In this document: one piece after another, positions 1 through 64,000 of the stretch
How the letters are laid out: every line of letters starts with the position of its first letter
How positions within the stretch are numbered: position 1 is the stretch's first letter
Assembly (NCBI RefSeq): GCF_002858765.1
Contig: NZ_PJRP01000007.1
Location: 62,001 to 126,000 of the forward strand
Length of the DNA stretch: 64,000 nt
From: Cupriavidus pauculus
GTDB taxonomy: Bacteria > Pseudomonadota > Gammaproteobacteria > Burkholderiales > Burkholderiaceae
Direction: 5' to 3'
Translations under genes and position numbers: made by a program
The notes under the pieces: generated by a model
Told to the model about the DNA's origin: nothing
The model's input: the letters and a program-made list of their open reading frames with translations, nothing else
The model's database searches: none

Positions 1-2
1 GC

Positions 3-1040
3 AATGGAAGCGATTCGCATTTCAGGGGCTTCCTTACCTATAGCGCGGTGCACGACGCGGACGGTCGCTACCTGGGCGGCGTGGTTGGCTATCTCGCCAA
101 TTCCACTCTGGAACAGCAGTACCTCCAAATCGGGACCCGGGGTTTTGACCTCGGCACCGGAGGCTTCGTAGCGGTGCTCGACCGAGACAGCGGTTCCGTG
201 CTCGCGCGGATGGGCGGATACCCGCCCCTTCCAGGTCATGCAGACGCGTCCGCCGCAATTGAGGTGGCCCTGGCCGCCGATACAGCCCTGCAAGCCCACC
301 GATTCGTCTCCCCCATCGACGGTGTGCGTCGGCAAGGCGTGTTCCTCAACATCAACCGGGGAAAATGGGTGCTGGTGGTGGCCGCATCGGATAGCGCCTT
401 CCTGCATGGCTGGCGACTGCGCGGGTGGCTGGGCGCTGGTGCGTTTCTCGCCATGGCTTACCTGCAGTGGATGCTGCTGCATTATGCGAATGACAAGTTC
501 CTGCAACGCGAACGCCTGACCCGGCTGGCCCTGCACGATCCCTTGACGGATCTGGCGAATCGTCGTCGCTTCGACGAGTGGGTCCGGGTCGCCCGCAATC
601 AGGCGAATCGCCTTGGTGTACCGCTGTGCGTGTTGTCCTTCGACCTGGACTTCTTCAAGAGGGTGAATGACACGTACGGACATGACGGTGGCGATGCCGT
701 CCTCAAGCACGTGGCCCACCTGCTGCGCAGCTCCCTGCGTGAAGGGGACATTGCCGCTCGCTTTGGGGGCGAAGAATTTGTCGCTGCCCTGGCCCATACT
801 TCCCTGGAGGGAGCCGCGGAGACTGCCGAACGCATTCGCGCCAGCATTGCCGCCGAGCCTGTGAAGTTCAACGGCCAGACCATTGCGATCACCACCAGCG
901 TCGGCGTCGCTCAGATGACGCCGGCTGAACTGGCAGCCAGCGACAGCATAGAGATTGCACTCGCCCGCGCCGACCAGGCGCTGTATCAGTCCAAGAGAAA
1001 TGGCCGCAACCAGGTCTCTGTGGCCCCCCATGACCAGTGA
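3..1040 (+). CDS. Membrane-anchored diguanylate cyclase (GGDEF), 5' end missing
   Basis: The frame is open from base 3, so the gene begins before the window; the GTG at 48 is probably internal. The first ~110 visible residues resemble the end of a periplasmic PAS/dCACHE sensor domain. One hydrophobic segment follows (about residues 125-148 counted from the GTG), then a complete GGDEF domain. The signature is GGEEF, an active variant, and an RxxD motif (REGD) sits five residues before it, which is the usual product-inhibition I-site. The protein should make cyclic-di-GMP from two GTP in response to an extracytoplasmic signal. The neighbours to the right are unrelated. Confidence 0.9.
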   Translation, partial: NGSDSHFRGFLTYSAVHDADGRYLGGVVGYLANSTLEQQYLQIGTRGFDLGTGGFVAVLDRDSGSVLARMGGYPPLPGHADASAAIEVALAADTALQAHRFVSPIDGVRRQGVFLNINRGKWVLVVAASDSAFLHGWRLRGWLGAGAFLAMAYLQWMLLHYANDKFLQRERLTRLALHDPLTDLANRRRFDEWVRVARNQANRLGVPLCVLSFDLDFFKRVNDTYGHDGGDAVLKHVAHLLRSSLREGDIAARFGGEEFVAALAHTSLEGAAETAERIRASIAAEPVKFNGQTIAITTSVGVAQMTPAELAASDSIEIALARADQALYQSKRNGRNQVSVAPHDQ

Positions 1041-1554
1041 CTGTGAGGAAGCATGGCTGACATCGCACACAATTTCCCTGCGGCACTGAACGTCTCGGAA
1101 CCACCACTTCCCAGACTACCCAGCGGGCCCTCAGTATGGGTTCAGAACGATCCCTCAAGGCGCCCATCGATGAAGCGCCGAAACAAAGCCGCCGGCGATA
1201 GCCGGCGGGTGTCAACAGCTCGATAAATGAATCGGTCCAGGGTACGCCCGATCCATTCGCGACCGCGTGAGTTTTGCCCGTGGTGAAGTTGCGCGATGGC
1301 AGGTAGTGCCGCTGCGCCCAGAATACCGGAAAGCACGACAGGTGATAGAACGAAGTGAAGTGACCCTGAGTTCGCTTTATGAGATTGAGCGAATCCTACT
1401 GCCTGCGCCCAGGCCCTGGTCCACGCTCTCGGGATGCCGGACAGCTACGGCGAGAACGGATCGCGCGTTGATCGGTCGTGGCGGCGGCACCTAAAGCAGC
1501 AGGCATGGCGTAGGCAGTGGGACCGGCAAATCAGCCTGTGATCTTGCCGTGAGC
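1041..1554. other. Gene-poor gap, no feature recognised
   Basis: About 510 bases between the diguanylate cyclase and a hypothetical gene. Short open frames exist on both strands, but none has a ribosome binding site, a recognisable domain or a codon pattern I would trust. I see no convincing terminator hairpin with a T-run after the cyclase. Confidence 0.4.
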
Positions 1555-2010
1555 CTACGCGTCGGCCCAGGTGAACAGGGTTCCCGCGTCGATCATTTGG
1601 ATGGCATAGGCTCGTGCGACAACCATGGCCTCGCCATCTGAACGGAATATGCCAGGCGCAGTAAGGTAGCCCGTTCTCCGATCGAAGATGTTCGCCGGTG
1701 AACTGGAACCATATACGCGAACTTCACCAGTCCATCGAGCCTGCACTTTTGATGCCGCGGACACTTCGTAACCAAAGTCCCCATAACGATGGATCGGGCC
1801 GATCCTCGCATCGACCCAGCGCATGCCGGCGCTTGTCGCTTTCTGCGACGCCTCTTGCGCTGTCCGATAGACATCCGGGCCAAGATCGATCACGTGATCA
1901 ACAGCCGAATTGGCACGATGCTCCGTCACAACCAGATGGGGGCTGTACTCGCCGCTGCCAAGCAGTTGCGGATTACAGTTGATCGTGTACCGCCTGTAGG
2001 TAGAAGCCAC
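1555..2010 (-). CDS. Hypothetical protein, 151 aa
   Basis: Starts at a GTG preceded by GGGAG about seven bases upstream, which supports this start. There is no signal peptide and no membrane segment. The N-terminal half reads as an alternating hydrophobic/polar beta-rich domain, and the whole has a globular composition with several Trp and Tyr. I do not recognise the family and assign no function. It lies near another small minus-strand hypothetical gene (2174-2434). The regular composition and good ribosome binding site argue that it is real. Confidence 0.6.
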   Translation of the reverse strand: MASTYRRYTINCNPQLLGSGEYSPHLVVTEHRANSAVDHVIDLGPDVYRTAQEASQKATSAGMRWVDARIGPIHRYGDFGYEVSAASKVQARWTGEVRVYGSSSPANIFDRRTGYLTAPGIFRSDGEAMVVARAYAIQMIDAGTLFTWADA

Positions 2011-2173
2011 GTGACGCTCCCAAGTTCGTGAAAGCCTAGCATGACGAAAGAACGCTCCATCGTCCTTAGCAGCTCAATGGCACTTGGCATCCTCAACGAC
2101 TAAAAGACGCAGGCCCGGCGGATCGAACCCTCAGTTGCTGGTTTCCGATTCAGGGAAATTCAGCAGAATTTGA

Positions 2174-2434
2174 TCAAGTCCAACATGCTTCCTGCAGGGG
2201 ATGACCGTGTGTAAGGGCAACCATCGTGCGAGCCGTGACCGGATTCTTGTCGATTCGAAGCAGCGCTTCGTTCATTGCGTCGCTCGCCGCAAGCTCGCGA
2301 GTCGGATAGGCGCTTCCATGGTTGCTGAATGTCGTGCGACCGTCGATGGTATAGGACCAATGCCAGTGCCTATATGTCCTCTCGACAACGTCAAATTTTA
2401 CATGGCAATCCTTGTACATCAGACTCTCGAACAT
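2174..2434 (-). CDS. Hypothetical protein, about 86 aa
   Basis: Small basic protein with an aromatic-rich patch (HWHWSY) followed by an Ala-rich helical stretch. The frame extends to a TTG at 2455, but the first ATG (2434) is the more likely start; another ATG lies at 2419 and the ribosome binding sites are weak. No domain is recognised. It resembles the small DUF-type proteins common in Cupriavidus and Ralstonia, such as the gene at 52835-53032, in size and in having a beta-hairpin followed by an Ala-rich helix. That resemblance is an impression and not an alignment. Confidence 0.5.
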   Translation of the reverse strand: MFESLMYKDCHVKFDVVERTYRHWHWSYTIDGRTTFSNHGSAYPTRELAASDAMNEALLRIDKNPVTARTMVALTHGHPLQEACWT

Positions 2435-3083
2435 AGTTCTCGCATTCAAACACAACTTGAGTTAGTAACCCTCAATACTCCAAAAGGCCATCGATTTCGG
2501 CCCGTCTTCCTGCGAGCTCCAGCAATGAGATATGCCCGATGTTGCGTGATCGAGTTCACGGCGCACCGTCACCCATCCGCGCCATTCAGGCGCACCCGCA
2601 CACGGGGCACCCCCACTGTACTCGCTATAGGACAGCGCTAGAGAATTTATTTTTTGGCTGTGAAAAGGAACTGAAAACCCTCCAGCCAACGCCATACATG
2701 AGAATGCAGGTTCTCCGAGCACGAGGCACGTTCCCAAATGACGTGCAGTTCGAGATCACCGAACCGGGCCGTTAACGCATTCCATGCGGGATTTGTGCTC
2801 GCGGGGAGAATCTCGGCGACTATCACGTTCCGAATCGGTTGGAGTCATCCCCGCATCTTTCGAATCGACAATACGCGCGGATCGTCCGCACCAAGGCCTT
2901 CCTGATCCGTCCACCCCGTTGCCGAGATACCGCACATTGCGTCCGGGCCCGGTATGTCCGAGAAGCCGTTGAACGGCAAGCACGTTCCTCGCGAGCCGGT
3001 GGAAAGCGGGCACCTAGAAGTGCCCAGTCGTCAGGTGATTCAACCGTGAAGTGCTGAACCACCGCCATGCCAATGGCAGACTG
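2435..3083. other. Intergenic stretch, no gene recognised
   Basis: About 650 bases downstream of the cus operon. Several short frames overlap on both strands, and none carries a recognisable domain. An imperfect inverted repeat (GCCAT-gcca-ATGGC, near 3065-3080) lies just after the cusF stop codon but lacks a T-run, so it is not a confident terminator. Confidence 0.35.
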
Positions 3084-3428
3084 TTACTTTCGTAGATCCA
3101 CGACAGTGGCTTTGCCATCAACCGTATCGAATGTTGCTGACACCTGGTCTCCTTCCTTCAGCCCTTTGAGCATTGCCGGGTCCTTGACCGGGAATGCCAT
3201 GGTCATGGCAGACATCCCCAGGTTTCCAATGGGCCCATGCTTGAGGGTCACCTTACCAGTTGCCGCATCAATCTTCCGAACTTCGGCAGGAACCGGCCGG
3301 GGGACCTTCATCGCCCCCGCAGGCGATGTCATTTCCATACCGTCCATGGTTGCGGCGATGCTCGGAAGCGCGGTGCCCATAGCCAGCCCAAGCGCCATCG
3401 CGGCCAGTGTCACGTTCAGGGTTTTCAT
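3084..3428 (-). CDS. cusF: Periplasmic copper/silver-binding protein, CusF family
   Basis: 114 aa. An N-terminal signal peptide (cleavage near residues 25-27, after SIAA) is followed by a Met-rich linker and a CusF OB-fold domain. The metal-site pattern is visible as H64, M75 and M77 (HGPI...AMTM). The tryptophan that caps Cu(I) in classical CusF is replaced by methionine (M72). CusF proteins ferry Cu(I)/Ag(I) in the periplasm to the CusCBA pump. The ATG overlaps the cusA stop by 4 bp, so the genes are translationally coupled as the last gene of cusCBAF. Name and role rest on family motifs and context. Confidence 0.92.
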
Positions 3429-6400
3429 GCTTTCTCCTTAAGGTTGAGGGAGTGAGAGATAGGGGAAGCGTTTTTCGTTTGCCGACCACGCATCAACAAA
3501 TACACTGCGGGAACGACGAACAGCGAGACGATTGGCGCGGTCACCATGCCACCAACCATTGGTGCCGCAATGCGCTGCATGACTTCCGATCCGGTGCCAT
3601 GGGACCACATGATGGGAAGTAAACCGGCCAGGATGACCGCCACGGTCATCGCTTTGGGCCGCACGCGCTGCACCGCGCCTTCCTGGATGGCAGCGAGCAA
3701 TGCGGCCACATCACTTTCGCCTCGCGTCTGATGATCTTGCCAAGCATGCTTCAGATAAAGCAGCATGATCACGCCGAACTCGGCAGCCACGCCGGCCAGC
3801 GCAATAAAGCCGACCACGCTCGCCACGGAAAGGTTGTAGCCAAGCAGGTAGAGCAACCAGAATCCCCCGATCAGCGCCAGCGGCAGCGTGCCCATGATCA
3901 AGACGGCTTCGTCGACTCGACCAAACACCAGGTAGAGCAGCACAAAGATGATCAGTAGCGTGAATGGCACCACGATCTTCAGCTTTGCACTGGCACGCTC
4001 CAGGTATTCGAATTGGCCAGACCAACTGAGCGAATAGCCCGCAGGCATCGGCACGGCCTTGCCCACAGCTGTCTGCATGTCGCGCACCGCAGAGCGCAGG
4101 TCTCGCCCGCGGATATCGACGTAGATCCAACCGGATAGCCGCGCATTCTCACTTCGCAACATCGGCGGGCCCTGCACTACCTGAATACGCGCCACATCAG
4201 ACAGCACGATCTGCTGGCCACGGTCCGTTACGATCGGCAAGCTACGCAACCGCTCGACCGAATCACGATACTCCCGCGGATAGCGCAAATTGATCGGAAA
4301 GCGCGCCAGTCCATCCACCACCTCGCCAACGTTGTCGCCACCAATCGCCGACGACACAACGCTCTGCACCGCGTCGATATTGAGCCCGTAACGACCAGCG
4401 GCAGCGCGATCGATGTCGACGTCAATGTAGCGGCCACCGGTCAGGCGTTCGGCCAACGCCGATGTGACCCCTGGCACGGCTTTCACAGTCTCCTCAATGC
4501 GTGTGGCGATCCGGTCAATCTCTTTTAGATCAGTACCCGCAACCTTGATGCCGACCGGGCTCTTGATGCCAGTGGCCAGCATGTCGATACGGTTGCGGAT
4601 TGGTGGGACCCAGATGTTGGACAGCCCGGGCACCTTCACCACGCGATCGAGTTCCTCCACCAGTTTGTCCGGGGTCATGCCGGCACGCCACTGGTCACGC
4701 GGCTTGAACTGGACCGTGGTCTCGAACATCTCGAGCGGCGCCGGGTCGGTAGCGGAGTCTGCCCGGCCAGCCTTGCCATGCACGGTCGCCACCTCGGGCA
4801 CCGACTTGATCATCCGGTCGGTTTGCTGAAGCAGTTGTGCCGCTTTGCCGACCGACAGACCCGGCAATGCGGATGGCATATAGAGCAAATCGCCCTCATC
4901 CAGCGGCGGCATGAATTCTCCACCAGTCCTCAGGATTGGCCAGACGGTTGCAGCCAGCAGGATCGCAGCCACAACCACCGTCGTGCGCGGGTACCGCAGC
5001 ACCTTCGCAAGCATCGGCTGATAGACCCAAATCAACCAGCGATTGACCGGGTTCGCCTGCTCCGCCGGAATGCGGCCGCGAATGAGGTAGCCCATTAGCA
5101 CGGGCACCAGCGTGATGGAAAGGCCAGCCGCTGCCGCCATCGAGTAGGTCTTGGTGAATGCCAGAGGCGAGAACAGGCGACCTTCCTGCGCCTCCAGCGT
5201 AAACACTGGCACGAAAGACAACGTAATAATCAGCAGCGAGAAGAACAGGGCTGGCCCCACCTCAGCAGCCGAGTCTCCGATCACGCGCCAGCGCGCCTCT
5301 CCAGTCAACGACTCGCCTGGATGATCAAACTGCCAGTGTTCTAGATGCTTGTGCGCGTTCTCGATCATCACCACAGCGGCGTCAACCATGGCACCAATCG
5401 CGATGGCAATACCACCTAACGACATGATGTTTGCATTGACCCCTTGATAGCGCATCACCAGGAACGCGGCTAGCACGCCTAGTGGCAACGAAACGATCGC
5501 CACCAACGCGGAGCGCAAATGGAACAGGAAAGCCAGGCAAACCAGTGCCACCACCACAAATTCCTCGATGAGCTTGTGGCTCAGATTGTCGACTGCACGA
5601 TGAATCAGCGCCGAGCGGTCGTACGTAGTAACGATCTCCACGCCGGGCGGCAGGCTCTTTCGGAGCACATCCATCTTGACCTTGACGGCATCAATGGTTT
5701 CCAGTGCATTCTTGCCCGAACGCATTACGATGACACCGCCGGCAACTTCGCCTTCTCCGTTGAGATCGGCAAGACCGCGTCGCGTCTCCGGACCGAGTTG
5801 AATCGTCGCAACATCGCCCAACCGTACTGGAATGCCGGCGTTGCTCGTCTCAATGGGGATCTGCCTGAAGTCGTCGAGCGACTTCAGATAGCCTGACGCA
5901 CGAACCATATACTCGGCTTCTCCGAGTTCCAGTACCGCCCCTCCTGCCTCCTGGTTGGCACCGCGAATCGCCGACAGTACCTTACCCTGCGACAGGTTGT
6001 AGGCCCGCAGTCGATCCGGCATCAGGACGATCTGATACTGCCGCACCATGCCGCCGAGCGATGCAACCTCCGCCACGTTCGGCAACGATTTCAGCTCGAA
6101 ACGGAGGAACCAGTCCTGCAGGGCCCGCAACTGGCTCAGGTCGTGCTGCCCCGTGCGGTCGACCAGCGCGTACTCATAGATCCAGCCCACTCCAGTGGCA
6201 TCAGGCCCCAGTGCAGGCCGGGCCGCCGCTGGTAGGCGAGCTTGCACTTGGTTCAGATACTCCAGCACCCGCGAACGTGCCCAATAGGGGTCAGTACCAT
6301 CCTCGAAGAGCACGTAGACGAAGGAATCGCCGAAGAAGGAATAGCCACGCACCGTTTTCGCACCGGGCACGGACAGCATTGTGGTGGTCAGCGGATAGGT

Positions 6401-6598
6401 CACCTGGTTTTCGACGAGCTGTGGGGCCTGTCCAGGAAACGGGGTACGAATGATGACCTGCGTGTCCGACAGGTCGGGCAAGGCGTCCAAAGGTATGCTG
6501 TGCACCGCCCACAAGCCCCAGACGGTCACCATGACCGTCACCAGCAAGACAAGGAAGCGGTTGCGGATGGACGCGAGAATGACATGCGCAATCATCAT
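3425..6598 (-). CDS. cusA: Heavy-metal RND efflux pump, CusA type
   Basis: 1057 aa, the usual size for HME-RND pumps. It has an N-terminal transmembrane helix, two large periplasmic loops and two blocks of TM helices. The TM4 motif [16 protein letters not shown] is the signature of the Cu/Ag (HME4, CusA) branch and differs from the CzcA motif. It exports Cu(I)/Ag(I) from periplasm and cytoplasm through CusC using the proton gradient. The start overlaps the cusB stop and the stop overlaps the cusF start, each by 4 bp (ATGA). No truncation is seen. The metal specificity is inferred from the motif and from the flanking CusF and CusB. Confidence 0.96.
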
Positions 6599-8130
6599 TT
6601 GCCTCCACCGGCCGTTGCCGGCTTCTCTGCAGGTTGAACCGCCGACAGTGTGGCCACGCCGTCCTGGTCCAGACGGAAATGGAAGCGAATACGATCTCCC
6701 GGCTTTACGCCTTTGAGCAGCGCCGGATCATTCGTCCCAAAGTCCATCGTCATCGCGCCCCATTTTGTCGAGGGGATTGGTCCATGAGAGATGGTGAGGC
6801 CATCCGGGTTCACCGACTCGACTCGGCCCGTGCCTTCGTGCTCCTGAACGGCGGCGGCAGACGCGGAGACATCGCCGGCTGGCGCCATCCGGCTCAGCGT
6901 CCCGCGAAGACTGGCGTCAGAATCGATCAGAAACTGGCCAGATGCCACCACCTTCTGTCCGGGTTTCAGACCAGAAACCACTTCGACCATCCCCTCCGAT
7001 TCACGTCCGATGCGAATTTCAGTGGGCACGTAGCCTTGCTGACCGGCGTCCATCATGACGAGATTCCGCTGGCCAGCATGGATCACCGCTTCCGACGGGA
7101 TCTGCAGCACATCTTCCCGATCGTTACTTTCAAATCGGATGCTCGCGAACATGCCCGGCATCAGTCTGCGCTGCTTGTTCGGCAGAATGACGCGCACCTT
7201 TACGGTTCGCGTGGCGGCGTTGACGTCCGGCAGGATCGCATCGATCTTGCCGGCCACAGGCTCCGGCACGCCCGTCGCTGAAACCGTGACAGTCTGGCCC
7301 GGGGCAACCAGCCTCGTCTGGGCTTCGGGCACCTCGGCAATGACCCATACCTGGCCAAGGTCGGCCAGTCGGAAGAGCGTCGTGCCGGGTGTGACCGTCA
7401 TGCCCTCGCGTACGCCAATCTCGGTGACTACACCATCGAGCGGGCTGGCAATGCCCTGCCCCGACTGCAATTTGCCTGATCGGACCACGGCATCGGCCTG
7501 TGCAGGTGTCATGCCGGACTGCAGCATGCGCGCTCTTGCCGCACTGGCAAGGTCGCCTTGCGTCCCCGACGGTAGGCGAGCGACCGCAAGGTATTCTTCC
7601 TGTGCCGCTATCCAGTCCGGCGAATAGAGGTCGACCAGTATCTGCCCCCGCCGCACCGTATCGAGGGTTGCACGCACGCCTACGTGCTGGACAAATCCCG
7701 TCGTACGCGCCTGAACGACCTGGATGCTGCGCTCATCGATCGCCACGTTGCCAGGGGCTTCCAGTACAGTGCCCATGCGCGCCGCCTTAACCTCTACCGT
7801 TCGAATGCCCAGGTTCTGGGCTACATGGCTGTCAATTGTGACGCCGCTGTTGCCTCCGTCTGGGCCGTCGCCATCCGCATAGACGGGCACCAGTTGCATA
7901 TCCATAAACGGAGATTTTCCCGGTTTGTCAAAGCGCTGGCCCGGGACCATCGGATCGTGCCAGTACAGAATCTTCTTGCCGGTCTTCGGATCGATATCAC
8001 CGGCCTTGGCCTGGTTGCCGGCTTCCGACAGTGTCTGGATCTGGTGCAAACTGCCTAGGCGGTAACCGCCGTAGCCAGCCGCTCCGACCATGATCAGGCA
8101 CGTCACGGCGACTTTCAGTCGGGCGTTCAT
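6595..8130 (-). CDS. cusB: RND periplasmic adaptor CusB with a C-terminal CusF-like domain
   Basis: 511 aa, longer than E. coli CusB (about 400). Order: N-terminal membrane anchor or signal (residues 8-25); a heavy-metal-binding domain of the YWHDPM...PGKSPFMDM type (about 54-85); barrel-sandwich, alpha-hairpin and beta-barrel adaptor domains (about 100-415); then a complete CusF-like domain (about 433-500). The fused CusF keeps all four ligands as H449, W457, M460 and M462. The protein should link CusA to CusC and pass metal to CusA. It overlaps cusC and cusA by 4 bp each. The fusion means this operon carries two CusF modules, one fused and one free. Confidence 0.95.
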
Positions 8131-9428
8131 TGAAAATCCTTGTTGGTCGAGACGGTTTGCGCCGTGGGCATGGGTGCTAGGAACGTCAACTCAACCCAAA
8201 CCCGGGCTGTTCGCTGCTCAAGGGCCAAGCGCTCCAGCGCAGTGTCGATGGCGCGGTGATTGGCCTCCGCCACAGCGAGCAACGATCCGGTATTGGCGCG
8301 ATACGCCGTCAGCGCAGCGTCCGCCTGGGCGTTGGCCAGCGGCAGCGTAGCGTCGTCGAAGCGTTTGAGGCGCTCGAGGTTGCGACGCAGTTCGACCAAG
8401 CGCGTGCCCACCAAAGCGTCGGTATTGCGCTGGACGATCTCCGCCTTGGCGCGCGCGGCCTCGGCCTGTGCGAGTCGAGCGGCCACCTCCCGATCCTGCC
8501 GGTTTGCGCGGTCCCACAGCAGCGGAACGCTGACATTGACCGATGCCATGTTTGAGTAGGCGGACCCGCGCTGGCTGTACATCAACTCGACGGTAACGTC
8601 CGGCTTGCGAGACTCGTCGGCCACACGGACTTCGCTTTCTGCAAGCGTGACATCGCGCTGGGCGGCCGCGATCTCCGGCACGCCTTCATACCGGGCGCGC
8701 ATGAGTTGCTCTGCAAGTGGCGGCACTTTCAGTGTCGGGCGCTCGCCGAGCGGTCGCGATGCGTCGGCACCTATCCAGCGCGATAGATTTACGTTGGCAG
8801 CGTCCAGGGCCGCCTGGTTCTCGCTTTCGCGGTCGCGCAGCTTCTGCAGTTCAAGCTGTGCCGCCAACACGTCTGCTCGCGTACCGCGACCGCTGCGATA
8901 GGCCGCGTTCGCTGCTTCCAGTGTCAGGCTCAACGGATGACTGTGATGGCCAAGCAAAGTGGCAGCCTGTTCGGCGTACCACCGATCGATCCAGGCCGCA
9001 GCGGCGCTACGCTGGACATTGGTGACACCAACCATTCGCTGAGCGTCGGCAGAAGCGGCCTCGGCTTCGAACCGTGCGGAGCGTGCTCGACGCTTATCTG
9101 CGCGGGTGAACTCCTGCATGACGCTGATGGAACGCATCGTCATGGAGTCACGGCTTAGCGAGAACTTGTCCGGACCGTCTGCCGGTACGTTATTCAGGCC
9201 GAACTTCAGAATCGGATCGGGTAACTGCCCGGCCGCGACAGCCATCTGCACGGCGGATTCGATGGCGCCGCGCGTGTTCTCGGCGTCGCTGGCGCGCGAT
9301 GTGGCGAGCGCTGCGGCCTCTTCAATGGATAAGGCAGGGGCGGCATGCGATGGCGCGGCAAGCGCCATCGACATGCCAAGCATGGACGCCAATCGTAGCG
9401 TCCACCTCAGGCAAGGCGGGAATGACAT
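8127..9428 (-). CDS. cusC: Outer-membrane efflux channel, CusC/TolC family
   Basis: 433 aa. The start chosen is the ATG at 9428, preceded by GGAGG four bases upstream; an in-frame start 27 bases further up (9455) lacks such a site. A signal peptide (SMALAAPSHA) is followed by two repeated TolC-type alpha-helical halves rich in Ala, Arg and Glu. It forms the outer-membrane duct of the CusCBA tripartite pump. As the first pump gene of the operon it overlaps cusB by 4 bp. The sequence reads more like the CzcC/CopC-type OMFs of Cupriavidus than E. coli CusC, so the symbol follows context. Confidence 0.9.
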   Translation of the reverse strand: MSFPPCLRWTLRLASMLGMSMALAAPSHAAPALSIEEAAALATSRASDAENTRGAIESAVQMAVAAGQLPDPILKFGLNNVPADGPDKFSLSRDSMTMRSISVMQEFTRADKRRARSARFEAEAASADAQRMVGVTNVQRSAAAAWIDRWYAEQAATLLGHHSHPLSLTLEAANAAYRSGRGTRADVLAAQLELQKLRDRESENQAALDAANVNLSRWIGADASRPLGERPTLKVPPLAEQLMRARYEGVPEIAAAQRDVTLAESEVRVADESRKPDVTVELMYSQRGSAYSNMASVNVSVPLLWDRANRQDREVAARLAQAEAARAKAEIVQRNTDALVGTRLVELRRNLERLKRFDDATLPLANAQADAALTAYRANTGSLLAVAEANHRAIDTALERLALEQRTARVWVELTFLAPMPTAQTVSTNKDFQ

Positions 9429-9500
9429 AAAGCCTCCGGAAACGACGACCACCACTCCCGTGCTAGTGGGAGCGACAAGACTGTGGCGTGGCTTCGGAGG

Positions 9501-9977
9501 CTACGTGCGGAAACAGCAGTGGAGGATGGTGTGCGGCGGGGGCGGCGCGCGCGGCTGCGCGTTAGCGCGCATCACGAAAAACGATGCACGGCCCTGCACT
9601 GGCGGCTCGACCAGGCTGCCGACAAGGACCGGAATGAATGGGGGAATCTGCGGAGCCGGATGATCGGCGTGCTTGGAATCCGCCTGACAATGGCCCATGC
9701 AGAACGCCTTCTCGCCGTTAAACTGCGCGGCGCCCTGATCCTCCATATCCGCCATATCGGGACAACACCCCATGCCGTCCATTGCCTCCAGCTGCGTGGG
9801 CTCCCCGACCGCACTCGCGCCTGTCGTGCAGGCATAGGCGGCCGTTGCCAGCTGAACTGACAGGAACACAACCAGCAGGAGACCGGCAAACCAAGCGTGC
9901 CGGCGGACCAAGGATCGCACGATGAATGATGGTGTTGGAATTGTGACGAGAATAACCGCTTTCGATTCAGTTTTCAA
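9501..9977 (-). CDS. Cys/Met-rich secreted small protein upstream of cusC
   Basis: Up to 158 aa from a TTG; a GTG at 9920 is an alternative start and neither has a strong ribosome binding site. A hydrophobic segment ending ATAAYA looks like a signal peptide. The mature part has a Met/Cys patch (MDGMGCCPDMADM), a CMGHC motif and a Pro-rich tail ending HCCFRT. That architecture recalls the small CzcI/DUF2946-like proteins often found in front of metal-efflux operons. Metal binding or sensing in the periplasm is plausible but not shown. It lies 73 bp upstream of cusC on the same strand and is probably co-transcribed. Confidence 0.65.
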   Translation of the reverse strand: MKTESKAVILVTIPTPSFIVRSLVRRHAWFAGLLLVVFLSVQLATAAYACTTGASAVGEPTQLEAMDGMGCCPDMADMEDQGAAQFNGEKAFCMGHCQADSKHADHPAPQIPPFIPVLVGSLVEPPVQGRASFFVMRANAQPRAPPPPHTILHCCFRT

Positions 9978-10030
9978 AGGCTGGGCACCGCAACGCGAAC
10001 GGCTGTCGGTGCCCGCCTTCGTCCTACGCG

Positions 10031-10501
10031 TCAGGCTCGCTGTGCGTCGTCATGAACGCGCGCGCCGTCCGTGTAGGGATCGCGTGCCCTGGAAGGCGGC
10101 GCCGATACTCCTGTACTGTCCATCCCCGCCAGCGACATGTCTACATCAGCAGGGAGGACCGGCGTGACAGTACGGCCGCCATCCAGGTACGGACTGCGCA
10201 TTTCCTTGACCGACGTCAGCATATTGGTCCAGACCAGGGGCAAACTGTTCCATCCGCTGCCCGTGTTTCTATACGATCCAACGGCGTTGCCTTCCGATAG
10301 CGAATCAGGCTTGGACATGGATGACCGATGCAACATTTGAACGCAGGTGACCGCTTCGGGTTGCTGCAGTTGCGCTACCGTTGCTTGGGCGAGATGCGCA
10401 GCCAGGCGGGCGCGCTCAATGACAGTCCAGTCTGGGCCCGCAAAAGCGGTGACAGCCGTACCTGCAAATGCCAGTACAACACTGATCTTGATGACATTCA
10501 T
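10031..10501 (-). CDS. Small secreted protein of unknown function, cus-linked
   Basis: 156 aa from the ATG at 10501; the frame extends further upstream, but this ATG begins a clear signal peptide (MNVIKISVVLAFAGTAVTAFA) with a weak GGA-type site before it. The mature protein begins with a helical stretch and then a low-complexity, Met-containing, Ser/Asp/Pro-rich tail. No family is recognised. It sits between two other exported proteins on the strand of the cus operon, so a periplasmic role in copper or silver stress is an inference from position only. Confidence 0.6.
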   Translation of the reverse strand: MNVIKISVVLAFAGTAVTAFAGPDWTVIERARLAAHLAQATVAQLQQPEAVTCVQMLHRSSMSKPDSLSEGNAVGSYRNTGSGWNSLPLVWTNMLTSVKEMRSPYLDGGRTVTPVLPADVDMSLAGMDSTGVSAPPSRARDPYTDGARVHDDAQRA

Positions 10502-10605
10502 GATGATTTTCCGTTGAAATTCTTGAAATTCGATGAGTTTGCTGAAAGGCGAAACGCACAACGCGATTCGAGCCTTGCCAGCTACGCGACACGACAAAAC
10601 GAATT

Positions 10606-11061
10606 TCAATGTCTCAATCGGGCTGTCACCAGATAGATCGGCACAGAAGACCCACCCAACGGCACATCCCGTCGGCCCACCGTCAGGCTCGCCGCGCCAT
10701 GCCAGGGACATTCGGGCGCGATGGATCGGGCGCGAGAGGGATCACCGCCCATGGGCGGGTCTACCTGTAGGGTGTTGACCGCGCTACCGCGAAAGTATGC
10801 CGCGCACAATGCGGGTTGATCGTAGTCCGCACAGTCGGCAGCATGCGCTCTGATGCCGCCAGAGCTGGTTTCAATGGGACAGACATATGCGGCGGACGCC
10901 GAGCCCATCAGCAGCATCGCTGCGAACCAGGCCCAGACAATCACGCGACACAGTGCGAAGGTGGACTTCACGATTGCGCGCAGTGGTGATGGAAGTTTGG
11001 CTAGCGTAGACGTTCCCACAATGGCAATGTCAAACGTTTTTTCGCCACATTTCGGCACCAT
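10606..11061 (-). CDS. Small secreted or membrane-anchored protein, cus-linked
   Basis: About 151 aa. The start at the ATG 11061 is supported by AGAAGG seven bases upstream; the frame continues to 11199 without a better site. A hydrophobic stretch (VIVWAWFAAMLLMGSASA) looks like a signal anchor or late signal peptide. The following region has Cys pairs (VCPIE, DCADYDQPALC) and the protein ends PIYLVTARLRH, an ending type seen in small proteins preceding heavy-metal RND operons. Function is unknown. It is the outermost of three exported small proteins upstream of cusC. Confidence 0.55.
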   Translation of the reverse strand: MVPKCGEKTFDIAIVGTSTLAKLPSPLRAIVKSTFALCRVIVWAWFAAMLLMGSASAAYVCPIETSSGGIRAHAADCADYDQPALCAAYFRGSAVNTLQVDPPMGGDPSRARSIAPECPWHGAASLTVGRRDVPLGGSSVPIYLVTARLRH

Positions 11062-11224
11062 GCCGGCGCCTTCTGCCGAATCTTGGCCATCGGCGCCGCC
11101 TTCCGTCGGTCTCCTCCAGACATCGGGGCCACCGATCACTATCGCCCTAGACGGGAGTGAGCCTGGCCAACCCGGGGCTTCTCGATAGCGACCTTGCATC
11201 CACCATGGCCGGGCTCGTCGCGAC

Positions 11225-12289
11225 CTAAGCTTCGTTCAAGGTCGGGTAATCCGTATACCCTTGCGCAGCACCACCGAAGAAGCCATTGCGGTCTGCGTCG
11301 TTCATTGGCGCTCCTTCCTTGAGTCGAATGACGAAGTCAGGGTTCGCCAGAATCATCTGGCCATACGCCTCCAGATCGGCCAGCCCCGTCGCCAGATCGG
11401 CACCCACCTGCTCCCTCGAGCGCCCGGGCCGGTTCAAGATCAACGTGCCATGCCAGAGCTTGCCGACGTCGGCCAACAGCGCTTCGTTGCCCTGATGCAT
11501 GATGTGCAGGTATGCCAGCCCCAGCTTGTCCAGTTCGGCCACCAGGTGGCGGTACAAATCCGGCCCATTAACGCCTTCATCGATACCCCAGAGCGTCGTG
11601 CCCGGCGACAGGCGAATTGCCGTACGGTCCGCACCGATCTCCTCGGCAATTGCCGTGGCCACTTCGATGGCAAATCGCGCCCGGCTTTCGATTGAGCCAC
11701 CGTATTCGTCGGTGCGCGCATTCGCGCTCGGGGCGAAGAACTGCTGGATCAGATAAGCGTTGGCACCGTGGATTTCAACGCCGTCGGCTCCGGCCTCGAT
11801 TGCGCGGCGCGCGGCATATCGAAAATCCTGGACGGTCTGGCGCACTTCCTCTGTGGTCAGCGCCCGCGGCGCAGGAATGTCCTGCATACCCGTGACCGTG
11901 AACATCGGCGCACCCGGTGCGATGGCAGACGGCGCGACCCCCAGCCGGTGATGCGGCGTGTTATCCGGATGCGACATGCGCCCGGCGTGCATCAACTGGA
12001 TGAAAACGTGGCCGCCCCTGGCATGCACGGCATCGGTGGTTTTCTTCCATCCCGCAACGTGCGCGTCCGTGTAGATGCCTGGCGTGGTCAGATAGCCCTG
12101 TCCATCATCCGAAGGCTGCGTGCCTTCAGTGACGATGAGGCCAACGCTGGCACGCTGGGCATAGTACTCGGCGGCGAGTTCGCCCGGGGTGCCATCGCGC
12201 TGGGCGCGGCTGCGAGTCATCGGCGCCATGACCAACCGGTTCTGCAGGGTGTAACGGCCAACGCGGACGGGATCGAACAGTTTGCTCAC
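11225..12289 (-). CDS. nemA: Old yellow enzyme-type alkene reductase (NemA-like)
   Basis: 354 aa TIM-barrel flavoprotein. The GTG start at 12289 is preceded by GAGGA eight bases upstream. Family signatures are visible: NRLVMAPMTRSRA near residue 17, the FMN/substrate histidine-asparagine pair in EIHGANAYLIQQF near 173, and YGGSIESRARF. Such enzymes use NAD(P)H and FMN to reduce activated C=C bonds, N-ethylmaleimide and nitrate esters. It is divergently transcribed from a LysR gene at 12395, and the ~100-bp shared gap suggests direct regulation. The true substrate is unknown. Confidence 0.9.
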   Translation of the reverse strand: MSKLFDPVRVGRYTLQNRLVMAPMTRSRAQRDGTPGELAAEYYAQRASVGLIVTEGTQPSDDGQGYLTTPGIYTDAHVAGWKKTTDAVHARGGHVFIQLMHAGRMSHPDNTPHHRLGVAPSAIAPGAPMFTVTGMQDIPAPRALTTEEVRQTVQDFRYAARRAIEAGADGVEIHGANAYLIQQFFAPSANARTDEYGGSIESRARFAIEVATAIAEEIGADRTAIRLSPGTTLWGIDEGVNGPDLYRHLVAELDKLGLAYLHIMHQGNEALLADVGKLWHGTLILNRPGRSREQVGADLATGLADLEAYGQMILANPDFVIRLKEGAPMNDADRNGFFGGAAQGYTDYPTLNEA

Positions 12290-12394
12290 GATGAAATCCT
12301 CGATTGAATGGGATGGAGGCCATCATCGCGCGATCCTTGTATGGAATAAATATGGTAATTTGGAGAACATTGATCCATTGATGGAGCAATGCTC

Positions 12395-13267
12395 ATGGAA
12401 CTGCTTAATGACATGGCCCTATTTGTCGAGGTCGTGAAAGCCAAAGGTTTTCGTCTCGCAGCAGAGGCTATGGGTATGCCAAACTCGACAGTGTCACGAC
12501 GCATTAGCGGGTTGGAGAAGGCGATCGGACTTCGCCTCCTACATCGCACGACCCGCAAAATCGAACTGACCGAAGCTGGTCAGATCTATTTCGAACGCTG
12601 CAGACGCATCGTCGATGAAGCCCGCATAGCACACGAGCAGCTCGGCGACATGCTGGCTCAACCCAGTGGCGTGTTACGCGCCTCCCTGCCGGTAGATTTC
12701 GCCGTGACGTACCTGGCGCCGTTGATCGCCGAATTTTCCCGCCTTTACCCCGGCATCACTTTCGATTTTGACCTGACGCCAAGACGGGTCGACCTCGTCA
12801 GTGAACCGTTCGACGTCGCCATCCGCATGGGGGAATCCGAAAACTCACAGCTGATAGCGCGCACGCTGGCATCACTCACACCCCACCTCTATGCCTCGCC
12901 GGGCTACCTGGCGCGATCGGGCACACCAACCAAACCCACTGACCTGGCACGGCATGAGTGCCTGGGGATCCTGAAAGCGGGATCGTGGACATTGCATGAC
13001 GCCAAGCGCGCCACTACGGTGACAGTGGGTAGTCGCTTTACGCTCAACAGCGTCGGCATGATCCGTCGCCTTGCGACACTGGACATGGGCATCGTCTTGA
13101 TGCCCCAAGAGGTCGTCGCCGATGACGTGGCCAGTGGAAAACTGCAGCGCGTTATGCCGGCATGGCACGGTGCGCCGATGTCCGTGTACGCCATCACCGA
13201 GACCCGGTTGCTTCCGGCGAAGACCCAACGTTTCATCGAGTTCCTGCAGGAGAGATTAAGGCGATAG
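12395..13267 (+). CDS. LysR-family regulator divergent from the OYE reductase
   Basis: 290 aa. Two ATGs compete; 12395 is preferred because GGAG lies eight bases upstream, whereas it is only two bases from the ATG at 12389. The N-terminal winged HTH (residues ~1-60; AAEAMGMPNSTVSRRISGLEKAIG) is followed by a LysR substrate-binding domain of the DmlR/AaeR type. It probably controls the divergent reductase gene and itself from the shared intergenic region. The effector is not predictable. Confidence 0.9.
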   Translation: MELLNDMALFVEVVKAKGFRLAAEAMGMPNSTVSRRISGLEKAIGLRLLHRTTRKIELTEAGQIYFERCRRIVDEARIAHEQLGDMLAQPSGVLRASLPVDFAVTYLAPLIAEFSRLYPGITFDFDLTPRRVDLVSEPFDVAIRMGESENSQLIARTLASLTPHLYASPGYLARSGTPTKPTDLARHECLGILKAGSWTLHDAKRATTVTVGSRFTLNSVGMIRRLATLDMGIVLMPQEVVADDVASGKLQRVMPAWHGAPMSVYAITETRLLPAKTQRFIEFLQERLRR

Positions 13268-13697
13268 CGCCGCCGGCCTCGGAGCCGACGAGCTTTCGGG
13301 TTTCGTCGAACCTCATATGGACCGTACTTTCATCTACTGCTACCCGACATCGCTGACAGCCGTCGCTATCAAACCGCGTGACGATGCGTCAGCACGCTGT
13401 ATGGGAGCTTGCCGACCGAGCCATTGACATAGCCACGGTCGCCCACCCGATTCACGTGGACAGTAGGTCACGTCACCGAACACTGTGAGCACCGTAGCGA
13501 TCCGCTAGCGCCCGACATACAGCGCACGCCTCCGTTTCCCAAGCCTGGATGACAAGCAAGTACCCGCGACTCGCACGCACAACGCTTGACGTCGGCCCTT
13601 GTGCCGTTTTATTCTTTTATGGACATCTCGTTCATTTTTGAACATACACTAATAATACGTCTCACGACAAATCACACCAGTAGAGAGGAGTGCCCCC
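13268..13697. other. Intergenic region before the FAD monooxygenase
   Basis: About 430 bases with no supported gene. It is unusually AT-rich near 13605-13680. GTTCA-tttt-TGAAC, an inverted repeat at 13630-13643, lies 55 bases before the monooxygenase start and could bind the IclR regulator encoded just downstream. GAGAGGAG at about 13682-13689 is the ribosome binding site for the ATG at 13698. Confidence 0.45.
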
Positions 13698-14828
13698 ATG
13701 TTTTCAGGAAAGATCGGCATCAACGGTGCCGGCATTGGTGGCCTGGCGGCCGCCATCGCGTTGCGCAAGCTTGGTATGGACGTTGTCGTGTTCGAGCAGG
13801 CGGCTCGCTTCGCGCGCGTGGGCGCAGACATCAACCTGACACCGAATGCCGTGCGTGCACTAGACGGCTTGGGTGTGGGGGGCGCGTTACGCGAAACCGC
13901 AGCGCGACCCACGCACCGCATCAGCCGCAATTGGGACACCGGCGAGGAAACCTCGCGTCTCGCCATGTCGGACGAGGCCGAACGTCGGTACGGCGCCCCG
14001 CAACTCACCATGCACCGAGGCGATCTGATGGCCGCGCTGGAAGCGGCCGTACCCGCGGCCAACGTGAAGCTTGCGCACAAAGCCACGGGTATCGTGCCGC
14101 GCGAGCGTGGTGCCACGCTGCAGTTTGCTGATGGAAGCCATCAGGATGTGGACGTGCTGATTGGTGCGGACGGCATTCATTCGGTGGTCCGCTCGGCCAT
14201 CTTGGGTACGGAACACCCAATCTTTACCGGTGTGGTGGCGTATCGTGCCGTCGTACCCGCCGAGCGGCTTGCAGGCGTGCCAAACGTTGGTGCCTTCACA
14301 AAATGGTGGGGACCCGAGTCGACGAGCCAGATCGTGACGTTCCCGCTCAATCGGGGCCGCGAAATCTTCGTGTTTGCCACGGTAGCGCAAGACAGCTGGC
14401 GCCACGAATCATGGACGACGGCCGGCCGAGTGGAAGACCTGCGCGCCGCCTATGCCGGCTTTCACCCCGATGCGCGCGCATTGCTTGACGCTTGCGACGA
14501 CGTGCTGATTTCCGCGCTGTACGTGCGCGATCCATTGCCGTCGTGGTCGACCGGGCATATTGCGCTGATGGGCGATGCCTGCCATCCCATGATGCCGTTC
14601 ATGGCGCAAGGCGCAGGCATGGCCATCGAGGACGGCGTCGTGCTCGCGCGCTGCCTGGCTGCCGCCACGCCGGACACCGTCCCGATGGCGCTCGGCCGCT
14701 ACCAGGCCGCGCGGCATGACCGCACGAGTCGCATCCAGATCGGATCACGCGGCAACGAATGGCTCAAGGCCGGTGGCAACGCGGACTGGGTGTACGATTA
14801 CGACGCTTGGAATGTGCCGCTGCAGTAA
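13698..14828 (+). CDS. FAD-dependent aromatic monooxygenase, NicC/salicylate hydroxylase-like
   Basis: 376 aa, typical for group A flavin hydroxylases. Motifs in order: GxGxxG (GAGIGG, ~residue 11), the DG motif GADGIHS (~155), and the GD motif MGDACHPMMPFMAQGAG (~290). A KWW stretch in mid-protein and the WVYDYD near the C-terminus resemble 6-hydroxynicotinate 3-monooxygenase (NicC) as I remember it, so a hydroxylated pyridine-carboxylate or salicylate-like substrate is possible. An IclR regulator starts 45 bases downstream on the same strand. Substrate assignment is an inference. Confidence 0.85.
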   Translation: MFSGKIGINGAGIGGLAAAIALRKLGMDVVVFEQAARFARVGADINLTPNAVRALDGLGVGGALRETAARPTHRISRNWDTGEETSRLAMSDEAERRYGAPQLTMHRGDLMAALEAAVPAANVKLAHKATGIVPRERGATLQFADGSHQDVDVLIGADGIHSVVRSAILGTEHPIFTGVVAYRAVVPAERLAGVPNVGAFTKWWGPESTSQIVTFPLNRGREIFVFATVAQDSWRHESWTTAGRVEDLRAAYAGFHPDARALLDACDDVLISALYVRDPLPSWSTGHIALMGDACHPMMPFMAQGAGMAIEDGVVLARCLAAATPDTVPMALGRYQAARHDRTSRIQIGSRGNEWLKAGGNADWVYDYDAWNVPLQ

Positions 14829-14872
14829 ACGCCGCGCACAGCAGGCTCCTTTCGTTTCCATCGTCTTATTCA

Positions 14873-15712
14873 ATGCCAAAGCCCGATTCGCTGCGCAATA
14901 CCGCCGTTCAACCCGTCGTCAACGATGATGTCGATGATGGAAGCGGCCAGCAACTGGTAACGCCTGTCATACGCGGTCTGCGGCTCCTGCGCTATATTGC
15001 CGAGGGAAACTCGACGGCCAATCTCAGCGAAGTCGGCCGGCGCATCGACGTGAACCGCGTCACCGTGATGCGTCTGCTCGCCACGCTCGAGCATGAGGGC
15101 GTGGTGGAGCGGCTCCCGCAGGGCGGGCATACGGTAGGATTCCCGTTCCTGAAACTGGCGTCGCAAGTACTAGCTTCCAACGATCTCACGTCGCTCGCGA
15201 GGCGCGTCCTCGCGCGACTGAGTGAATCGCTGCAGCTTTCGGCCTATCTGGCGGTACCCGACGGCGGCCATGTCCTGTATCTGCTGCGCGAGATGCCCAA
15301 TGCCGGGCTAGTCAGCAACATTCAGGTCGGCAGCCGCGTGCCCGCCCATCTGACGACTCCAGGTCGCATGTTGATTGCTCATCTGTCGGCCGAGGCGCTG
15401 CGCGAACGGCTTGGCGACGATCCGCTACCCACAGTAACCGGACAAAGTCCGGCCACCCACGCACGCCTTGCCGAGATCCTGGCCGCCGATCTCGAGCGCG
15501 GCTGCGCGTGGAGTTTCTCCGCGTTCGAGCCAGGCATCGATGCCTGCGCCGCGCCGGTGCATGACGTGGCCGGCGACGTCATCGCGGCCATCAGCGTGGC
15601 AGGTCCCCAGCAACGCTTCGAGGCCGACGGCGCATTGCGCGAACGCACTGAACGTGAAGTGAAGCTGGCTGCCAGGGATCTTTCCAAACTTCTTGGTTAC
15701 CGCAAGCCATAA
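14873..15712 (+). CDS. IclR-family regulator downstream of the monooxygenase
   Basis: 279 aa from the ATG at 14873; the frame extends upstream into the monooxygenase gene, but that part is not IclR-like. The N-terminal winged HTH (NLSEVGRRIDVNRVTVMRLLATLEHEG) is followed by the IclR effector domain. It is distinct from the two IclR proteins at 19627 and 30978: the recognition helix reads VNRVTVMRLL against VPRSTVFRLL. It probably regulates the monooxygenase, perhaps through the inverted repeat at 13630-13643. Confidence 0.88.
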   Translation: MPKPDSLRNTAVQPVVNDDVDDGSGQQLVTPVIRGLRLLRYIAEGNSTANLSEVGRRIDVNRVTVMRLLATLEHEGVVERLPQGGHTVGFPFLKLASQVLASNDLTSLARRVLARLSESLQLSAYLAVPDGGHVLYLLREMPNAGLVSNIQVGSRVPAHLTTPGRMLIAHLSAEALRERLGDDPLPTVTGQSPATHARLAEILAADLERGCAWSFSAFEPGIDACAAPVHDVAGDVIAAISVAGPQQRFEADGALRERTEREVKLAARDLSKLLGYRKP

Positions 15713-15824
15713 GCCGCTTGTTAAGACCGAAAGCATCCGGCGGGTTCTCAACGCAGCGATGCCAACCCGGATTGGGCCAGCCCCTGCCTTGTGCGGCGAG
15801 GAGCTGGAGACCTATCTATAGCGA

Positions 15825-18008
15825 CTACGCTTCGAGTTTCATCGGCATCGACCGCCGCCGCGACCGTGTCGCCTGATACAGCGCATGCGCCACCGCCGGC
15901 GCGACCGGCCCGAGCGAGACTTCCCCACAGCCTTGGGGCGATCGGTCGCTATCGACTATGACCACATCGATCTTCGGCATCTCCGCCAATTGCAGCAACG
16001 GGTAGTCATGGAAGTTGCTTTGCTGGACGACCCCGCCCTTGAATGTAACTTCGCTCTTGAGCGTATTGGTCAGCGCAAAGCCGATGCCGCCTTCGATGTT
16101 CGCACGGATCAAATTCGGATTGATCGCGCGGCCGCACTCCACCGCGCACACCACGCGCCTAACCTTGAAGGTCTTGCCGTCACGCACCAGTTCGAGCGCC
16201 ATCGCCACATACGTCTGAAACGCCTCGCCACGTCCCGTATAGAGGTTGAACGTGAAACCGCGCGTGACACCGGGTGCCGGCTTGCGATCCCAGTTGGCAG
16301 CCTTGGCAGCCGCGTCCAGCGTGCGCACTGCCAGCGGGCTGTGGGTCAGTAACAGACGACGGTAGCGATACGGGTCCATACCCGCAGCATCGGCCATCTC
16401 GTTCACAAAGCTTTCGAGCATGAAGATGCTCGACGTGGAACCCACGCTGCGCATAAAGCTCACCGGAATCGGCTGCTTCACATCGATCATGTCGACCTTG
16501 AGATTCGGCACGCGATACACGCAATCGTAGATGGCCTCCAGCATCGTTTCGTCCCAGCCACCGTTTTGCGCCATGCGCTCGGCCTTGATCACGCCATAGA
16601 GCGACTGTCCGGTCAAACGCGCGTGCATGGCGCGGGGTAGCCCCTTGTCGTCGAGCACCGCCCGGAAGCGGCCCGACACACCGGGTCGATAGAAACCATG
16701 GCGAATATCGTCCTCGCGCGAGCGAATGACCTTGACCGGCTTGCCCACGGCCGCCGAGGCGCGTGCCGCGTGGACCACGAAATCCGGCAGGAACTTGCGC
16801 CCGAAACTACCGCCCACGAAGGTGGTGTGGACGATGATCGTTTCCGGCTTGCGTTGATAGATTTTGGCCAGTGCGTTGCGCACGAAATCCTGGCCCTGGA
16901 TCGGCCCCCAGACCTCGATCGCATCCTCACGGACATGGACGGTGGCATTCACGGACTCCATCGTCGCGTGAACGATGTAGGGCGTGTGATAGTCGGCCTC
17001 TACGAACTTTCCGCCCGCCGCCAGCACCGCATCGGGGTCGCCCAGTTTCGTGGCCACCACCGCTTCGACCGCGCCCAGCGCTGCCTTGCGCGCGGCCAGG
17101 ATGTTGTCACTGTCGAGATCCTTGGCGGCGCCGGGGTCGACGTTGATCTCCAGGGCATCGGCACCTTTCTTCGCCAGCCAGAAGCTGGTGGCGACAACGA
17201 TAGCCGCGTCCGGCGCGTGTACCACGGCCTGCACGCCTGGCATCGCCTTCACGGCATCGGCATTCCGGATGCCGGTAACCTTGCCCGTAACGGTGGGCGG
17301 CATTTTCAGGGCGCCGTAAAGCATGCCCGGCACGCGCACATCGATGCCGAACTCCGCAGATCCGTCGACCTTGGCCGGCGTATCGAGGCGCTGCAGGTCC
17401 TTGCCGATCAGCCGGTGTGCGGCCTCGTTCTTCAAGCGTGGCGAAGGATTCAGCGGCAGCTTTGCGGCCTCCTCGGCCAGTTCGCCGTACCCGATAGAAC
17501 GTCCTGTCCCACCGTGGTACACGCGTCCGTTCTCGGTATAACACTGGCCGGGGCGCACCTTCAGCCGCTTCGCTGCGGTCAGCGTCAACACCTCGCGCGC
17601 CTGGGCACCCGCGATGCGCAGGCGCTGGTAAAACAGTGTGGCCGACATCGATGCCCCGACGAACTGCTGCGGCTCCTCATAGGCGGCACCGGTTCGATAG
17701 GCATCGCGACCGGTGACGAATGTCACGGTGATGTGCTGCCAGTCCGCGTCGAGCTCGTCAGCGAGCACCTGTGGCATACCCGTGTAGACGCCCTGGCCGC
17801 ACTCGCACTGCGACAGTCCCAGCGTAATCTTGCCACTCGGCTCGATCCAGATCCAATCCGTGATCTCGTGCGTGCCATGCGGGCCGCTGTCCACCGTGCG
17901 ATTGGCGAGCACTGGCAGCGGAATGCACAGCGCGCCTGCCAGCGCAGCACTTCCCTTCAGAAACCCGCGACGCGACGGGCTCGACAACGCTTCACTTTGC
18001 AGCAGCAT
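15825..18008 (-). CDS. Molybdenum hydroxylase large subunit (isoquinoline/nicotinate dehydrogenase type)
   Basis: 727 aa. The ATG at 18008 is chosen because it starts a Tat signal (SRRGFLKG, ~residue 14); upstream codons in this frame overlap the small-subunit gene. It has the xanthine-oxidase-family molybdopterin domains and ends with the active-site glutamate region QGCGEVSLGPVAP. The family (IorB, NicB) hydroxylates N-heterocycles or oxidises aldehydes with water-derived oxygen. It has no C-terminal cytochrome c heme sites, unlike P. putida NicB, so the electron acceptor must be separate. It overlaps the 2Fe-2S subunit gene by 17 bp. Confidence 0.9.
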   Translation of the reverse strand: MLLQSEALSSPSRRGFLKGSAALAGALCIPLPVLANRTVDSGPHGTHEITDWIWIEPSGKITLGLSQCECGQGVYTGMPQVLADELDADWQHITVTFVTGRDAYRTGAAYEEPQQFVGASMSATLFYQRLRIAGAQAREVLTLTAAKRLKVRPGQCYTENGRVYHGGTGRSIGYGELAEEAAKLPLNPSPRLKNEAAHRLIGKDLQRLDTPAKVDGSAEFGIDVRVPGMLYGALKMPPTVTGKVTGIRNADAVKAMPGVQAVVHAPDAAIVVATSFWLAKKGADALEINVDPGAAKDLDSDNILAARKAALGAVEAVVATKLGDPDAVLAAGGKFVEADYHTPYIVHATMESVNATVHVREDAIEVWGPIQGQDFVRNALAKIYQRKPETIIVHTTFVGGSFGRKFLPDFVVHAARASAAVGKPVKVIRSREDDIRHGFYRPGVSGRFRAVLDDKGLPRAMHARLTGQSLYGVIKAERMAQNGGWDETMLEAIYDCVYRVPNLKVDMIDVKQPIPVSFMRSVGSTSSIFMLESFVNEMADAAGMDPYRYRRLLLTHSPLAVRTLDAAAKAANWDRKPAPGVTRGFTFNLYTGRGEAFQTYVAMALELVRDGKTFKVRRVVCAVECGRAINPNLIRANIEGGIGFALTNTLKSEVTFKGGVVQQSNFHDYPLLQLAEMPKIDVVIVDSDRSPQGCGEVSLGPVAPAVAHALYQATRSRRRSMPMKLEA

Positions 18009-18432
18009 GGACGGCCTCCCGGATGCGGTGGTAAGTGGCGCAGCGGCACAGGTTACTGACAGCGGCATCGATATCCTTGTCGGTGGGATGGGGGTTCTGC
18101 TTGAGCAGCGCACTGACCGCCATCACCATGCCCGACTGGCAGTAGCCGCATTGCGGCACATCCTTGGCAATCCACGCCTTTTGCACTGTTGAGGATCGGT
18201 CCGGCGACAGACCTTCGATAGTTGTCACATTGCGCCCCGCCACGGTCGATACGGGCGTGACACACGACCGCTGGGCGTTGCCATCGACATGCACAGTACA
18301 GGCTCCACAGGCACCGATGCCGCAGCCGTACTTGGTACCGGTCAGACCGGCGTCATCGCGAACCACCCACAGCAGCGGCGTATCGCCGTCGCCGTCAAAG
18401 CGGGTCGCTTTTCCGTTCAACACAAAATCCAT
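17992..18432 (-). CDS. Molybdenum hydroxylase small subunit, two [2Fe-2S] clusters
   Basis: 146 aa from the ATG at 18432, which has GAGG shortly upstream. The plant-type ferredoxin cluster ligands (YGCGIGACGACTVHVDG, residues ~35-50) and the second helical cluster (CGYCQSGM and CRC, ~98-135) are all present. It is the IorA/NicA-type electron-transfer partner of the large subunit encoded immediately downstream. It comes ~117 bases after a Bug-protein gene in the same orientation. No FAD subunit is present, consistent with the two-subunit IorAB class. Confidence 0.93.
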   Translation of the reverse strand: MDFVLNGKATRFDGDGDTPLLWVVRDDAGLTGTKYGCGIGACGACTVHVDGNAQRSCVTPVSTVAGRNVTTIEGLSPDRSSTVQKAWIAKDVPQCGYCQSGMVMAVSALLKQNPHPTDKDIDAAVSNLCRCATYHRIREAVHAAAK

Positions 18433-18549
18433 GGTTGCCTCGCTGGTGCAGGAAAATGACGGCCGCACGCCACCCTGCACGGCGCAGGGTGCGGCCAGAT
18501 ACGACTCAGGTAAAGGGTCAGGGAGGGACGCGCCGCCTGGGCGCGGCGA

Positions 18550-19593
18550 CTATTCCGCCGTGATGTGGTACGTGCGGATCAGGGTGGCCCACGCCGCGGT
18601 TTCATCGCGGATACGTGCGGCGAGGGCTTCGGGCGTGCTCGCCACGGGTTCCAGTCCCTGGCGTTGCAGATCGCCGCGCACCGTCGGCGTGGTGAAAAGC
18701 GCGTGGATATCGGCCGACAGGCCATCGGCGACTGGTTTCGGCGTAGCCGACGGCACCATCAGCGCATACCATGAGCTGACGTCGATACCGGGCATGCCCT
18801 GCTCTGCGAGCGAGGGCACATCGGGGGCGGCGGGCGAGCGTTTGGACTGCGTGACCGCAATCGCGCGGAGCGCACCGGACTGGACAAACGGTGCCAGTGT
18901 CGGCCACGTACCGAGTAGGACCGGCACCTGACCGCCTACCACATCGTTGACCGCCTGCGTTGTGCCTTTATAGGGGACGTGCAGCATCGCGACACCTGCC
19001 CTATGGCGGAAGAGTTCGCCCGCCAGATGCAGGCCGCTACCGACCCCGGGGCTTGCATAGCCCAGGGGCGCCTTATTCTGCTCCGCCTGCTTTGCCAGCA
19101 CCACAAGTTCGGCCACATTGCGTGCCTTCACGGATGGATGTACGGCCAGTACGTTTGGCGAACTGGCCAGCAGCGAAACCGGGCGGAAATCGCGCGGCAC
19201 GTTGTAGGAAAGCGCGGGAAACAGGGTGGGATTGATGGTCAGGTTGCCGGCCGGCACCACCAGCCATGTACATCCATCACCAGGCGCGCGGCGCACGGCA
19301 TCGATGCCGATATTGCCATTGGCACCCGGCTTGTTATCCACCACGATGGTCGCCCCCCTGCGCTGCTGCAGCCCTTGCGACACCGTGCGCGCCAGCTGGT
19401 CTGCCGCACCCCCCGCAGGAAATGGCACCACGATGCGCACCGTGGAACAGGTTGTCGTGGCGTGCGCCGCCTGACCCATAAGCAAACCCGCGGCGCTCGC
19501 GCAAACCATCACGCTGCGCAGCCATCGGGAGGTGCGGTGCCGGTGGGCATCGGCGCCGCCGGGGGCGCCGGTTTGGGGGCTAGGGTCCTGCAT
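18550..19593 (-). CDS. Bug/TctC-family periplasmic binding protein
   Basis: 347 aa. A strong ribosome binding site (AGGAAGAGGAA) precedes the ATG. After a long basic N-terminus comes a signal peptide (near residues 25-46), then the Bug fold with VPFPAGGAADQLAR and the ligand loop VPYKGTTQAVNDVVGGQV. Such proteins bind carboxylates, aromatic acids or amides in the periplasm. No TctA/TctB membrane partners are nearby. It lies 33 bases after an IclR gene and ahead of the molybdenum hydroxylase, so it may bind that enzyme's substrate or its precursor. Confidence 0.9.
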   Translation of the reverse strand: MQDPSPQTGAPGGADAHRHRTSRWLRSVMVCASAAGLLMGQAAHATTTCSTVRIVVPFPAGGAADQLARTVSQGLQQRRGATIVVDNKPGANGNIGIDAVRRAPGDGCTWLVVPAGNLTINPTLFPALSYNVPRDFRPVSLLASSPNVLAVHPSVKARNVAELVVLAKQAEQNKAPLGYASPGVGSGLHLAGELFRHRAGVAMLHVPYKGTTQAVNDVVGGQVPVLLGTWPTLAPFVQSGALRAIAVTQSKRSPAAPDVPSLAEQGMPGIDVSSWYALMVPSATPKPVADGLSADIHALFTTPTVRGDLQRQGLEPVASTPEALAARIRDETAAWATLIRTYHITAE

Positions 19594-19626
19594 TTCCTCT
19601 TCCTGCCAGTTGGGGTTGCGGCTATG

Positions 19627-20448
19627 TCATCCGCCAGCCACCCTGCCGCTCAGGTCTGGCCGGTAATCCAGTAAGCGCGACAATTCAGCCGCTGCCTCAC
19701 GCACCTTTTCCACCATCGGATCCAGCAGTGACGGATCAATCCGTGCCGCCGGAATCGTGGCGCCCAGCGCGGCAACGACACGCGCGGTACGGTCACGCAC
19801 TGGCGCGGCGATCGTCGAAATGCTGGCCTCGAAGAAGCCCTCGTGCAGCACATATCCACGCTGCCGGTCGCGCTGCACCATCTCGTACAACTCTTCCACC
19901 GTACGCGGAGTGCTTTCCGAAAACACCTCCAGACGCGGCTCCGGATACAGCACCCGCAGGTCGTTCAGCGACAGATCCTCGAGCAACACCCGACCAAGCA
20001 CCGTGGCATGCGCGGGGAGTCGCGTCCCGACGTTGACCGTGCTTGCAAACGGGCGGGTCGCCACCGACTTGGCCACGTACACGATCGAGCGCCCGTCGCG
20101 CACCACGAGATTGCACGGAAAGTGAATCTCGTCACGCAGGCGGTCCAGCAACGGGCGACCCAGTTCGGTCAATTCCAGCGATGCCAGATAATCGAATCCC
20201 AGCCGCAGTACCGCCATGCCGAGCCGGAACTCCCGGCCGCCATCGGTGCGTTCGACAAAACCCATCATCTCCAGCGTGGCGAGCAACCGAAATACCGTCG
20301 AGCGCGGCACCTGCAGCCGCCTCGCCAGTTCCGCTGCCGACAACGTCCGGTCCCTGCTGCTGAATTCACCCAGCAGCCGAAGTCCCCGCTCCAGGCCCGG
20401 CACGATGTATTTGTCCTGCGTCTCCTCTACGGGAGTGTCTTTGTTCAT
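19627..20448 (-). CDS. IclR-family regulator 1 of the catabolic region
   Basis: 273 aa from the ATG at 20448, preceded by AGAGAGA. The winged HTH (LSAAELARRLQVPRSTVFRLLATLE) is followed by the IclR effector domain (~90-265). It is clearly paralogous to the IclR at 30978-31844 over its whole length: the stretches KYIVPGLERGLRLL, VPRSTVFRLLATLE and LRLGFDYLASLELTELG are identical. First gene of an operon with Bug and the molybdenum hydroxylase. A palindromic site (20565-20580) lies 117 bases upstream of its start and may be its own operator. Confidence 0.92.
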   Translation of the reverse strand: MNKDTPVEETQDKYIVPGLERGLRLLGEFSSRDRTLSAAELARRLQVPRSTVFRLLATLEMMGFVERTDGGREFRLGMAVLRLGFDYLASLELTELGRPLLDRLRDEIHFPCNLVVRDGRSIVYVAKSVATRPFASTVNVGTRLPAHATVLGRVLLEDLSLNDLRVLYPEPRLEVFSESTPRTVEELYEMVQRDRQRGYVLHEGFFEASISTIAAPVRDRTARVVAALGATIPAARIDPSLLDPMVEKVREAAAELSRLLDYRPDLSGRVAGG

Positions 20449-20564
20449 GGTCTCTCTCTGCCTAACGTTCGGTTTGCCAGTGGACAGCAATGGATCGATA
20501 TACCATGCTCCCCACCGCCGATGCGCCCAAGGCGCACCATCGCATCCCAAACAGTAGCAGATGT

Positions 20565-20580
20565 GTTTTATCTATGAAAC
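20565..20580. promoter_or_regulatory. Candidate IclR operator, copy a
   Basis: GTTTTATCTATGAAAC, an imperfect palindrome of the form GTTTYATNNATRAAAC, located upstream of IclR 1. It is followed five bases later by TTCAAAT, an arrangement also seen at the copy at 34666. The same motif occurs at 34666, 35692 and 36096, each in front of another catabolic or transport unit. Assignment to IclR is an inference. Confidence 0.65.
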
Positions 20581-20894
20581 CTAGATTCAAATCAGGAACA
20601 GCTTCAATGTAGGCAAAGCAAGTTGATTCATCAACTTAAGTTAAACCCTCATTGACAAGAACGCGGAGAATTTTGCTCGATCGCACTTCGGCACGAAGTT
20701 GCGCACAATAAGCGTTGCGAGCTGATCACTGAGATGTTTCGGGCGAACGGCGCCTTATTACGGCGCGTCGAAGCCGTCGATTTGCGACGAGGCGTACCCT
20801 GCCCCCCGCCACTTTTTATCGCACGTCGTCACGACACAAGGCAGCGGGCGGTGCCATGCTTGTTGCAATAGCGACCGCCTCGTCTTACCTCGTC
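20581..20894. other. Intergenic region between IclR 1 and the broken M20 gene
   Basis: About 310 bases without a gene. Apart from the operator at its edge, I see only a 10-bp tandem duplication (TCGTCTTACC/TCGTCTTACT, about 20879-20899) across the stop codon of the peptidase gene. No T-run hairpin is evident. Confidence 0.35.
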
Positions 20895-22477
20895 TTACTT
20901 GAACGGCGTCTGCAAAATTCCCATCACGGTCCGGATGCCGTCCTGATAGTTGCCGATCCGCATGTTCTCATCGAAGCTATGCTGGTTGTTGTCGGCATTG
21001 ACCAGGGGCACGATCACGAATGGCGACTTCAGTGCCTGTACGGCGGCGCCCGTCGGCACCGTCCCGCCCATCATGCGAATCTGCACGGGAGGCTTGCCGT
21101 AGGTGTCCCGCATAACACCTTGCAGCCATTTGCTGACCGGCGCATCCAGGTCCGTCCGCGCCGCCGAGCTCGATGCCGATACCTCACCAGCGGTCAGCGA
21201 CGCCAGCTTCGGGTACCGTGCCCGTTCCTGCGCTGTGGGCTCGCCATTAACGAGGTGATAGCCCTGCTTCTCAATATGCTTGCGCAGCAGCGCCACCAGC
21301 GTTTCGGGCGGTGTCTCCGGCACCGTACGCAGATCAATGTCGGCAATCGCCACTTCCGGGATGATGGTCCGCGCTTTGGGGCCGACGTCGCCCGCGACGA
21401 TGCCGCGCACGTTCAGGCTCGGATACTGCATCGCCTCCTGGTAATTCGCACCGACCTTCTCCGCGCTGGCGATGCCCAGCCGACGCTTCAAGGCAGCCTC
21501 ATCGTCCGGCACGGCCGCCATGATCTTCCTGGCGCGTTCGTCGAATTTGACCGGGGTGTAGTAGCCGGGAATGGTGACGCGGCCATTCTCGTCCTTCATC
21601 GATGCCAGCAGACTCGCCATGCGTTGCACCGGATTGGCGGAGTAGTTGCCGTAGTGGCCGCTGTGCAGCCCTTGGCTGGCGCCAAAGACCTTCAGTTGCA
21701 CCAGTTGAATGCACGGTTGCCGAATACCAACGTAGGCTGATTGCTCTGGTGCATCGGGCCGTCAAAGATGACCATGCCATCATTGCGAAGTAGCGCAAGG
21801 TTCTGCGCAATGACCTGACCAAGCGAAGGCGAACCCTTCTCTTCTTCTGAGTCGAGCAGTACCTTGATGTTCACCCCCGGATCCACCCCCGCCGCCTTGA
21901 GCGCGTCGAAAGCTGCCAGGAACATCACGATCGGTCCCTTGTCGTCCGATGAAGACCGCGCAAACAGGCGCCACTCGGGGTCAACCTGACCACCGTAAAG
22001 TTTGTCCAGCGGCAGCGGCTCCCATTTACCATCGGCCGAGCGCGCCTTGAGCGTGGCTTCCCACGGACTCTTCTGCGCCCATTGGGATGGTGTCACCGAC
22101 TGGCCGTCCAAATGCATGTAGAACAGCACGGTCTTCCGCGGCGCTGTCGCTGCTGCGCCGGCGGGGGCCGTGTATTCGGCATACATCATGGGCTTGTCGC
22201 CATTTGCCAGCGCCCGCGCCTGGAATCCACGGCGGGCAAACGCCTTGACGAGCCAGTCAACGTTCTTTTCGATATCGGCGGGCACCGTGGCATCGTTCGG
22301 AATTGCCAACAGTTCGACCCACTCGCGATAGCTGGCGGCTGCCGCGCGGTTCGCCGACTGTTCCAGCTGACTGCGATCGAGCGTGGCAGCGTTTGCCACA
22401 CCCAGGCAAGCCAGGGCGATCGATGCCATGAGTGGCAGTCTGCGGGAACGATTGGGGGTGCCCGATGGGGTGCGCAT
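20895..22477 (-). pseudogene. M20 metallopeptidase split by a single-base frameshift
   Basis: Two adjoining frames make one M20 peptidase. The first part (22477 to 21692) has a signal peptide (LPLMASIALACLGVANA) and the M20 motifs FYMHLDGQSV and DSEEEKGSPS. It then runs out of frame at TLVFGNR and stops after five odd residues. The remainder (LQLKVFGASQGLHSGHYGN onwards, to 20895) continues in the neighbouring frame. Adding one C (plus strand) near 21711-21712 restores GNRGIQLVQLKVFGAS. The ATG at 22477 has AGGAG upstream. Either a natural null mutation or a sequencing error; the protein would be an exported dipeptidase-like hydrolase of about 527 residues. Confidence 0.85.
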
Positions 22478-22535
22478 GTCTCTCCTCGTTGGTCGTTGTA
22501 TGACGACATGCATTATGGCCGCAGATCGTGCTAAC

Positions 22536-22574
22536 AAAAAAGCCCCGCCTGCCGGGAAAGTCGGCGGCAGGGCG
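22536..22574 (-). terminator. Rho-independent terminator of the long catabolic operon
   Basis: On the minus strand, CCTGCCG (22571-22565) pairs with CGGCAGG (22554-22548) around a 10-nt loop, flanked by further G-C pairs and followed by six T residues (22541-22536). It lies 24-62 bases after the MFS gene stop and before the M20 start, so it marks the 3' end of the operon that begins near 34.6 kb. Confidence 0.8.
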
Positions 22575-22597
22575 AACGACGACACCGAGGGCGCCGC

Positions 22598-24064
22598 TCA
22601 GACCTCGAGTTCTTCAAGTACCTGCCCCTTGGTCTCAATGCCGAGGAAATGCACCGTGACCGCCGCCAGTAGTGGCACCACGGCGAGGCCATAGAACGCC
22701 ACACTCAGGTTACCCGACCCGATCGTCGACGCAATGATGCCGGGTGCGAAGATCGCCGAAACCTTGAGCCACGCGCCGCCCAACCCACAGCCCATCGCCC
22801 GCACGCTGGTTGGGTACAGTTCGGGCGTATAGACATAGGCCGTGATGAAACCACTCGCCAGGAAGCCCATCGCCATCGCACAGAACGTGGCCACCACATA
22901 CACTGACGACGCATGAAACACGCCTGCCAGGACCAGTGACGCGGCGCACAGCACGAACGATACGTTGATGACCGGCTTGCGTCCCACCTTGTCCACCAGC
23001 AGTGCGCAGACCAGCGAGCCGACCACCCCGAGCACCGACGCGCCGGCGGCCAGATTCAGCGCAAGCTGCAGCGGCGCGTGGTAGACCGTCTTGTACACTG
23101 TGGGCAACCATGTCGACAGCCCGTACTGGATAAAGCCACAGGTCGCCCACAGCATCCACACGGCCAGCGTACGCCCCAGGTAGGCCTTGCCCACAAGGTC
23201 ACGCACCCGGCGCCGCGTATGGTTGCCCATCGCGTCAAACTTCGATGTGTCCCCAACCGGCGCAAGCGGTTGCTTGGCACGTGCTTCGAATTGGCGCAGC
23301 GCCTGGTCAGCCTCCGCCAGTTGACCCTTTTCCGCAAGCCAGCGCGGCGATTCCGGAATCAGCCGACGCAGCACAAAGAACAGCACCAGCGGCACGCCAC
23401 CCAGGAAGTACATGACCTCCCAGCCATAGCGCGGCACCAGCACGGCGCCCAGCGCGTTCGACACCATCAGGCCGATCGGGAACACGATTTCATACAGCAG
23501 CACAAACTTGCCGCGTCCATGGGCCCGGGTCACCTCGTTGATGTAGGTCGCCGCCACGGGCAATTCGCCGCCAAGCCCGAGCCCCTGCACGATGCGCAGC
23601 AGCAGAAATATCTCGAACGATGGCGCGAATCCGCAGGCCAGGCTCATCAGGCCGATGATGCCCGCACTCCAGCCAATCGAACGCAGCCGTACAAATCGTT
23701 CGGCCAGCGCCGGAAACAGCAGCGCTCCCACCAGTTGACCTACCGAAGGCGCCGCAATGAGCAAACCAATCTGGCCAGGCGACAGCGACCATTTCGCGAT
23801 CAGGAGCGGCAGCGTCGCGGCAATGGCAATCACGTCAAAGCCATCGAAGAATGTAGCCAACCCGATCAGCAATCGTGCGCGCACGTGCATCAAGTTGCCG
23901 GGCATGCGCTCGATGCGGGCGATGATCTGCCCGCGTGTCACCTGCGTGGCAGACTGGGTCTGGGATTGCATCGCGGCATCGCCGGTCGCTGCGCCACCGT
24001 AGGCCACGGTGCCCGCCTGCGCGCCCTGCATCGAGGGCGCGGCGTCTTTTCTCTGAATCAACAC
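22598..24064 (-). CDS. MFS transporter, aromatic acid:H+ symporter (AAHS) type
   Basis: About 488 aa from a GTG at 24064 with GGAAAGAGA upstream; the frame extends to 24235, and an ATG ~17 codons inside is a third option. Twelve hydrophobic segments are visible. The first helix carries the AAHS motif GFDVIAIAATLPLLIAKW (D in TM1) and the loop-like motif GGELPVAATYINE is present. AAHS members import protocatechuate, 4-hydroxybenzoate and related acids with protons. It is the last gene of the long operon, ahead of a terminator, and is the likely inner-membrane uptake step. Confidence 0.9.
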   Translation of the reverse strand: MLIQRKDAAPSMQGAQAGTVAYGGAATGDAAMQSQTQSATQVTRGQIIARIERMPGNLMHVRARLLIGLATFFDGFDVIAIAATLPLLIAKWSLSPGQIGLLIAAPSVGQLVGALLFPALAERFVRLRSIGWSAGIIGLMSLACGFAPSFEIFLLLRIVQGLGLGGELPVAATYINEVTRAHGRGKFVLLYEIVFPIGLMVSNALGAVLVPRYGWEVMYFLGGVPLVLFFVLRRLIPESPRWLAEKGQLAEADQALRQFEARAKQPLAPVGDTSKFDAMGNHTRRRVRDLVGKAYLGRTLAVWMLWATCGFIQYGLSTWLPTVYKTVYHAPLQLALNLAAGASVLGVVGSLVCALLVDKVGRKPVINVSFVLCAASLVLAGVFHASSVYVVATFCAMAMGFLASGFITAYVYTPELYPTSVRAMGCGLGGAWLKVSAIFAPGIIASTIGSGNLSVAFYGLAVVPLLAAVTVHFLGIETKGQVLEELEV

Positions 24065-24191
24065 GGGTATCTCTTTCCGGAATCGTGTAGGGCAGTCACC
24101 CGCGTGGTCGCTTCGTCCCTGAACGTGCGGCTCTACCATGGCGGCGGGCAGTCTTCGTTGCCACGCCCCTTGGGGCGCGGCGTGGGTTCGG

Positions 24192-25148
24192 TCAGAGATC
24201 CAGCACCAGGCGCTGGCCCTTGCAACCGGACACACAGACCATCATGGTCTTGTTCGATGCACGCTCGCTAATACTGAGCACGCTGTCGCGATGATCGGGA
24301 CAACCCTCGATCACCGCCGTTTCGCACGAGCCGCACACGCCCTCGCGGCAGCTGTACTCCACCTGCACGCCCGCCTCCAGCAGGGCGTCGAGCAGCGACT
24401 TGCCGGACGGTACGCGCACATTCTTGCCAGAGCGCTGCAGTTGCACGCTGTACTCGCCCTCTTGGACGGATTCGGTCGCGGGGTCTGCGGCGAATCGTTC
24501 GATGTGGACGTTGGGGTAGTCGTGCGCTTCGCAGGCTGACTCGAACGCGTTCAGCATCGGGCCCGGGCCGCAGCAATAGAAATGCGTCGTCTTGTCCTGG
24601 CCGGCCAGCATGGCCTTCAGATCCGGTGGCACACCCACTTCGTCATCGAAGTGAAAGCGCACGGCATCGCCATAGGCTGACAGTTGTTCGACGAATGCGG
24701 CCTCCGCACGGGAACGCGCGCAGTACAGCAACGTGAACGCTCGGCCACGCTCGGCGAGGCGCCGGGCCATGCACACGATCGGGGTCACACCGATACCGCC
24801 GGCCACCAGCACCGTGTGTGTGGCCTCCTCTTCCAGCGCAAAGTGGTTACGCGGCGTCGCGACGGTCAGCGTAGTGCCCACGCGCAGTTGCTCATGCACG
24901 AAGCGCGAGCCGCCGCGACTGTTGCGATCGTTGAGCACGCCGACGGTATAGCGATCGCGCTGCTCGGGCGCGCCACATAGCGAGTAGCTACGCACCAGGC
25001 CGTTGGCCAGATGCAGATCGATATGCGCACCGGGCGCAAACTCAGGCAACTGGGCACCTTCCGGGTCACGCAATTCGATGCTGACGACGCCGCGCGCCTC
25101 GAAGCGCATGGCCTGCACGCGCAGTGTCAAAGATTGGCTCGCACTCAT
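24192..25148 (-). CDS. VanB/PDR-family oxidoreductase (FMN, NADH, plant-type 2Fe-2S)
   Basis: 318 aa. Order: flavin-binding beta-barrel with RSYSLCG (~residue 54), NAD-binding domain with GGIGVTPIVCMARRL (~115), and a C-terminal ferredoxin domain with CREGVCGSCETAVIEGC (~270). This is the phthalate-dioxygenase-reductase/vanillate-demethylase-reductase layout. It should pass electrons from NAD(P)H to the Rieske oxygenase encoded at 33192-34247 in the same operon. A 127-bp gap containing a GC-rich hairpin separates it from the MFS gene. Confidence 0.93.
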   Translation of the reverse strand: MSASQSLTLRVQAMRFEARGVVSIELRDPEGAQLPEFAPGAHIDLHLANGLVRSYSLCGAPEQRDRYTVGVLNDRNSRGGSRFVHEQLRVGTTLTVATPRNHFALEEEATHTVLVAGGIGVTPIVCMARRLAERGRAFTLLYCARSRAEAAFVEQLSAYGDAVRFHFDDEVGVPPDLKAMLAGQDKTTHFYCCGPGPMLNAFESACEAHDYPNVHIERFAADPATESVQEGEYSVQLQRSGKNVRVPSGKSLLDALLEAGVQVEYSCREGVCGSCETAVIEGCPDHRDSVLSISERASNKTMMVCVSGCKGQRLVLDL

Positions 25149-25186
25149 GGGGGCTTCCTTCTATCTACTTCCGACCTTCCAGACGC

Positions 25187-26152
25187 TTAACGCTTTTCCG
25201 TCAGGAACTTGCCTTCCGGACCGCCGGCATTCTTCTGCCGGCGGGTATTGCCATCGATACCGCCCTCGATCGCCCATTCGGCGAACATAGTCGGGCCCGG
25301 CTCGAATTCGCGCGGCTCCCAATGGGCATCAAGCTGGTCTTCATCGGCGTAGTACTCGATCAGACCGCCCGCCGGATTCTTGAAGTACCAGAAGTACGCC
25401 GACGAGATCGGGTGGCGTCCCGGCCCGAGCTGCGTATCCCAGCCGGTGCGCGACATGTGCATGCCGCCGCCAAACACCTCGTGGATATCGCGTACCGTGA
25501 ACGCCACGTGATTGAGCCCGGCCTTGCCATGCGGCAGTTGCAGCAGGAAGAGGTCGTGGTGCCCCCCCTCTGCCGCGCAACGCAGAAACGCTCCGCGGTC
25601 GGGATAGTTATCCGACTGGACGAATCCGAACTTCTCCATATAGAAGCGCTCGGTGGCCTTCACGTCCTTCACAAAGAACACCACATGGCCCACCTCGATG
25701 GGAATCGCACGGGTGTAGATCGGGCTGCGTTCGTTCATGCGCGGCTTGTCATTCCACGTATTCATCCGCGCGCATTCCACCTGCACCTCATGCTTGCGCG
25801 ACACCTGAAAGCGCACCGCCAGGCCGTTCGGATCGGTGCAGCCAATGCGTGCACCGTCCTGCTGCAATACGAACGTCGGCTCGTCGCCAATACGCTCGCG
25901 GATCGCCGCCAGCGATGCCTCATTGTCGACGCCCCACACCACTTCGCGCAGCGTCGGACCTTCCTCGATGGCGGGCGGCAGCGCCGCATCGGACGTCTTA
26001 CGCACCAGCACGCGGCAGCCATTCAGCGTTTCGAAGTCCAGGCCCTGCGCGTCGTCGCGCTTGATGGCGAGGCCCCAGTCACCAAAGAAGCCGCGGCATG
26101 CGTCGAAGTCGTCGGCTCCGTAGACGATCTCGTCAATTCCCAATACTTTCAT
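25187..26152 (-). CDS. Two-domain VOC protein, probable type I extradiol dioxygenase
   Basis: 321 aa. The start at 26152 overlaps the upstream aldehyde dehydrogenase stop (ATGA); six more codons lie upstream in frame. It has two glyoxalase/bleomycin-resistance (VOC) modules. The C-terminal module has candidate Fe(II) ligands in GHVVFFVKDV (His), GLNHVAFTV (His) and GLIEYYAD (Glu), the spacing expected for type I extradiol enzymes such as catechol 2,3-dioxygenase. Ring cleavage of a diol made by the Rieske or SDR steps is therefore plausible. The substrate is unknown and a non-dioxygenase VOC role is not excluded. Confidence 0.82.
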   Translation of the reverse strand: MKVLGIDEIVYGADDFDACRGFFGDWGLAIKRDDAQGLDFETLNGCRVLVRKTSDAALPPAIEEGPTLREVVWGVDNEASLAAIRERIGDEPTFVLQQDGARIGCTDPNGLAVRFQVSRKHEVQVECARMNTWNDKPRMNERSPIYTRAIPIEVGHVVFFVKDVKATERFYMEKFGFVQSDNYPDRGAFLRCAAEGGHHDLFLLQLPHGKAGLNHVAFTVRDIHEVFGGGMHMSRTGWDTQLGPGRHPISSAYFWYFKNPAGGLIEYYADEDQLDAHWEPREFEPGPTMFAEWAIEGGIDGNTRRQKNAGGPEGKFLTEKR

Positions 26153-27633
26153 TTCCAGTCTCCGGCCCACGGCAGCGGTTGTTCATTCAGTCCCCAGTAC
26201 ACGCTCTTTTGCTCCATGTACTGCAGGATGCCAAGTCGTCCCTTCTCGCGGCCCAGGCCGCTGTCGCGCCAGCCGCCAAACGGTGTCGAGATCGAGAACT
26301 GCTTGTAGGTGTTAATCCAGACGTTACCGGCTTGCACGGATCGTGCCACCCGCCACGCGCGCTTGTAGTCGCGCGTCCAGATGCCGGCCGCCAGCGCGTA
26401 GACGCTGTCGTTGGCCTGCTCGATCAGGTCTTCCTCGTCGTCGAACGGCATTGCCACCAGCACCGGCCCGAAGATCTCCTCCTGGCAAATGCGTGCGTTG
26501 TTGTCGAGCCCTTCGATGATGGTCGGCGTATAGAAGTAGCCGTTAGGCAGGCCGGCCACATCGGGGCGAATGCCGCCGGTGCGCAACTGGCCGCCGTCTT
26601 CCACACCCACCGCCACGTACGACTCGATACTGTCGCGGTGCCGGTCCGTGATCAACGGCCCCATCTGGGTGCGCTCGTCGGCCGGATCACCCACGCGCAG
26701 CTTCGCGGCGCCGGCAGCCAGGCGATCAATGAACGCCTCATACTGCGAGCGGGCCACGAAGAGACGCGAGCCGGCAATGCACGACTCGCCCGACGAGCTG
26801 AAAATGCCGTACAGCACGCCGTTTACCGCATGGTCCAGGTCCGCATCGTCAAAGACAATCGTCGGCGACTTGCCGCCCAGTTCCAGGGATACCGGCATCA
26901 TCTTGTCGGCCGCGATATGGGCAATATGTTTGCCCGTGGTGGTGCCGCCCGTGAAGGACACGCGGCGCACCAGCGGGTGCTTGGTAATGGCGTCGCCAAT
27001 CACGGAACCCTTGCCTGGGAGCACGCTGATCAGGCCTTTGGGCACGCCGGCCTCTTCACAGATGGCTGCCAGTTCGAGCGCCATCAGCGGTGTCACCTCG
27101 GCCGGCTTGACGATCACAGCGTTGCCGGCAGCCAGTGCGGGCGCCATCTTCTGCGCTTCGCTGGCGATCGGCGAGTTCCATGGCGTAATGGCCGCCACCA
27201 CGCCCATCGGCTCGTAGACGCTCATCGTCAGGCAATCACCGCGCTGCGGCGTGATCTGCTCCTCCAGCGTCTCCAGTGCGGCGGCAAAGAACTGGAACGT
27301 TGCAGCCGCGCTGGCCACCAACGCGCGCGTCTCGCTGATCGGCTTGCCATTGTCCAGCCGCTGGCGCTGGGCCAGCGCTTCGGACTTGGCACGGATCAGC
27401 CCGGCCACGCGATACAGCACGGCGGCGCGCTCGTGCGGCTTGCGCTGTGCCCAGCCGCTGACGCGGAAAGCCTGATGCGCGCCCTGGATGGCTTCCTCGA
27501 CGTCGGCCAGGCTCGCCGCGTTCAGTTCAGCCACGACTTCGCCCGTGGCGGGATAGCGGGTGGCATAGCGGTCTCCGCCGCCCAGGCGCCACTCACCGGC
27601 AATCAGGATAGGAAGGACTTGTTGCGTCGTCAT
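26149..27633 (-). CDS. NAD(P)+-dependent aldehyde dehydrogenase
   Basis: 494 aa, full length. Catalytic residues are present: N153 in PWN, E251 in LELGGKSP and C285 in SGESCIAGSR. The sequence is closest in style to the hydroxymuconic-semialdehyde/betaine-aldehyde/phenylacetaldehyde group. Beside an extradiol-type enzyme, oxidation of a semialdehyde ring-cleavage product is a reasonable inference. Its stop overlaps the VOC start by 4 bp, and its start is 15 bases after the aspartate dehydrogenase stop, so the three genes are tightly coupled. Confidence 0.93.
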   Translation of the reverse strand: MTTQQVLPILIAGEWRLGGGDRYATRYPATGEVVAELNAASLADVEEAIQGAHQAFRVSGWAQRKPHERAAVLYRVAGLIRAKSEALAQRQRLDNGKPISETRALVASAAATFQFFAAALETLEEQITPQRGDCLTMSVYEPMGVVAAITPWNSPIASEAQKMAPALAAGNAVIVKPAEVTPLMALELAAICEEAGVPKGLISVLPGKGSVIGDAITKHPLVRRVSFTGGTTTGKHIAHIAADKMMPVSLELGGKSPTIVFDDADLDHAVNGVLYGIFSSSGESCIAGSRLFVARSQYEAFIDRLAAGAAKLRVGDPADERTQMGPLITDRHRDSIESYVAVGVEDGGQLRTGGIRPDVAGLPNGYFYTPTIIEGLDNNARICQEEIFGPVLVAMPFDDEEDLIEQANDSVYALAAGIWTRDYKRAWRVARSVQAGNVWINTYKQFSISTPFGGWRDSGLGREKGRLGILQYMEQKSVYWGLNEQPLPWAGDWK

Positions 27634-27648
27634 GAGGAATTACTCGCT

Positions 27649-28461
27649 TCAGATCGACACCGCATGTGCGCGGTTGCCGAGGGCGCGTACAACGCTGAAC
27701 ACGGTCAGCGCGGACGTCTTGGGGTTGGCAGCCAGCGGTTTGCCGCGCATGGTCAGCTCGAAGCCACCAAATGCGCCGCGCGCTTCCACGTGGTGAACGT
27801 TCTCTACCGCCGACGGATCGGCCAGCAACTTGACCGCGGTGCGGTCCAGGCCCAGGCCGGCCAACGACACCGTGGCCGCCACGTTGGCATTCTTCGGATA
27901 GAGTCGGGCCGCCTCGCGCGCCGTGCCTTCGAAGATGACGGTCGGCTCGGTCAGCGCGTTCAGGTCGAAGAGCTGCTCTGCCGGCGTGCCGGTCCACGCG
28001 CGGGCCGGCTTGCGGCCCGTGTAGATCACCTCGTCCAGGCCACCCACGCGGGCAGCCGCCAGGGCGTCGATGGCGCCGATGGCGCCGGACAGCAGTTGCA
28101 CCTGCGTGTTGCCCCGGCGTGCGGCGGCTTCCAGGCGCTCTGCGAGGCCCGGCTCCGAGAGTGCCCCCACCGACACGACCAGGCACGGAATCCCGCGCTC
28201 CAGCGCTGGCACGACGTGCTCTTCCAGCGCCTGGTGGCCCGCGCATTCGACCAGCAGGTCCGGACGCTGATCACCGTCGGCCAGGCGCGTGGCCACACGC
28301 ACGTTGGGCGCCAGCGTCGACAGCGCTCCGCGCGCCTCGTCCATCGTGCCTTCGGGCACGATCACCACGTCGAACGCAACGTCCGGGTCGGACTTCAGCA
28401 GCTCAAGCACGCCACGGCCAATCGCACCGCAACCCACCATCGACACATGCAACATGGACAT
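27649..28461 (-). CDS. nadX: L-aspartate dehydrogenase family protein (NadX-like)
   Basis: 270 aa. The N-terminal Rossmann motif GCGAIG (residues ~10-15) is followed by VECAGHQALEEHVVPAL and the C-terminal signature YPKNANVAATVSLAGLGLDRT. This matches the AspDH family, and from memory it is very close to the R. eutropha aspartate dehydrogenase. The enzyme oxidatively deaminates aspartate to iminoaspartate/oxaloacetate, or runs in reverse with ammonia. Position between a ThDP enzyme and an aldehyde dehydrogenase of a catabolic operon suggests a use in degradation and not in NAD synthesis; an imine- or amine-handling step is a possibility. Confidence 0.9.
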   Translation of the reverse strand: MSMLHVSMVGCGAIGRGVLELLKSDPDVAFDVVIVPEGTMDEARGALSTLAPNVRVATRLADGDQRPDLLVECAGHQALEEHVVPALERGIPCLVVSVGALSEPGLAERLEAAARRGNTQVQLLSGAIGAIDALAAARVGGLDEVIYTGRKPARAWTGTPAEQLFDLNALTEPTVIFEGTAREAARLYPKNANVAATVSLAGLGLDRTAVKLLADPSAVENVHHVEARGAFGGFELTMRGKPLAANPKTSALTVFSVVRALGNRAHAVSI

Positions 28462-28467
28462 CTCCCC

Positions 28468-30165
28468 TCAGGCTGCTGTCGCCGCCGCATTGGCGATCGG
28501 GACCTGCTTGTTGACCGGCGGCCCGGCAAACACAGTCTTGAAGCTGCCGATCGACAGCATGTCGATTTCCAGCAGGAATGGACCGGGCTCCACCGTGGCC
28601 GCTTCCAACGCGACGCCGATGTCGGCGAGATCGCTCACGCGACGGTGACGCAGCGCCAGCGACTGGCAAAGCTGCGCGTAGTCTGGCGTGTGCAGGTCCA
28701 CATAGTGGCGCCGTCCGCCGTACTGCGCATCCTGGATATTCTTGATCACGCCGTAGCCCTTGTCGTTCATCAGCACGATGACCATGTCTGCACGTTCCTG
28801 CACGGCCGTTGCCAACTCACCCAGGTTCAGAATGAAGCCGCCATCACCGGCCAGCGTGAACGTCTTCTTGCCCGATGCCGTGGCGGCCGCGCCCACGGCG
28901 GCGCCAATGCCCATCGCCAGGCCCTGCCCAATGCCGCCGCCCAGTGCATGCACGCCGGCACGCGAATCGAACAGTTGCAGGTGACGGTTGCCCCAGGTGC
29001 TGTTCGACACGGTCACGTCACGCACCCAGTTGAAGTTGCGGCCCACGGCCTGCTGCAGCGCCTGCACCAATGCGCTGTACGGACCCAGGCCATCGACCAG
29101 CGCGCCCACGGCGGCGTCATGCGCACGGCGCAGGTCCGTGGCGAAGTTGCTGTCGATCTGCATGCGTCCTTCGAGCCGATCCGCAAGACCGTCCAGCGCG
29201 AGCGCAGCATCGCCGCTGACAAAGTCGTCGCTCTGGTAGCAGCGGCCTTCTGCGGCCGGATCTGCATCGATGCGCAGCAGCGGACGCGGGAGCTTCAGTT
29301 CGTACTTGAGTGTCTCGTTACCGCGCAGGCGCGAACCGACCACGACCATCGCGTCGCAGGTCTGGTAGAACGTTTCCACGGGCTTGTGCAGGTTATAGGC
29401 ACCCAGCGAGCGCGGATCATCTTCGGCCACGATGCCGCGGCCCTGCGTGGAGGTCACCACGCCAAAGCCCATGTCCATCAGGCGCTTGACCTGCTTGCTG
29501 GCGTGGCGGGCACCGCCGCCGAGCCAGAGCATCGGACGCTTTGCCTTCACCAGGCGCTCGGCCAGCGCGTCGAGCGCATGGGCCGACGGCTGGTGCTGGG
29601 GCACGGGCAGGGGTTTCAGGTCATTCGGCATCGGAATCAGGGCAGCCTGGATGTCGATGGGGATTTCGACGCTGACCGGGCCGGTGGGTGCGGTCAGCGC
29701 AGTCTGCACGGCGAGCTTGATCGTCGAGATCGCGGTATCGGCGCTGCGGATGCGAAAAGCAGCCTTGGAGACGGCTTTGAGCATCGTGAGCTGGTCCGGC
29801 GCTTCGTGGATGTAGGCGAGGCTCTGGTCCAGGTAGGGCGTTTCGATCTGGCCCGTGATGTGCAGCATCGGCGTACCCGCCGTCAGGGCTTCCACCATGG
29901 CACCGGCGGCATTGCCAGCGGCGGTACCCGTGCTGGTCAGGCACACGCCAAGGCTACCCGTGGTGCGTGCGTAGGCGTCGGCCATGTTCGTGCCGCCGGC
30001 TTCGCCGCGCGCCGGGACGAAGCGAATCTTGCCGCGCTCGCCCATGGCATCAAGGATGGGCATGTTGTGGATCGAGATCACACCAAACGCAGCCTTGACG
30101 CCGCATTGCTCAAGAAAGGCGGCAATGGCGCAGCCCACGGTGACTTGTTGTTGCTCGTTACGCAT
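28468..30165 (-). CDS. Thiamine-diphosphate enzyme (acetolactate synthase-like/2-oxoacid decarboxylase)
   Basis: 565 aa from the ATG at 30165; upstream codons in frame overlap the SDR gene and are not family-like. It has the three ThDP modules: PYR domain with the catalytic Glu in ARGEAGGTNMADAYAR (~residue 54), central NAD/FAD-like domain, and PP domain with GDGGFILNLGEL and NDKGYG (~430-465). Benzoylformate decarboxylase, acetolactate synthase and oxalyl-CoA-decarboxylase-like enzymes share this layout. The start overlaps the preceding SDR stop by 8 bp. It may act on a 2-oxo acid from the pathway; the exact reaction cannot be read from the sequence. Confidence 0.88.
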   Translation of the reverse strand: MRNEQQQVTVGCAIAAFLEQCGVKAAFGVISIHNMPILDAMGERGKIRFVPARGEAGGTNMADAYARTTGSLGVCLTSTGTAAGNAAGAMVEALTAGTPMLHITGQIETPYLDQSLAYIHEAPDQLTMLKAVSKAAFRIRSADTAISTIKLAVQTALTAPTGPVSVEIPIDIQAALIPMPNDLKPLPVPQHQPSAHALDALAERLVKAKRPMLWLGGGARHASKQVKRLMDMGFGVVTSTQGRGIVAEDDPRSLGAYNLHKPVETFYQTCDAMVVVGSRLRGNETLKYELKLPRPLLRIDADPAAEGRCYQSDDFVSGDAALALDGLADRLEGRMQIDSNFATDLRRAHDAAVGALVDGLGPYSALVQALQQAVGRNFNWVRDVTVSNSTWGNRHLQLFDSRAGVHALGGGIGQGLAMGIGAAVGAAATASGKKTFTLAGDGGFILNLGELATAVQERADMVIVLMNDKGYGVIKNIQDAQYGGRRHYVDLHTPDYAQLCQSLALRHRRVSDLADIGVALEAATVEPGPFLLEIDMLSIGSFKTVFAGPPVNKQVPIANAAATAA

Positions 30166-30961
30166 GACGGGAGAGTCCTCCGGAAATATCGATATGGCTG
30201 CCCGTGGTGTACGAAGACAACGGCGAGGCAAGGAACAGGATGGCGCGCGCGGCTTCCTGCGGCAGGCCGAGACGGCCCAGTTGAATGTGTTTCTGTTTCG
30301 CCAGACGCGCGGTCCACGCGGTCCAGTCCAGATGGCGATCTTCCTCCGGACGCGCATCAAAGCGGCGGCGCCATTGGCCGGATTCCACCAAGCCAATCAG
30401 GATGCCGTTGACACGTACGCCCTTGGGTGCAAATTCCGTGGCCAGCGAGCGCACAAGGTTGTGGACCCCGGCTCGCGCGGCGGACGTCGCCACCATGTGC
30501 GGCTCGGGCTGCGTGGCCAGCAGCGAGTTCACGCAGACGATGGCGCCCGCCTTCGATTGCTCGAGCTGCGGCAGGAACGCACGCGTCGGGTGAATGACCG
30601 AGAAGAACTTGAGTTGCAGCTCTTCCAGCCATGCGGCGTCTTCGGTCGTGGCGAACGTCGAGACGCGCCCCTGGCCGGCGTTATTGACAAGCATGTCTAC
30701 CGGACCCAGTTCGCGCGCGACGTCCGCGGCGAACGCATTGACCTGTTTGGGCTGAAGCACGTCGCACGTCGCGGCGTATAGGCGGCAGCCGACAAAGCGA
30801 TCGCGCAATGTGGCCTCAGCGGCGCGCAGCCGGGTGGCATCGCGGCCGCACATCGCCACAGCGGCACCCGCTTCCAGCAGCAATTCGACCGTGGCCAGCC
30901 CGATGCCGGAGGACCCGCCGGTCACGACGGCTACCTTGCCGTCGAGTTCAATCATGGACAT
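30158..30961 (-). CDS. SDR-family protein with a replaced catalytic Tyr/Lys
   Basis: 267 aa from the ATG at 30961 (GAGAGGGG upstream). The NAD(P)-binding motif TGGSSGIG (~residue 14) and NNAG (~90) are present. At the usual YxxxK position the sequence reads ATSAARAG, with Thr and Arg where Tyr and Lys are expected, so the standard SDR proton relay is missing. It may be a divergent but active subgroup or a non-redox protein. It starts 16 bases after the IclR 2 stop and overlaps the ThDP gene by 8 bp. Confidence 0.87.
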   Translation of the reverse strand: MSMIELDGKVAVVTGGSSGIGLATVELLLEAGAAVAMCGRDATRLRAAEATLRDRFVGCRLYAATCDVLQPKQVNAFAADVARELGPVDMLVNNAGQGRVSTFATTEDAAWLEELQLKFFSVIHPTRAFLPQLEQSKAGAIVCVNSLLATQPEPHMVATSAARAGVHNLVRSLATEFAPKGVRVNGILIGLVESGQWRRRFDARPEEDRHLDWTAWTARLAKQKHIQLGRLGLPQEAARAILFLASPLSSYTTGSHIDISGGLSRHA

Positions 30962-30977
30962 CGAATCCCCTCTCCCC

Positions 30978-31844
30978 TCATTCGCGATGCATAGCAACCA
31001 CCTGACCCTGCGCACGTTTGACGTGTCGATGAGGCCGGTAGCCAAGCAGGCGCGACAATTCGCCTGCGGTTTCCCTGACTTTCCCGACCATCCGGTCGAG
31101 TTCTTCCTGCTGCAGTCGAGACGCCGGAATCGTCGCACCCAGTGCAGCGACAACCTTGCCGGTACGGTCACGCACCGGCGCGGCAATGGTGGATATGCTT
31201 GATTCAAAGAAGCCTTCGAGCAGCACGTAGCCGCGCTGCAGCACCTGCTGCACCAGTTCATGCAACGCTTCCACCGTGCGCGGCGTGTTCTCCGAATACA
31301 CCTGTAACTGGGCTTCCGGGTACAACTCTCGCAACTGATCCAGCCCCATATCCTCGAGCAGCACGTGGCCCAGTACCGTGGCATGTGCCGGCAGACGTGC
31401 GCCTACATTGACGTTGCTGGCGAACGGGCGAGAAGCCGCGGCCTTTGCTACGTACACGACCGACCGGCCATCACGCACGACGAGGTTGCACGGGTACTCG
31501 ATCTCGTCGCGCAGACGGTTCAGTAGCGGCCCGCCCAGCTCGGTCAGCTCCAGCGAGGCCAGATAGTCGAAGCCGAGTCGCAGCACCGCCAATCCCAGCC
31601 GGTACTCGCGACCGCCATCTGCACGCTCGACATAGCCAGTGGATTCCAGCGTGGCCAGCAGACGGAACACCGTCGAGCGCGGCACGTTAAGCCGGCGTGA
31701 CAGGTCAGCTGCGGACAGCACGCGGTCACGTGCACTGAATTCGGCCAGCAAGCGCAGGCCGCGCTCCAAGCCTGGGACGATGTACTTGTCCAGGCCCTCA
31801 GCGTGCAGGGCATCTACGGCGACAGTGTCAGGATTGGCGCTCAT
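30978..31844 (-). CDS. IclR-family regulator 2, inside the catabolic operon
   Basis: 288 aa with the IclR winged HTH (LSAADLSRRLNVPRSTVFRLLATLE) and effector domain. It is a close paralogue of IclR 1 (19627-20448) with the identical helix VPRSTVFRLLATLE; its C-terminus is longer and basic (HRHVKRAQGQVV). It is embedded between cupin and SDR genes, so it would be produced together with the pathway enzymes. Shared recognition helices suggest that both IclR proteins bind the palindrome repeated at 20565, 34666, 35692 and 36096. Confidence 0.92.
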   Translation of the reverse strand: MSANPDTVAVDALHAEGLDKYIVPGLERGLRLLAEFSARDRVLSAADLSRRLNVPRSTVFRLLATLESTGYVERADGGREYRLGLAVLRLGFDYLASLELTELGGPLLNRLRDEIEYPCNLVVRDGRSVVYVAKAAASRPFASNVNVGARLPAHATVLGHVLLEDMGLDQLRELYPEAQLQVYSENTPRTVEALHELVQQVLQRGYVLLEGFFESSISTIAAPVRDRTGKVVAALGATIPASRLQQEELDRMVGKVRETAGELSRLLGYRPHRHVKRAQGQVVAMHRE

Positions 31845-31866
31845 GGCTCGACGTCTCGCGTTGGCT

Positions 31867-32403
31867 TCAGCGCTTGACCTTCGTCAGCGGGTGCTCGGGC
31901 GGATACGTCGGCGTGATCGGCTTCTTGGCGCCCAGCATCACGCACATCAGCGCATCTTCCTCGCCGATGTTGATTTCCTCGCGGTAGACGCCGGGTGGCA
32001 CCGACACCAGGTCACGGTCGGTCAGGATCGTCTCGTAGCGCTCGCCGTCCTTTTCCAGGATCAGTTTGATCTTGCCGCGCAGGATGAAGAACACCTCTTC
32101 CACGTCGGTATGCAGGTGCGACGGGCCTTCGTGGCCGGCGGGGATGATCATCGTGGAGAACGTGAAGTGCTCCGACGGTACGGTGTTGGTGTCGGCAGCC
32201 ACACCGGTGCCGCCCGTGCCCAGGTAGCGCATCTGCGCGCGGCGGTACTTCGGGTCGTAGTCGGCCTGGAACTTCAGCGCGTCCCAGTCATAGCGACGCG
32301 TGTTGAAGCGCGCCACGCGCGATTCCATCCACTTGTCGAACGAGGCGCCCTCAGGTTGTTCCCAGCTGCGCTTGATGTTTTCCTGTTGCGACAGATCGCT
32401 CAT
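31867..32403 (-). CDS. Cupin-domain protein
   Basis: 178 aa; AGGAAAAGG precedes the ATG. A single cupin barrel occupies residues ~75-165. The first metal motif is present (GPSHLHTDVEEVFFILRG: two His and a Glu), but the second motif (PPGVYREEIN) has Arg where the fourth ligand, His, is usual. Small cupins in aromatic pathways are dioxygenases, isomerases or decarboxylases; the function here is unknown. It lies between an SDR and IclR 2 in the operon with 22-25-bp gaps. Confidence 0.85.
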   Translation of the reverse strand: MSDLSQQENIKRSWEQPEGASFDKWMESRVARFNTRRYDWDALKFQADYDPKYRRAQMRYLGTGGTGVAADTNTVPSEHFTFSTMIIPAGHEGPSHLHTDVEEVFFILRGKIKLILEKDGERYETILTDRDLVSVPPGVYREEINIGEEDALMCVMLGAKKPITPTYPPEHPLTKVKR

Positions 32404-32428
32404 TTCCTTTTCCTATGGAGTTTTTTGT

Positions 32429-33199
32429 TCAGGGCATGACAAAGCCGCCGTTGACCGCCAGCGTCTGGCCGGTCACGAAACGGGCGAGATCGGACAGCGC
32501 GAACAGCACAGCGCCGCAGACATCATCGGGAACCTGTTCGCGTTGGATCGCGCGCTGGTTTCGGTACAAGTCGTGCCGGTGCTGCGGCACGTATTCGGTG
32601 GCCTCCACCAGCGTCAGGCCCGGTGCCACGGCGTTGACCGTGACGTTCGCGTCCCCCAGTTCACGGGCCAGCGAACGGGTCATGCCGATGATGGCGCTCT
32701 TGCTGGCCACGTAAGCCAGCAGGTTCGGTGCACCCCACAGCGGCGTGTCCGATGCCAGATTGATCACCGCACCACGGCCACTGGCACGCAGTGCGGGCGT
32801 GCAGGCGGCGGTCATCAGCCACGTGCCGCGCACGTTCACGTTCATCACGCGGTCCCACGTGGCAACGTCGAGTTCGGTCAGGTTGCGGCCACCGGAATCA
32901 GTCACTGCACCGTTATTGACCAGGCCGTCCAGACCGCCGAGCGCCTGCGCAGCGGCGCTGGCGCAGGCCTGCACCGACGCCGGATCGTTCAAATCGAGTT
33001 GCAGCGGCACCGCATGGAAGCCACGCGCCTTCAGTGCGGCGGCCGATTCCTCGACGCGGTCGCCCAGGATGTCGGCCATGGCAACGCTCGCGCCGGCTTC
33101 GGCAATGGCGGTGGCGAAGGCCAGGCCCAGGCCGCGCGCGGCACCGGTGACTAGCACCTTGCGGCCAGCAAGCAGGTTGGCGTACGGGTGATCAGGCAT
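32429..33199 (-). CDS. SDR-family oxidoreductase (classical)
   Basis: 256 aa from the ATG at 33199, which overlaps the Rieske oxygenase stop by 8 bp. It has the cofactor motif TGAARGLG (~residue 18), NNGAV in place of NNAG (~95), and the complete catalytic set with YVASK. It probably uses NAD(P)(H). Placement directly after a Rieske oxygenase suggests a cis-dihydrodiol or hydroxy-acid dehydrogenase, which is an inference from context. Confidence 0.9.
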   Translation of the reverse strand: MPDHPYANLLAGRKVLVTGAARGLGLAFATAIAEAGASVAMADILGDRVEESAAALKARGFHAVPLQLDLNDPASVQACASAAAQALGGLDGLVNNGAVTDSGGRNLTELDVATWDRVMNVNVRGTWLMTAACTPALRASGRGAVINLASDTPLWGAPNLLAYVASKSAIIGMTRSLARELGDANVTVNAVAPGLTLVEATEYVPQHRHDLYRNQRAIQREQVPDDVCGAVLFALSDLARFVTGQTLAVNGGFVMP

Positions 33200-34247
33200 G
33201 GCTGTGGGCTCCGGCCACCGGTTGCAGCATGGCCACCGGCTCGTCCGCCACTTCGGCATCGGCGCGGCGCTTCAGCAGACGGCGTACGCGCGTGATGCCG
33301 GCATCATGTGCGTAGAGCATTTCGTGATCGCGCGCGGCCGGCGCCATCGATTCCAGTACCACGCGGTCCTGCTCCAGCACGTCCCAGTGCAGGCCTTCCA
33401 GGCGGTTGCGATACAGAAAGCGCCACACGTCGCGCTCCCAGCCCTGTACGTGACGGGTACGCCAGAAGAACACCATGCAGTGCTCTTCATCCACGGGCGT
33501 GGCAATGCCGACGATGCCGAATGGGCCGCCGGGACCAACCTTGTCGAGATACGGAATCGACAGGCGCAGCCACAGCGTGCCGGTCTCTCCAAATTCGACC
33601 CAGTCAAAGTTCACGCCGCGCTGGCCGGTCTTCTCGAAGACCAGACCATGGTCAGTCTCCACGACCTGCATCACGGCGGACTTCTCGCCGCTGGCCATCG
33701 AATGCGAAACGGCATGCAGGTACGCGCCGTGCATCGGGTCCATTACGTTGTCGATGGCATAACGGTAGTTGCAGTCCCAGTGCGCCACGCACAGGAAGTT
33801 GCTGTGTTCGTCGCTGACCAGTTCGTCGGGCAGGCGCAGCGCATCGGTTTCGGTCGGCGCGCGGTCGCCGAACCACAGGAAGATGGCGCCGGCCTGTTCT
33901 TCCACGGGATAGCTGCGCACGCAGGTGCGGCCTTCCAGCGGGCAGTTGTCGACCGCCGGCACGCTCTTTACCTGGCCGTCGCCGCCCACTTCCACGCCGT
34001 GGTACCAGCAGGCCACGCGGTCGCCCAGGTTCCAGCCCATCGACAGGCGCGCGCCACGGTGCGGGCAGCGGTCTTCCAGTGCGTTGAGCTTCCCGGCGTT
34101 GTCACGCCACACCACGATGTTCTGGCCCAGGCGCGTGATGCCGATCGGGGCATGCGTGACCTGCCACGATGCAGCCACCGGATACCAGTAGTTGCGCAGG
34201 CCGGTGTTCAGACGCGCTTCGGCGCGTGCTTGCTTGTTCGATTCCAT
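33192..34247 (-). CDS. Rieske non-heme iron oxygenase, VanA/PDO type
   Basis: 351 aa. The Rieske cluster ligands are C61-P-H63 and C80-W-Y-H83. The mononuclear iron motif NVMDPMHGAYLH gives N167, D170, H173 and H178. The size and single-subunit style match vanillate O-demethylase, dicamba monooxygenase and phthalate-dioxygenase-like enzymes. It would hydroxylate or demethylate an aromatic acid with electrons from the PDR-type reductase at 24192. It follows a small HTH-like gene by ~33 bp and is the first clear enzyme of the operon. Confidence 0.93.
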   Translation of the reverse strand: MESNKQARAEARLNTGLRNYWYPVAASWQVTHAPIGITRLGQNIVVWRDNAGKLNALEDRCPHRGARLSMGWNLGDRVACWYHGVEVGGDGQVKSVPAVDNCPLEGRTCVRSYPVEEQAGAIFLWFGDRAPTETDALRLPDELVSDEHSNFLCVAHWDCNYRYAIDNVMDPMHGAYLHAVSHSMASGEKSAVMQVVETDHGLVFEKTGQRGVNFDWVEFGETGTLWLRLSIPYLDKVGPGGPFGIVGIATPVDEEHCMVFFWRTRHVQGWERDVWRFLYRNRLEGLHWDVLEQDRVVLESMAPAARDHEMLYAHDAGITRVRRLLKRRADAEVADEPVAMLQPVAGAHSHA

Positions 34248-34280
34248 GTCTGTCTTCTCGCTTGTCGTCTCGGCCGGCGC

Positions 34281-34586
34281 TCAGGCGCCCAGGCGGCGCA
34301 TTTCGGAGAGGAAGCGTTCCTCGGTCCACGACTGCCCGTCAGCGGCCAGGAACCCGGCGTGGTTGAACGCGCGCACGATGTCTTCCGGAGATTTGGCGCC
34401 GCCCTCGAAGGCGGCTTCCAGCGCGTCGCCCAGCGCGTTCTCGTAGGCGGTGGGCGCGGCGGCGCGCGTCTGCCAGACGATGTTGGTCACCTGGCCGGGC
34501 TTCTCGATATGACCCTTGCCGGCAACGTTGTTGGGCGCGGGGCGCTCCCAGGGAACCAGGTTCGGGTTGTACGCGAGGCTTTCCAT
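34281..34586 (-). CDS. Small protein with recombinase-like HTH, Rieske-associated
   Basis: About 101 aa from an ATG at 34586 with GGAG nine bases upstream; longer forms from an ATG at 34601 or a TTG at 34631 are possible. The N-terminal part (YNPNLVPWERPAPNN) is extended and the C-terminal half (residues ~50-100; ALGDALEAAFEGGAKSPEDIVRAFNHAG) looks like a small helical, recombinase-type HTH module. I recall similar small proteins annotated beside Rieske oxygenases in betaproteobacteria. Its function is not established; a regulator or an oxygenase accessory are both possible. First gene of the long operon. Confidence 0.75.
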   Translation of the reverse strand: MESLAYNPNLVPWERPAPNNVAGKGHIEKPGQVTNIVWQTRAAAPTAYENALGDALEAAFEGGAKSPEDIVRAFNHAGFLAADGQSWTEERFLSEMRRLGA

Positions 34587-34665
34587 TGCGCTTTGCTCCA
34601 TGGCTTGCTTTGTGGGGGACGGCTGGCTCAATCCGCTGTCGCGCTCCTCGGCCTGACGCTGCTGC

Positions 34666-34681
34666 GTTTTACCTATGAAAC
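34666..34681. promoter_or_regulatory. Candidate IclR operator, copy b
   Basis: GTTTTACCTATGAAAC lies 80 bases (35 from the alternative TTG) upstream of the first gene of the long operon. It is followed, five bases later, by TTTAAAT. The match to the copy at 20565 is 15 of 16 positions. The position just upstream of the operon fits a site that controls its promoter. Confidence 0.68.
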
Positions 34682-34804
34682 ACGAGTTTAAATATTGAAC
34701 ACAGGTACGACTATAGACAACGGCGGTTTAAAGATTGATCGGGGTAAACCCGTGCGGGGAGGGAGTGCTGGCGATGTCCGGCCAAGCACGGCACAGGTGT
34801 GAAG

Positions 34805-35698
34805 TCAGGTCTGCGAAAGCGTGCTACGGATCAGTCGTGCCACGGCCTGCGGCTGCTCGACGTAGCAGGCATGGCCGGCATCGGCGACAGCGTGAAATGG
34901 CACGCAGAAGCGTTCGGCCAGCGCAGCAGACGCTGCAGGCGTGGTGACCACGTCCTGCGTGCCGCATCCCACTTCCACCGGACGGGCGCGCGCTTCCAGG
35001 TATCGGCCGATGTCGTCGCCGCACAGAAGCGCTACGGCCTGACGATAGCCGTCCGGATTCAGTTTTTGCATGTTCCAACGCACCCATGCCTGCGCATCAG
35101 GTGTGGCCGACGGACTGAGCAAGCGCGTGGGGCCCCGTTGCGCCAGCCCTTCCACGCCCTGCGTTTCTAGCGCCGCGATACGCTGCCGGGCCACTTCACG
35201 CGATGTCTCTTCCTTGCCGGGCGCTCCGTAGCCAAGCGCGGGACTCAGCAAGAGCAACCGGGCGGGCTGCATCGCCGTCGACGCGTGGGCAGCGTACCCG
35301 GCTGCCATCAGTGCGCCCAGCGAATGGCCGACGATCAGGTCGGGGCGCACCTGCAGCGCCGCCAGCATCGCTTCGAGCCGCTTCGCGTAGTCATGCGCAT
35401 TGGGCGCCGGCATCGGCAACGGTGAAGAATGTCCGTACCCTGGCGCATCCCACGCGATCACACGTGCATGCGCCGCCAACAGGCTGGCACACGGCAGCCA
35501 AGAAGCCGCCCCAGAACTGATGCCGTGCAGCAGCACGATGATCGGCCCACGCGTACCGCCGATACGGCAAGCCACTCGGCTGCCGTCGTCGCCGGTCATC
35601 ACCAGTCGTTCGGCGAAATGACTATCCAGCGCGGCCAGCAAGTCGACGCCAGGTGGGAGTGCAGATTGGGGCGCAGATTGGGGCGCAGATTGTTTCAT
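34805..35698 (-). CDS. Alpha/beta hydrolase
   Basis: 297 aa from the ATG at 35698; an in-frame ATG at 35719 is another option and neither has a good ribosome binding site. Motifs: oxyanion loop LLHGISSG (~residue 62), nucleophile elbow GHSLG (~125), acid candidate GTQDVVTTP (~245) and catalytic His in DAGHACYVEQP (~275). The family includes MhpC-type C-C hydrolases of meta-cleavage products, which would suit the extradiol-type enzyme nearby, but esterase or lactonase roles are possible. The N-terminus has APQS repeats coded by a 12-bp tandem repeat, and a palindromic operator overlaps the start codon. Confidence 0.87.
   Translation of the reverse strand: MKQSAPQSAPQSALPPGVDLLAALDSHFAERLVMTGDDGSRVACRIGGTRGPIIVLLHGISSGAASWLPCASLLAAHARVIAWDAPGYGHSSPLPMPAPNAHDYAKRLEAMLAALQVRPDLIVGHSLGALMAAGYAAHASTAMQPARLLLLSPALGYGAPGKEETSREVARQRIAALETQGVEGLAQRGPTRLLSPSATPDAQAWVRWNMQKLNPDGYRQAVALLCGDDIGRYLEARARPVEVGCGTQDVVTTPAASAALAERFCVPFHAVADAGHACYVEQPQAVARLIRSTLSQT
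35661..35692. repeat. 12-bp tandem repeat, 2.7 copies
   Basis: GCAGATTGGGGC occurs twice exactly (35661-35672, 35673-35684) and is followed by a partial third copy to 35692. It encodes the Ala-Pro-Gln-Ser repeats at the hydrolase N-terminus. The unit is a multiple of three, so copy-number change would keep the frame. Confidence 0.85.
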
Positions 35699-35707
35699 AT
35701 ATGAAAT
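35692..35707. promoter_or_regulatory. Candidate IclR operator, copy c
   Basis: GTTTCATATATGAAAT is the most symmetric copy of the shared palindrome. It contains the hydrolase ATG at 35698, so a bound repressor would block both the start region and any promoter just upstream. If translation instead starts at 35719, the site would be intragenic. Confidence 0.62.
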
Positions 35708-35719
35708 ACATGTTTGCAA

Positions 35720-36192
35720 ATAAAACCTCTCGACTATAGGCGTAGTCCTTCTGTTCGGGGGATCAGGGTAAACAGGGAGAAGATTCGCAGGATTTTGGCG
35801 AGGCCCGATACCGGTGCGTAGCGCCCCGAAAGCCGCGTCGATAGGCGCCAGACATCGGCCAACCGCGAAACCCGCATCAAGCTTGGCTCGCGCAAAAAAA
35901 GCCCTTGCTCACCGCATGTGGCGTCGCGCCAGGGCGGTGCATCACGCACCACCCCGACATCGCCCGCGCCCCCTCTACGGAGTGGTGTGCAGACAGCACC
36001 GCGCTGTCACAGCAAGGCCTCACTAGGGTTCGCCCCTATCTACGCCTTTTCCCGCCGTGCCTATATTCCGCTCAACGTTTCCTATGTAGTTCATTGTTTT
36101 ACTAATGAAACAAAAGAAACACGGCAGCCCCCATACCGTTGCCGGCGGAAACGTCCACGAGAAGCCCACAAGACAAGAGAAGGAAACGGTAG
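35720..36192. other. Divergent control region between hydrolase and porin
   Basis: About 470 bases without a supported gene. It holds operator copy d (36096-36111) near the porin. A terminator-like hairpin for the minus strand (GCCCT...AGGGC then seven T, 35935-35894) lies in the middle although no minus-strand gene is seen upstream of it. Confidence 0.5.
36096..36111. promoter_or_regulatory. Candidate IclR operator, copy d
   Basis: GTTTTACTAATGAAAC lies 81 bases upstream of the porin start. It matches the other three copies at the GTTTYAT/ATRAAAC arms apart from one position (C for T at the sixth/seventh base region). This places the porin-Bug operon in the same candidate regulon. Confidence 0.62.
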
Positions 36193-37287
36193 ATGAAGAT
36201 CGCAAAGTACGCGGCGGGCCTGCTCGCAGCTGCGCCCCTGCTGGCCACCGCCCAGTCCGTCACCATGTATGGCGTGGTGGACACCGGCGTGGAATTCGTG
36301 AACAACGTCGGCGCTGCGGGCAATAGCGTCGTCCGCATGAACACGCTGACCGGCACCGTGCCATCGCGCTGGGGCCTGCGCGGCACCGAGGATTTGGGCA
36401 ACGGCCTGAAGAGCGTGTTCGTGCTTGAAGGCGGCTTCGCGCCCGATTCCGGTACCGCCAACCAGGGCGGTCGCCTGTTCGGCCGCCAGGCACTGGTGGG
36501 CCTGTCGTCAAACCAGTGGGGCCAGATCTCGTTTGGCCGCCAGTACACCATGCTGTTCTGGGCCACGCTCGATCCGGACATCCTCGGTCCGAACGCGTTT
36601 GGATCCGGCTCGCTGGACAGCTATCTGCCGAACACCCGCGCCGACAATGCGGTCGCCTACAAGGGAACGTTCGGCGGCCTGACCGTCGGCGCCACCTACA
36701 GCTTCGGTCGCGATGGCACCAACGCGGGTCCGAGTCCGTCCGGCACCAATTGCGCAGGCGAAAACCCGGCAAACAAGAGCCAGTGCCGCGAATGGTCAGC
36801 CATGATCGGTTGGGACCAGAAATGGTGGGGCATCACGGCCGCGTATGACTCGCAGCGCGGCGGTCCGGGCGCGTTCGGTGGACTTACCAGCAGCAGTCTG
36901 CGCGACGACCGCGCATCGATTGCCGGCTACGTGCTGCTCGATCGCACCAAGATCGGTGCCGGCGTCATCCGCCGCGAAAACCAAGGCAGCGCGACACCGC
37001 TCTCCGAGCTCTACTACATCGGTGCGGCCTACGACATCACCCCCGCCTTCACGCTGGCTGGCCAGGTCTACTACCTGAACTATCAAAGCAGTGATAACAA
37101 GGCGATGCTGTACGCCATCCGCGGCATGTACAACTTCAGCAAGCGCACGGCGGTTTACGCGACCGCTGGCTACATCAACAACGACGGCACGCTCGCGATG
37201 TCCGTGAGCGGCGCCCAGGCAGGGGCAAACCCCAAACCGGGTGGCCAGCAGTTTGGCGCCATGGTCGGCATCAAGCACGTCTTCTAA
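36193..37287 (+). CDS. Outer-membrane general porin (Bordetella/Burkholderia type)
   Basis: 364 aa. AAGGAAACGG precedes the ATG; a signal peptide ends near residue 20 (PLLATAQS). The mature part begins VTMYGVVDTGVEF, a signature of betaproteobacterial trimeric porins, continues with SRWGLRGTEDLG, and ends in the C-terminal Phe (KHVF) needed for outer-membrane insertion. It probably admits small anionic substrates. The Bug gene follows after 13 bases, and operator copy d lies upstream, linking it to the catabolic operon. Confidence 0.95.
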   Translation: MKIAKYAAGLLAAAPLLATAQSVTMYGVVDTGVEFVNNVGAAGNSVVRMNTLTGTVPSRWGLRGTEDLGNGLKSVFVLEGGFAPDSGTANQGGRLFGRQALVGLSSNQWGQISFGRQYTMLFWATLDPDILGPNAFGSGSLDSYLPNTRADNAVAYKGTFGGLTVGATYSFGRDGTNAGPSPSGTNCAGENPANKSQCREWSAMIGWDQKWWGITAAYDSQRGGPGAFGGLTSSSLRDDRASIAGYVLLDRTKIGAGVIRRENQGSATPLSELYYIGAAYDITPAFTLAGQVYYLNYQSSDNKAMLYAIRGMYNFSKRTAVYATAGYINNDGTLAMSVSGAQAGANPKPGGQQFGAMVGIKHVF

Positions 37288-37300
37288 GGGTGAAGCCAAT

Positions 37301-38302
37301 ATGAAACCGAACTTTGTCCGTCGCGTCATCCTGGGGGCGATCGGCGCCGCCGTCGGCACTGCCGCCCTGCTGAGTACTGCCCCGTCTATCGCCCAAGGCA
37401 ACTATCCCAGCAAGCCGATCACTATTGTGGTGGCCTATCCCGCCGGCGGCGACACCGACGTGCTGGCCCGGCTGATGGCCGAGAAGCTCGCCGCGCGCCT
37501 GAAGCAGTCAGTGGTGGTGGAAAACCGCACCGGTGCCGCCGGCACCATCGGCAGCGCCTATGTAGCACGCGCGGCCGCCGACGGTTACACACTGCTGCTG
37601 GCACCCAATACGGTGTCGATCGCGCCGTTGGTGCTGAAGGCTGGCACCGGTGCCAGCTACGATGTGCTAAACGATCTCACACCGATCGCCGAGCTGGGCA
37701 CCCAGTCGCTGTTCGTCGTCGTGAACAAGACCAGCGGCATCGCCAAAATGAGCGACCTTGTCGCACGCGCCAAGGCCGGCAAGCTCGAGACCTATGCGAC
37801 ACCGGGCAATGGATCGCCGATGCACATCATGGGCGAACTGTTCAACAAGTCGGCCAACGTGAAGATCGCGCAAGTGCCATACCGCGGCACCGCCCCGGCC
37901 ATCGTCGACGTACTCGGCGGCCAGGTACCGATGACTTACGTCACGTATGGCGCCGTGGCGCAATACGTAGGCAACGGCAGCCTAGTACCGCTGGCCGTTG
38001 CGGACCAGAAACGCTCGCCTTTCGCTCCAAACGTGCCGACGCTGGCTGAACTGGGCTACAAGGATGTCGACATCGGCGCATGGCAGGCATTGCTGGGCCC
38101 GAAGAACCTACCGCCGGAGATCGTCCGCATGCTGAATAGCCACGTGAACGACATCCTGAAACAACCCGATGTGGTGGCGCGCATGGCCACGATTGCCGTG
38201 ACCCCCGTGGGCGGTGAACCTGCGGTGCTGCAGAAGCTGATTGCCGCCGACTTCGCGCGCTATACCAAGTTGGTCAAGGAGTTCGCGATCCAAGCGGATT
38301 GA
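37301..38302 (+). CDS. Bug/TctC-family periplasmic binding protein, porin-linked
   Basis: 333 aa from the ATG at 37301 (AAGGGTG upstream). A signal peptide ends near APSIAQG (~residue 31). The Bug signatures YPAGGDTDVLAR and VPYRGTAPAIVDVLGGQVPM are present. It presumably captures the pathway's carboxylate substrate in the periplasm after passage through the porin. No cognate TctAB is encoded in the window. A terminator follows 36 bases after the stop. Confidence 0.92.
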   Translation: MKPNFVRRVILGAIGAAVGTAALLSTAPSIAQGNYPSKPITIVVAYPAGGDTDVLARLMAEKLAARLKQSVVVENRTGAAGTIGSAYVARAAADGYTLLLAPNTVSIAPLVLKAGTGASYDVLNDLTPIAELGTQSLFVVVNKTSGIAKMSDLVARAKAGKLETYATPGNGSPMHIMGELFNKSANVKIAQVPYRGTAPAIVDVLGGQVPMTYVTYGAVAQYVGNGSLVPLAVADQKRSPFAPNVPTLAELGYKDVDIGAWQALLGPKNLPPEIVRMLNSHVNDILKQPDVVARMATIAVTPVGGEPAVLQKLIAADFARYTKLVKEFAIQAD

Positions 38303-38337
38303 CTCGCGAACGGCCTCGGAAGAAATGCAGACCTTGT

Positions 38338-38363
38338 GGCCCGGTGCAATGCCGGGCCTTTTT
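38338..38363 (+). terminator. Rho-independent terminator after the porin-Bug operon
   Basis: GGCCCGG (38338-38344) pairs perfectly with CCGGGCC (38352-38358) around a 7-nt loop, followed by five T residues. It ends the plus-strand porin-Bug transcript. Confidence 0.9.
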
Positions 38364-38570
38364 ACTGGTTGGGGGTTCAAAAGGACGCCGTCGCACCGCA
38401 GTGCTTGCGGTCCTGCTCGCGCCCTGCGCGTCATGACACAAGGCGCCTCTTTCAATAATGCAATCCGGGAACGACTAGTCGTATCTGGCAATGCGGCACA
38501 CGGCGATTGCTAGAGACTTCGAGTCAGCAACTGCCGCATTGGCCAAACCGCACACTCCTGGAGCACCGAA

Positions 38571-39116
38571 ATGACGACGGTACGCAACGACCTCATCCTC
38601 TCGCAAAGCGCTTTCAGCCATGTTGTCGATGTTGATGTCAGTAAGGTCGATATCGCCGCGTGGCTCTTCGCGCTTCCCGATGCCGAGTATCAACGGTGTG
38701 CACCGCCCGACCACATCGCAGCCGGCGCAACGTGGACGGATGACGGGCAGCGCATGTCCATCAACGTCGAGATGATTGGCACCGGTCTGGTCGTCCAGCA
38801 CTACGTCGGTGAAGTCACCGAGCCACGATACTGCAAGATGGTGTCGATCTCCGATGTCTTTACACCGCATGGACGCACAAAGGTCCAGGTAATTTGGGAA
38901 CTGCGCGCAAAAGGTCTACCCGGCGGGAAGACCGAGTATACAAACAGCGTGACCTCGCATCCTACGGATGAGTTTCTGGCGTTTCTCGAGAAGAATGGTG
39001 TCTCGTTTGAGCAAGCCGCTCTCGACCGACAAACCGCCTCCGGTGATCATAATCGCCGAGAAACCCCGCTTTTCGCGGAAAGCATCGCCTGCGCAGCAAG
39101 AAAGAATGTCGGATGA
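38571..39116 (+). CDS. Conserved hypothetical protein, 181 aa
   Basis: Cytoplasmic protein with no signal peptide. The N-terminal ~150 residues are beta-rich with long hydrophobic strands (IWELRAKG, VVQHYVGEV) around a helical start, which could be an SRPBCC/START-like cavity fold; I cannot confirm this. The last ~30 residues are polar and Arg-rich. No catalytic motif is seen. It stands alone after the porin-Bug terminator and 210 bp before a VOC protein gene. Confidence 0.7.
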   Translation: MTTVRNDLILSQSAFSHVVDVDVSKVDIAAWLFALPDAEYQRCAPPDHIAAGATWTDDGQRMSINVEMIGTGLVVQHYVGEVTEPRYCKMVSISDVFTPHGRTKVQVIWELRAKGLPGGKTEYTNSVTSHPTDEFLAFLEKNGVSFEQAALDRQTASGDHNRRETPLFAESIACAARKNVG

Positions 39117-39329
39117 CGCGTAGCCGCCGATAAGCAAACGGACGAGAAACACGCGGCACAGTTCAAATTGATGAAGACGCAGCACCAGGGCCGCCGGGGA
39201 AGCCGGCCCAAGCCTTATCACGGCTTCATGCGCGCTCTCACTAAGCCTGCGGCCGGATGACCCCATGCATTTCGCTTGAGCGACCACAGGCGTAGACTAA
39301 CTGGCAGTCACCCGTAGCAGGAGCACGCC

Positions 39330-39710
39330 ATGAGCGTAGCGTTCAATCACACGATTGTCTGGTGCCGCGACAAACGGAAGTCAACGCAGTTTCTTGTGAA
39401 CATTCTGGGACTGCCAACCCCCCTCGAGTTCGGACAGATGCTGGTCGTCCAGCTTGACAACGGTGTCTCGCTCGACTTCTTCGAAAGCGAGGATGCAATT
39501 TCCATGCAGCATTACGCATTCCTCATTACCGAAGACGTATTTGATCAGGTCTTCTCCCGTGTCCGAGACCAAGGGCTTCGCTACTGGGCCGATCCTGGAA
39601 AGCAACGAGACGGCGAGACCTATCTGCACAACGGGGGCCGCGGGGTCTATTTCGAGGATCCTGACGGACATTTACTCGAGGTCATGACTCGACCTTATAA
39701 GATTGGATAG
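39330..39710 (+). CDS. Single-domain VOC (glyoxalase/bleomycin resistance) protein
   Basis: 126 aa; AGGAG lies about 9 bases before the ATG. The fold signature is FNHTIVWCRDKRKSTQFLVNILG at the start and GGRGVYFEDPDGHLLEVMTRPY at the end. Candidate metal ligands are H7, H in MQHYAF and E in LLEVMT. Families range from glyoxalases to antibiotic-binding and dioxygenase-like proteins, so the reaction cannot be given. It seems monocistronic. Confidence 0.88.
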   Translation: MSVAFNHTIVWCRDKRKSTQFLVNILGLPTPLEFGQMLVVQLDNGVSLDFFESEDAISMQHYAFLITEDVFDQVFSRVRDQGLRYWADPGKQRDGETYLHNGGRGVYFEDPDGHLLEVMTRPYKIG

Positions 39711-40079
39711 TAGGGCTCGTTCGGGAAGAGTGAGATTGCAGTCGCTCAGGCATTCTTTATGCAGCGGCTTGCCCAGTAACGTCGCCCGTCCGACGCAATC
39801 TAGACCGCACTCGGGACGGCGCCTGTTATTGCGCCCTACCTCGCCGCCCCTTTGACTACCGGATTACGCTCCGCTCCCGATAACGATTTGGTCTCGCCCT
39901 GAACAACCTGGGGAAACCGGTCAAAGTAACCGGCGCAAGGGGACTCGTCGAAGTTTGAGCAAGTCAGGGTAAGTACCCACCCCCGGCAGCCGATGTAGGA
40001 CTCCGGCTGACAGCAGCACGATGCACGTTGGGCCACCATTGGGGAGGCTGTTCGTCGTCGTGTCGCCTATACCCCTGCC
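39711..40079. other. Intergenic region before the hybrid kinase, no feature recognised
   Basis: About 370 bases. No open frame with a credible ribosome binding site or domain was found. No terminator with a T-run is evident after the VOC gene. Confidence 0.35.
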
Positions 40080-41990
40080 ATGTCCCTCCCCAATCCTTCC
40101 GCGATACACCCTGCCCCCGAACGTCGGGACATTTTTCGTACCCTTGTTGACACGATTGCCGACTACGCGATTTATCTTCTTGATGCAGACGGCTACATAA
40201 CGAGTTGGAATCGCGGTGCGCGAAGGATCAAAGGCTATGAAGCAGAGGAAATCATCGGATCGCACTTTTCCCGCTTCTACACCGAAGACGCTATAGCACG
40301 CGGCTGGCCAAACAAGGAGTTGGAGTTAGCAAGGCGACACGGCCGTCTCGAAGACGAGGGCTGGCGGGTAAGAAAAGACGGCTCGCAATTCTGGGCAAAC
40401 GTCGTCATCACGGCGCTATACGACGAGAACACGGAAGTCATCGGGTTCGCAAAGGTGACCCGTGACATGACTGAGCAAATGCAGGCGGCTGCCAAGCTGC
40501 GGGAGCGCGAGGAGACCTTCCGTCTTCTCGTGCAAAACGTCTACGACTACGCCATCTTCATGCTCGACGAGACGGGGCACGTCATGAGCTGGAATGCTGG
40601 CGCGGCCCGAATCAAGGGATACCGGAGCAACGAAATCGTCGGCCAACACTTTTCCACCTTCTACCCTCCGGCAGACATTGCGGACGGCAAGCCGGAAAAG
40701 CTTCTTGAGACGGCCCGTCGTGACGGTCGAGTGCAGGACGAGGGGTGGCGTGTGCGCAAGGACGGTTCCTTGTTCTGGGCGAGCGTCACGCTGACCGCCA
40801 TCTATGACGAACATCGACAGCTCAGAGGGTTCGCCAAGGTGACTCGCGACATGAGCGAGCGCAAGCACCTCGAGGAAGTGGAGGCTTCGGCCCAGCGCAT
40901 GAACGAATTTTTGGCAACGTTGGCCCATGAACTCAGAAATCCTCTCGCCCCTCTTTATAGCGCCACCTCGATCATGGAGCGTGCACCTGACGACGTGGCT
41001 TTGATCAAAGCCAACCTTGGCGTCGTCGGTCGACAACTCAGGCATCTGACTCGGTTGGTCGACGACCTGCTGGACGTTGGCCGTATCGCAGCCGGCAAAC
41101 TGGAACTCCGCCGGATGGTTGTGCCGGTCCGCGAAGTCATCACCGCCGCTATCGAGGGAAGCCGGCCCGCTTTCGAAGCGAAGTCACAACACCTTGACGG
41201 TTTTCAGGTGGATCCCGATTTCCTCGTTCACGGGGATCTCACGCGTCTTTCGCAAGTGCTTCAGAACGTGCTTTTGAACGCGTCGAAATTTTCACCCGAA
41301 GGCACGACCGTTACCTTGGGATGCGAAGTGCTCGGCCACATTGGGCACATTTATGTTACCGACCAAGGTTGTGGGATTGAGCCGGAATCCCTCGATGACA
41401 TCTTCAATCTTTTCGTCCAGGCTGAGCCTCCCGGCCAATCATCGTTAGGGGGATTGGGAATCGGGTTGTCGCTCTGCAGGTCGATCATCGAGTTGCACGC
41501 AGGCTCCATCAGTGCCGCCAGCCCTGGGCGAGGCCTCGGCAGCACACTTACCATTCGATTGCCAATCGTGACTGAAAACCAGACCCCGGTCGAAACGATC
41601 GCCCCAACACCCGCCACGTCGCTGCGAATCCTCTTGGTCGACGACAACCGCGATGCCGCGGACAGTCTGGGCTTGCTGCTCCAGATGTTCGGTCATGCCG
41701 TAGAGATCGTCTATGACGGCGTATCAGCGATACGCAGCATTGCCAGCTTTACGCCTGAAGTCGCCATCATTGATATCGCGATGCCGGACATGGACGGCTT
41801 TGAACTGATTACGGAACTCCGAGAGTACGGAAAACTCAGCACGACGCGTTTTTACGCGCTGACAGGCTTCGGTGAACCAGGAATCCGGGAGCAAATAGAG
41901 AGCGCCGGCTTTCATGCGCACCTTATCAAACCGATCGACATTGATAAGTTGAACGCGATCCTTTGCGAGAACGCGAACAAGACAGCCTGA
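40080..41990 (+). CDS. Cytosolic hybrid histidine kinase: PAS-PAS-HisKA-HATPase-REC
   Basis: 636 aa without membrane segments. Two tandem PAS/PAC repeats (residues ~18-133 and ~146-258) are very alike, sharing EDEGWRVRKDGS/QDEGWRVRKDGS and GFAKVTRDM. HisKA follows with phospho-acceptor H283 (LAHELRNPL), the ATPase domain with N, G1 and G2 boxes (NVLLNASKF, DQGCGIEPES, GLGIGLSLC), and a C-terminal receiver with D565 (IIDIAMPDMDG). The PAS type suggests sensing of redox, light or small ligands. There is no output domain and no adjacent response regulator. Confidence 0.93.
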   Translation: MSLPNPSAIHPAPERRDIFRTLVDTIADYAIYLLDADGYITSWNRGARRIKGYEAEEIIGSHFSRFYTEDAIARGWPNKELELARRHGRLEDEGWRVRKDGSQFWANVVITALYDENTEVIGFAKVTRDMTEQMQAAAKLREREETFRLLVQNVYDYAIFMLDETGHVMSWNAGAARIKGYRSNEIVGQHFSTFYPPADIADGKPEKLLETARRDGRVQDEGWRVRKDGSLFWASVTLTAIYDEHRQLRGFAKVTRDMSERKHLEEVEASAQRMNEFLATLAHELRNPLAPLYSATSIMERAPDDVALIKANLGVVGRQLRHLTRLVDDLLDVGRIAAGKLELRRMVVPVREVITAAIEGSRPAFEAKSQHLDGFQVDPDFLVHGDLTRLSQVLQNVLLNASKFSPEGTTVTLGCEVLGHIGHIYVTDQGCGIEPESLDDIFNLFVQAEPPGQSSLGGLGIGLSLCRSIIELHAGSISAASPGRGLGSTLTIRLPIVTENQTPVETIAPTPATSLRILLVDDNRDAADSLGLLLQMFGHAVEIVYDGVSAIRSIASFTPEVAIIDIAMPDMDGFELITELREYGKLSTTRFYALTGFGEPGIREQIESAGFHAHLIKPIDIDKLNAILCENANKTA

Positions 41991-42023
41991 CATCCGGCGA
42001 TAACGCCGACTGCCGTCGGTGCG

Positions 42024-42197
42024 TCAGATCCGGCCGCGAATGGTGTTTTGCATTTGCTGTTGTAATTCCGCAAGGAGTCGTTGCCCTTCCGATGAAGAGG
42101 AGGCGGCAGATACATTGGCGATCATGCCGTCGTCCGTCATGATGACAACGAGATGCGGCAGGTCCGGCGAGGGGGGTGTGTATACGGCACCTTTCAT
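42024..42197 (-). CDS. Small hypothetical protein, 57 aa
   Basis: The ATG at 42197 has GGGAG nine bases upstream, and the protein has a sensible composition: a beta-rich start (MKGAVYTPPSPDLPHLVVIMTDDG) and a Gln-rich helical tail. It lies between the hybrid kinase and the EAL gene, on the opposite strand from both. No family is recognised and the size makes it tentative. Confidence 0.5.
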   Translation of the reverse strand: MKGAVYTPPSPDLPHLVVIMTDDGMIANVSAASSSSEGQRLLAELQQQMQNTIRGRI

Positions 42198-42485
42198 CGT
42201 TCTCACTCCCAGAATTTCATAAAGTCATGCCCTTCAGCATGCAACTATCTTGCCCGATTCGGGGCCCCCAAATCGTAGTTCCCTAGCGTGCTGGTGCTGC
42301 ATCGAGCCTTGCACGACACGCGTTCTGCGCCCCGCCGTCGGCCGCGCGATTAGTATGCGCAGTAAAAATCACGTGATGCAAAGCGTGCATCTTCAACTAT
42401 CCTGTAGTTTGCCCTCGGTCGGCTTGCCAGACACCTGTGACAGGTGAAAGGCCCCGTTCGCCAACTTCCTTTCTAGGGGTGCGAA

Positions 42486-44111
42486 GTGATCAAGCGCATC
42501 ACCATTATTGCGGCTTCGATTGCCCTTGGCAGTCTCGCGACGGTCGTGCCTGTCCTGACTAGCCTCTATGTCGCGAAGAAGGATGTTGAGAGACGGGATC
42601 GGCTAGAAATACAAGATTTCGCCCGCAAAGCAGTCATGCGCGCGGATGCCGTGACATCTCAAGCGTTCGCCGCCCTCGCGGATCTCGACCGCCAGCCAGG
42701 CGCCCCCTGCTCGCCCACAGCTCTCGAACAAGCGGCACGCGTCATCTACAACTATCGATATGTTCAGGATGCGGGGGCCTATGTGGATGGCCGCTATCTT
42801 TGCTCGCCTCTACTCGGTGACGTCCGATCGAAGGACTTGACGTTGCCCCCTCCGGATTTCCGGAGCGGTGACGGGTATGTCGTGTGGTTTCGAACAAAAA
42901 GTCCGCTCAGCAACGAGCGCAATGACATCCAGATTGGTCGAGACGGCCACTACATTGCTATCGATCGCGGATCCTACGTCGATCTCATTGATCCGGCCAG
43001 ACGCCCTATTGCGGCAATCCAAACCACGACGGGAACACTCATCGCCTTGTCCACTGGCGCTAACGCAAACGACATGCTTGACGCATGGAGGCACGGCGGG
43101 AAGGTGATAAATGAAGAATGGAACTACGCTGTCGCCCAATCTTCGACGGGGCCACTCGCTGTTGTCGTGAAATCCCCTCGGAGCAGCGTCGCAAGGACTT
43201 GGCCCAAGCTCTTGGCCGCGTGGCTCTCCATCGGGGTTACCGCGGGCGCGGTGCTTGGATGGTTTGCGTACAAGCGCATCTCGTGGCAGCTGTCATTTCC
43301 CGCAACCGTCGAGTGGGCCATTTCGCGACGCAAGATTGAGGTGGTCTATCAACCCGTCATCCGTCTTGCAGACGACGCATGTGTGGGGGTGGAGGTGCTC
43401 GCGCGGTTGACCTTGCAAGGTCAACCCGTTTCACCGGACATATTTGTGCGGGTGGCCGAGGAAAACCACCTGATTCAGGCGTTGACGGATCTCGTGCTTG
43501 AGAAGGCTCTCGCGCAGCTTGGCAAATTCCTCGTCGCCAATCCTACGTTCTATGTCTCTATCAACGTAAGTGGCGAAGACTTGGCTAGCCTCCGTTTTCT
43601 GAACACTCTGACATCCGCGCTTGACGGTACTGGGATCGCGCCCGGGCAGATCCGCATTGAAGCAACCGAACGGAGTTTCTTAAATACTGATGCGATGCGA
43701 GAAGTTATTGCCGCGTTCAGGGCGGCTGGCCATCCAATCTATATCGATGACTTTGGCACCGGCTATTCGAGCCTATCCTATTTGCAGACTCTCAAGATTG
43801 ACTTCCTGAAGATCGACAAATCATTCATCGACACGATTGCGCAGGATACTGCCTCGAGCGTTGTCGCCCCGCATATCATTGCCATGGCCCACGAACTGCG
43901 TTTGGAAATCGTCGCGGAGGGCGTGGAGTCTGCATCTCAGGTGGCGTGGCTTCTCGATCAAGGTGTGCAATATGGGCAAGGCTGGCATTACGCGCAAGCG
44001 ATGTCGCAGGATGCACTGCAGACATGGCTTATCAGCAGAAATCGTGCACCACGCCGAGCCGATGGCCTAGTCGTTATTCAACAACGCGTGGCGGGCCGGC
44101 AAGTCGGTTGA
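42486..44111 (+). CDS. CSS-type membrane EAL phosphodiesterase for cyclic-di-GMP
   Basis: 541 aa from a GTG with AGGGGTG upstream. TM1 is at residues ~7-29 and TM2 at ~242-262, with a periplasmic CSS-type domain between them; the cysteines are C75 and C106, but the motif reads CSP here instead of CSS. The cytoplasmic EAL domain has the catalytic set E303-V-L, DDFGTGYSSLSYL and KIDKSFID, so it should be an active phosphodiesterase. Periplasmic disulphide/DsbA status controls such proteins in E. coli. It may oppose the GGDEF protein at the start of the window. Confidence 0.93.
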   Translation: MIKRITIIAASIALGSLATVVPVLTSLYVAKKDVERRDRLEIQDFARKAVMRADAVTSQAFAALADLDRQPGAPCSPTALEQAARVIYNYRYVQDAGAYVDGRYLCSPLLGDVRSKDLTLPPPDFRSGDGYVVWFRTKSPLSNERNDIQIGRDGHYIAIDRGSYVDLIDPARRPIAAIQTTTGTLIALSTGANANDMLDAWRHGGKVINEEWNYAVAQSSTGPLAVVVKSPRSSVARTWPKLLAAWLSIGVTAGAVLGWFAYKRISWQLSFPATVEWAISRRKIEVVYQPVIRLADDACVGVEVLARLTLQGQPVSPDIFVRVAEENHLIQALTDLVLEKALAQLGKFLVANPTFYVSINVSGEDLASLRFLNTLTSALDGTGIAPGQIRIEATERSFLNTDAMREVIAAFRAAGHPIYIDDFGTGYSSLSYLQTLKIDFLKIDKSFIDTIAQDTASSVVAPHIIAMAHELRLEIVAEGVESASQVAWLLDQGVQYGQGWHYAQAMSQDALQTWLISRNRAPRRADGLVVIQQRVAGRQVG

Positions 44112-44326
44112 CGAACGATTGTCAAACCATCTAAGCGATGCTGCATCGAACTAAAGCGGAAAGGAGAATATAGGGGGCACAATGCCTCGTTATGTCGCGT
44201 CTTCAGGCTCCAGTGTTCAGCACCGCGGCGGTGGGGGGGGAAACACTGGCGTGGGCAGTCGTTGGGTAGCTCGGGCCCGCGCCTCAGGAGGCTGTCACGA
44301 GCGCAGGGCGTTAGCCACGCGAAACG

Positions 44327-44355
44327 TCAAAGGTAGCCTCAGTGGCTGCCTTTGA
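44327..44355. terminator. Inverted repeat between convergent genes, possible terminator
   Basis: TCAAAGGTAGCC pairs with GGCTGCCTTTGA at 11 of 12 positions around a 5-nt loop. It lies between the convergent EAL and RraA genes, 40 bases beyond the RraA stop. A long T-run is missing, so it may be a bidirectional or Rho-assisted end. Confidence 0.5.
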
Positions 44356-44394
44356 TCTAGGGAAGAATGCAGTGATGCGCATTGCCGCAAGGGG

Positions 44395-45093
44395 CTATAG
44401 CACTTGGTCCGCCGCGAGCACTCCCGAGGCCGACAATGCGGCGGCAAGCCAGGCAGGCCTCGTCTCCGCTCCGGACTGGATGTTGGCAATACGCCGGCGC
44501 TCTGCTTCCAGCTTTTCCGCCGCAAGCTCGAGGATCGTGGCGACCTTCTCGCGCTCAATCACCACCACACCATCTGCATCTCCCACAACCAGATCTCCCG
44601 GGTGTACGGTCACCCCGCCGCATTGGACAGGATGATTGATCAGGCCAGGGACGAGCTTGGTCGGACCATTGGAATTCGTCCCGACGGCGTACATTGGGAA
44701 GCCCAGTTCGCCGATCTCGTCGCGATCGCGCGCGGCCGCGTCCAGGACAACCCCTGCCACCCCCTTGACCTGGCACTGGTTCGCCATGATTGCTCCCATC
44801 AGGGCGCAGGTCTGATCCGCCTTGCCATCGACCACAATGACATCGCCAGGCCTTGCCATCGCAATGGCGGCGTGAATCATTAGATTGTCACCCGGCCGAA
44901 CCTCAACGGTCAGCGCTGTACCACACACGCGGAATCGACGATCCAGCGGCGCCACTCGACCATGCATGCCGCCACGGCGACCATTGACATCGGCCAACAG
45001 TGAGGATGCGAATTGCGCAGCGCGCGCAACGAGTTCGGGCGAAACACGCGCGATATCTGTGACGATGGCGCGAAAATCCAGACTGTCATTCAT
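44395..45093 (-). CDS. RraA/HMG-aldolase family protein
   Basis: 232 aa. Family motifs include GTALTVEVRPGDNLMIHAAI, GVVLDAAARDRDEI (the RxxD-type metal/substrate site) and GDADGVVVI. Members act as 4-hydroxy-4-methyl-2-oxoglutarate aldolase/oxaloacetate decarboxylase in gallate and protocatechuate 4,5-cleavage routes; others are RNase E inhibitors. Because a Bug gene lies 9 bases upstream and an aminotransferase beyond it, a catabolic aldolase or decarboxylase is the better guess. Confidence 0.88.
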   Translation of the reverse strand: MNDSLDFRAIVTDIARVSPELVARAAQFASSLLADVNGRRGGMHGRVAPLDRRFRVCGTALTVEVRPGDNLMIHAAIAMARPGDVIVVDGKADQTCALMGAIMANQCQVKGVAGVVLDAAARDRDEIGELGFPMYAVGTNSNGPTKLVPGLINHPVQCGGVTVHPGDLVVGDADGVVVIEREKVATILELAAEKLEAERRRIANIQSGAETRPAWLAAALSASGVLAADQVL

Positions 45094-45102
45094 CGATGGT
45101 CC

Positions 45103-46104
45103 TTAGTTTGCAGTAATGTTGGCGGCCTTAATCACGCCTGCCCACTTCTGCCTGTCGACTTTCAGGAAATCCCGGAACTTCTCGGGCGAGTTCCCCACAA
45201 TTTCCATACCATCCTGTTGCAGCCGCTGTGCGATATCGGGCTGCCTCAGCACCTGCTGCACCTCCTTCTGCAGCCGTGCTACGACCAGAGCTGGCGTTCC
45301 CTTCGGGGCGCATATGCCCGTCCAGGCCACGGGCTCAAAGTCCTTGACGCCCGCTTCGGCAAACGTCGGCACCTCGGGTAAGCCATCCAGCCGATGGGCC
45401 GCTGCGACGCCGAGCACCCGCAACTTGCCCGACTTCGCGTATTGCAAGGAACTGATCGGCTGGTCGAAGATGAGCGATACCTGGCCCCCGAGCAGGTCGG
45501 CCATGGCCTGACCCGTACCCTTGTAAGGCACATGCACGATATCGACCCCGGTTCGCAGCTTGAGCATCTCCCCTGCCAGATGACCCGCCGTTCCATTGCC
45601 AGAGGACGCGTAGTTGAGCTTGCCAGGGTTTGCCTTGGCGTAGGCAATGAGCTCCTTGACGTTGTGGATGGGCAGTGACGCATTGACCAGTGCCACGTAT
45701 GGCGTATTGGCAATCAGCGAGACCGGCACGATGTCCGTCTGGGCGTCATAGCTCATCTTTTGCAGGCTTGGCTGGATCGACAACATGCCCGTCGTGCAAA
45801 TCATCAGCGTATGGCCATCGGCCGGGGCCTTGAGCATGGTGTCCGCGGCGATGTTGCCACCGGCCCCCGGCCGGTTGTCGATCAACACCTGCTTTCCCAG
45901 CGCTTCGGCAAGCTTTGGCGCAATCAGGCGGGCGACGATATCGTTCGAGCCGCCTGGCGAAAAACCGACAAGAATGCGGATCAGCCGGGTTGGCCAGGCT
46001 TCCACCCCAGTGGTGGCGTTGGCACTTGCCGCGGCAAGTGACAGACAGACGGTAACTAGCTTCAGGAAAGCTGGGCGAATCAGGGGGCTGGGCAGGCGGC
46101 GCAT
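45103..46104 (-). CDS. Bug/TctC-family periplasmic binding protein
   Basis: 333 aa from the ATG at 46104; the frame runs to 46365, but that part overlaps the aminotransferase and has no signal peptide. The signal peptide ends at SANA (~residue 29), then VGFSPGGSNDIVAR and VPYKGTGQAMADLLGGQV identify the Bug family. It is followed after 9 bases by the RraA-like gene, so it may import the carboxylate processed by it. No TctAB partner is visible. Confidence 0.92.
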   Translation of the reverse strand: MRRLPSPLIRPAFLKLVTVCLSLAAASANATTGVEAWPTRLIRILVGFSPGGSNDIVARLIAPKLAEALGKQVLIDNRPGAGGNIAADTMLKAPADGHTLMICTTGMLSIQPSLQKMSYDAQTDIVPVSLIANTPYVALVNASLPIHNVKELIAYAKANPGKLNYASSGNGTAGHLAGEMLKLRTGVDIVHVPYKGTGQAMADLLGGQVSLIFDQPISSLQYAKSGKLRVLGVAAAHRLDGLPEVPTFAEAGVKDFEPVAWTGICAPKGTPALVVARLQKEVQQVLRQPDIAQRLQQDGMEIVGNSPEKFRDFLKVDRQKWAGVIKAANITAN

Positions 46105-46205
46105 GATGTTTCGTTTCGTCGTGGTAGAGGAAGGGTTGCGCTGGCGGAACTGTAAGCGGATCTCTTCGGATCTCTGGGTATTTGTGCAGGGTCTTCGGGA
46201 TGGCG

Positions 46206-47411
46206 CTATGCAAGCAGGGATTCGGCCGCGTGCGCAATGCGCCGAGTGCCTTCTTCCAGCACCTCCATGCTGGTCGCGAACGAGAGCCGGAAATGCGTGT
46301 CGATCCCGTAAGCGGAGCCAGGCAGAAAAGCGATGTTGGCCGCATCGAGCGCAAAGGCCGTCCATTGATCGCTACTCTGGATAGCCAAGCCCTCGCGGGT
46401 CCTTCTGCCGAAAATTCCCGTGCATGACGCGAAGAGATAGAAGGCGCCCGCTGGCGGTTCACACGCGATGCCATCGATGCGGCTCAGCGCATCCACCACG
46501 AAGTCGCGGCGCTGTCGATACACGTCGCGGTTCGCTGCGATAAAGTCTTGCGGCCCGTCCAGCGCGGCAAGTGCGGCGGCCTGCGCCACTGCATTCCCGC
46601 ACGATGTGCTTTGCGATTGCAGCTTGGTCATGGCCTTGATCAAAGCGGCCGGTCCGCCGGCATAGCCGATTCGCCAACCAGTCATTGCATAGGCTTTCGA
46701 TACGCCATTGATCGTCAACGTCCGGTCTGCCAGTTGCGGGCAAACCTGCGCAATGGTGAAAAATCCAGTGCCGTCGTACATCAGGTGCTCATAGATGTCG
46801 TCGGTCATGATCCAGACGTGTGGGTGCCGGTTCAAGACTTCGCCCAGCGCGACCAATTCGTCACGGCTATATGCCGCGCCGCTCGGATTGTTCGGCGCGT
46901 TCAACATGAGCCAACGGGTACGCGGCGTGATCGCTCGCTCCAGCGCTTGCGGTGTCAGCTTGAAGCCAGTCTCCGGCGTGCCGGCAACGAATACGGGGGT
47001 ACCGCCAGCGAACAACGTGATGTCCGGGTAGGACACCCAGTATGGTGCGGGAATGATGACCTCATCGCCCGCCTGCACCGTGCACAGTATTGCGTTGAAG
47101 ATCACTTGCTTCGCGCCAGTGCTGACGATGATCTCGCTGGGCTTGTAGCTCAGTCCGTTTTCGCGCGAAAACTTGCGCGCAACCGCCTCGCGCAACTCGG
47201 ACGTGCCGCCCACATCCGTGTATCCGGTCTTGCCGGACTGCATCGCCGCCAGGGCTGCCTCACAGATGTGCGACGGCGTGGCGAAGTCCGGCTCCCCGGC
47301 CGTCAGGCCGATGACGTCGCGGCCGGCGGCGCGCAATTCGCGCACGCGCTGCCCAGCCATGGAACTGGGAGAAGGTTTGATGCGGTTGAGTCTGTCAGAA
47401 AGCGTCAGCAT
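46206..47411 (-). CDS. PLP-dependent class I aminotransferase (AspC-like)
   Basis: 401 aa. Signatures: GEPDFATP (~residue 39), GYTDVGGTSELREAVARK, NAPNNPSGAAYS (~171), DDIYEHLMYDG (~204) and the PLP-lysine K239 in NGVSKAYAMTGWRIGY. It belongs to the aspartate/aromatic aminotransferase fold-type I group. Together with the Bug and RraA genes on the same strand, it could make a 2-oxo acid that the RraA-type enzyme cleaves. It is divergent from the LysR gene at 47555. Confidence 0.93.
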   Translation of the reverse strand: MLTLSDRLNRIKPSPSSMAGQRVRELRAAGRDVIGLTAGEPDFATPSHICEAALAAMQSGKTGYTDVGGTSELREAVARKFSRENGLSYKPSEIIVSTGAKQVIFNAILCTVQAGDEVIIPAPYWVSYPDITLFAGGTPVFVAGTPETGFKLTPQALERAITPRTRWLMLNAPNNPSGAAYSRDELVALGEVLNRHPHVWIMTDDIYEHLMYDGTGFFTIAQVCPQLADRTLTINGVSKAYAMTGWRIGYAGGPAALIKAMTKLQSQSTSCGNAVAQAAALAALDGPQDFIAANRDVYRQRRDFVVDALSRIDGIACEPPAGAFYLFASCTGIFGRRTREGLAIQSSDQWTAFALDAANIAFLPGSAYGIDTHFRLSFATSMEVLEEGTRRIAHAAESLLA

Positions 47412-47554
47412 GGCGGTTCACAGGTGGATCGATGGGTGCCAGTATGTGAGCCCCTGCCCCATGCCACAAACGAGTAATAAGACTACTTTGCTATTCCATA
47501 ACTTCGTGACGTGGTCCATAGTGGTGCTTTATCGCATCCGAAAGCAGAACAAAC

Positions 47555-48487
47555 ATGAATGTGACGCTTAAGCAACTAGAAGCGTTCTACTTCAGCGTGA
47601 CGAGCACGTCGTTCACCGTTGCGGCCGCCAAACTATTCACAACACAATCAGCGGTTTCGAAGCGCGTGATCGAACTGGAACAGGCGCTTGGCGTGCAGCT
47701 CGTGCACCGCATGCCCAAAGGCCTGGTGCCTACCCAGGCCGGCGCAAGGCTGATACCGATTGCCGAAGAGTCGATGGCGCTCAGGGAGCGGATCGCGCGA
47801 GAAGTCGGCCTCGACAACGAGGTTCGTGGCACGTTTCGCATCGGTGTGACCGAGCTCGTCGCCCTGACCTGGCTCACGCGCCTGCTGCGTGAATTGAAAT
47901 CGGCGCACCCGGCGCTCGAGATCGAACCAGTCGTCGATGCAGGGATGAACCTGTTCTCCGCGCTGGAAGCCAATACGATTGATCTGACCATCTTGCCAGG
48001 GACTTACTGGGGCGATGCGTATCAGTGCGTCGAAGTTGGCCGGGTCGAGGATTTATGGATGGCCAGCCCGAAGCTGGGCATCCCCGATCGCCCCTTGAAG
48101 CCCGATGAGCTTGCGGAGTACCCGGTGTTGGAACAAGCGGCCGGATCTGCCAAAAATGCCTTCTATGGTCCGTGGAATCGCGAGCACGGCTTCAGATTCA
48201 AGAAGGTGTTTTCCACCAACAGCCTCACGGTGTTGCGGGCGCTAACGATCGAGGGGCTGGGCATTAGTCAACTGGCGGTCGACTACTTCGCCTCGGATAT
48301 TAATGCCGGTCTGTTGCGCGTGGTACGCACCGATCCGATGCCACCTCCCCTCATCTACTCGGCGGTGTATCGGCCATCCGGTTTTTCAAGAGCCCTCGAT
48401 GTCATTGCGGAAACAGCTGGCCACGTGTGCAATTTCAAGAGAGGCCCCTTTGACCTCGCGGAGAGCCCGATACGTATGATGCGGTGA
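47555..48487 (+). CDS. LysR-family regulator divergent from the aminotransferase
   Basis: 310 aa. The N-terminal HTH (VTSTSFTVAAAKLFTTQSAVSKRVIELEQALG) is followed by a LysR effector domain. The 143-bp gap to the aminotransferase start suggests control of the aminotransferase-Bug-RraA genes in the classical divergent arrangement. The inducer is unknown, though carboxylate-type inducers are usual. Confidence 0.9.
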   Translation: MNVTLKQLEAFYFSVTSTSFTVAAAKLFTTQSAVSKRVIELEQALGVQLVHRMPKGLVPTQAGARLIPIAEESMALRERIAREVGLDNEVRGTFRIGVTELVALTWLTRLLRELKSAHPALEIEPVVDAGMNLFSALEANTIDLTILPGTYWGDAYQCVEVGRVEDLWMASPKLGIPDRPLKPDELAEYPVLEQAAGSAKNAFYGPWNREHGFRFKKVFSTNSLTVLRALTIEGLGISQLAVDYFASDINAGLLRVVRTDPMPPPLIYSAVYRPSGFSRALDVIAETAGHVCNFKRGPFDLAESPIRMMR

Positions 48488-48573
48488 CCCAGCGCACACG
48501 ACAATCAACGGACCGCTCTGGAGCCGCCATCCTGAGCACGCCTCGTCTTACATGCGGCAGTTGCTGACTCAGC

Positions 48574-50514
48574 CTAACGAAACAACTCGGTGTAGGACAA
48601 GATGCCACGGCCGACGCCGCCTGCTATGACGACCCTGCCGTCCGCCAGCAAGGTTGCGGTATGTTGTTCACGCATTTGCTCAAGACTGCCGACTTGGGAC
48701 CAGCTTCCAGTCGCGGGGTCGTACACCTCGCTTACGAACAAGTCGCTGCCGGCTGTACCGCCAGCCACCAGCACTCGCCCGTTGGCCAGAAGTGTGGCGG
48801 TGTGGAAGTCTCGTGCCTTCCGCAAGCTGCCTGTCGTTGACCACGTACCCGACGCCAGATCGTAAAGTTCAGCGGTTGCGATCGCCTGGGTGCCATCGAA
48901 ACCCCCGACTGCGAGTACCCTGCCGTCGGTGAGTCGCGCGATGGCGTAGGCATCGCGGGCCTGGCGCATGCTGCCGGTTGGGGACCAGGTGCCCGTCGCA
49001 GGATCGTACAGTTCAGCCGACGCCAACGCGACGCCACCGGGTGCCTCGCCGCCGGCTACCAGGACCCTGCCGTCAGCCAACAGCGTCGCTGTGTGCTGCT
49101 CGCGTGCCTGGGCGAGACTGCCGGTCTGCGTCCACGTGCCTGTGGCCGGGTCGTAGAGTTCTGCGGAAGCCAGTCCTCCTTGGCTGCTGCCCTGACTCTC
49201 GCCGCCTGCCACCAGTACGCGACCGTCGCGCAACAGTGTGGCGGTGTGACTATCGCGCTGCTGGCCCAGGCTGCCGGTCTGCGACCAACCGCCGGTGGCG
49301 GGGTCGTAGAGTTCGGCCGAGTTGAGCGCGTTCCCTCCACCGGTGCCGAATCCCCCCGCCACCAGGACTCGCCCGTCGGGCAGAAGCGTGGCGGAGTGCG
49401 CTTGCCGGCTCCGCGCAAGGCTGTCGGTCCGTGTCCAGCCGTTCGTGGACGGGTCGAACAACTCGGAAGAGGACAGAGCCTGCTTCCTGTTTCCACCCGC
49501 CACCAGGACTCGCCCGTCGATCAATAGCGTGGCCGTATGCCGGGCGCGCCCCTGGTTCATGGCATCGGCGGGTTGCCAACGACCGATCTGGACTGCGGCC
49601 ACCGTCAGGGCGATCTGCGCGGTGACGCTGCCGGCACTATTGCTAGCGGTAATGACGAACGTCGTCTGGGCCAGTTCTGCAGTGGGCGTGCCGCTGATGA
49701 CCCCACTCTGCGTGTTGAGGCTCAATCCAGCCGGTAACGCAGGGGATACCGAAAACTGGGTGACTTCGCCGCCGGAATAGGCGGGCTCGTTGTACGTGAT
49801 CGGCGCGCCAACAATGTATTCGGGAAGCGGATCCACATAGACGAGGCCAACCGGCGGCACGGCTACCGCAGCCACTTCGATCGTCAGCAGGGCCTGGACA
49901 CTGTCCACGCTGTTGGTGCCCGTCACCGTATAAACCGCCGATGCGGTCACTGCTGTGGGGGTGCCAGTGATGATGCCGGTCTGAGTGTCAATGGCAAGCC
50001 CCGCCGGAAACGCCGGCGACACACTGTACTGTGTGATTTCGCCACCCGTGCTGATGGGCGTATTGGGCGTAATCGAGGCGTTTATCGGGTAAATGATCGA
50101 TCGGTCCAAGTAGTCCAGGCCATCGGGCGCGATGGGAACGTCCTTGACTTCGATTTCGACCCGGGTGGTCGTACTGCCCGCAGCGTTACTCGCAGTGAGC
50201 GTATAAACCATCGCGTGGCTACTGCCAGTAGGCGTACCGCTGATCGTACAATTCTGGGGATTGAGGCTCAGACCTGGCGGTAATGGCGGAGAGACCGTGC
50301 ATTGCGAAATAGCGCCCCCGCTGTTACTCACGGTCTCAGCGACGATGGGCACGCCTATGGCGTAGATCGGCGATTCGTCGCGCTCGACCAGACCGGCTGG
50401 TGGAGTCAGGGCATTGGTCGTGCTGCCTCCACTATCGCTGCCGCCATTGCTACACCCTGTCAAGATGATTGCCAGAGGCATGAGCAGAATTGCCAGCCAG
50501 CGCAGTTTCTCCAT
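48574..50514 (-). CDS. Exported lipoprotein: three Ig-like domains plus a seven-bladed kelch propeller
   Basis: 646 aa. The lipobox is IILTGC (Cys ~21), followed by a Ser/Gly linker. Three ~85-residue putative Ig (He_PIG/cadherin-like) repeats follow, each with LPxGLS...GxISGTPT. The C-terminal ~330 residues hold seven DGRVLVAGG kelch motifs with [11 protein letters not shown]. The last blade is completed by the first strand ([19 protein letters not shown]), giving a closed seven-bladed ring. Likely a cell-surface or periplasmic binding/adhesion protein; the ligand is unknown. Confidence 0.9.
48600..49560 (-). repeat. Kelch-coding tandem repeats, about 150 bp each
   Basis: Seven imperfect units, each coding for a DGRVLVAGG...ELYDP...W...A...HTAT module of the lipoprotein gene. 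The DNA copies are clearly related (gccaccagnactcgnccgtc-like cores recur), which suggests growth by internal duplication. Confidence 0.8.
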
Positions 50515-50910
50515 TTCGAACTCCGGCCGCTACTTCAACGTGATTAGCATAGATCACGATAAGTAAGAGCAGCGAGGAAAAATGAACGGAGGCGAATCTC
50601 TGGCTCGCTCGCTCCAAACACGGCGGCACACTCTGTCAGTCGGAGCCCCTCGGCGGCGGAACGGTGACTGCCTCACCGCGGCACGCGTGTGAGCCTCAAT
50701 GCGCGCGGCATACAATGCGCTACCTGAAGATCGGGGATTGCGTTGGCGAACAGGCGATGCATTGAGTATCGGGCAGGTAGTAGCGTCTGATTGCGAGGCA
50801 CCTACGACCATCGACCCCGACTTGCCTCGGCTACTTGCAGTGCGCCGGCGCGCAACTAGACTCAAGTAGCACACGCCGCATTCATCTCGGGGCCGCGGCG
50901 CGTGCGCACC
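50515..50910. other. Divergent intergenic region, no gene recognised
   Basis: About 395 bases between the kelch lipoprotein and the lytic transglycosylase. Short frames exist but none is credible. AT-rich sequence near 50540-50585 could hold the lipoprotein promoter; I cannot assign boxes with confidence. Confidence 0.35.
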
Positions 50911-52467
50911 ATGCCAGTTCGTCTCCTGTACAAGCGTCGTTCCGGACGGCTCTTGAAAAGCCTGGTGGGGATCTTTTTCTTGTGCGGGACCCTTGCTTCA
51001 GCGCAGCATTCTGTGCCGCCAGATATTGCGCCGAAGGCGCGCACCGCCCAAGCAACCACCCAGCCAGCCAATAAGCCCAGCGCAGCGACGGCGCGCAAAT
51101 TCAACCTGGCCACCAAGGCGTGGAAGGGCGACTTCGACGCGATGCTGGAACATCGGGTGATCCGTGTACTTGTGCCCTACAGCCGCACCTTGTATTTCGG
51201 TGACCGGGGCCACGAACGCGGATTGACCGCGGATCTGGTACGCGAATTCGAGAGATATTTGAACAAGAAGTATGCTGGCAAGCTCGGCAAACGTCCGCTG
51301 ACCGTCATTATTATCCCGACCACGCGCGAGCGACTGCTTCCTGATCTCGCTGCCGGGCTCGGCGACATCGCCGCCGGCAACCTGACGGAGACGGACGAAC
51401 GGCTGAAACTGGTCGACTTTGCTGCGCCGCGCGACCAGAAACCCGTGCGCGAACTAGTGGTAACAGGCCCCAGATCGCCCAACTTGAATAGTCTCGACGA
51501 TCTTGCCGGCCAATCCGTGCATGTGCGCCGCTCCAGCAGCTACTACGAAAGCCTGGCCGCCCTAAACGACAGCCTGCGGCGCTCTGGGAAGACGCCGATA
51601 AAACTGGTGCTCTTGCCCGATGCGCTTGAGGATGAAGATGCACTGGAAATGCTCAATGCCGGACTCCTGTCTATTGTGGTCGTGGACGACTGGAAGGCGG
51701 CCATGTGGGCGCAAATCCTCCCCAAGATAAAGGTCCGCAACGACCTGATCCTTCGCAAGGAAGGTTATGTGGGTTGGGCCTACCGCAAGAACAGCCCCCG
51801 GATGCGGGCGGCACTGGACGACTTCAACATCAACCATGTCAAGAAGCACGGCCTTGCTGCATACAATCTCAAGCAATACATGCGTCGAATCACGCAGATC
51901 AAAAACAATGCCAATGACGCGGAGTACAAGCGGTTCGAGCACGCCTTGAGTCTCTTTGATAAGTACGGGAAGGACTACCAGTTTGACCCACTGATGCTTG
52001 CGGCACAGGGCTTCCAGGAATCGAAACTCAAACAGGATGCACGAAGCCGTGTCGGCGCGGTTGGCATCATGCAGATCATGCCGGCTACCGGCCGGTGGCT
52101 TGACGTTGGCAACATCCGGGAAGCAGAAGCCAATATTCATGCGGGTGCCAAATACATGGACCTGCTCATGACCCGCTACTTCCCCGACTCGCATTTTTCG
52201 GATGAGAATCGCGCACTGTTCGCCTTCGCTAGCTACAACGCGGGGCCGGCGAATATTGCCAAGATGCGCAAAGAAGCGACCGCACTCGGACTGGACCCGA
52301 ACAAGTGGTTCAATAATGTTGAGATTGTGGTGGCCGAGGAAATCGGCATGGAAACTACCACGTACGTTCGCAATATCTACAAGTACTACACTGCCTATCG
52401 ATTGCTGCAGGAAAGGCGTATTGAGCGCGAACGCGCGGTCAAGGCGCTTGAGACAAGCAATCGCTAA
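50911..52467 (+). CDS. MltF-like membrane-bound lytic transglycosylase
   Basis: 518 aa from the ATG at 50911; a GTG three codons upstream is also in frame. A signal peptide or anchor (LKSLVGIFFLCGTLASA) is followed by a solute-binding (SBP family 3) domain (~residues 65-310) and a C-terminal SLT domain. In the SLT part the catalytic Glu is in QGFQESKLKQDARS, followed by GIMQIMPATG, and ASYNAGPANI is present. It should cleave murein to 1,6-anhydro-muropeptides, with the SBP-like domain acting as a regulatory module that binds muropeptides. Confidence 0.92.
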   Translation: MPVRLLYKRRSGRLLKSLVGIFFLCGTLASAQHSVPPDIAPKARTAQATTQPANKPSAATARKFNLATKAWKGDFDAMLEHRVIRVLVPYSRTLYFGDRGHERGLTADLVREFERYLNKKYAGKLGKRPLTVIIIPTTRERLLPDLAAGLGDIAAGNLTETDERLKLVDFAAPRDQKPVRELVVTGPRSPNLNSLDDLAGQSVHVRRSSSYYESLAALNDSLRRSGKTPIKLVLLPDALEDEDALEMLNAGLLSIVVVDDWKAAMWAQILPKIKVRNDLILRKEGYVGWAYRKNSPRMRAALDDFNINHVKKHGLAAYNLKQYMRRITQIKNNANDAEYKRFEHALSLFDKYGKDYQFDPLMLAAQGFQESKLKQDARSRVGAVGIMQIMPATGRWLDVGNIREAEANIHAGAKYMDLLMTRYFPDSHFSDENRALFAFASYNAGPANIAKMRKEATALGLDPNKWFNNVEIVVAEEIGMETTTYVRNIYKYYTAYRLLQERRIERERAVKALETSNR

Positions 52468-52834
52468 AACCTCTGCAGCCTAGACTACCACTCGGCAATC
52501 TGACAGGGGTGCATCGGCCCTCGGATCAATGAGAGCACAGGCCCCGCCCATCCGTGTGTCATAACAGCGCCTTTCCGCGAACGATAGATCCCCCATGGCG
52601 TCTGCCTAATCGTTGAGCAGTACTCGCAAACGGCGGCCACTAAGGTCCCGCCGCGGGTTTTCCACAGATTTATCACCGTAGATTGGGAAAAACTTCTTGC
52701 TGGTGCAACGGATGTGCGTTGCGTTTTCGGCGCCAAGTCCCTCGCACAGAATGCTGCGTGAGACACGCTGCAGTTCCTTGTGGTTTCGTCTGTAGGACCA
52801 CGGCGCCCGTCAGCAACTGCGGATCACCAGCAGA
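52468..52834. other. Intergenic stretch, nothing recognised
   Basis: About 365 bases after the transglycosylase gene. No gene, repeat or T-run hairpin is evident. Confidence 0.35.
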
Positions 52835-53032
52835 TCACAGGCATCCGCTCCACGAACCCTCGTGTATTGGCACACCCGGATAGTTGTCGCGTAGCCAGTC
52901 ATGCGCGGCGGCGTGCGTCGGAAAGCGCAGCTCGGGCACCATGACGTTCCCGTTTTCACACAGCAGTAAGACGTGCCAGCGGCTATTAAACGTCTGCAGA
53001 ATTACTCGCTTCGCATTGATCGCATGGCTCAT
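52835..53032 (-). CDS. Small hypothetical protein, 65 aa
   Basis: ATG start with only a weak ribosome binding site. It begins with a beta-rich part (RVILQTFNSRWHVLLLCENG) and continues with a helical part (THAAAHDWLRDNYPG). The layout (beta-hairpin then helix) is like that of the small protein at 2174-2434. No family recognised. Confidence 0.5.
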   Translation of the reverse strand: MSHAINAKRVILQTFNSRWHVLLLCENGNVMVPELRFPTHAAAHDWLRDNYPGVPIHEGSWSGCL

Positions 53033-53198
53033 GGTTCAAGGGCATCAGCCAAACAAGGGACGGTCCCCGATTCTCCGAAGCACCCGCGTGCCGTCGCAAT
53101 AGTCTGAATGCAGTAATTTTCGTGCGAAGAGCCAGAGACCGGGACTATTCGTCCGCCATGGTAAGAAACATGAGGCCAGGTGAGGCTGGGGATCTCCC

Positions 53199-54584
53199 TT
53201 ATTCACCCGCGTCGACCCCATTTTTCCAATCACCACCCAGTGCCAGCAACAGCGCCACACGCTGATTCAAATGATCGGCCTGCACATTGATGAGATCCAT
53301 CTCGGCGACCACCAGCGCGAGCCGTTGCTGCAACAGAATCCGCGTGTCCGTAGCACCAATTTCGGCGCGTGCGTGGGCCCGCTGAGCTAGGACTCGGCAT
53401 TCATCCACTCTGGCTCGCAGTTGGCCGGTGCGCTCAGCATAGCCGAATTCGGCCTGCAGACCTGCTTCTACCTCACCCAGTGCCTGCAAGGCAGTGTTAC
53501 CGTAGGCGATAAGCGCTGCACGCTCTTCCGCGCTGTAGTAATCCACCTTAGCCTTGAGTTCCCCACCCATAAAGATCGGCGCAAAGAACGATCCATTGAG
53601 TCCCTTGATCGGACTGCTGGCCTGATTGAGCAGGAACACATCGCTTCGGATGCCGGTAATGGCAGCGCTAATCGAAATCTGCGGCAGGCGCGCTGCCTCG
53701 GCCGACTGACGCATATCGAAGGCCGCGGCAACACGGTGCGCTGATGCCTTCAGGTCGGGCCGACGCTCGACCAGGTTCGCCGGCAAGCCCGCAGCCGGGG
53801 CCGGTGGCATGGCCGGCAGCTCTGAACTTGTAGCGATTTCCCCGGCAGGATAGCGACCCAACAACAATTCCAGCGCTTGTGCCGCTTGGCTTCGTGCCAG
53901 TTCGGCTTTTCCGATGGCGTCACGTTGGAGACGAAGTGCATTGCGCGCTTCTAGCAGTTCGGTCTCCGGTGCCACCCCGATCTCGACGCGTTGGCCAGTG
54001 AGGCGCACCAATTCTTCAAGAATCGTGGCGCTTTGCCGCAGCCGAACCTCCAGTTCAGCGTTCTGAATCAACGTGAACCATGCCTTGGCAGTCGTCGCCG
54101 CAACGACGCGCTGGGCCCAGAGATAATCATCCTTCGTTGCCGCATATTGCGATTGCGCAGCGCGCGACTCGGCGCGAATGCGTCCCCAGAGATCGATCTC
54201 CCAACTCGCGCCGATCGACAGGATCTGCGTTTCGGAGTTGCCCGCCCTACCCTTGACGCCCGCGCTCGGGAGTAAACCGCTGCGCTGGACGGCAACGAGC
54301 GCCTGAGCTTGCTGCACGCGCACTGCGGCCACGCGGAGATTACCGTTGTGCGCCACGGCTTCCCTCACCAGTCTTTGCAACTCGGGATCATCGAAGGCAG
54401 CGAGCCAGCCATTGGCATCGACGCCAGTCGCGCCCTCGTTCACCCACATGGCTTGCCCTTCGAGCGCCGGCACTGCCTGGCGTACAAGATTTGCGCCCTC
54501 GGGTGCATTCTGCAGCGCGCAGCCGCCAAGCAAGGCGACCGGGAGCGCCAGCAGCAAAGTCTTTCTCAGTTGAAACGACGGCAT
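53199..54584 (-). CDS. NodT/OprM-family outer-membrane efflux lipoprotein
   Basis: 461 aa. The lipobox LLGGC (Cys ~22) is followed by two TolC-type repeats; AVQRSGLLPSAGVKG and VERRPDLKASAHRVAAAFD are typical of the RND-OMF NodT group. It forms the outer-membrane exit duct for a tripartite pump. It lies 45 bases after a HlyD-type adaptor gene on the same strand. Confidence 0.93.
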   Translation of the reverse strand: MPSFQLRKTLLLALPVALLGGCALQNAPEGANLVRQAVPALEGQAMWVNEGATGVDANGWLAAFDDPELQRLVREAVAHNGNLRVAAVRVQQAQALVAVQRSGLLPSAGVKGRAGNSETQILSIGASWEIDLWGRIRAESRAAQSQYAATKDDYLWAQRVVAATTAKAWFTLIQNAELEVRLRQSATILEELVRLTGQRVEIGVAPETELLEARNALRLQRDAIGKAELARSQAAQALELLLGRYPAGEIATSSELPAMPPAPAAGLPANLVERRPDLKASAHRVAAAFDMRQSAEAARLPQISISAAITGIRSDVFLLNQASSPIKGLNGSFFAPIFMGGELKAKVDYYSAEERAALIAYGNTALQALGEVEAGLQAEFGYAERTGQLRARVDECRVLAQRAHARAEIGATDTRILLQQRLALVVAEMDLINVQADHLNQRVALLLALGGDWKNGVDAGE

Positions 54585-54629
54585 GGACTTCTCTCTTCCA
54601 AATTACTGGAAATCTACGATCGAGCAAAC

Positions 54630-55808
54630 CTAGTGAAGCTTGAGCACCAGGTAGTTAAGCTTGGAACTCACGCGCAGGAAGACCATGCGGATGATGTGAA
54701 GCATCTCCATGTGCTTCGTATAGATCGCACCTGCGCCGACTGCGCCCACCGGCAGCATCTGCCCGTTCGATTCACCCCGAAGGTCCAGCTTGACGGCGAA
54801 GCGGTTCGGCGCCACATCGGTCGCGCCGGTGTTTGGGATCATGCCGCCTTGCGAAAATTGGCCCTGCGATTGTGCCCAGATGATCGAATTCACTTCCGCC
54901 TTGATGATCTCCCCGGGCCGGGTCGGCAGATAGATTTCGGCGCGATCACCAGCCTTGACGTTGTAGAGTTCGTTCTGTCTGTAAAAGGCAACGACCTCCT
55001 GCTGATCCTCGATATAGCTGAACGCCGGTGCGAACGGGAAGGGTACGAGCATCGTGCCCGCGCGCACCTGCAGGTTCACAACCGTCCCGTCGGAAGGTGC
55101 CCGATAGACGGTCTGCCCGAGCTCCCACCTAGCGTTCTCGAGCATGACTTCCGTTTCCGCCCGCTTTGCGCGAGCGGTCGCAATGGCGGCAAACTCGCCT
55201 CGACTTTTGGCGGACAACTTCTGCCGGGCTTCATCCTCGACGGCCTGCGCGCTGACCAGCTCGCCTTCCAGTTCACGTTGGCGCGTCAGCGCATCTTCTC
55301 GGTCGAACTTCGACCCTGCCCCTGCGGCAAGCAGCGCGTCAAATTCCTTGACACGTTGCCGGGCAAGCGCCAGTTTGGCCTGTACGGTGCTGACCCGTCC
55401 CGCCGCACCGCGCACCGATTCACCAAGCTGGCGCGCCGATGCCTCGGCTTCGGCGAGCCCAGCGTCGTCGGCCATCAGCCTGCCCTCGAGTTGCCTGACC
55501 GAGGCTTGATAGGGCGTCGGATCTATCCGCAGCAGGACATCCCCTTTCCTGTAGTGCCGGTTGCCTTCGGCCGCCAGTTCGACAATGCGGCCGCGGACCT
55601 GTGGCACGACCTGCAGCACCTTGCCCATCACCCGCACATCATGAGAGGACGGGGCCACCACGTTGAGCGTGAGGACCAACGTTGCCATCGCCACCACGGG
55701 AATCGTGAACACGATGACCATGGACGTGGTGTTCCAAGGCAGCCAATTGAACTTGAAGAAGATGAGCCATACGGCCAGCGCGTAGACACCAAGCAGCAGC
55801 GCATCCAT
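54630..55808 (-). CDS. HlyD/EmrA-type membrane fusion protein (YiaV-like)
   Basis: 392 aa. One N-terminal hydrophobic region (two close segments, ~residues 1-55) anchors it. Then come a biotinyl-lipoyl-like half (VRGRIVELAAEGNRHYRKGDVLLRIDP), a long coiled coil (~90-200) and the second half with the beta-barrel. It follows the DUF3302 gene with no gap (TAAATG), as E. coli yiaV follows yiaW. It would bridge inner and outer membranes, but no inner-membrane transporter is nearby. Confidence 0.9.
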   Translation of the reverse strand: MDALLLGVYALAVWLIFFKFNWLPWNTTSMVIVFTIPVVAMATLVLTLNVVAPSSHDVRVMGKVLQVVPQVRGRIVELAAEGNRHYRKGDVLLRIDPTPYQASVRQLEGRLMADDAGLAEAEASARQLGESVRGAAGRVSTVQAKLALARQRVKEFDALLAAGAGSKFDREDALTRQRELEGELVSAQAVEDEARQKLSAKSRGEFAAIATARAKRAETEVMLENARWELGQTVYRAPSDGTVVNLQVRAGTMLVPFPFAPAFSYIEDQQEVVAFYRQNELYNVKAGDRAEIYLPTRPGEIIKAEVNSIIWAQSQGQFSQGGMIPNTGATDVAPNRFAVKLDLRGESNGQMLPVGAVGAGAIYTKHMEMLHIIRMVFLRVSSKLNYLVLKLH

Positions 55809-56303
55809 TTAGATTCGCTCCTTTCCGGCGTGCATACCATCAGCAACGCCCATCATTGGCGATGACGCCGGGGTATCGCGACTCGTTGACTCGCGAGAGA
55901 TCGGATGCGCCGCTACCTGCGTCGACGCCGCCGTGCCATGGGCAGGCGCGTCATCGTCTTCCGGCGCCAGATCGGTGCCATACGCAGCTCGGTAAAACAC
56001 GGGCTTCGTGTGCGCCCAGAGCCAAGCCAATGGCCACAGCAGCCCCCCAAAGAACAGTGAAAGCAGGCACAGCGAATGGATAGCCTCCTTCTGTGGATGC
56101 CGCTTACGACGGGCGATCTTCTCCGGCCAGATATGCAGCATCCAGAACAGATAGAGCGCTGCCGCAGGTACGAAGATCAGCACCACCCAAGAAATCGCAT
56201 TGGCGGCGGTCTCCAGGGCTTTGCCATGGAGTACGGATGCGAAAGCAGGGCGACTCAATGCCAGGAGGCCAATGCCCGCCAGCAAATCGGGGCGTAGTTT
56301 CAT
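55809..56303 (-). CDS. DUF3302 inner-membrane protein (YiaW-like)
   Basis: 164 aa, longer than E. coli YiaW (~107). Two to three hydrophobic segments are present: a signal-like start, ISWVVLIFVPAAALYLFWML and LCLLSLFFGGLLWPLAWLWA. The motif FWMLHIWPEKIARRKRHPQKEAI between them is the DUF3302 core. A polar C-terminal tail of ~45 residues is extra. Function of DUF3302 is unknown; partner genes are always HlyD-type adaptors in my recollection. Confidence 0.88.
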   Translation of the reverse strand: MKLRPDLLAGIGLLALSRPAFASVLHGKALETAANAISWVVLIFVPAAALYLFWMLHIWPEKIARRKRHPQKEAIHSLCLLSLFFGGLLWPLAWLWAHTKPVFYRAAYGTDLAPEDDDAPAHGTAASTQVAAHPISRESTSRDTPASSPMMGVADGMHAGKERI

Positions 56304-56355
56304 CGGTTTGTCTTAAAAGGAGCGTTGACGCTCGATTGAACAATGCGCCACCCGC

Positions 56356-56685
56356 TCAGGAGCCAGTTGCCTCGTTGCGCGGACGACCACGGTGGGCCTC
56401 GTCGCGAGGGTTTCTGCCGTGTCGGTGGGATGGTGATGCGTCTTCGTCGTCGTAGGCGGGACCATCGTCGGCATACAGAAGGTTGTACTTGCTGCTGGCG
56501 GGATGGTCCGCCGCTTCACAGACCGCGGGCTTCGCACTCCCTGCAATTTCCGCGCACGCATCGGCCCGACCTCGCAGACCTTGCGAGTCCATGCCGTGTG
56601 AGACTTGTGCGTACGCTTGCCCAGCGCACGCGAACAGCAGCGCAATGCCAAAGGCCCGAACGGCCGGACGGCAGTCGTTGATCAT
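56356..56685 (-). CDS. Small exported hypothetical protein, 109 aa
   Basis: AAGGA precedes the ATG. The signal peptide ends at GQAYA (~residue 25). The mature part has two Cys (ACAEIAGSAKPAVC) that may form a disulphide, and a basic, low-complexity His/Arg-rich tail (SHRHGRNPRDEAHRGRPR). No family is recognised. It is 52 bp upstream of the DUF3302 gene in the same direction, so it may belong to that operon. Confidence 0.7.
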   Translation of the reverse strand: MINDCRPAVRAFGIALLFACAGQAYAQVSHGMDSQGLRGRADACAEIAGSAKPAVCEAADHPASSKYNLLYADDGPAYDDEDASPSHRHGRNPRDEAHRGRPRNEATGS

Positions 56686-56941
56686 GTTGCAAGTTCCTTC
56701 GATTGGATTCGGATGCTATCGAGGCGCGGCAAGGCCATCCCCCGACTGAGCGCACACGTTATGGCATCTCGCCGGCCGCGGCTATCAAAGGACTTCGAAA
56801 GTGCCAGTACGCGACATCAATCCGCAAGCGGGTCCGATTTTTCGAAGTTCTTTGATAGCCCCCGTGGCACGACAGCCCTACCCTTTCCCGTTGTCGTTTA
56901 CCACTCGGGTGTAGTCCAGCTCGCCCGACTTGCAGAACTCA

Positions 56942-57388
56942 ATGAATGTTGTTTCTTCGATCGTCACGCGCCTCGTTGCAGTGGCTGCCGCAAGTGCACT
57001 GTCCGCGTGCGCAATCCCCAACGCCGAAACCTTAAGCCCATTCCAGGAACCATGGCCGTGGGCCAGGATCGTTGCCGTCAATCGCACTAGTCAGGACGTG
57101 TTAGCAGTGCGCGCCAGCAGTTGCGAGACCGGCCCCGCGCCGCGGCAATCCCAATCCACGCCGTCGTTCTGCTTCCTCGGCAAGAAGCCAGAGCGCCCCA
57201 TGGCAATCAGTTGGACCAATGACCGCGCTGGCTCGCAACACACCGCCACGGTACCGGTGCCGCCCTTGTGGCCGGAGGAACCCCGCTCCCATGATTTGAC
57301 GACAGGCTACCTGTGCGTGCTGTTGCGCGACGATTCGCGAGCGAGCCTCGTCGTCACCGCCACTGCGGAAGCCTGCGCTGTTCTTTAA
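56942..57388 (+). CDS. Putative small lipoprotein, 148 aa
   Basis: The ATG at 56942 is preferred over a TTG at 56930; the ribosome binding site is weak. A lipobox is visible (AAASALSAC, Cys ~22). The mature part contains four further Cys (SCET, FCFLG, YLCVLL, EACAVL) in a compact beta-rich sequence. No family recognised. It is divergent from the 109-aa exported protein gene. Confidence 0.62.
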   Translation: MNVVSSIVTRLVAVAAASALSACAIPNAETLSPFQEPWPWARIVAVNRTSQDVLAVRASSCETGPAPRQSQSTPSFCFLGKKPERPMAISWTNDRAGSQHTATVPVPPLWPEEPRSHDLTTGYLCVLLRDDSRASLVVTATAEACAVL

Positions 57389-57490
57389 TTGCCACAAGTG
57401 GCTTGCGGGGGTCCGAAGACTTACGTATCGCGTCAACATGGGCCGCACATTTCTGGGCGGCCCATCTGACAACGCTTATTGCACCGAGGC

Positions 57491-57997
57491 TTATTGCACT
57501 GAGTATCCCCGGCCTGTCATACAGGCACGCCAGGCTTGCCAATACGATGTCATCGCCCAGTCATTATTGGCCTGCGTCTGCGCACTCGCGGCAACGGCCT
57601 GTCGGCGCTGCTGGCGATGGGCTACACCACCCGCGATCGTTCCCATCGCCGCGCCTGCGGCGGCGCCCTTGCCCGCGTCGCCGCCGATCGCGCCCACTAC
57701 GGCGCCCGCCGCAGCGCCGCCCGCCGCGCCACGAACACGCTCGCCTCCGGGAAAGATGACCGGCGCGGGCATGCTCGCAACACTGTACGGATCGGTGCCG
57801 GTCTGCCGTGTGGCCCAGCTGTAACACGCACCATCGTCATTGGATTGTTGATACGCCGACTGGCCGCGCGCCGGATAGGCGACAGGCTTGTGGAGCATGA
57901 CCTGGGCGTGCGCGACTCCGGTCGATCCGGGTACCACGCCTGACATCAGAACGAATGCCGTACACGCAGCAAGCACAACGTCTGGACGATTACTCAT
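57491..57997 (-). CDS. Exported glycine-zipper protein
   Basis: 168 aa from the ATG at 57997 with AGGAGA nine bases upstream. A signal peptide ends at GVAHA (~residue 30). Central Gly-zipper repeats (AAGGAAAGAVVGAIGGDAGKGAAAG and on) occupy residues ~92-125, followed by a short helical C-terminus with AWRACMTGRGYSV, which matches the YMGG-like/glycine-zipper family tail. Such proteins are periplasmic or outer-membrane-linked, of unclear function. Confidence 0.85.
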   Translation of the reverse strand: MSNRPDVVLAACTAFVLMSGVVPGSTGVAHAQVMLHKPVAYPARGQSAYQQSNDDGACYSWATRQTGTDPYSVASMPAPVIFPGGERVRGAAGGAAAGAVVGAIGGDAGKGAAAGAAMGTIAGGVAHRQQRRQAVAASAQTQANNDWAMTSYWQAWRACMTGRGYSVQ

Positions 57998-58257
57998 GAA
58001 CTCTCCTGATGAGGTACCAGGATCCGGGCATGCCGGGAGGCCGGTGCCCCGGCCGCCGACGCAGCGCCGCCCGTCCCTGGTCGATGAAGGAATGCCCACT
58101 CGGGGAAGCGGGCAAACTGCGGAGTCTTGCTTGGAAATTACCCAAGACGGATGCCTACAAGAGGGTCCGTACCCGTCCCGTCAATGCTGACGGCGCAAGG
58201 GCTTCATCACAATCACAGGAATTGGAAAAAAGGCAGATGGGCGTGCCGGCAATACAG

Positions 58258-61176
58258 CTAGACAGTGGACAGACACATGCGCAACTGCCTGAGGCTTTGT
58301 GCGATCAATGCAGACTGAAGTTCGATCTCATCATCCCAGCCCTGCGCACCCTCAACGTATTGCCTCAGGTCTTCGCACAACGCCTCCAGGCCTGACGGTC
58401 CAACGACCGCTAGGCCCCCAGCGATGCGGTGTAGCAGTGTGGCCAGCCGGGCGACGTCACGTCCCGCCCGAATTTCGCCATACTCATCGATATCCACCCC
58501 AACCTGCATGACAAATGCGTCGGCATACCTGGCGGGAATCTGCGGCAATTCAGGGAGGTCGTCATCAGGTGATGCGACCGCCCGCCCCGCATCATCATGG
58601 CTCCCTGCACCGTCGGCGCGCGCAAGGATGGACGTCAGCGCAGCAAGAGATACTGGCTTTGTCAGATAGCCTGTGAAACCTCGCGCGCGTCCTTCGGCGA
58701 CATCCTCGGGGCGTGCGCTCGCGCTTACAGCATAGACGGGGATGTCGATACCGGATCGCCTCATCTCCCGAAGCAGGTCGAAACCGTTCATGACAGGCAT
58801 GTCGACATCGGTCAGGACCGTTGTCATGCAATTCGCTTTGAGTGCCTCCATGGCCTCGAAGCCATTGCCAGCGGCCACCACGCTCGCACCCAGCGCGAGA
58901 AGCTGGTCACGCAGCAGATTCCGGTTGAGCAAGTTGTCTTCTGCGATGAGAACATTGTGACCTGCAAGCGGTGATTCGGGTCGCCCGGTAGGGCGTTCCG
59001 TGTCCGTTTCCAATGGCTCGGCGCCAGTGATGACTGCCAACATAGCACCATGGATCCCCGCGAGGCTAAAGCTCGACACCTCTCGGCTGCCGTCCGGCCG
59101 AGTCATCGCAACCAGCGGCCCCAACTGCCTTAGCCAGATCACGGAGTCCGGCTTCGTCCACCAGGCAAGGACGTGCTCTGGATCAAACCCTTCTGTCACG
59201 AGCAGGCAGTCATAACTGTGCGCATCCACGGGCGTATCAAGATTCGAGCGCGCCGATGGTGGGTGTGCGCCCCATTCAAAGTGGTTCAGCAATCCCTCGA
59301 TACACTCGGCTTCACGGGCCAACATCAGCGTCTCGTTCGGCGGCAAAAACGGGCGCCGCGGGGGCATCACCGTGTTGGACACGCCGAGTGGCAGACGGAC
59401 AGCGACGTGCGTTCCCACGCCCAATGTGCTCTCCAGCAGGATGCGGCCACCCATCCGTTCCACGAGGCGTCGGCAAATTGACAGGCCCAACCCGGTTCCC
59501 CGGGCCGGGGCGATCCGATTGTCGGCGACCTGGGAAAACGGTTGGAAAAGTCGGTCCTGGTATGCATCCGGAATGCCGATACCTGTATCGGCGACGACGA
59601 TCTCCAGATTTCCTTCCCGCCATTGCGCCCGCAGGACAACCTTGCCCACTTGGGTAAATTTGAACGCATTGCCGAGCAGATTGTTGACGATTTGCGCCAG
59701 GCGCACTGGATCAAGATCGAGTTCGGCGGGAACTCCGCTATCGTAGACCGTCAGGAAACTCAAACCGCCCTGCGCGGCAATCGGCGCATGCGCGATCGCA
59801 ATGCGGCCGAGTAGCGCGGTAACGGAAACGGGTTCCGTCTCGATGCTTATTGCCCCCACGTCGATCTTCGAGAAATCGAGCACGTCGTTGACGATCTGCA
59901 GCAGCCCCTCTGCCGACACCTGCATGGCGGCCACCCGCATCTGCTGCTCCGGCGCAAGACGTCCCAGCGCGACGAGCTCCATGTTTCCCAGCAGCGAGGC
60001 GAGCGGCGTGCGAATCTCGTGGCTCATCGACGCGAAGAAAGCCACTCTGGCCCTAGCGGCCGCCTCGGTCGCGAGTCGGGCTTCGTGCAGCAGACGTTGT
60101 GCGCGGGCGGTTTCCGCGTACGTGCCGGTCAGGAAGCGATAGTTCCAGTAGCGGTACACGGCGAACAGCAGCCCAAGCAGCGCGGCAGTGATCGCGCCGA
60201 TGACAATCAGCTCGCCCGTCATTTCCCGAATCTGATGGCCAATCGGGAGCGCGAAGATCAGATGTCCGAAATCCGTCACCAGCGGTGGGCGGCGCATCGC
60301 CCAGCCATAATCCTGGACCCAATGGAACATGCCGTCCGGACGGGCCTCCAACTTGGCATCCAAATGTTGCGCGTTGACCCGTGTGCCGGGCGTGACCAGC
60401 GGCGCGCCAAGGCTGTCGAACACGATCGGTTCGGGAATCGACAGGTTGGGCCCCGCAGGCCGCAGTAGCTCATGCAACGGGATGCGCGTCAGCACGATCG
60501 CGTAGAGCGTATCGCCCTTCGCGACCAGCGATGCGCCAACCATCTCCGGCACGGAGCCAGTCGCACTCGCCGTTACACCCAGCCATTCGACGCGTTTCTC
60601 CCTCGCGGCCCGCAGAACATCCATATCGCGACTTCGGAAACGATTGAGGATCACCCGGGTGATGACTGCAGGTGCCAACGGCGGCGGTACCGGCCACGCC
60701 CCCGAACCGGATGCATCAGGCGATTCATACCGGTACGTCGCGCCGCTCGTTATCGAAATCATTTCGATCGACGGCCTCTGGCTCGCAGCGATCAGCGTAC
60801 CGACCGACTGATCGCAGCTCTGCTGCAGCAGATCGTCGGCCGGCACTGATGGAAATACCTGCGTGCAAAGGCCGACGTGACTAGTCGGCGAGCGCGGAAG
60901 CGCACCATTGGCGCCCAACTCCAGGATCAGATTGCTCGCCGCTAACGTGCTCCGACGCTCGAGAATGGCATCGACGACACCCTGCTCGTATAAGCGGGCC
61001 ACCTGCTCCTGGGCGCGCAGCGAGCCATTGAGCCTCACGACCACGCCAGCTGAGGCGATTGCAACGGCCAGCAGCCCAAGCAACCCGATCACCATTGCGA
61101 AGACGCGACGCTCTCGCTGCAGATTCCGCGCAACGGCGTGGAGGTCAGGCGACGGCTCGAACGTGCTCTGAATCAT
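58258..61176 (-). CDS. Membrane hybrid sensor kinase: periplasmic sensor-HisKA-HATPase-REC-Hpt
   Basis: 972 aa. TM1 (~26-48) and TM2 (~322-342) enclose a ~270-residue periplasmic sensor domain of no clear family. HisKA has H386 (SMSHEIRTPLASLLG), the ATPase domain has NLLGNAFKF, DTGIGIPDAYQ and GTGLGLSIC, the receiver has D790 (LTDVDMPVMNGF), and a C-terminal Hpt has H916 (LLHRIAGGL). This is the BvgS/EvgS/RcsC-type phosphorelay. The start overlaps the upstream regulator's stop by 4 bp, so the regulator at 61173 is the likely target. Confidence 0.94.
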   Translation of the reverse strand: MIQSTFEPSPDLHAVARNLQRERRVFAMVIGLLGLLAVAIASAGVVVRLNGSLRAQEQVARLYEQGVVDAILERRSTLAASNLILELGANGALPRSPTSHVGLCTQVFPSVPADDLLQQSCDQSVGTLIAASQRPSIEMISITSGATYRYESPDASGSGAWPVPPPLAPAVITRVILNRFRSRDMDVLRAAREKRVEWLGVTASATGSVPEMVGASLVAKGDTLYAIVLTRIPLHELLRPAGPNLSIPEPIVFDSLGAPLVTPGTRVNAQHLDAKLEARPDGMFHWVQDYGWAMRRPPLVTDFGHLIFALPIGHQIREMTGELIVIGAITAALLGLLFAVYRYWNYRFLTGTYAETARAQRLLHEARLATEAAARARVAFFASMSHEIRTPLASLLGNMELVALGRLAPEQQMRVAAMQVSAEGLLQIVNDVLDFSKIDVGAISIETEPVSVTALLGRIAIAHAPIAAQGGLSFLTVYDSGVPAELDLDPVRLAQIVNNLLGNAFKFTQVGKVVLRAQWREGNLEIVVADTGIGIPDAYQDRLFQPFSQVADNRIAPARGTGLGLSICRRLVERMGGRILLESTLGVGTHVAVRLPLGVSNTVMPPRRPFLPPNETLMLAREAECIEGLLNHFEWGAHPPSARSNLDTPVDAHSYDCLLVTEGFDPEHVLAWWTKPDSVIWLRQLGPLVAMTRPDGSREVSSFSLAGIHGAMLAVITGAEPLETDTERPTGRPESPLAGHNVLIAEDNLLNRNLLRDQLLALGASVVAAGNGFEAMEALKANCMTTVLTDVDMPVMNGFDLLREMRRSGIDIPVYAVSASARPEDVAEGRARGFTGYLTKPVSLAALTSILARADGAGSHDDAGRAVASPDDDLPELPQIPARYADAFVMQVGVDIDEYGEIRAGRDVARLATLLHRIAGGLAVVGPSGLEALCEDLRQYVEGAQGWDDEIELQSALIAQSLRQLRMCLSTV

Positions 61177-61823
61177 GTCAGCCCGTTTTCGCGGGCGTAG
61201 GTAATGAGATCGGCGTTGCTGGCGATGTTCAGCTTTCGCATCGCCGAGCGCTTCTGTGTCGCTACGGTCGCCAGTGTGCGACGGAGGTATCCGGCGATTT
61301 CGGTGACGGTGCTTCCCGCGGCGAACATCCGCACCACTTCGATTTCTTTCGGAGACAGCGCGCTGGCGCCTGCGCCTGCCAGCGCGCCAATGCTCGACAT
61401 ACTGGCCGATACTCCCGGCGACAGGCGCGGACCCCGGCCGGCGATCGCATCCATGCAGATCTGCCGCAGGATGCCTGGCGCCTCATTCTTGCCCACGATG
61501 CCTGCGATACCCATCTCACGGATGCGCGTAAGGAGACCACCGTTGGTCAGCATTGTAAAGACGACGATCGGCGTATTGGGACTGGATTGTTTGAGTCGTT
61601 GGATCAGGCGAAGCCCGTCATCGCTCTCGCCGGATCGACCCATTGTGAAGTCCGTCACAATTAGGTCGGGCGTGTGTTCCTCCAGTGCAGCGAAGAGCTC
61701 CGCACCCGAAGCGCACGTTGCGGAAACCTTCATATTCGGGATCTCGCTTAGAGTTGCCTTCACAGCGAGCTGAATCACGGGATGATCGTCCGCGATCACG
61801 GCGGACACAGTATGCGGGGGCAT
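61173..61823 (-). CDS. NarL/RcsB-type response regulator, partner of the hybrid kinase
   Basis: 216 aa. Receiver with acidic pair DD (12-13), phospho-acceptor D58 (LIVTDFTMG) and Thr/Lys switch residues, and a LuxR-type HTH at ~150-205 (LSPKEIEVVRMFAAGSTVTEIAGYLRRTLATVATQKRSAM). The spacing and the extended receiver insert (GRSGESDDG) are RcsB/BvgA-like. Translationally coupled to the kinase gene by an ATGA overlap. A region rich in inverted repeats lies upstream. Confidence 0.94.
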   Translation of the reverse strand: MPPHTVSAVIADDHPVIQLAVKATLSEIPNMKVSATCASGAELFAALEEHTPDLIVTDFTMGRSGESDDGLRLIQRLKQSSPNTPIVVFTMLTNGGLLTRIREMGIAGIVGKNEAPGILRQICMDAIAGRGPRLSPGVSASMSSIGALAGAGASALSPKEIEVVRMFAAGSTVTEIAGYLRRTLATVATQKRSAMRKLNIASNADLITYARENGLT

Positions 61824-62561
61824 GCGGGATAAATTTCTATCCCCAAATCGGCGCCAAGAGGGTATCTCCTTTCACCGACCGTACTGGGATGTCCGACTCT
61901 GAGCCGAGATATACCTTCGTCTGGCGGGACATGGCGTTGGCGCCTTCAGGGGGATCAGCCTGTAAGGGCTCCCGATTGTACCGATTGGTCCACGGACCCG
62001 TTTTACAATTCGGGACAGTTATTTGACCAATCGTCCCACGGATTTTCCTGCGAACTGGGAATTTCCTTCGTAGCGCTGTGACCGCGGGTGGCAAGCTTGC
62101 AGCGCTTCGGCCTGCGGTGTTTCCTTGTGAAGGATGCCAACTGCGCTCGGTCTGTACGATCGCCGGCACGACTCGTTTCGCCCCCCTACAAATATGCTCT
62201 ATTAGCCACAATTACAGAGGAACTCGAACATTTGGCGACGCGATCTCCATCACTATGGATGCACCGTCCCCCGGGAAGCTCAAACTCGGTTTTGTCGATT
62301 CTGCGTTCGGCTTGCGCGGTACGGTAATTGGCGACTACGCGAACGCTAACAACAACGTTACCGTCAGCGGGGCTCGTCGCAGATAGCGCAGATCCGCCGC
62401 CCGCCGGCGTTATCGCCAAACTGGCCAGCATGACGCTGGCCTTCCGAATGGACTTGGACGGTATCGCCGGGGAAATCGCGGGCGTGCTGAACCATTCGCG
62501 GGAACATGCCGTTGATAGCTGGGTGGCGATCAGCCGGCCGGGCATTGCACCGACTGCCCCC
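61824..62561. other. Long gap upstream of the two-component operon
   Basis: About 740 bases. Short frames on both strands have no support. The notable feature is a cluster of repeats near 61971-62040, given separately; the remainder shows nothing I can name. Confidence 0.45.
61971..62033. promoter_or_regulatory. Nested inverted repeats upstream of the response regulator gene
   Basis: CGATTGGTC (61982-61990) is exactly inverted as GACCAATCG (62025-62033). Inside, CCCGATTGTA (61971-61980) is mirrored by TACAATTCGGG (62004-62014) with one extra base. The tandem CCGATTG copies at 61972 and 61981 add direct symmetry. About 150-210 bases upstream of the regulator start; a plausible autoregulatory site. 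Confidence 0.5.
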
Positions 62562-63158
62562 TCATTCCTGCCACATTTGATGAAGCCAAAGACTCATCAG
62601 GCCAGCGCGCCCGCGCACGCCGAGTTTGCGGTAAATAGAGGTAATGTAGGAATGCGTGGTTGACGCCGCCAGCCCCAGCCGTTCGGCAATCTGCTTTTCG
62701 GCCGCTTCCGTCAGCAGTAAGTTCAGTACCCGGCGTTCATGCGGGGCCAACGCCTCGACGCGTCGTACGTGATCGGACGATTCGCGTCGATGGGTAGGCA
62801 TTTGCCGCAGGGTCGTGACATCGCGCGCCACGCCAATCCGCAGTTCATGTGCCGGGTGCCATTGCGCCGACCATGAGAGATGCGCGTCGCTACCGTCGCG
62901 CTTTCGGTACCGATTCTCGAAACCCCTGCGCTTGCTACCCGCCAGCACCCGCTCGGCCTCCTGCCTAGTCCGGTTGCGGTCGTCGGGCACCACAAGATCT
63001 AGCACCAACTGGCCGATCAGGTCGCGCTGGGAAAAGCCCAGGACATCTTCACACGCCGTGTTGACATAGCGAATACGCCCGGTCAGATCCACCAGGAAAA
63101 CCGTATCTGGCAACGAATCTGCGAGTGCGATCGCACCCGTTTCCTTCAAAATCATCAT
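62562..63158 (-). CDS. PAS-LuxR transcriptional regulator
   Basis: 198 aa from the ATG at 63158 (63155 also possible); the frame extends to 63299 without PAS-like sequence. A single PAS domain (~residues 10-120; IRYVNTACEDVLGFSQRDLIG) is followed by a LuxR-type HTH at the C-terminus (LAPHERRVLNLLLTEAAEKQIAERLGLAASTTHSYITSIYRKLGV). There is no receiver domain. It may sense a small ligand or redox state. Downstream on the same strand is the two-component operon, but the 740-bp gap argues for separate transcription. Confidence 0.87.
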   Translation of the reverse strand: MMILKETGAIALADSLPDTVFLVDLTGRIRYVNTACEDVLGFSQRDLIGQLVLDLVVPDDRNRTRQEAERVLAGSKRRGFENRYRKRDGSDAHLSWSAQWHPAHELRIGVARDVTTLRQMPTHRRESSDHVRRVEALAPHERRVLNLLLTEAAEKQIAERLGLAASTTHSYITSIYRKLGVRGRAGLMSLWLHQMWQE

Positions 63159-63339
63159 GTTTTGGTGGCGGAGTTGGCAGCGTTGCGACGAGGCGACAGC
63201 CGTGCGCACTGCGTCACGGTCGAGTACCCTGCGGGGCAAGCCAGCCTTTAGTCTTGCGCTCTCGGTCGGCACCCTTTGCCGGGCGAGAAGATAGCGCAAT
63301 GCCGCGGTACCTCCTATCCGAAATCATTCATCCTGCGAA

Positions 63340-64000
63340 ATGGCCACAATTTCCAGACCTACAGCCGAGCCCCCCAACCACGGCTGGCTGGATGTTTTGA
63401 CGTCCGATGTCGACGATGCCGCGTGCATCCAACGCCAGTGGATGCAGATGCAATACGACCAGCTCGACCGCGGATCCTTCGCAGGCCGCTTTCGTATGTT
63501 GCGCACCGCTCAGTCGCTTGTGGTAGCGGAAATGCAGAATCGGACCGTGCTCAAGCAGCAGCATTCACCACCTGGCTACTGCACAATCAGTTTGGTCCGA
63601 CGGGTGGCGGGTCGGGGGCGCTGCGGGTTGGACACCTTGTCTGGGCAAAGCATCGGGTTCATGCCGGGCGCCAGGGACTACGAGGTCCAACTTCCGCCCA
63701 GTGAGATTCTCTACTTCGGTTTCGACGAGAGTCGTCTGGTCCGCGCCGCCGATGTCATGGGTCACACGCTACCCGGGCACGGCAAGCGCCCGATTTTCCT
63801 TGACGGGCTCGATGCCGCGTCCCTCACCAACATGGCCGATACACTCTTGTGGTTACCCAACAACCTGGGCAACGACGCGGCCGCGAACGTCAACCGTGCT
63901 TACCTGGACGATGCAGTGCTCGCACGTGCGCTGGACATCCTCGTTCACACGCCATCCGATGGTACACGGCTTCACGCACTCGGCGCGCAACGCATCACGC
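63340..64000 (+). CDS. AraC-family regulator, 3' end outside the window
   Basis: The frame opens at the ATG 63340 and stays open to the window end (220 residues). The sequence WMQMQYDQLDRGSFAGRFRMLRTAQSLVVAEMQNR is typical of the N-terminal sensor domain of AraC-like regulators of the AraC-binding-like (cupin-less) group. The HTH lies beyond the window; the last residues seen are near the linker (DILVHTPSDGTRLHALGAQRI). Divergent from the PAS-LuxR gene with a ~180-bp gap. Confidence 0.82.
   Translation, partial: MATISRPTAEPPNHGWLDVLTSDVDDAACIQRQWMQMQYDQLDRGSFAGRFRMLRTAQSLVVAEMQNRTVLKQQHSPPGYCTISLVRRVAGRGRCGLDTLSGQSIGFMPGARDYEVQLPPSEILYFGFDESRLVRAADVMGHTLPGHGKRPIFLDGLDAASLTNMADTLLWLPNNLGNDAAANVNRAYLDDAVLARALDILVHTPSDGTRLHALGAQRIT

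What the first reader, a model, noticed from the sequence alone, without database searches (positions are those of the whole stretch)
27649..28461. Aspartate dehydrogenase used inside a catabolic operon
NadX-type AspDH normally supplies iminoaspartate for NAD synthesis, but here no nadA or nadC is nearby and the gene is locked between a ThDP enzyme and an aldehyde dehydrogenase. It may deaminate a pathway intermediate, assimilate ammonia released from an N-heterocycle, or make aspartate as amino donor.
Basis: inference. Interest (0 to 1): 0.6.

Follow-up and report, generated by a model that had tools for sequence, protein, structure and literature searches.

The report
Aspartate dehydrogenase in N-heterocycle catabolic operon
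An enzyme usually linked to vitamin (NAD) synthesis sits instead in a widely shared bacterial operon that looks built to break down a nitrogen-containing ring acid, perhaps the tryptophan product kynurenate, where it probably turns the leftover nitrogen fragment into aspartate.

Summary
Confirmed: 27649-28461 (-) encodes an aspartate dehydrogenase (NF009827, 515 bits, cut-off 226), 6 nt from a ThDP gene and 15 nt from an aldehyde dehydrogenase gene. NAD synthesis genes nadA, nadC, nadB lie together elsewhere. Of 36 genus genomes searched, 36 have nadB; 25 have this AspDH, and the same 25 the operon's cupin. It is an operon gene, not an NAD gene.

Of the 80 best relatives kept, 74 carry seven core genes: cupin, alpha/beta hydrolase, SDR2, ThDP, AspDH, ALDH, VOC. 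Where the operon is stripped (four Pigmentiphaga-group loci) or split (L104), AspDH stays with cupin and hydrolase, not with ThDP-ALDH.

Best reading: the operon degrades an N-heteroaromatic carboxylate; cupin and hydrolase open the last N-ring and release aminofumarate/iminoaspartate, which AspDH reduces to aspartate. Kynurenate fits the gene set and balances, but substrate and steps are inferred. A Klebsiella AspDH matching that organism's copy of the operon has proven AspDH activity (PMC5554190). Ten searches of open-licence papers found no role assigned to this operon.

The parts
27649..28461 (-). aspartate dehydrogenase (AspDH), the finding
   Evidence: NF009827 515 bits, Pfam PF01958/PF03447, PDB sequence hits; H223, N191, N193 at least 98% invariant
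34805..35719 (-). alpha/beta hydrolase (ABH), start uncertain; proposed hydrolase of the N-acyl enamine from ring opening
   Evidence: PcaD-like scores below cut-off; S133, D256, H283 (numbering of the 304-aa ORF) at least 98% invariant in 95 sequences; model pLDDT 94.9, Foldseek
34281..34631 (-). small HTH_62 protein beside the Rieske gene (start uncertain)
   Evidence: PF20552, 90.7 bits
33192..34247 (-). Rieske oxygenase; proposed ring dihydroxylation
   Evidence: PF00355, PF19112; Rieske and iron ligands at least 98% invariant in 94 sequences; PDB hits incl. DdmC, carbazole dioxygenase and 2-oxoquinoline 8-monooxygenase
32429..33199 (-). SDR1; proposed dihydrodiol dehydrogenase
   Evidence: SDR families, best matches below cut-off, Pfam; YxxxK read in the sequence
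31867..32403 (-). cupin; proposed ring-opening dioxygenase
   Evidence: PF07883; H96, H98, E102 at least 98% invariant in 101 sequences, no third His among the invariant residues; best-ranked solved sequence and fold: QueD quercetinase, TM 0.41
30978..31844 (-). IclR-type regulator, PcaR/PcaU/PobR-like
   Evidence: TIGR02431 182 bits, below cut-off 285
30158..30961 (-). SDR2, PRK07062 family, without the usual YxxxK; proposed enone reductase
   Evidence: NF005468 456 bits, cut-off 266; T159 and R163 in 95 of 96 sequences
28468..30165 (-). ThDP enzyme, PRK07064 family; proposed 2-oxo acid decarboxylase
   Evidence: NF005470 934 bits, cut-off 495; E57 (numbering used there) at least 98% invariant in 103 sequences
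26149..27633 (-). aldehyde dehydrogenase
   Evidence: PF00171 569 bits; the NCBIfam matches shown are below cut-off; C285, E251, N153 at least 98% invariant in 102 sequences
25187..26152 (-). VOC extradiol-type dioxygenase; proposed first ring cleavage
   Evidence: PF00903; H162, H221, E272 at least 98% invariant in 92 sequences; PDB extradiol dioxygenases
24192..25148 (-). VanB-like ferredoxin reductase, likely partner of the Rieske oxygenase
   Evidence: Fer2, NAD_binding_1
22598..24235 (-). MFS transporter, aromatic acid:H+ symporter-like (start uncertain)
   Evidence: TIGR00895 217 bits, below cut-off

Best explanation
The gene is a fixed part of a conserved operon that breaks down an N-heteroaromatic carboxylate, most likely kynurenate (4-hydroxyquinoline-2-carboxylate). 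Proposed order: Rieske oxygenase plus reductase and SDR1 make the 7,8-diol; the VOC dioxygenase opens the benzene ring; SDR2 reduces the side-chain double bond; the ThDP enzyme decarboxylates the 2-oxo acid side chain and ALDH oxidises the aldehyde; the cupin splits the remaining dihydroxypicolinate ring between C4 and C5; the alpha/beta hydrolase cuts the resulting amide, giving 2-oxoglutarate and aminofumarate (= iminoaspartate). AspDH then reduces this imine to L-aspartate, its normal chemistry minus the ammonia step, keeping ring nitrogen and C4 skeleton as a metabolite. Shown here: operon membership, conservation, intact active-site residues, independence from NAD synthesis, and the bond of AspDH with cupin and hydrolase. 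Inferred: the substrate, every reaction step, and aspartate as product in the cell.
For: (1) nadA, nadC, nadB elsewhere; nadB in 36 of 36 genus genomes, AspDH and cupin in the same 25 of 36. (2) 74 of 80 loci have all seven core genes; the set recurs, with reordered genes, in Klebsiella, Acinetobacter and Vibrio. (3) Modules: four Pigmentiphaga-group loci keep cupin, ABH, IclR and AspDH and lack ThDP, ALDH, VOC, SDR2; L104 has cupin-ABH-IclR-AspDH apart from SDR1-IclR-SDR2-ThDP-ALDH-VOC-Rieske-VanB, each block with its own IclR. (4) Possible N-ring chemistry nearby: a FAD monooxygenase whose closest solved relative is 6-hydroxynicotinate 3-monooxygenase (one copy tested) is in 36 of 80 loci (33 at 73% identity or more, 3 Pigmentiphaga-group ones at 37-40%); a RidA homologue in 39 of 80; molybdenum hydroxylases lie downstream of the operon here and beside a second Rieske-ThDP-VOC set in Caballeronia NK8. 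(5) Cupin ranks nearest to quercetinase QueD. (6) The kynurenate scheme uses each catabolic enzyme once and balances. (7) The AspDH of the K. pneumoniae operon copy (L136, 254 aa) matches the primers of the characterised KpnAspDH, which has OAA/Asp-specific AspDH activity with amination above deamination.
Against: No assay, expression or growth datum for this operon's substrate. No kyn gene was noticed among the recurrent neighbour families looked at, though this was no systematic search; the genome's tryptophan dioxygenase is on another contig. The window's molybdenum hydroxylase has an aldehyde dehydrogenase large subunit (8gy3) and PaoC as nearest solved relatives, so it need not act on an N-heterocycle. 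The transporter binding protein tested is only distantly like taurine and THI5 binders, no hint of the substrate. Cupin lacks the third metal His and its fold match is weak (TM 0.41, with oxalate decarboxylases and sugar isomerases close behind). Three roseobacter clusters (L109-L111) have ABH, SDR2, ThDP, AspDH, ALDH and FAD monooxygenase (VOC in two of three, in all three) but no cupin in the stretches fetched. L117 has ThDP, ALDH, VOC and Rieske without AspDH; the same genome's cupin-ABH ends at a contig edge, L132. The same AspDH family occurs in other settings, incl. alone (L121) or with nadA (L133), and ThDP-linked rows are not one clade (7 changes). Known relatives also use OAA plus ammonium, so the enzyme need not see a preformed imine. 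No control was run for how often such neighbours flank unrelated operons.
Confidence: 0.4

Rival explanations
1. AspDH deaminates aspartate (or a like amino acid) to oxaloacetate, which the neighbouring ThDP enzyme decarboxylates and ALDH oxidises: a three-enzyme amino acid route.
For: ThDP, AspDH and ALDH are neighbours in most clusters seen; A. baumannii A1S_0956-0958 (AspDH, aldehyde dehydrogenase, acetolactate-synthase-like) is listed under amino acid catabolism and induced by mucin (PMC5757984, passage seen).
Against: In four Pigmentiphaga-group loci and L104 AspDH is separated from ThDP-ALDH and stays with cupin-ABH; does not explain Rieske, VOC and cupin.
Confidence: 0.12
2. AspDH assimilates free ammonia set free by the pathway, using oxaloacetate, so that nitrogen is kept and NAD(P)H is re-oxidised.
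For: Known relatives aminate oxaloacetate 6-8 times faster than they oxidise aspartate (26.5 vs 3.42 and 32.8 vs 5.1 U/mg; PMC5554190 passages).
Against: That paper reports relatively low ammonium affinity; the bond with cupin and ABH is not predicted by a general ammonia role.
Confidence: 0.2
3. The operon acts on another N-heteroaromatic or aromatic acid than kynurenate (for instance quinaldate, xanthurenate, a pyridine acid), with AspDH in the same or a related end role. (Not exclusive with the other rivals.)
For: Entry enzymes vary: Rieske+SDR1, FAD monooxygenase, phenol-hydroxylase-like protein, neighbouring Mo hydroxylases.
Against: The core set and its stoichiometry fit the recalled quinoline pathway closely.
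Confidence: 0.35
4. AspDH is a NadX that backs up NAD synthesis and sits in the operon by accident.
For: Automatic annotation says NAD biosynthetic process (for example); one relative, L133, does sit with nadA, 3-hydroxyanthranilate dioxygenase and kynureninase.
Against: nadB in 36 of 36 genus genomes whether or not AspDH is present; AspDH present or absent exactly with the operon cupin in those 36.
Confidence: 0.02

Closest known systems
ReuAspDH (Ralstonia eutropha JMP134, 'non-NadB type' AspDH) and KpnAspDH (Klebsiella pneumoniae 34618)
   Same: Same family; the C-terminus coded by the last printed primer, which I take for the Reu reverse primer (HAVSI), equals the window protein's end, and the Kpn primers match both ends of the AspDH of the Klebsiella operon copy L136. 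Passages of PMC5554190 seen; the original Reu paper is not held.
   Different: The passages seen deal with the enzyme, not with the operon or a pathway.
NadX / Thermotoga TM1643 AspDH (NAD synthesis)
   Same: Family, sequence match to solved structures and conserved residues.
   Different: Genome has nadB; gene sits in a catabolic operon.
Bacterial kynurenate (quinoline) pathway of the 1960s, steps to 5-(2-carboxyethyl)-4,6-dihydroxypicolinate (intermediates recalled; that certain pseudomonads turn kynurenate into glutamate, alanine and organic acids is stated in PMC11354673, passage seen)
   Same: Every recalled step has a fitting enzyme type in the operon.
   Different: No gene was found assigned to it in the listings and passages seen; the link is by logic only.
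Vitamin B6 breakdown: pyridine-ring dioxygenase plus E-2-(acetamidomethylene)succinate hydrolase (3kxp)
   Same: Ring opening followed by an alpha/beta hydrolase cutting an N-acyl enamine (function recalled); 3kxp is among the fold matches of the operon hydrolase (rank 34 of the 50 listed).
   Different: Other ring-opening enzyme and no AspDH (recalled); the fold match is generic.
Lumichrome (riboflavin) catabolic operon lum (PMC12746152, abstract and passages seen)
   Same: Also combines ThDP decarboxylase, xanthine-oxidase-type hydroxylase, Rieske, extradiol dioxygenase and cupin for an N-heterocycle.
   Different: Other organism; the word aspartate does not occur in the main text.

Membership tests
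Aspartate dehydrogenase (NF009827 / PF01958) | Full-length match above curated cut-off | tested here: met
   515 bits vs 226; PF01958 116 vs 27
Aspartate dehydrogenase (NF009827 / PF01958) | Conserved His and Asn residues and GxG nucleotide motif (roles recalled) | tested here: met
   H223, N191, N193, G10, G12 at least 98% invariant in 112 sequences
Aspartate dehydrogenase (NF009827 / PF01958) | Reversible L-Asp / oxaloacetate + NH3 activity | not testable with these tools
   Reported for KpnAspDH in PMC5554190 (passages); identity with the AspDH of the Klebsiella operon copy by primer match
NadX (NAD-synthesis AspDH) | Replaces nadB or is linked to nadA/nadC | tested here: not met
   nadA-nadC-nadB on contig C12; nadB in 36 of 36 genus genomes
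Kynurenate (quinoline) degradation pathway | Genes for ring dioxygenase + reductase, diol dehydrogenase, extradiol dioxygenase, 2-oxo acid decarboxylase, aldehyde dehydrogenase together | tested here: met
   All types present with intact residues where checked; functions inferred from family, so the row is met by type only
Kynurenate (quinoline) degradation pathway | Growth on / conversion of kynurenate | not testable with these tools
   needs strain or enzyme work
Kynurenate (quinoline) degradation pathway | Linkage to genes that make kynurenate | tested here: inconclusive
   tryptophan dioxygenase gene exists but on another contig; no kyn gene noticed among recurrent flank families, not a systematic test
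Cupin ring-opening dioxygenase (QueD-like) | Cupin fold with two His, Glu and a third His (recalled) | tested here: inconclusive
   HxH...E present, third His absent; best-ranked fold and sequence QueD, TM 0.41

The most novel reading that the evidence does not exclude
This operon, found from Cupriavidus to Pseudomonas, Klebsiella, Acinetobacter and Vibrio, is the missing gene set of the kynurenate/xanthurenate (quinoline) pathway. Its end module, cupin plus alpha/beta hydrolase plus AspDH, opens a picolinate ring so that its nitrogen leaves as iminoaspartate, which AspDH saves as aspartate: an aspartate dehydrogenase whose natural substrate is the imine itself.
Probability: 0.3. Interest if true: 0.78.

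Novelty: new variant of a known kind. Interest (0 to 1): 0.58.

Why it matters
Non-NadB AspDH enzymes are studied as catalysts, but in the papers seen I found no operon-level explanation for why bacteria keep them. If the reading holds, the gene set would give sequences to pathway enzymes that I recall as orphans, and would show how soil and host-associated bacteria remove kynurenate or relatives, which are signalling compounds in animals. The AspDH step would be an unusual case of a dehydrogenase salvaging a pre-made imine from a broken ring. It also corrects an automatic label, NAD biosynthetic process, carried by the operon's AspDH in several records (for example).

Tried and rejected
NAD synthesis (rejected). 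ThDP-ALDH as direct partners of AspDH (weakened). Riboflavin/lumichrome catabolism as the pathway: same enzyme kinds, but aspartate is not mentioned in that paper's main text. A. baumannii kynurenine cluster of PMC9162365: it is kynU/kynB-type, not this operon, in the passages seen. Viral contigs: 26 stretches matched a pattern, none was a relative. L126 (cupin-ABH-AspDH) first looked like a second, homologous case; its cupin gave no hit to the operon cupin profile and only a short blastp match (34% over 47 residues, E 4e-4 against five sequences), so I count it only as an analogue; its ABH does match the operon ABH profile (8e-20). Root-exudate paper PMC8079746 had nothing on this operon for the terms searched. 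A search for aminofumarate/iminoaspartate with AspDH gave nothing relevant in its listing. The solved relatives of the window's molybdenum hydroxylase are aldehyde-type enzymes, which weakens that line; on re-checking I lowered the main confidence from 0.42 to 0.40 for this.

The presence matrix drops tblastn matches covering under 45% of the query. L059 and L045 are cut by contig ends. Of the 20 stretches, 14 hold AspDH in the matrix (L101-L111, L113, L116, L120); of the other six, L112, L114, L118 and L119 are 12.5 kb or shorter, L115, L118 and L119 show a ThDP paralogue and no other core gene, and L117 has the upper genes without AspDH. Of the 28 plasmid records I opened six regions, and five of the 117 records plus two with other AspDH settings.

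Full report
Observation. The ORF at 27649-28461 on the minus strand is an aspartate dehydrogenase by NCBIfam NF009827 (515 bits, cut-off 226), by Pfam and by sequence match to three solved AspDHs. It starts 6 nt after the ThDP gene and ends 15 nt before the ALDH gene. The genome (7.4 Mb, 38 contigs) has Cupriavidus plasmid records as its nearest AspDH matches among plasmids (98% and 93%). It carries nadA, nadC and nadB side by side on contig C12. dN/dS of AspDH against four relatives is 0.057-0.141.

It is not an NAD gene. Among 60 relatives searched, 36 belong to the genus of the window genome (itself included). nadB is in 36 of 36. AspDH is in 25 of 36 and the operon cupin in the same 25; the other 11 lack both (one of the 11 is a 54%-complete assembly). 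A contrast case exists: in L133 an AspDH of the same family lies with nadA, 3-hydroxyanthranilate dioxygenase and kynureninase.

The operon. On the minus strand: alpha/beta hydrolase (ABH), HTH_62 protein, Rieske oxygenase, SDR1, cupin, IclR regulator, SDR2, ThDP enzyme, AspDH, ALDH, VOC dioxygenase, VanB-like reductase, MFS transporter. Of these 80: AspDH 80, cupin 79, ABH 79, SDR2 76, ThDP 76, ALDH 76, VOC 75, Rieske 76, SDR1 76, VanB 74; all seven core genes 74. The six exceptions are L045 and L059 (contig ends) and four Pigmentiphaga-group loci. Farther relatives keep the set with other orders and other entry enzymes: Klebsiella and Acinetobacter (SDR2-AspDH-ALDH-ThDP, with cupin, ABH, VOC, Rieske, SDR1), Vibrio (cupin-ABH-VOC-SDR2-ThDP-AspDH-ALDH plus a FAD monooxygenase, no Rieske match in the 23.6 kb held), Nitratireductor, Paracoccus and Pseudosulfitobacter (with a longer cupin, two cupin matches in the two cases L018 and L139). 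The ThDP family was found in 15 of 398 genomes of the phylum and 10 of 250 of the order.

Which partner does AspDH follow? In L064, L072, L073 and L100 cupin, ABH, IclR and AspDH remain (IclR matched in all four, as a separate ORF in three); ThDP, ALDH, VOC and SDR2 are absent. The tree, rooted at the midpoint only, places these four beside 17 ThDP-linked rows with further ThDP-linked rows outside, so this looks like loss of the upper genes. In L104 cupin-ABH-IclR-AspDH stand apart from SDR1-IclR-SDR2-ThDP-ALDH-VOC-Rieske-VanB (ALDH there is seen in the tblastn matrix). In Caballeronia NK8 an extra set Fdx-HTH62-Rieske-ThDP-VOC lies beside a three-subunit molybdenum hydroxylase and shows no AspDH, cupin or ABH in the stretch held; that plasmid also has a full copy. 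So AspDH goes with cupin and ABH. Against this: roseobacter loci L109-L111 have AspDH with ABH, SDR2, ThDP, ALDH and a FAD monooxygenase, and no cupin was found in the stretches held; L117 has upper genes without AspDH, with the same genome's cupin-ABH cut by a contig edge; AspDH also stands without cupin, ABH and ThDP in L121 and several other loci.

Active sites. Across orthologues, at least 98% invariant: AspDH H223, N191, N193; VOC H162, H221, E272; ABH S133, D256, H283; ALDH C285, E251; ThDP E57; Rieske C61, H63, C80, H83 and H173, H178, D294; cupin H96, H98, E102 without a third His (roles of these residues recalled from the families). SDR2 has Thr and Arg where the family usually has Tyr and Lys (95 of 96), which suits a double-bond reduction better than an alcohol oxidation, by inference. 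The cupin ranks nearest to quercetinase QueD by sequence (8e-7) and by fold (model pLDDT 78, TM 0.41); oxalate decarboxylases and sugar isomerases follow closely, so this is weak. The ABH model (pLDDT 94.9) matches many esterases and enol-lactonase; E-2-(acetamidomethylene)succinate hydrolase is among the 50 listed (rank 34), so this gives no specificity.

Signs of N-ring chemistry. A FAD monooxygenase (copy of L040 tested) has 6-hydroxynicotinate 3-monooxygenase as its closest solved relative (E 2.5e-87) and is in 36 of 80 loci, 33 at 73% identity or more and three Pigmentiphaga-group ones at 37-40%; NCBIfam puts its best match, below cut-off, on 3-hydroxybenzoate 6-monooxygenase. A RidA homologue (Pfam 51.5 bits; NCBIfam enamine/imine deaminase 42 bits, far below cut-off 222) is in 39 of 80. 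A molybdenum hydroxylase lies downstream of the operon in the window (15825-18480), near an IclR paralogue 76% identical to the operon regulator; its small subunit is also matched in L014, L021, L023 and L061. Its nearest solved relatives are aldehyde-type enzymes, so its substrate is open. The binding protein of the Pseudomonas transporter is only distantly like taurine and THI5 binders.

Pathway proposal. From recalled 1960s biochemistry, kynurenate is oxidised to the 7,8-diol, split at C8-C8a, reduced, decarboxylated to an aldehyde and oxidised to 5-(2-carboxyethyl)-4,6-dihydroxypicolinate. The operon has one fitting enzyme for each step, and three left over: cupin, ABH, AspDH. C4-C5 cleavage by a dioxygenase and amide hydrolysis would give 2-oxoglutarate and aminofumarate, whose imine form is the AspDH intermediate. 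The formulas balance at every step, and a monooxygenase acting on xanthurenate would enter at the same diol. A balance is a consistency check, not evidence of the reaction. A review passage says certain pseudomonads turn kynurenate into glutamate, alanine and organic acids (PMC11354673, passage). The genome has a tryptophan dioxygenase gene elsewhere.

What is known of the enzyme. PMC5554190 (passages read) purified KpnAspDH (254 aa): 26.5 U/mg oxaloacetate amination with NADPH, 3.42 U/mg aspartate oxidation, 3.9% and 3.5% relative activity with pyruvate and 2-oxoglutarate, relatively low ammonium affinity. Its Kpn primers code for both ends of the AspDH in the Klebsiella copy of the operon, and the last primer of its table, which I take for the Reu reverse primer, codes for HAVSI, the end of the window protein. 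The Reu and Pae papers are not held; I recall, unverified, a suggested link to PHB formation.

Literature. Ten searches in the held open-licence PMC set gave no paper assigning genes to the kynurenate ring steps or a role to this operon in the listings and passages seen; subscription papers are not held. PMC5757984 lists A1S_0956-0958 (AspDH, aldehyde dehydrogenase, acetolactate-synthase-like) as induced by mucin (passage); PMC12892962 lists an A. baumannii aspartate dehydrogenase among genes raised by vitamin B12, in a sulfur-acquisition group (passage), which my reading does not explain.

Verdict. Operon membership and non-NAD role: about 0.95. AspDH works at the end with cupin and ABH on a nitrogen fragment: about 0.6. 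Kynurenate as the substrate with imine capture: about 0.3.

Noticed in passing
window 30158-30961: SDR2 has invariant TxxxR in place of the SDR YxxxK (95 of 96 orthologues): a conserved, non-canonical short-chain dehydrogenase.
   Followed up: partly
window 20895-22585: M20 peptidase homologue in two overlapping ORFs in different frames, perhaps a frameshifted gene or sequencing error; no match in the seven relatives' loci checked.
   Followed up: partly
window 15825-18480 and 19627-20550: Two-subunit molybdenum hydroxylase, twin-arginine-like signal in the large subunit by eye, near an IclR regulator 76% identical to the operon's; nearest solved relatives are aldehyde-type enzymes.
   Followed up: partly
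L140 (Caballeronia NK8 pNK84): Second, partial copy Fdx-HTH62-Rieske-ThDP-VOC with a three-subunit molybdenum hydroxylase and SRPBCC protein, on the same plasmid as a full copy.
   Followed up: no
L126:7797-12304: Unrelated-looking cupin, alpha/beta hydrolase, AspDH, SDR, NIPSNAP and proline racemase in a row: possibly another pathway ending at AspDH.
   Followed up: partly
L133:10671-15611: nadA, AspDH, 3-hydroxyanthranilate dioxygenase, kynureninase and a FAD monooxygenase in one cluster: parts of both the aspartate and the tryptophan route to quinolinate together.
   Followed up: partly
L019:9509-11444 and L124:5892-10206: AspDH near a DapA-family gene: annotated as dihydrodipicolinate synthase family in L019, DapA-like by eye in L124.
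   Followed up: no
window 34281-34631: Small HTH_62 ('recombinase-like') protein keeps company with the Rieske gene across genera, even when it moves; function unknown.
   Followed up: no
window 26098-30411 (+): 1437-aa open frame antisense to SDR2-ThDP-AspDH-ALDH; probably a by-product of high GC codon use.
   Followed up: no
A. baumannii ABUW_2943 (PMC12892962, passage): An aspartate dehydrogenase is raised by vitamin B12 and grouped there with sulfur-acquisition genes; whether it is this operon's gene was not checked.
   Followed up: no
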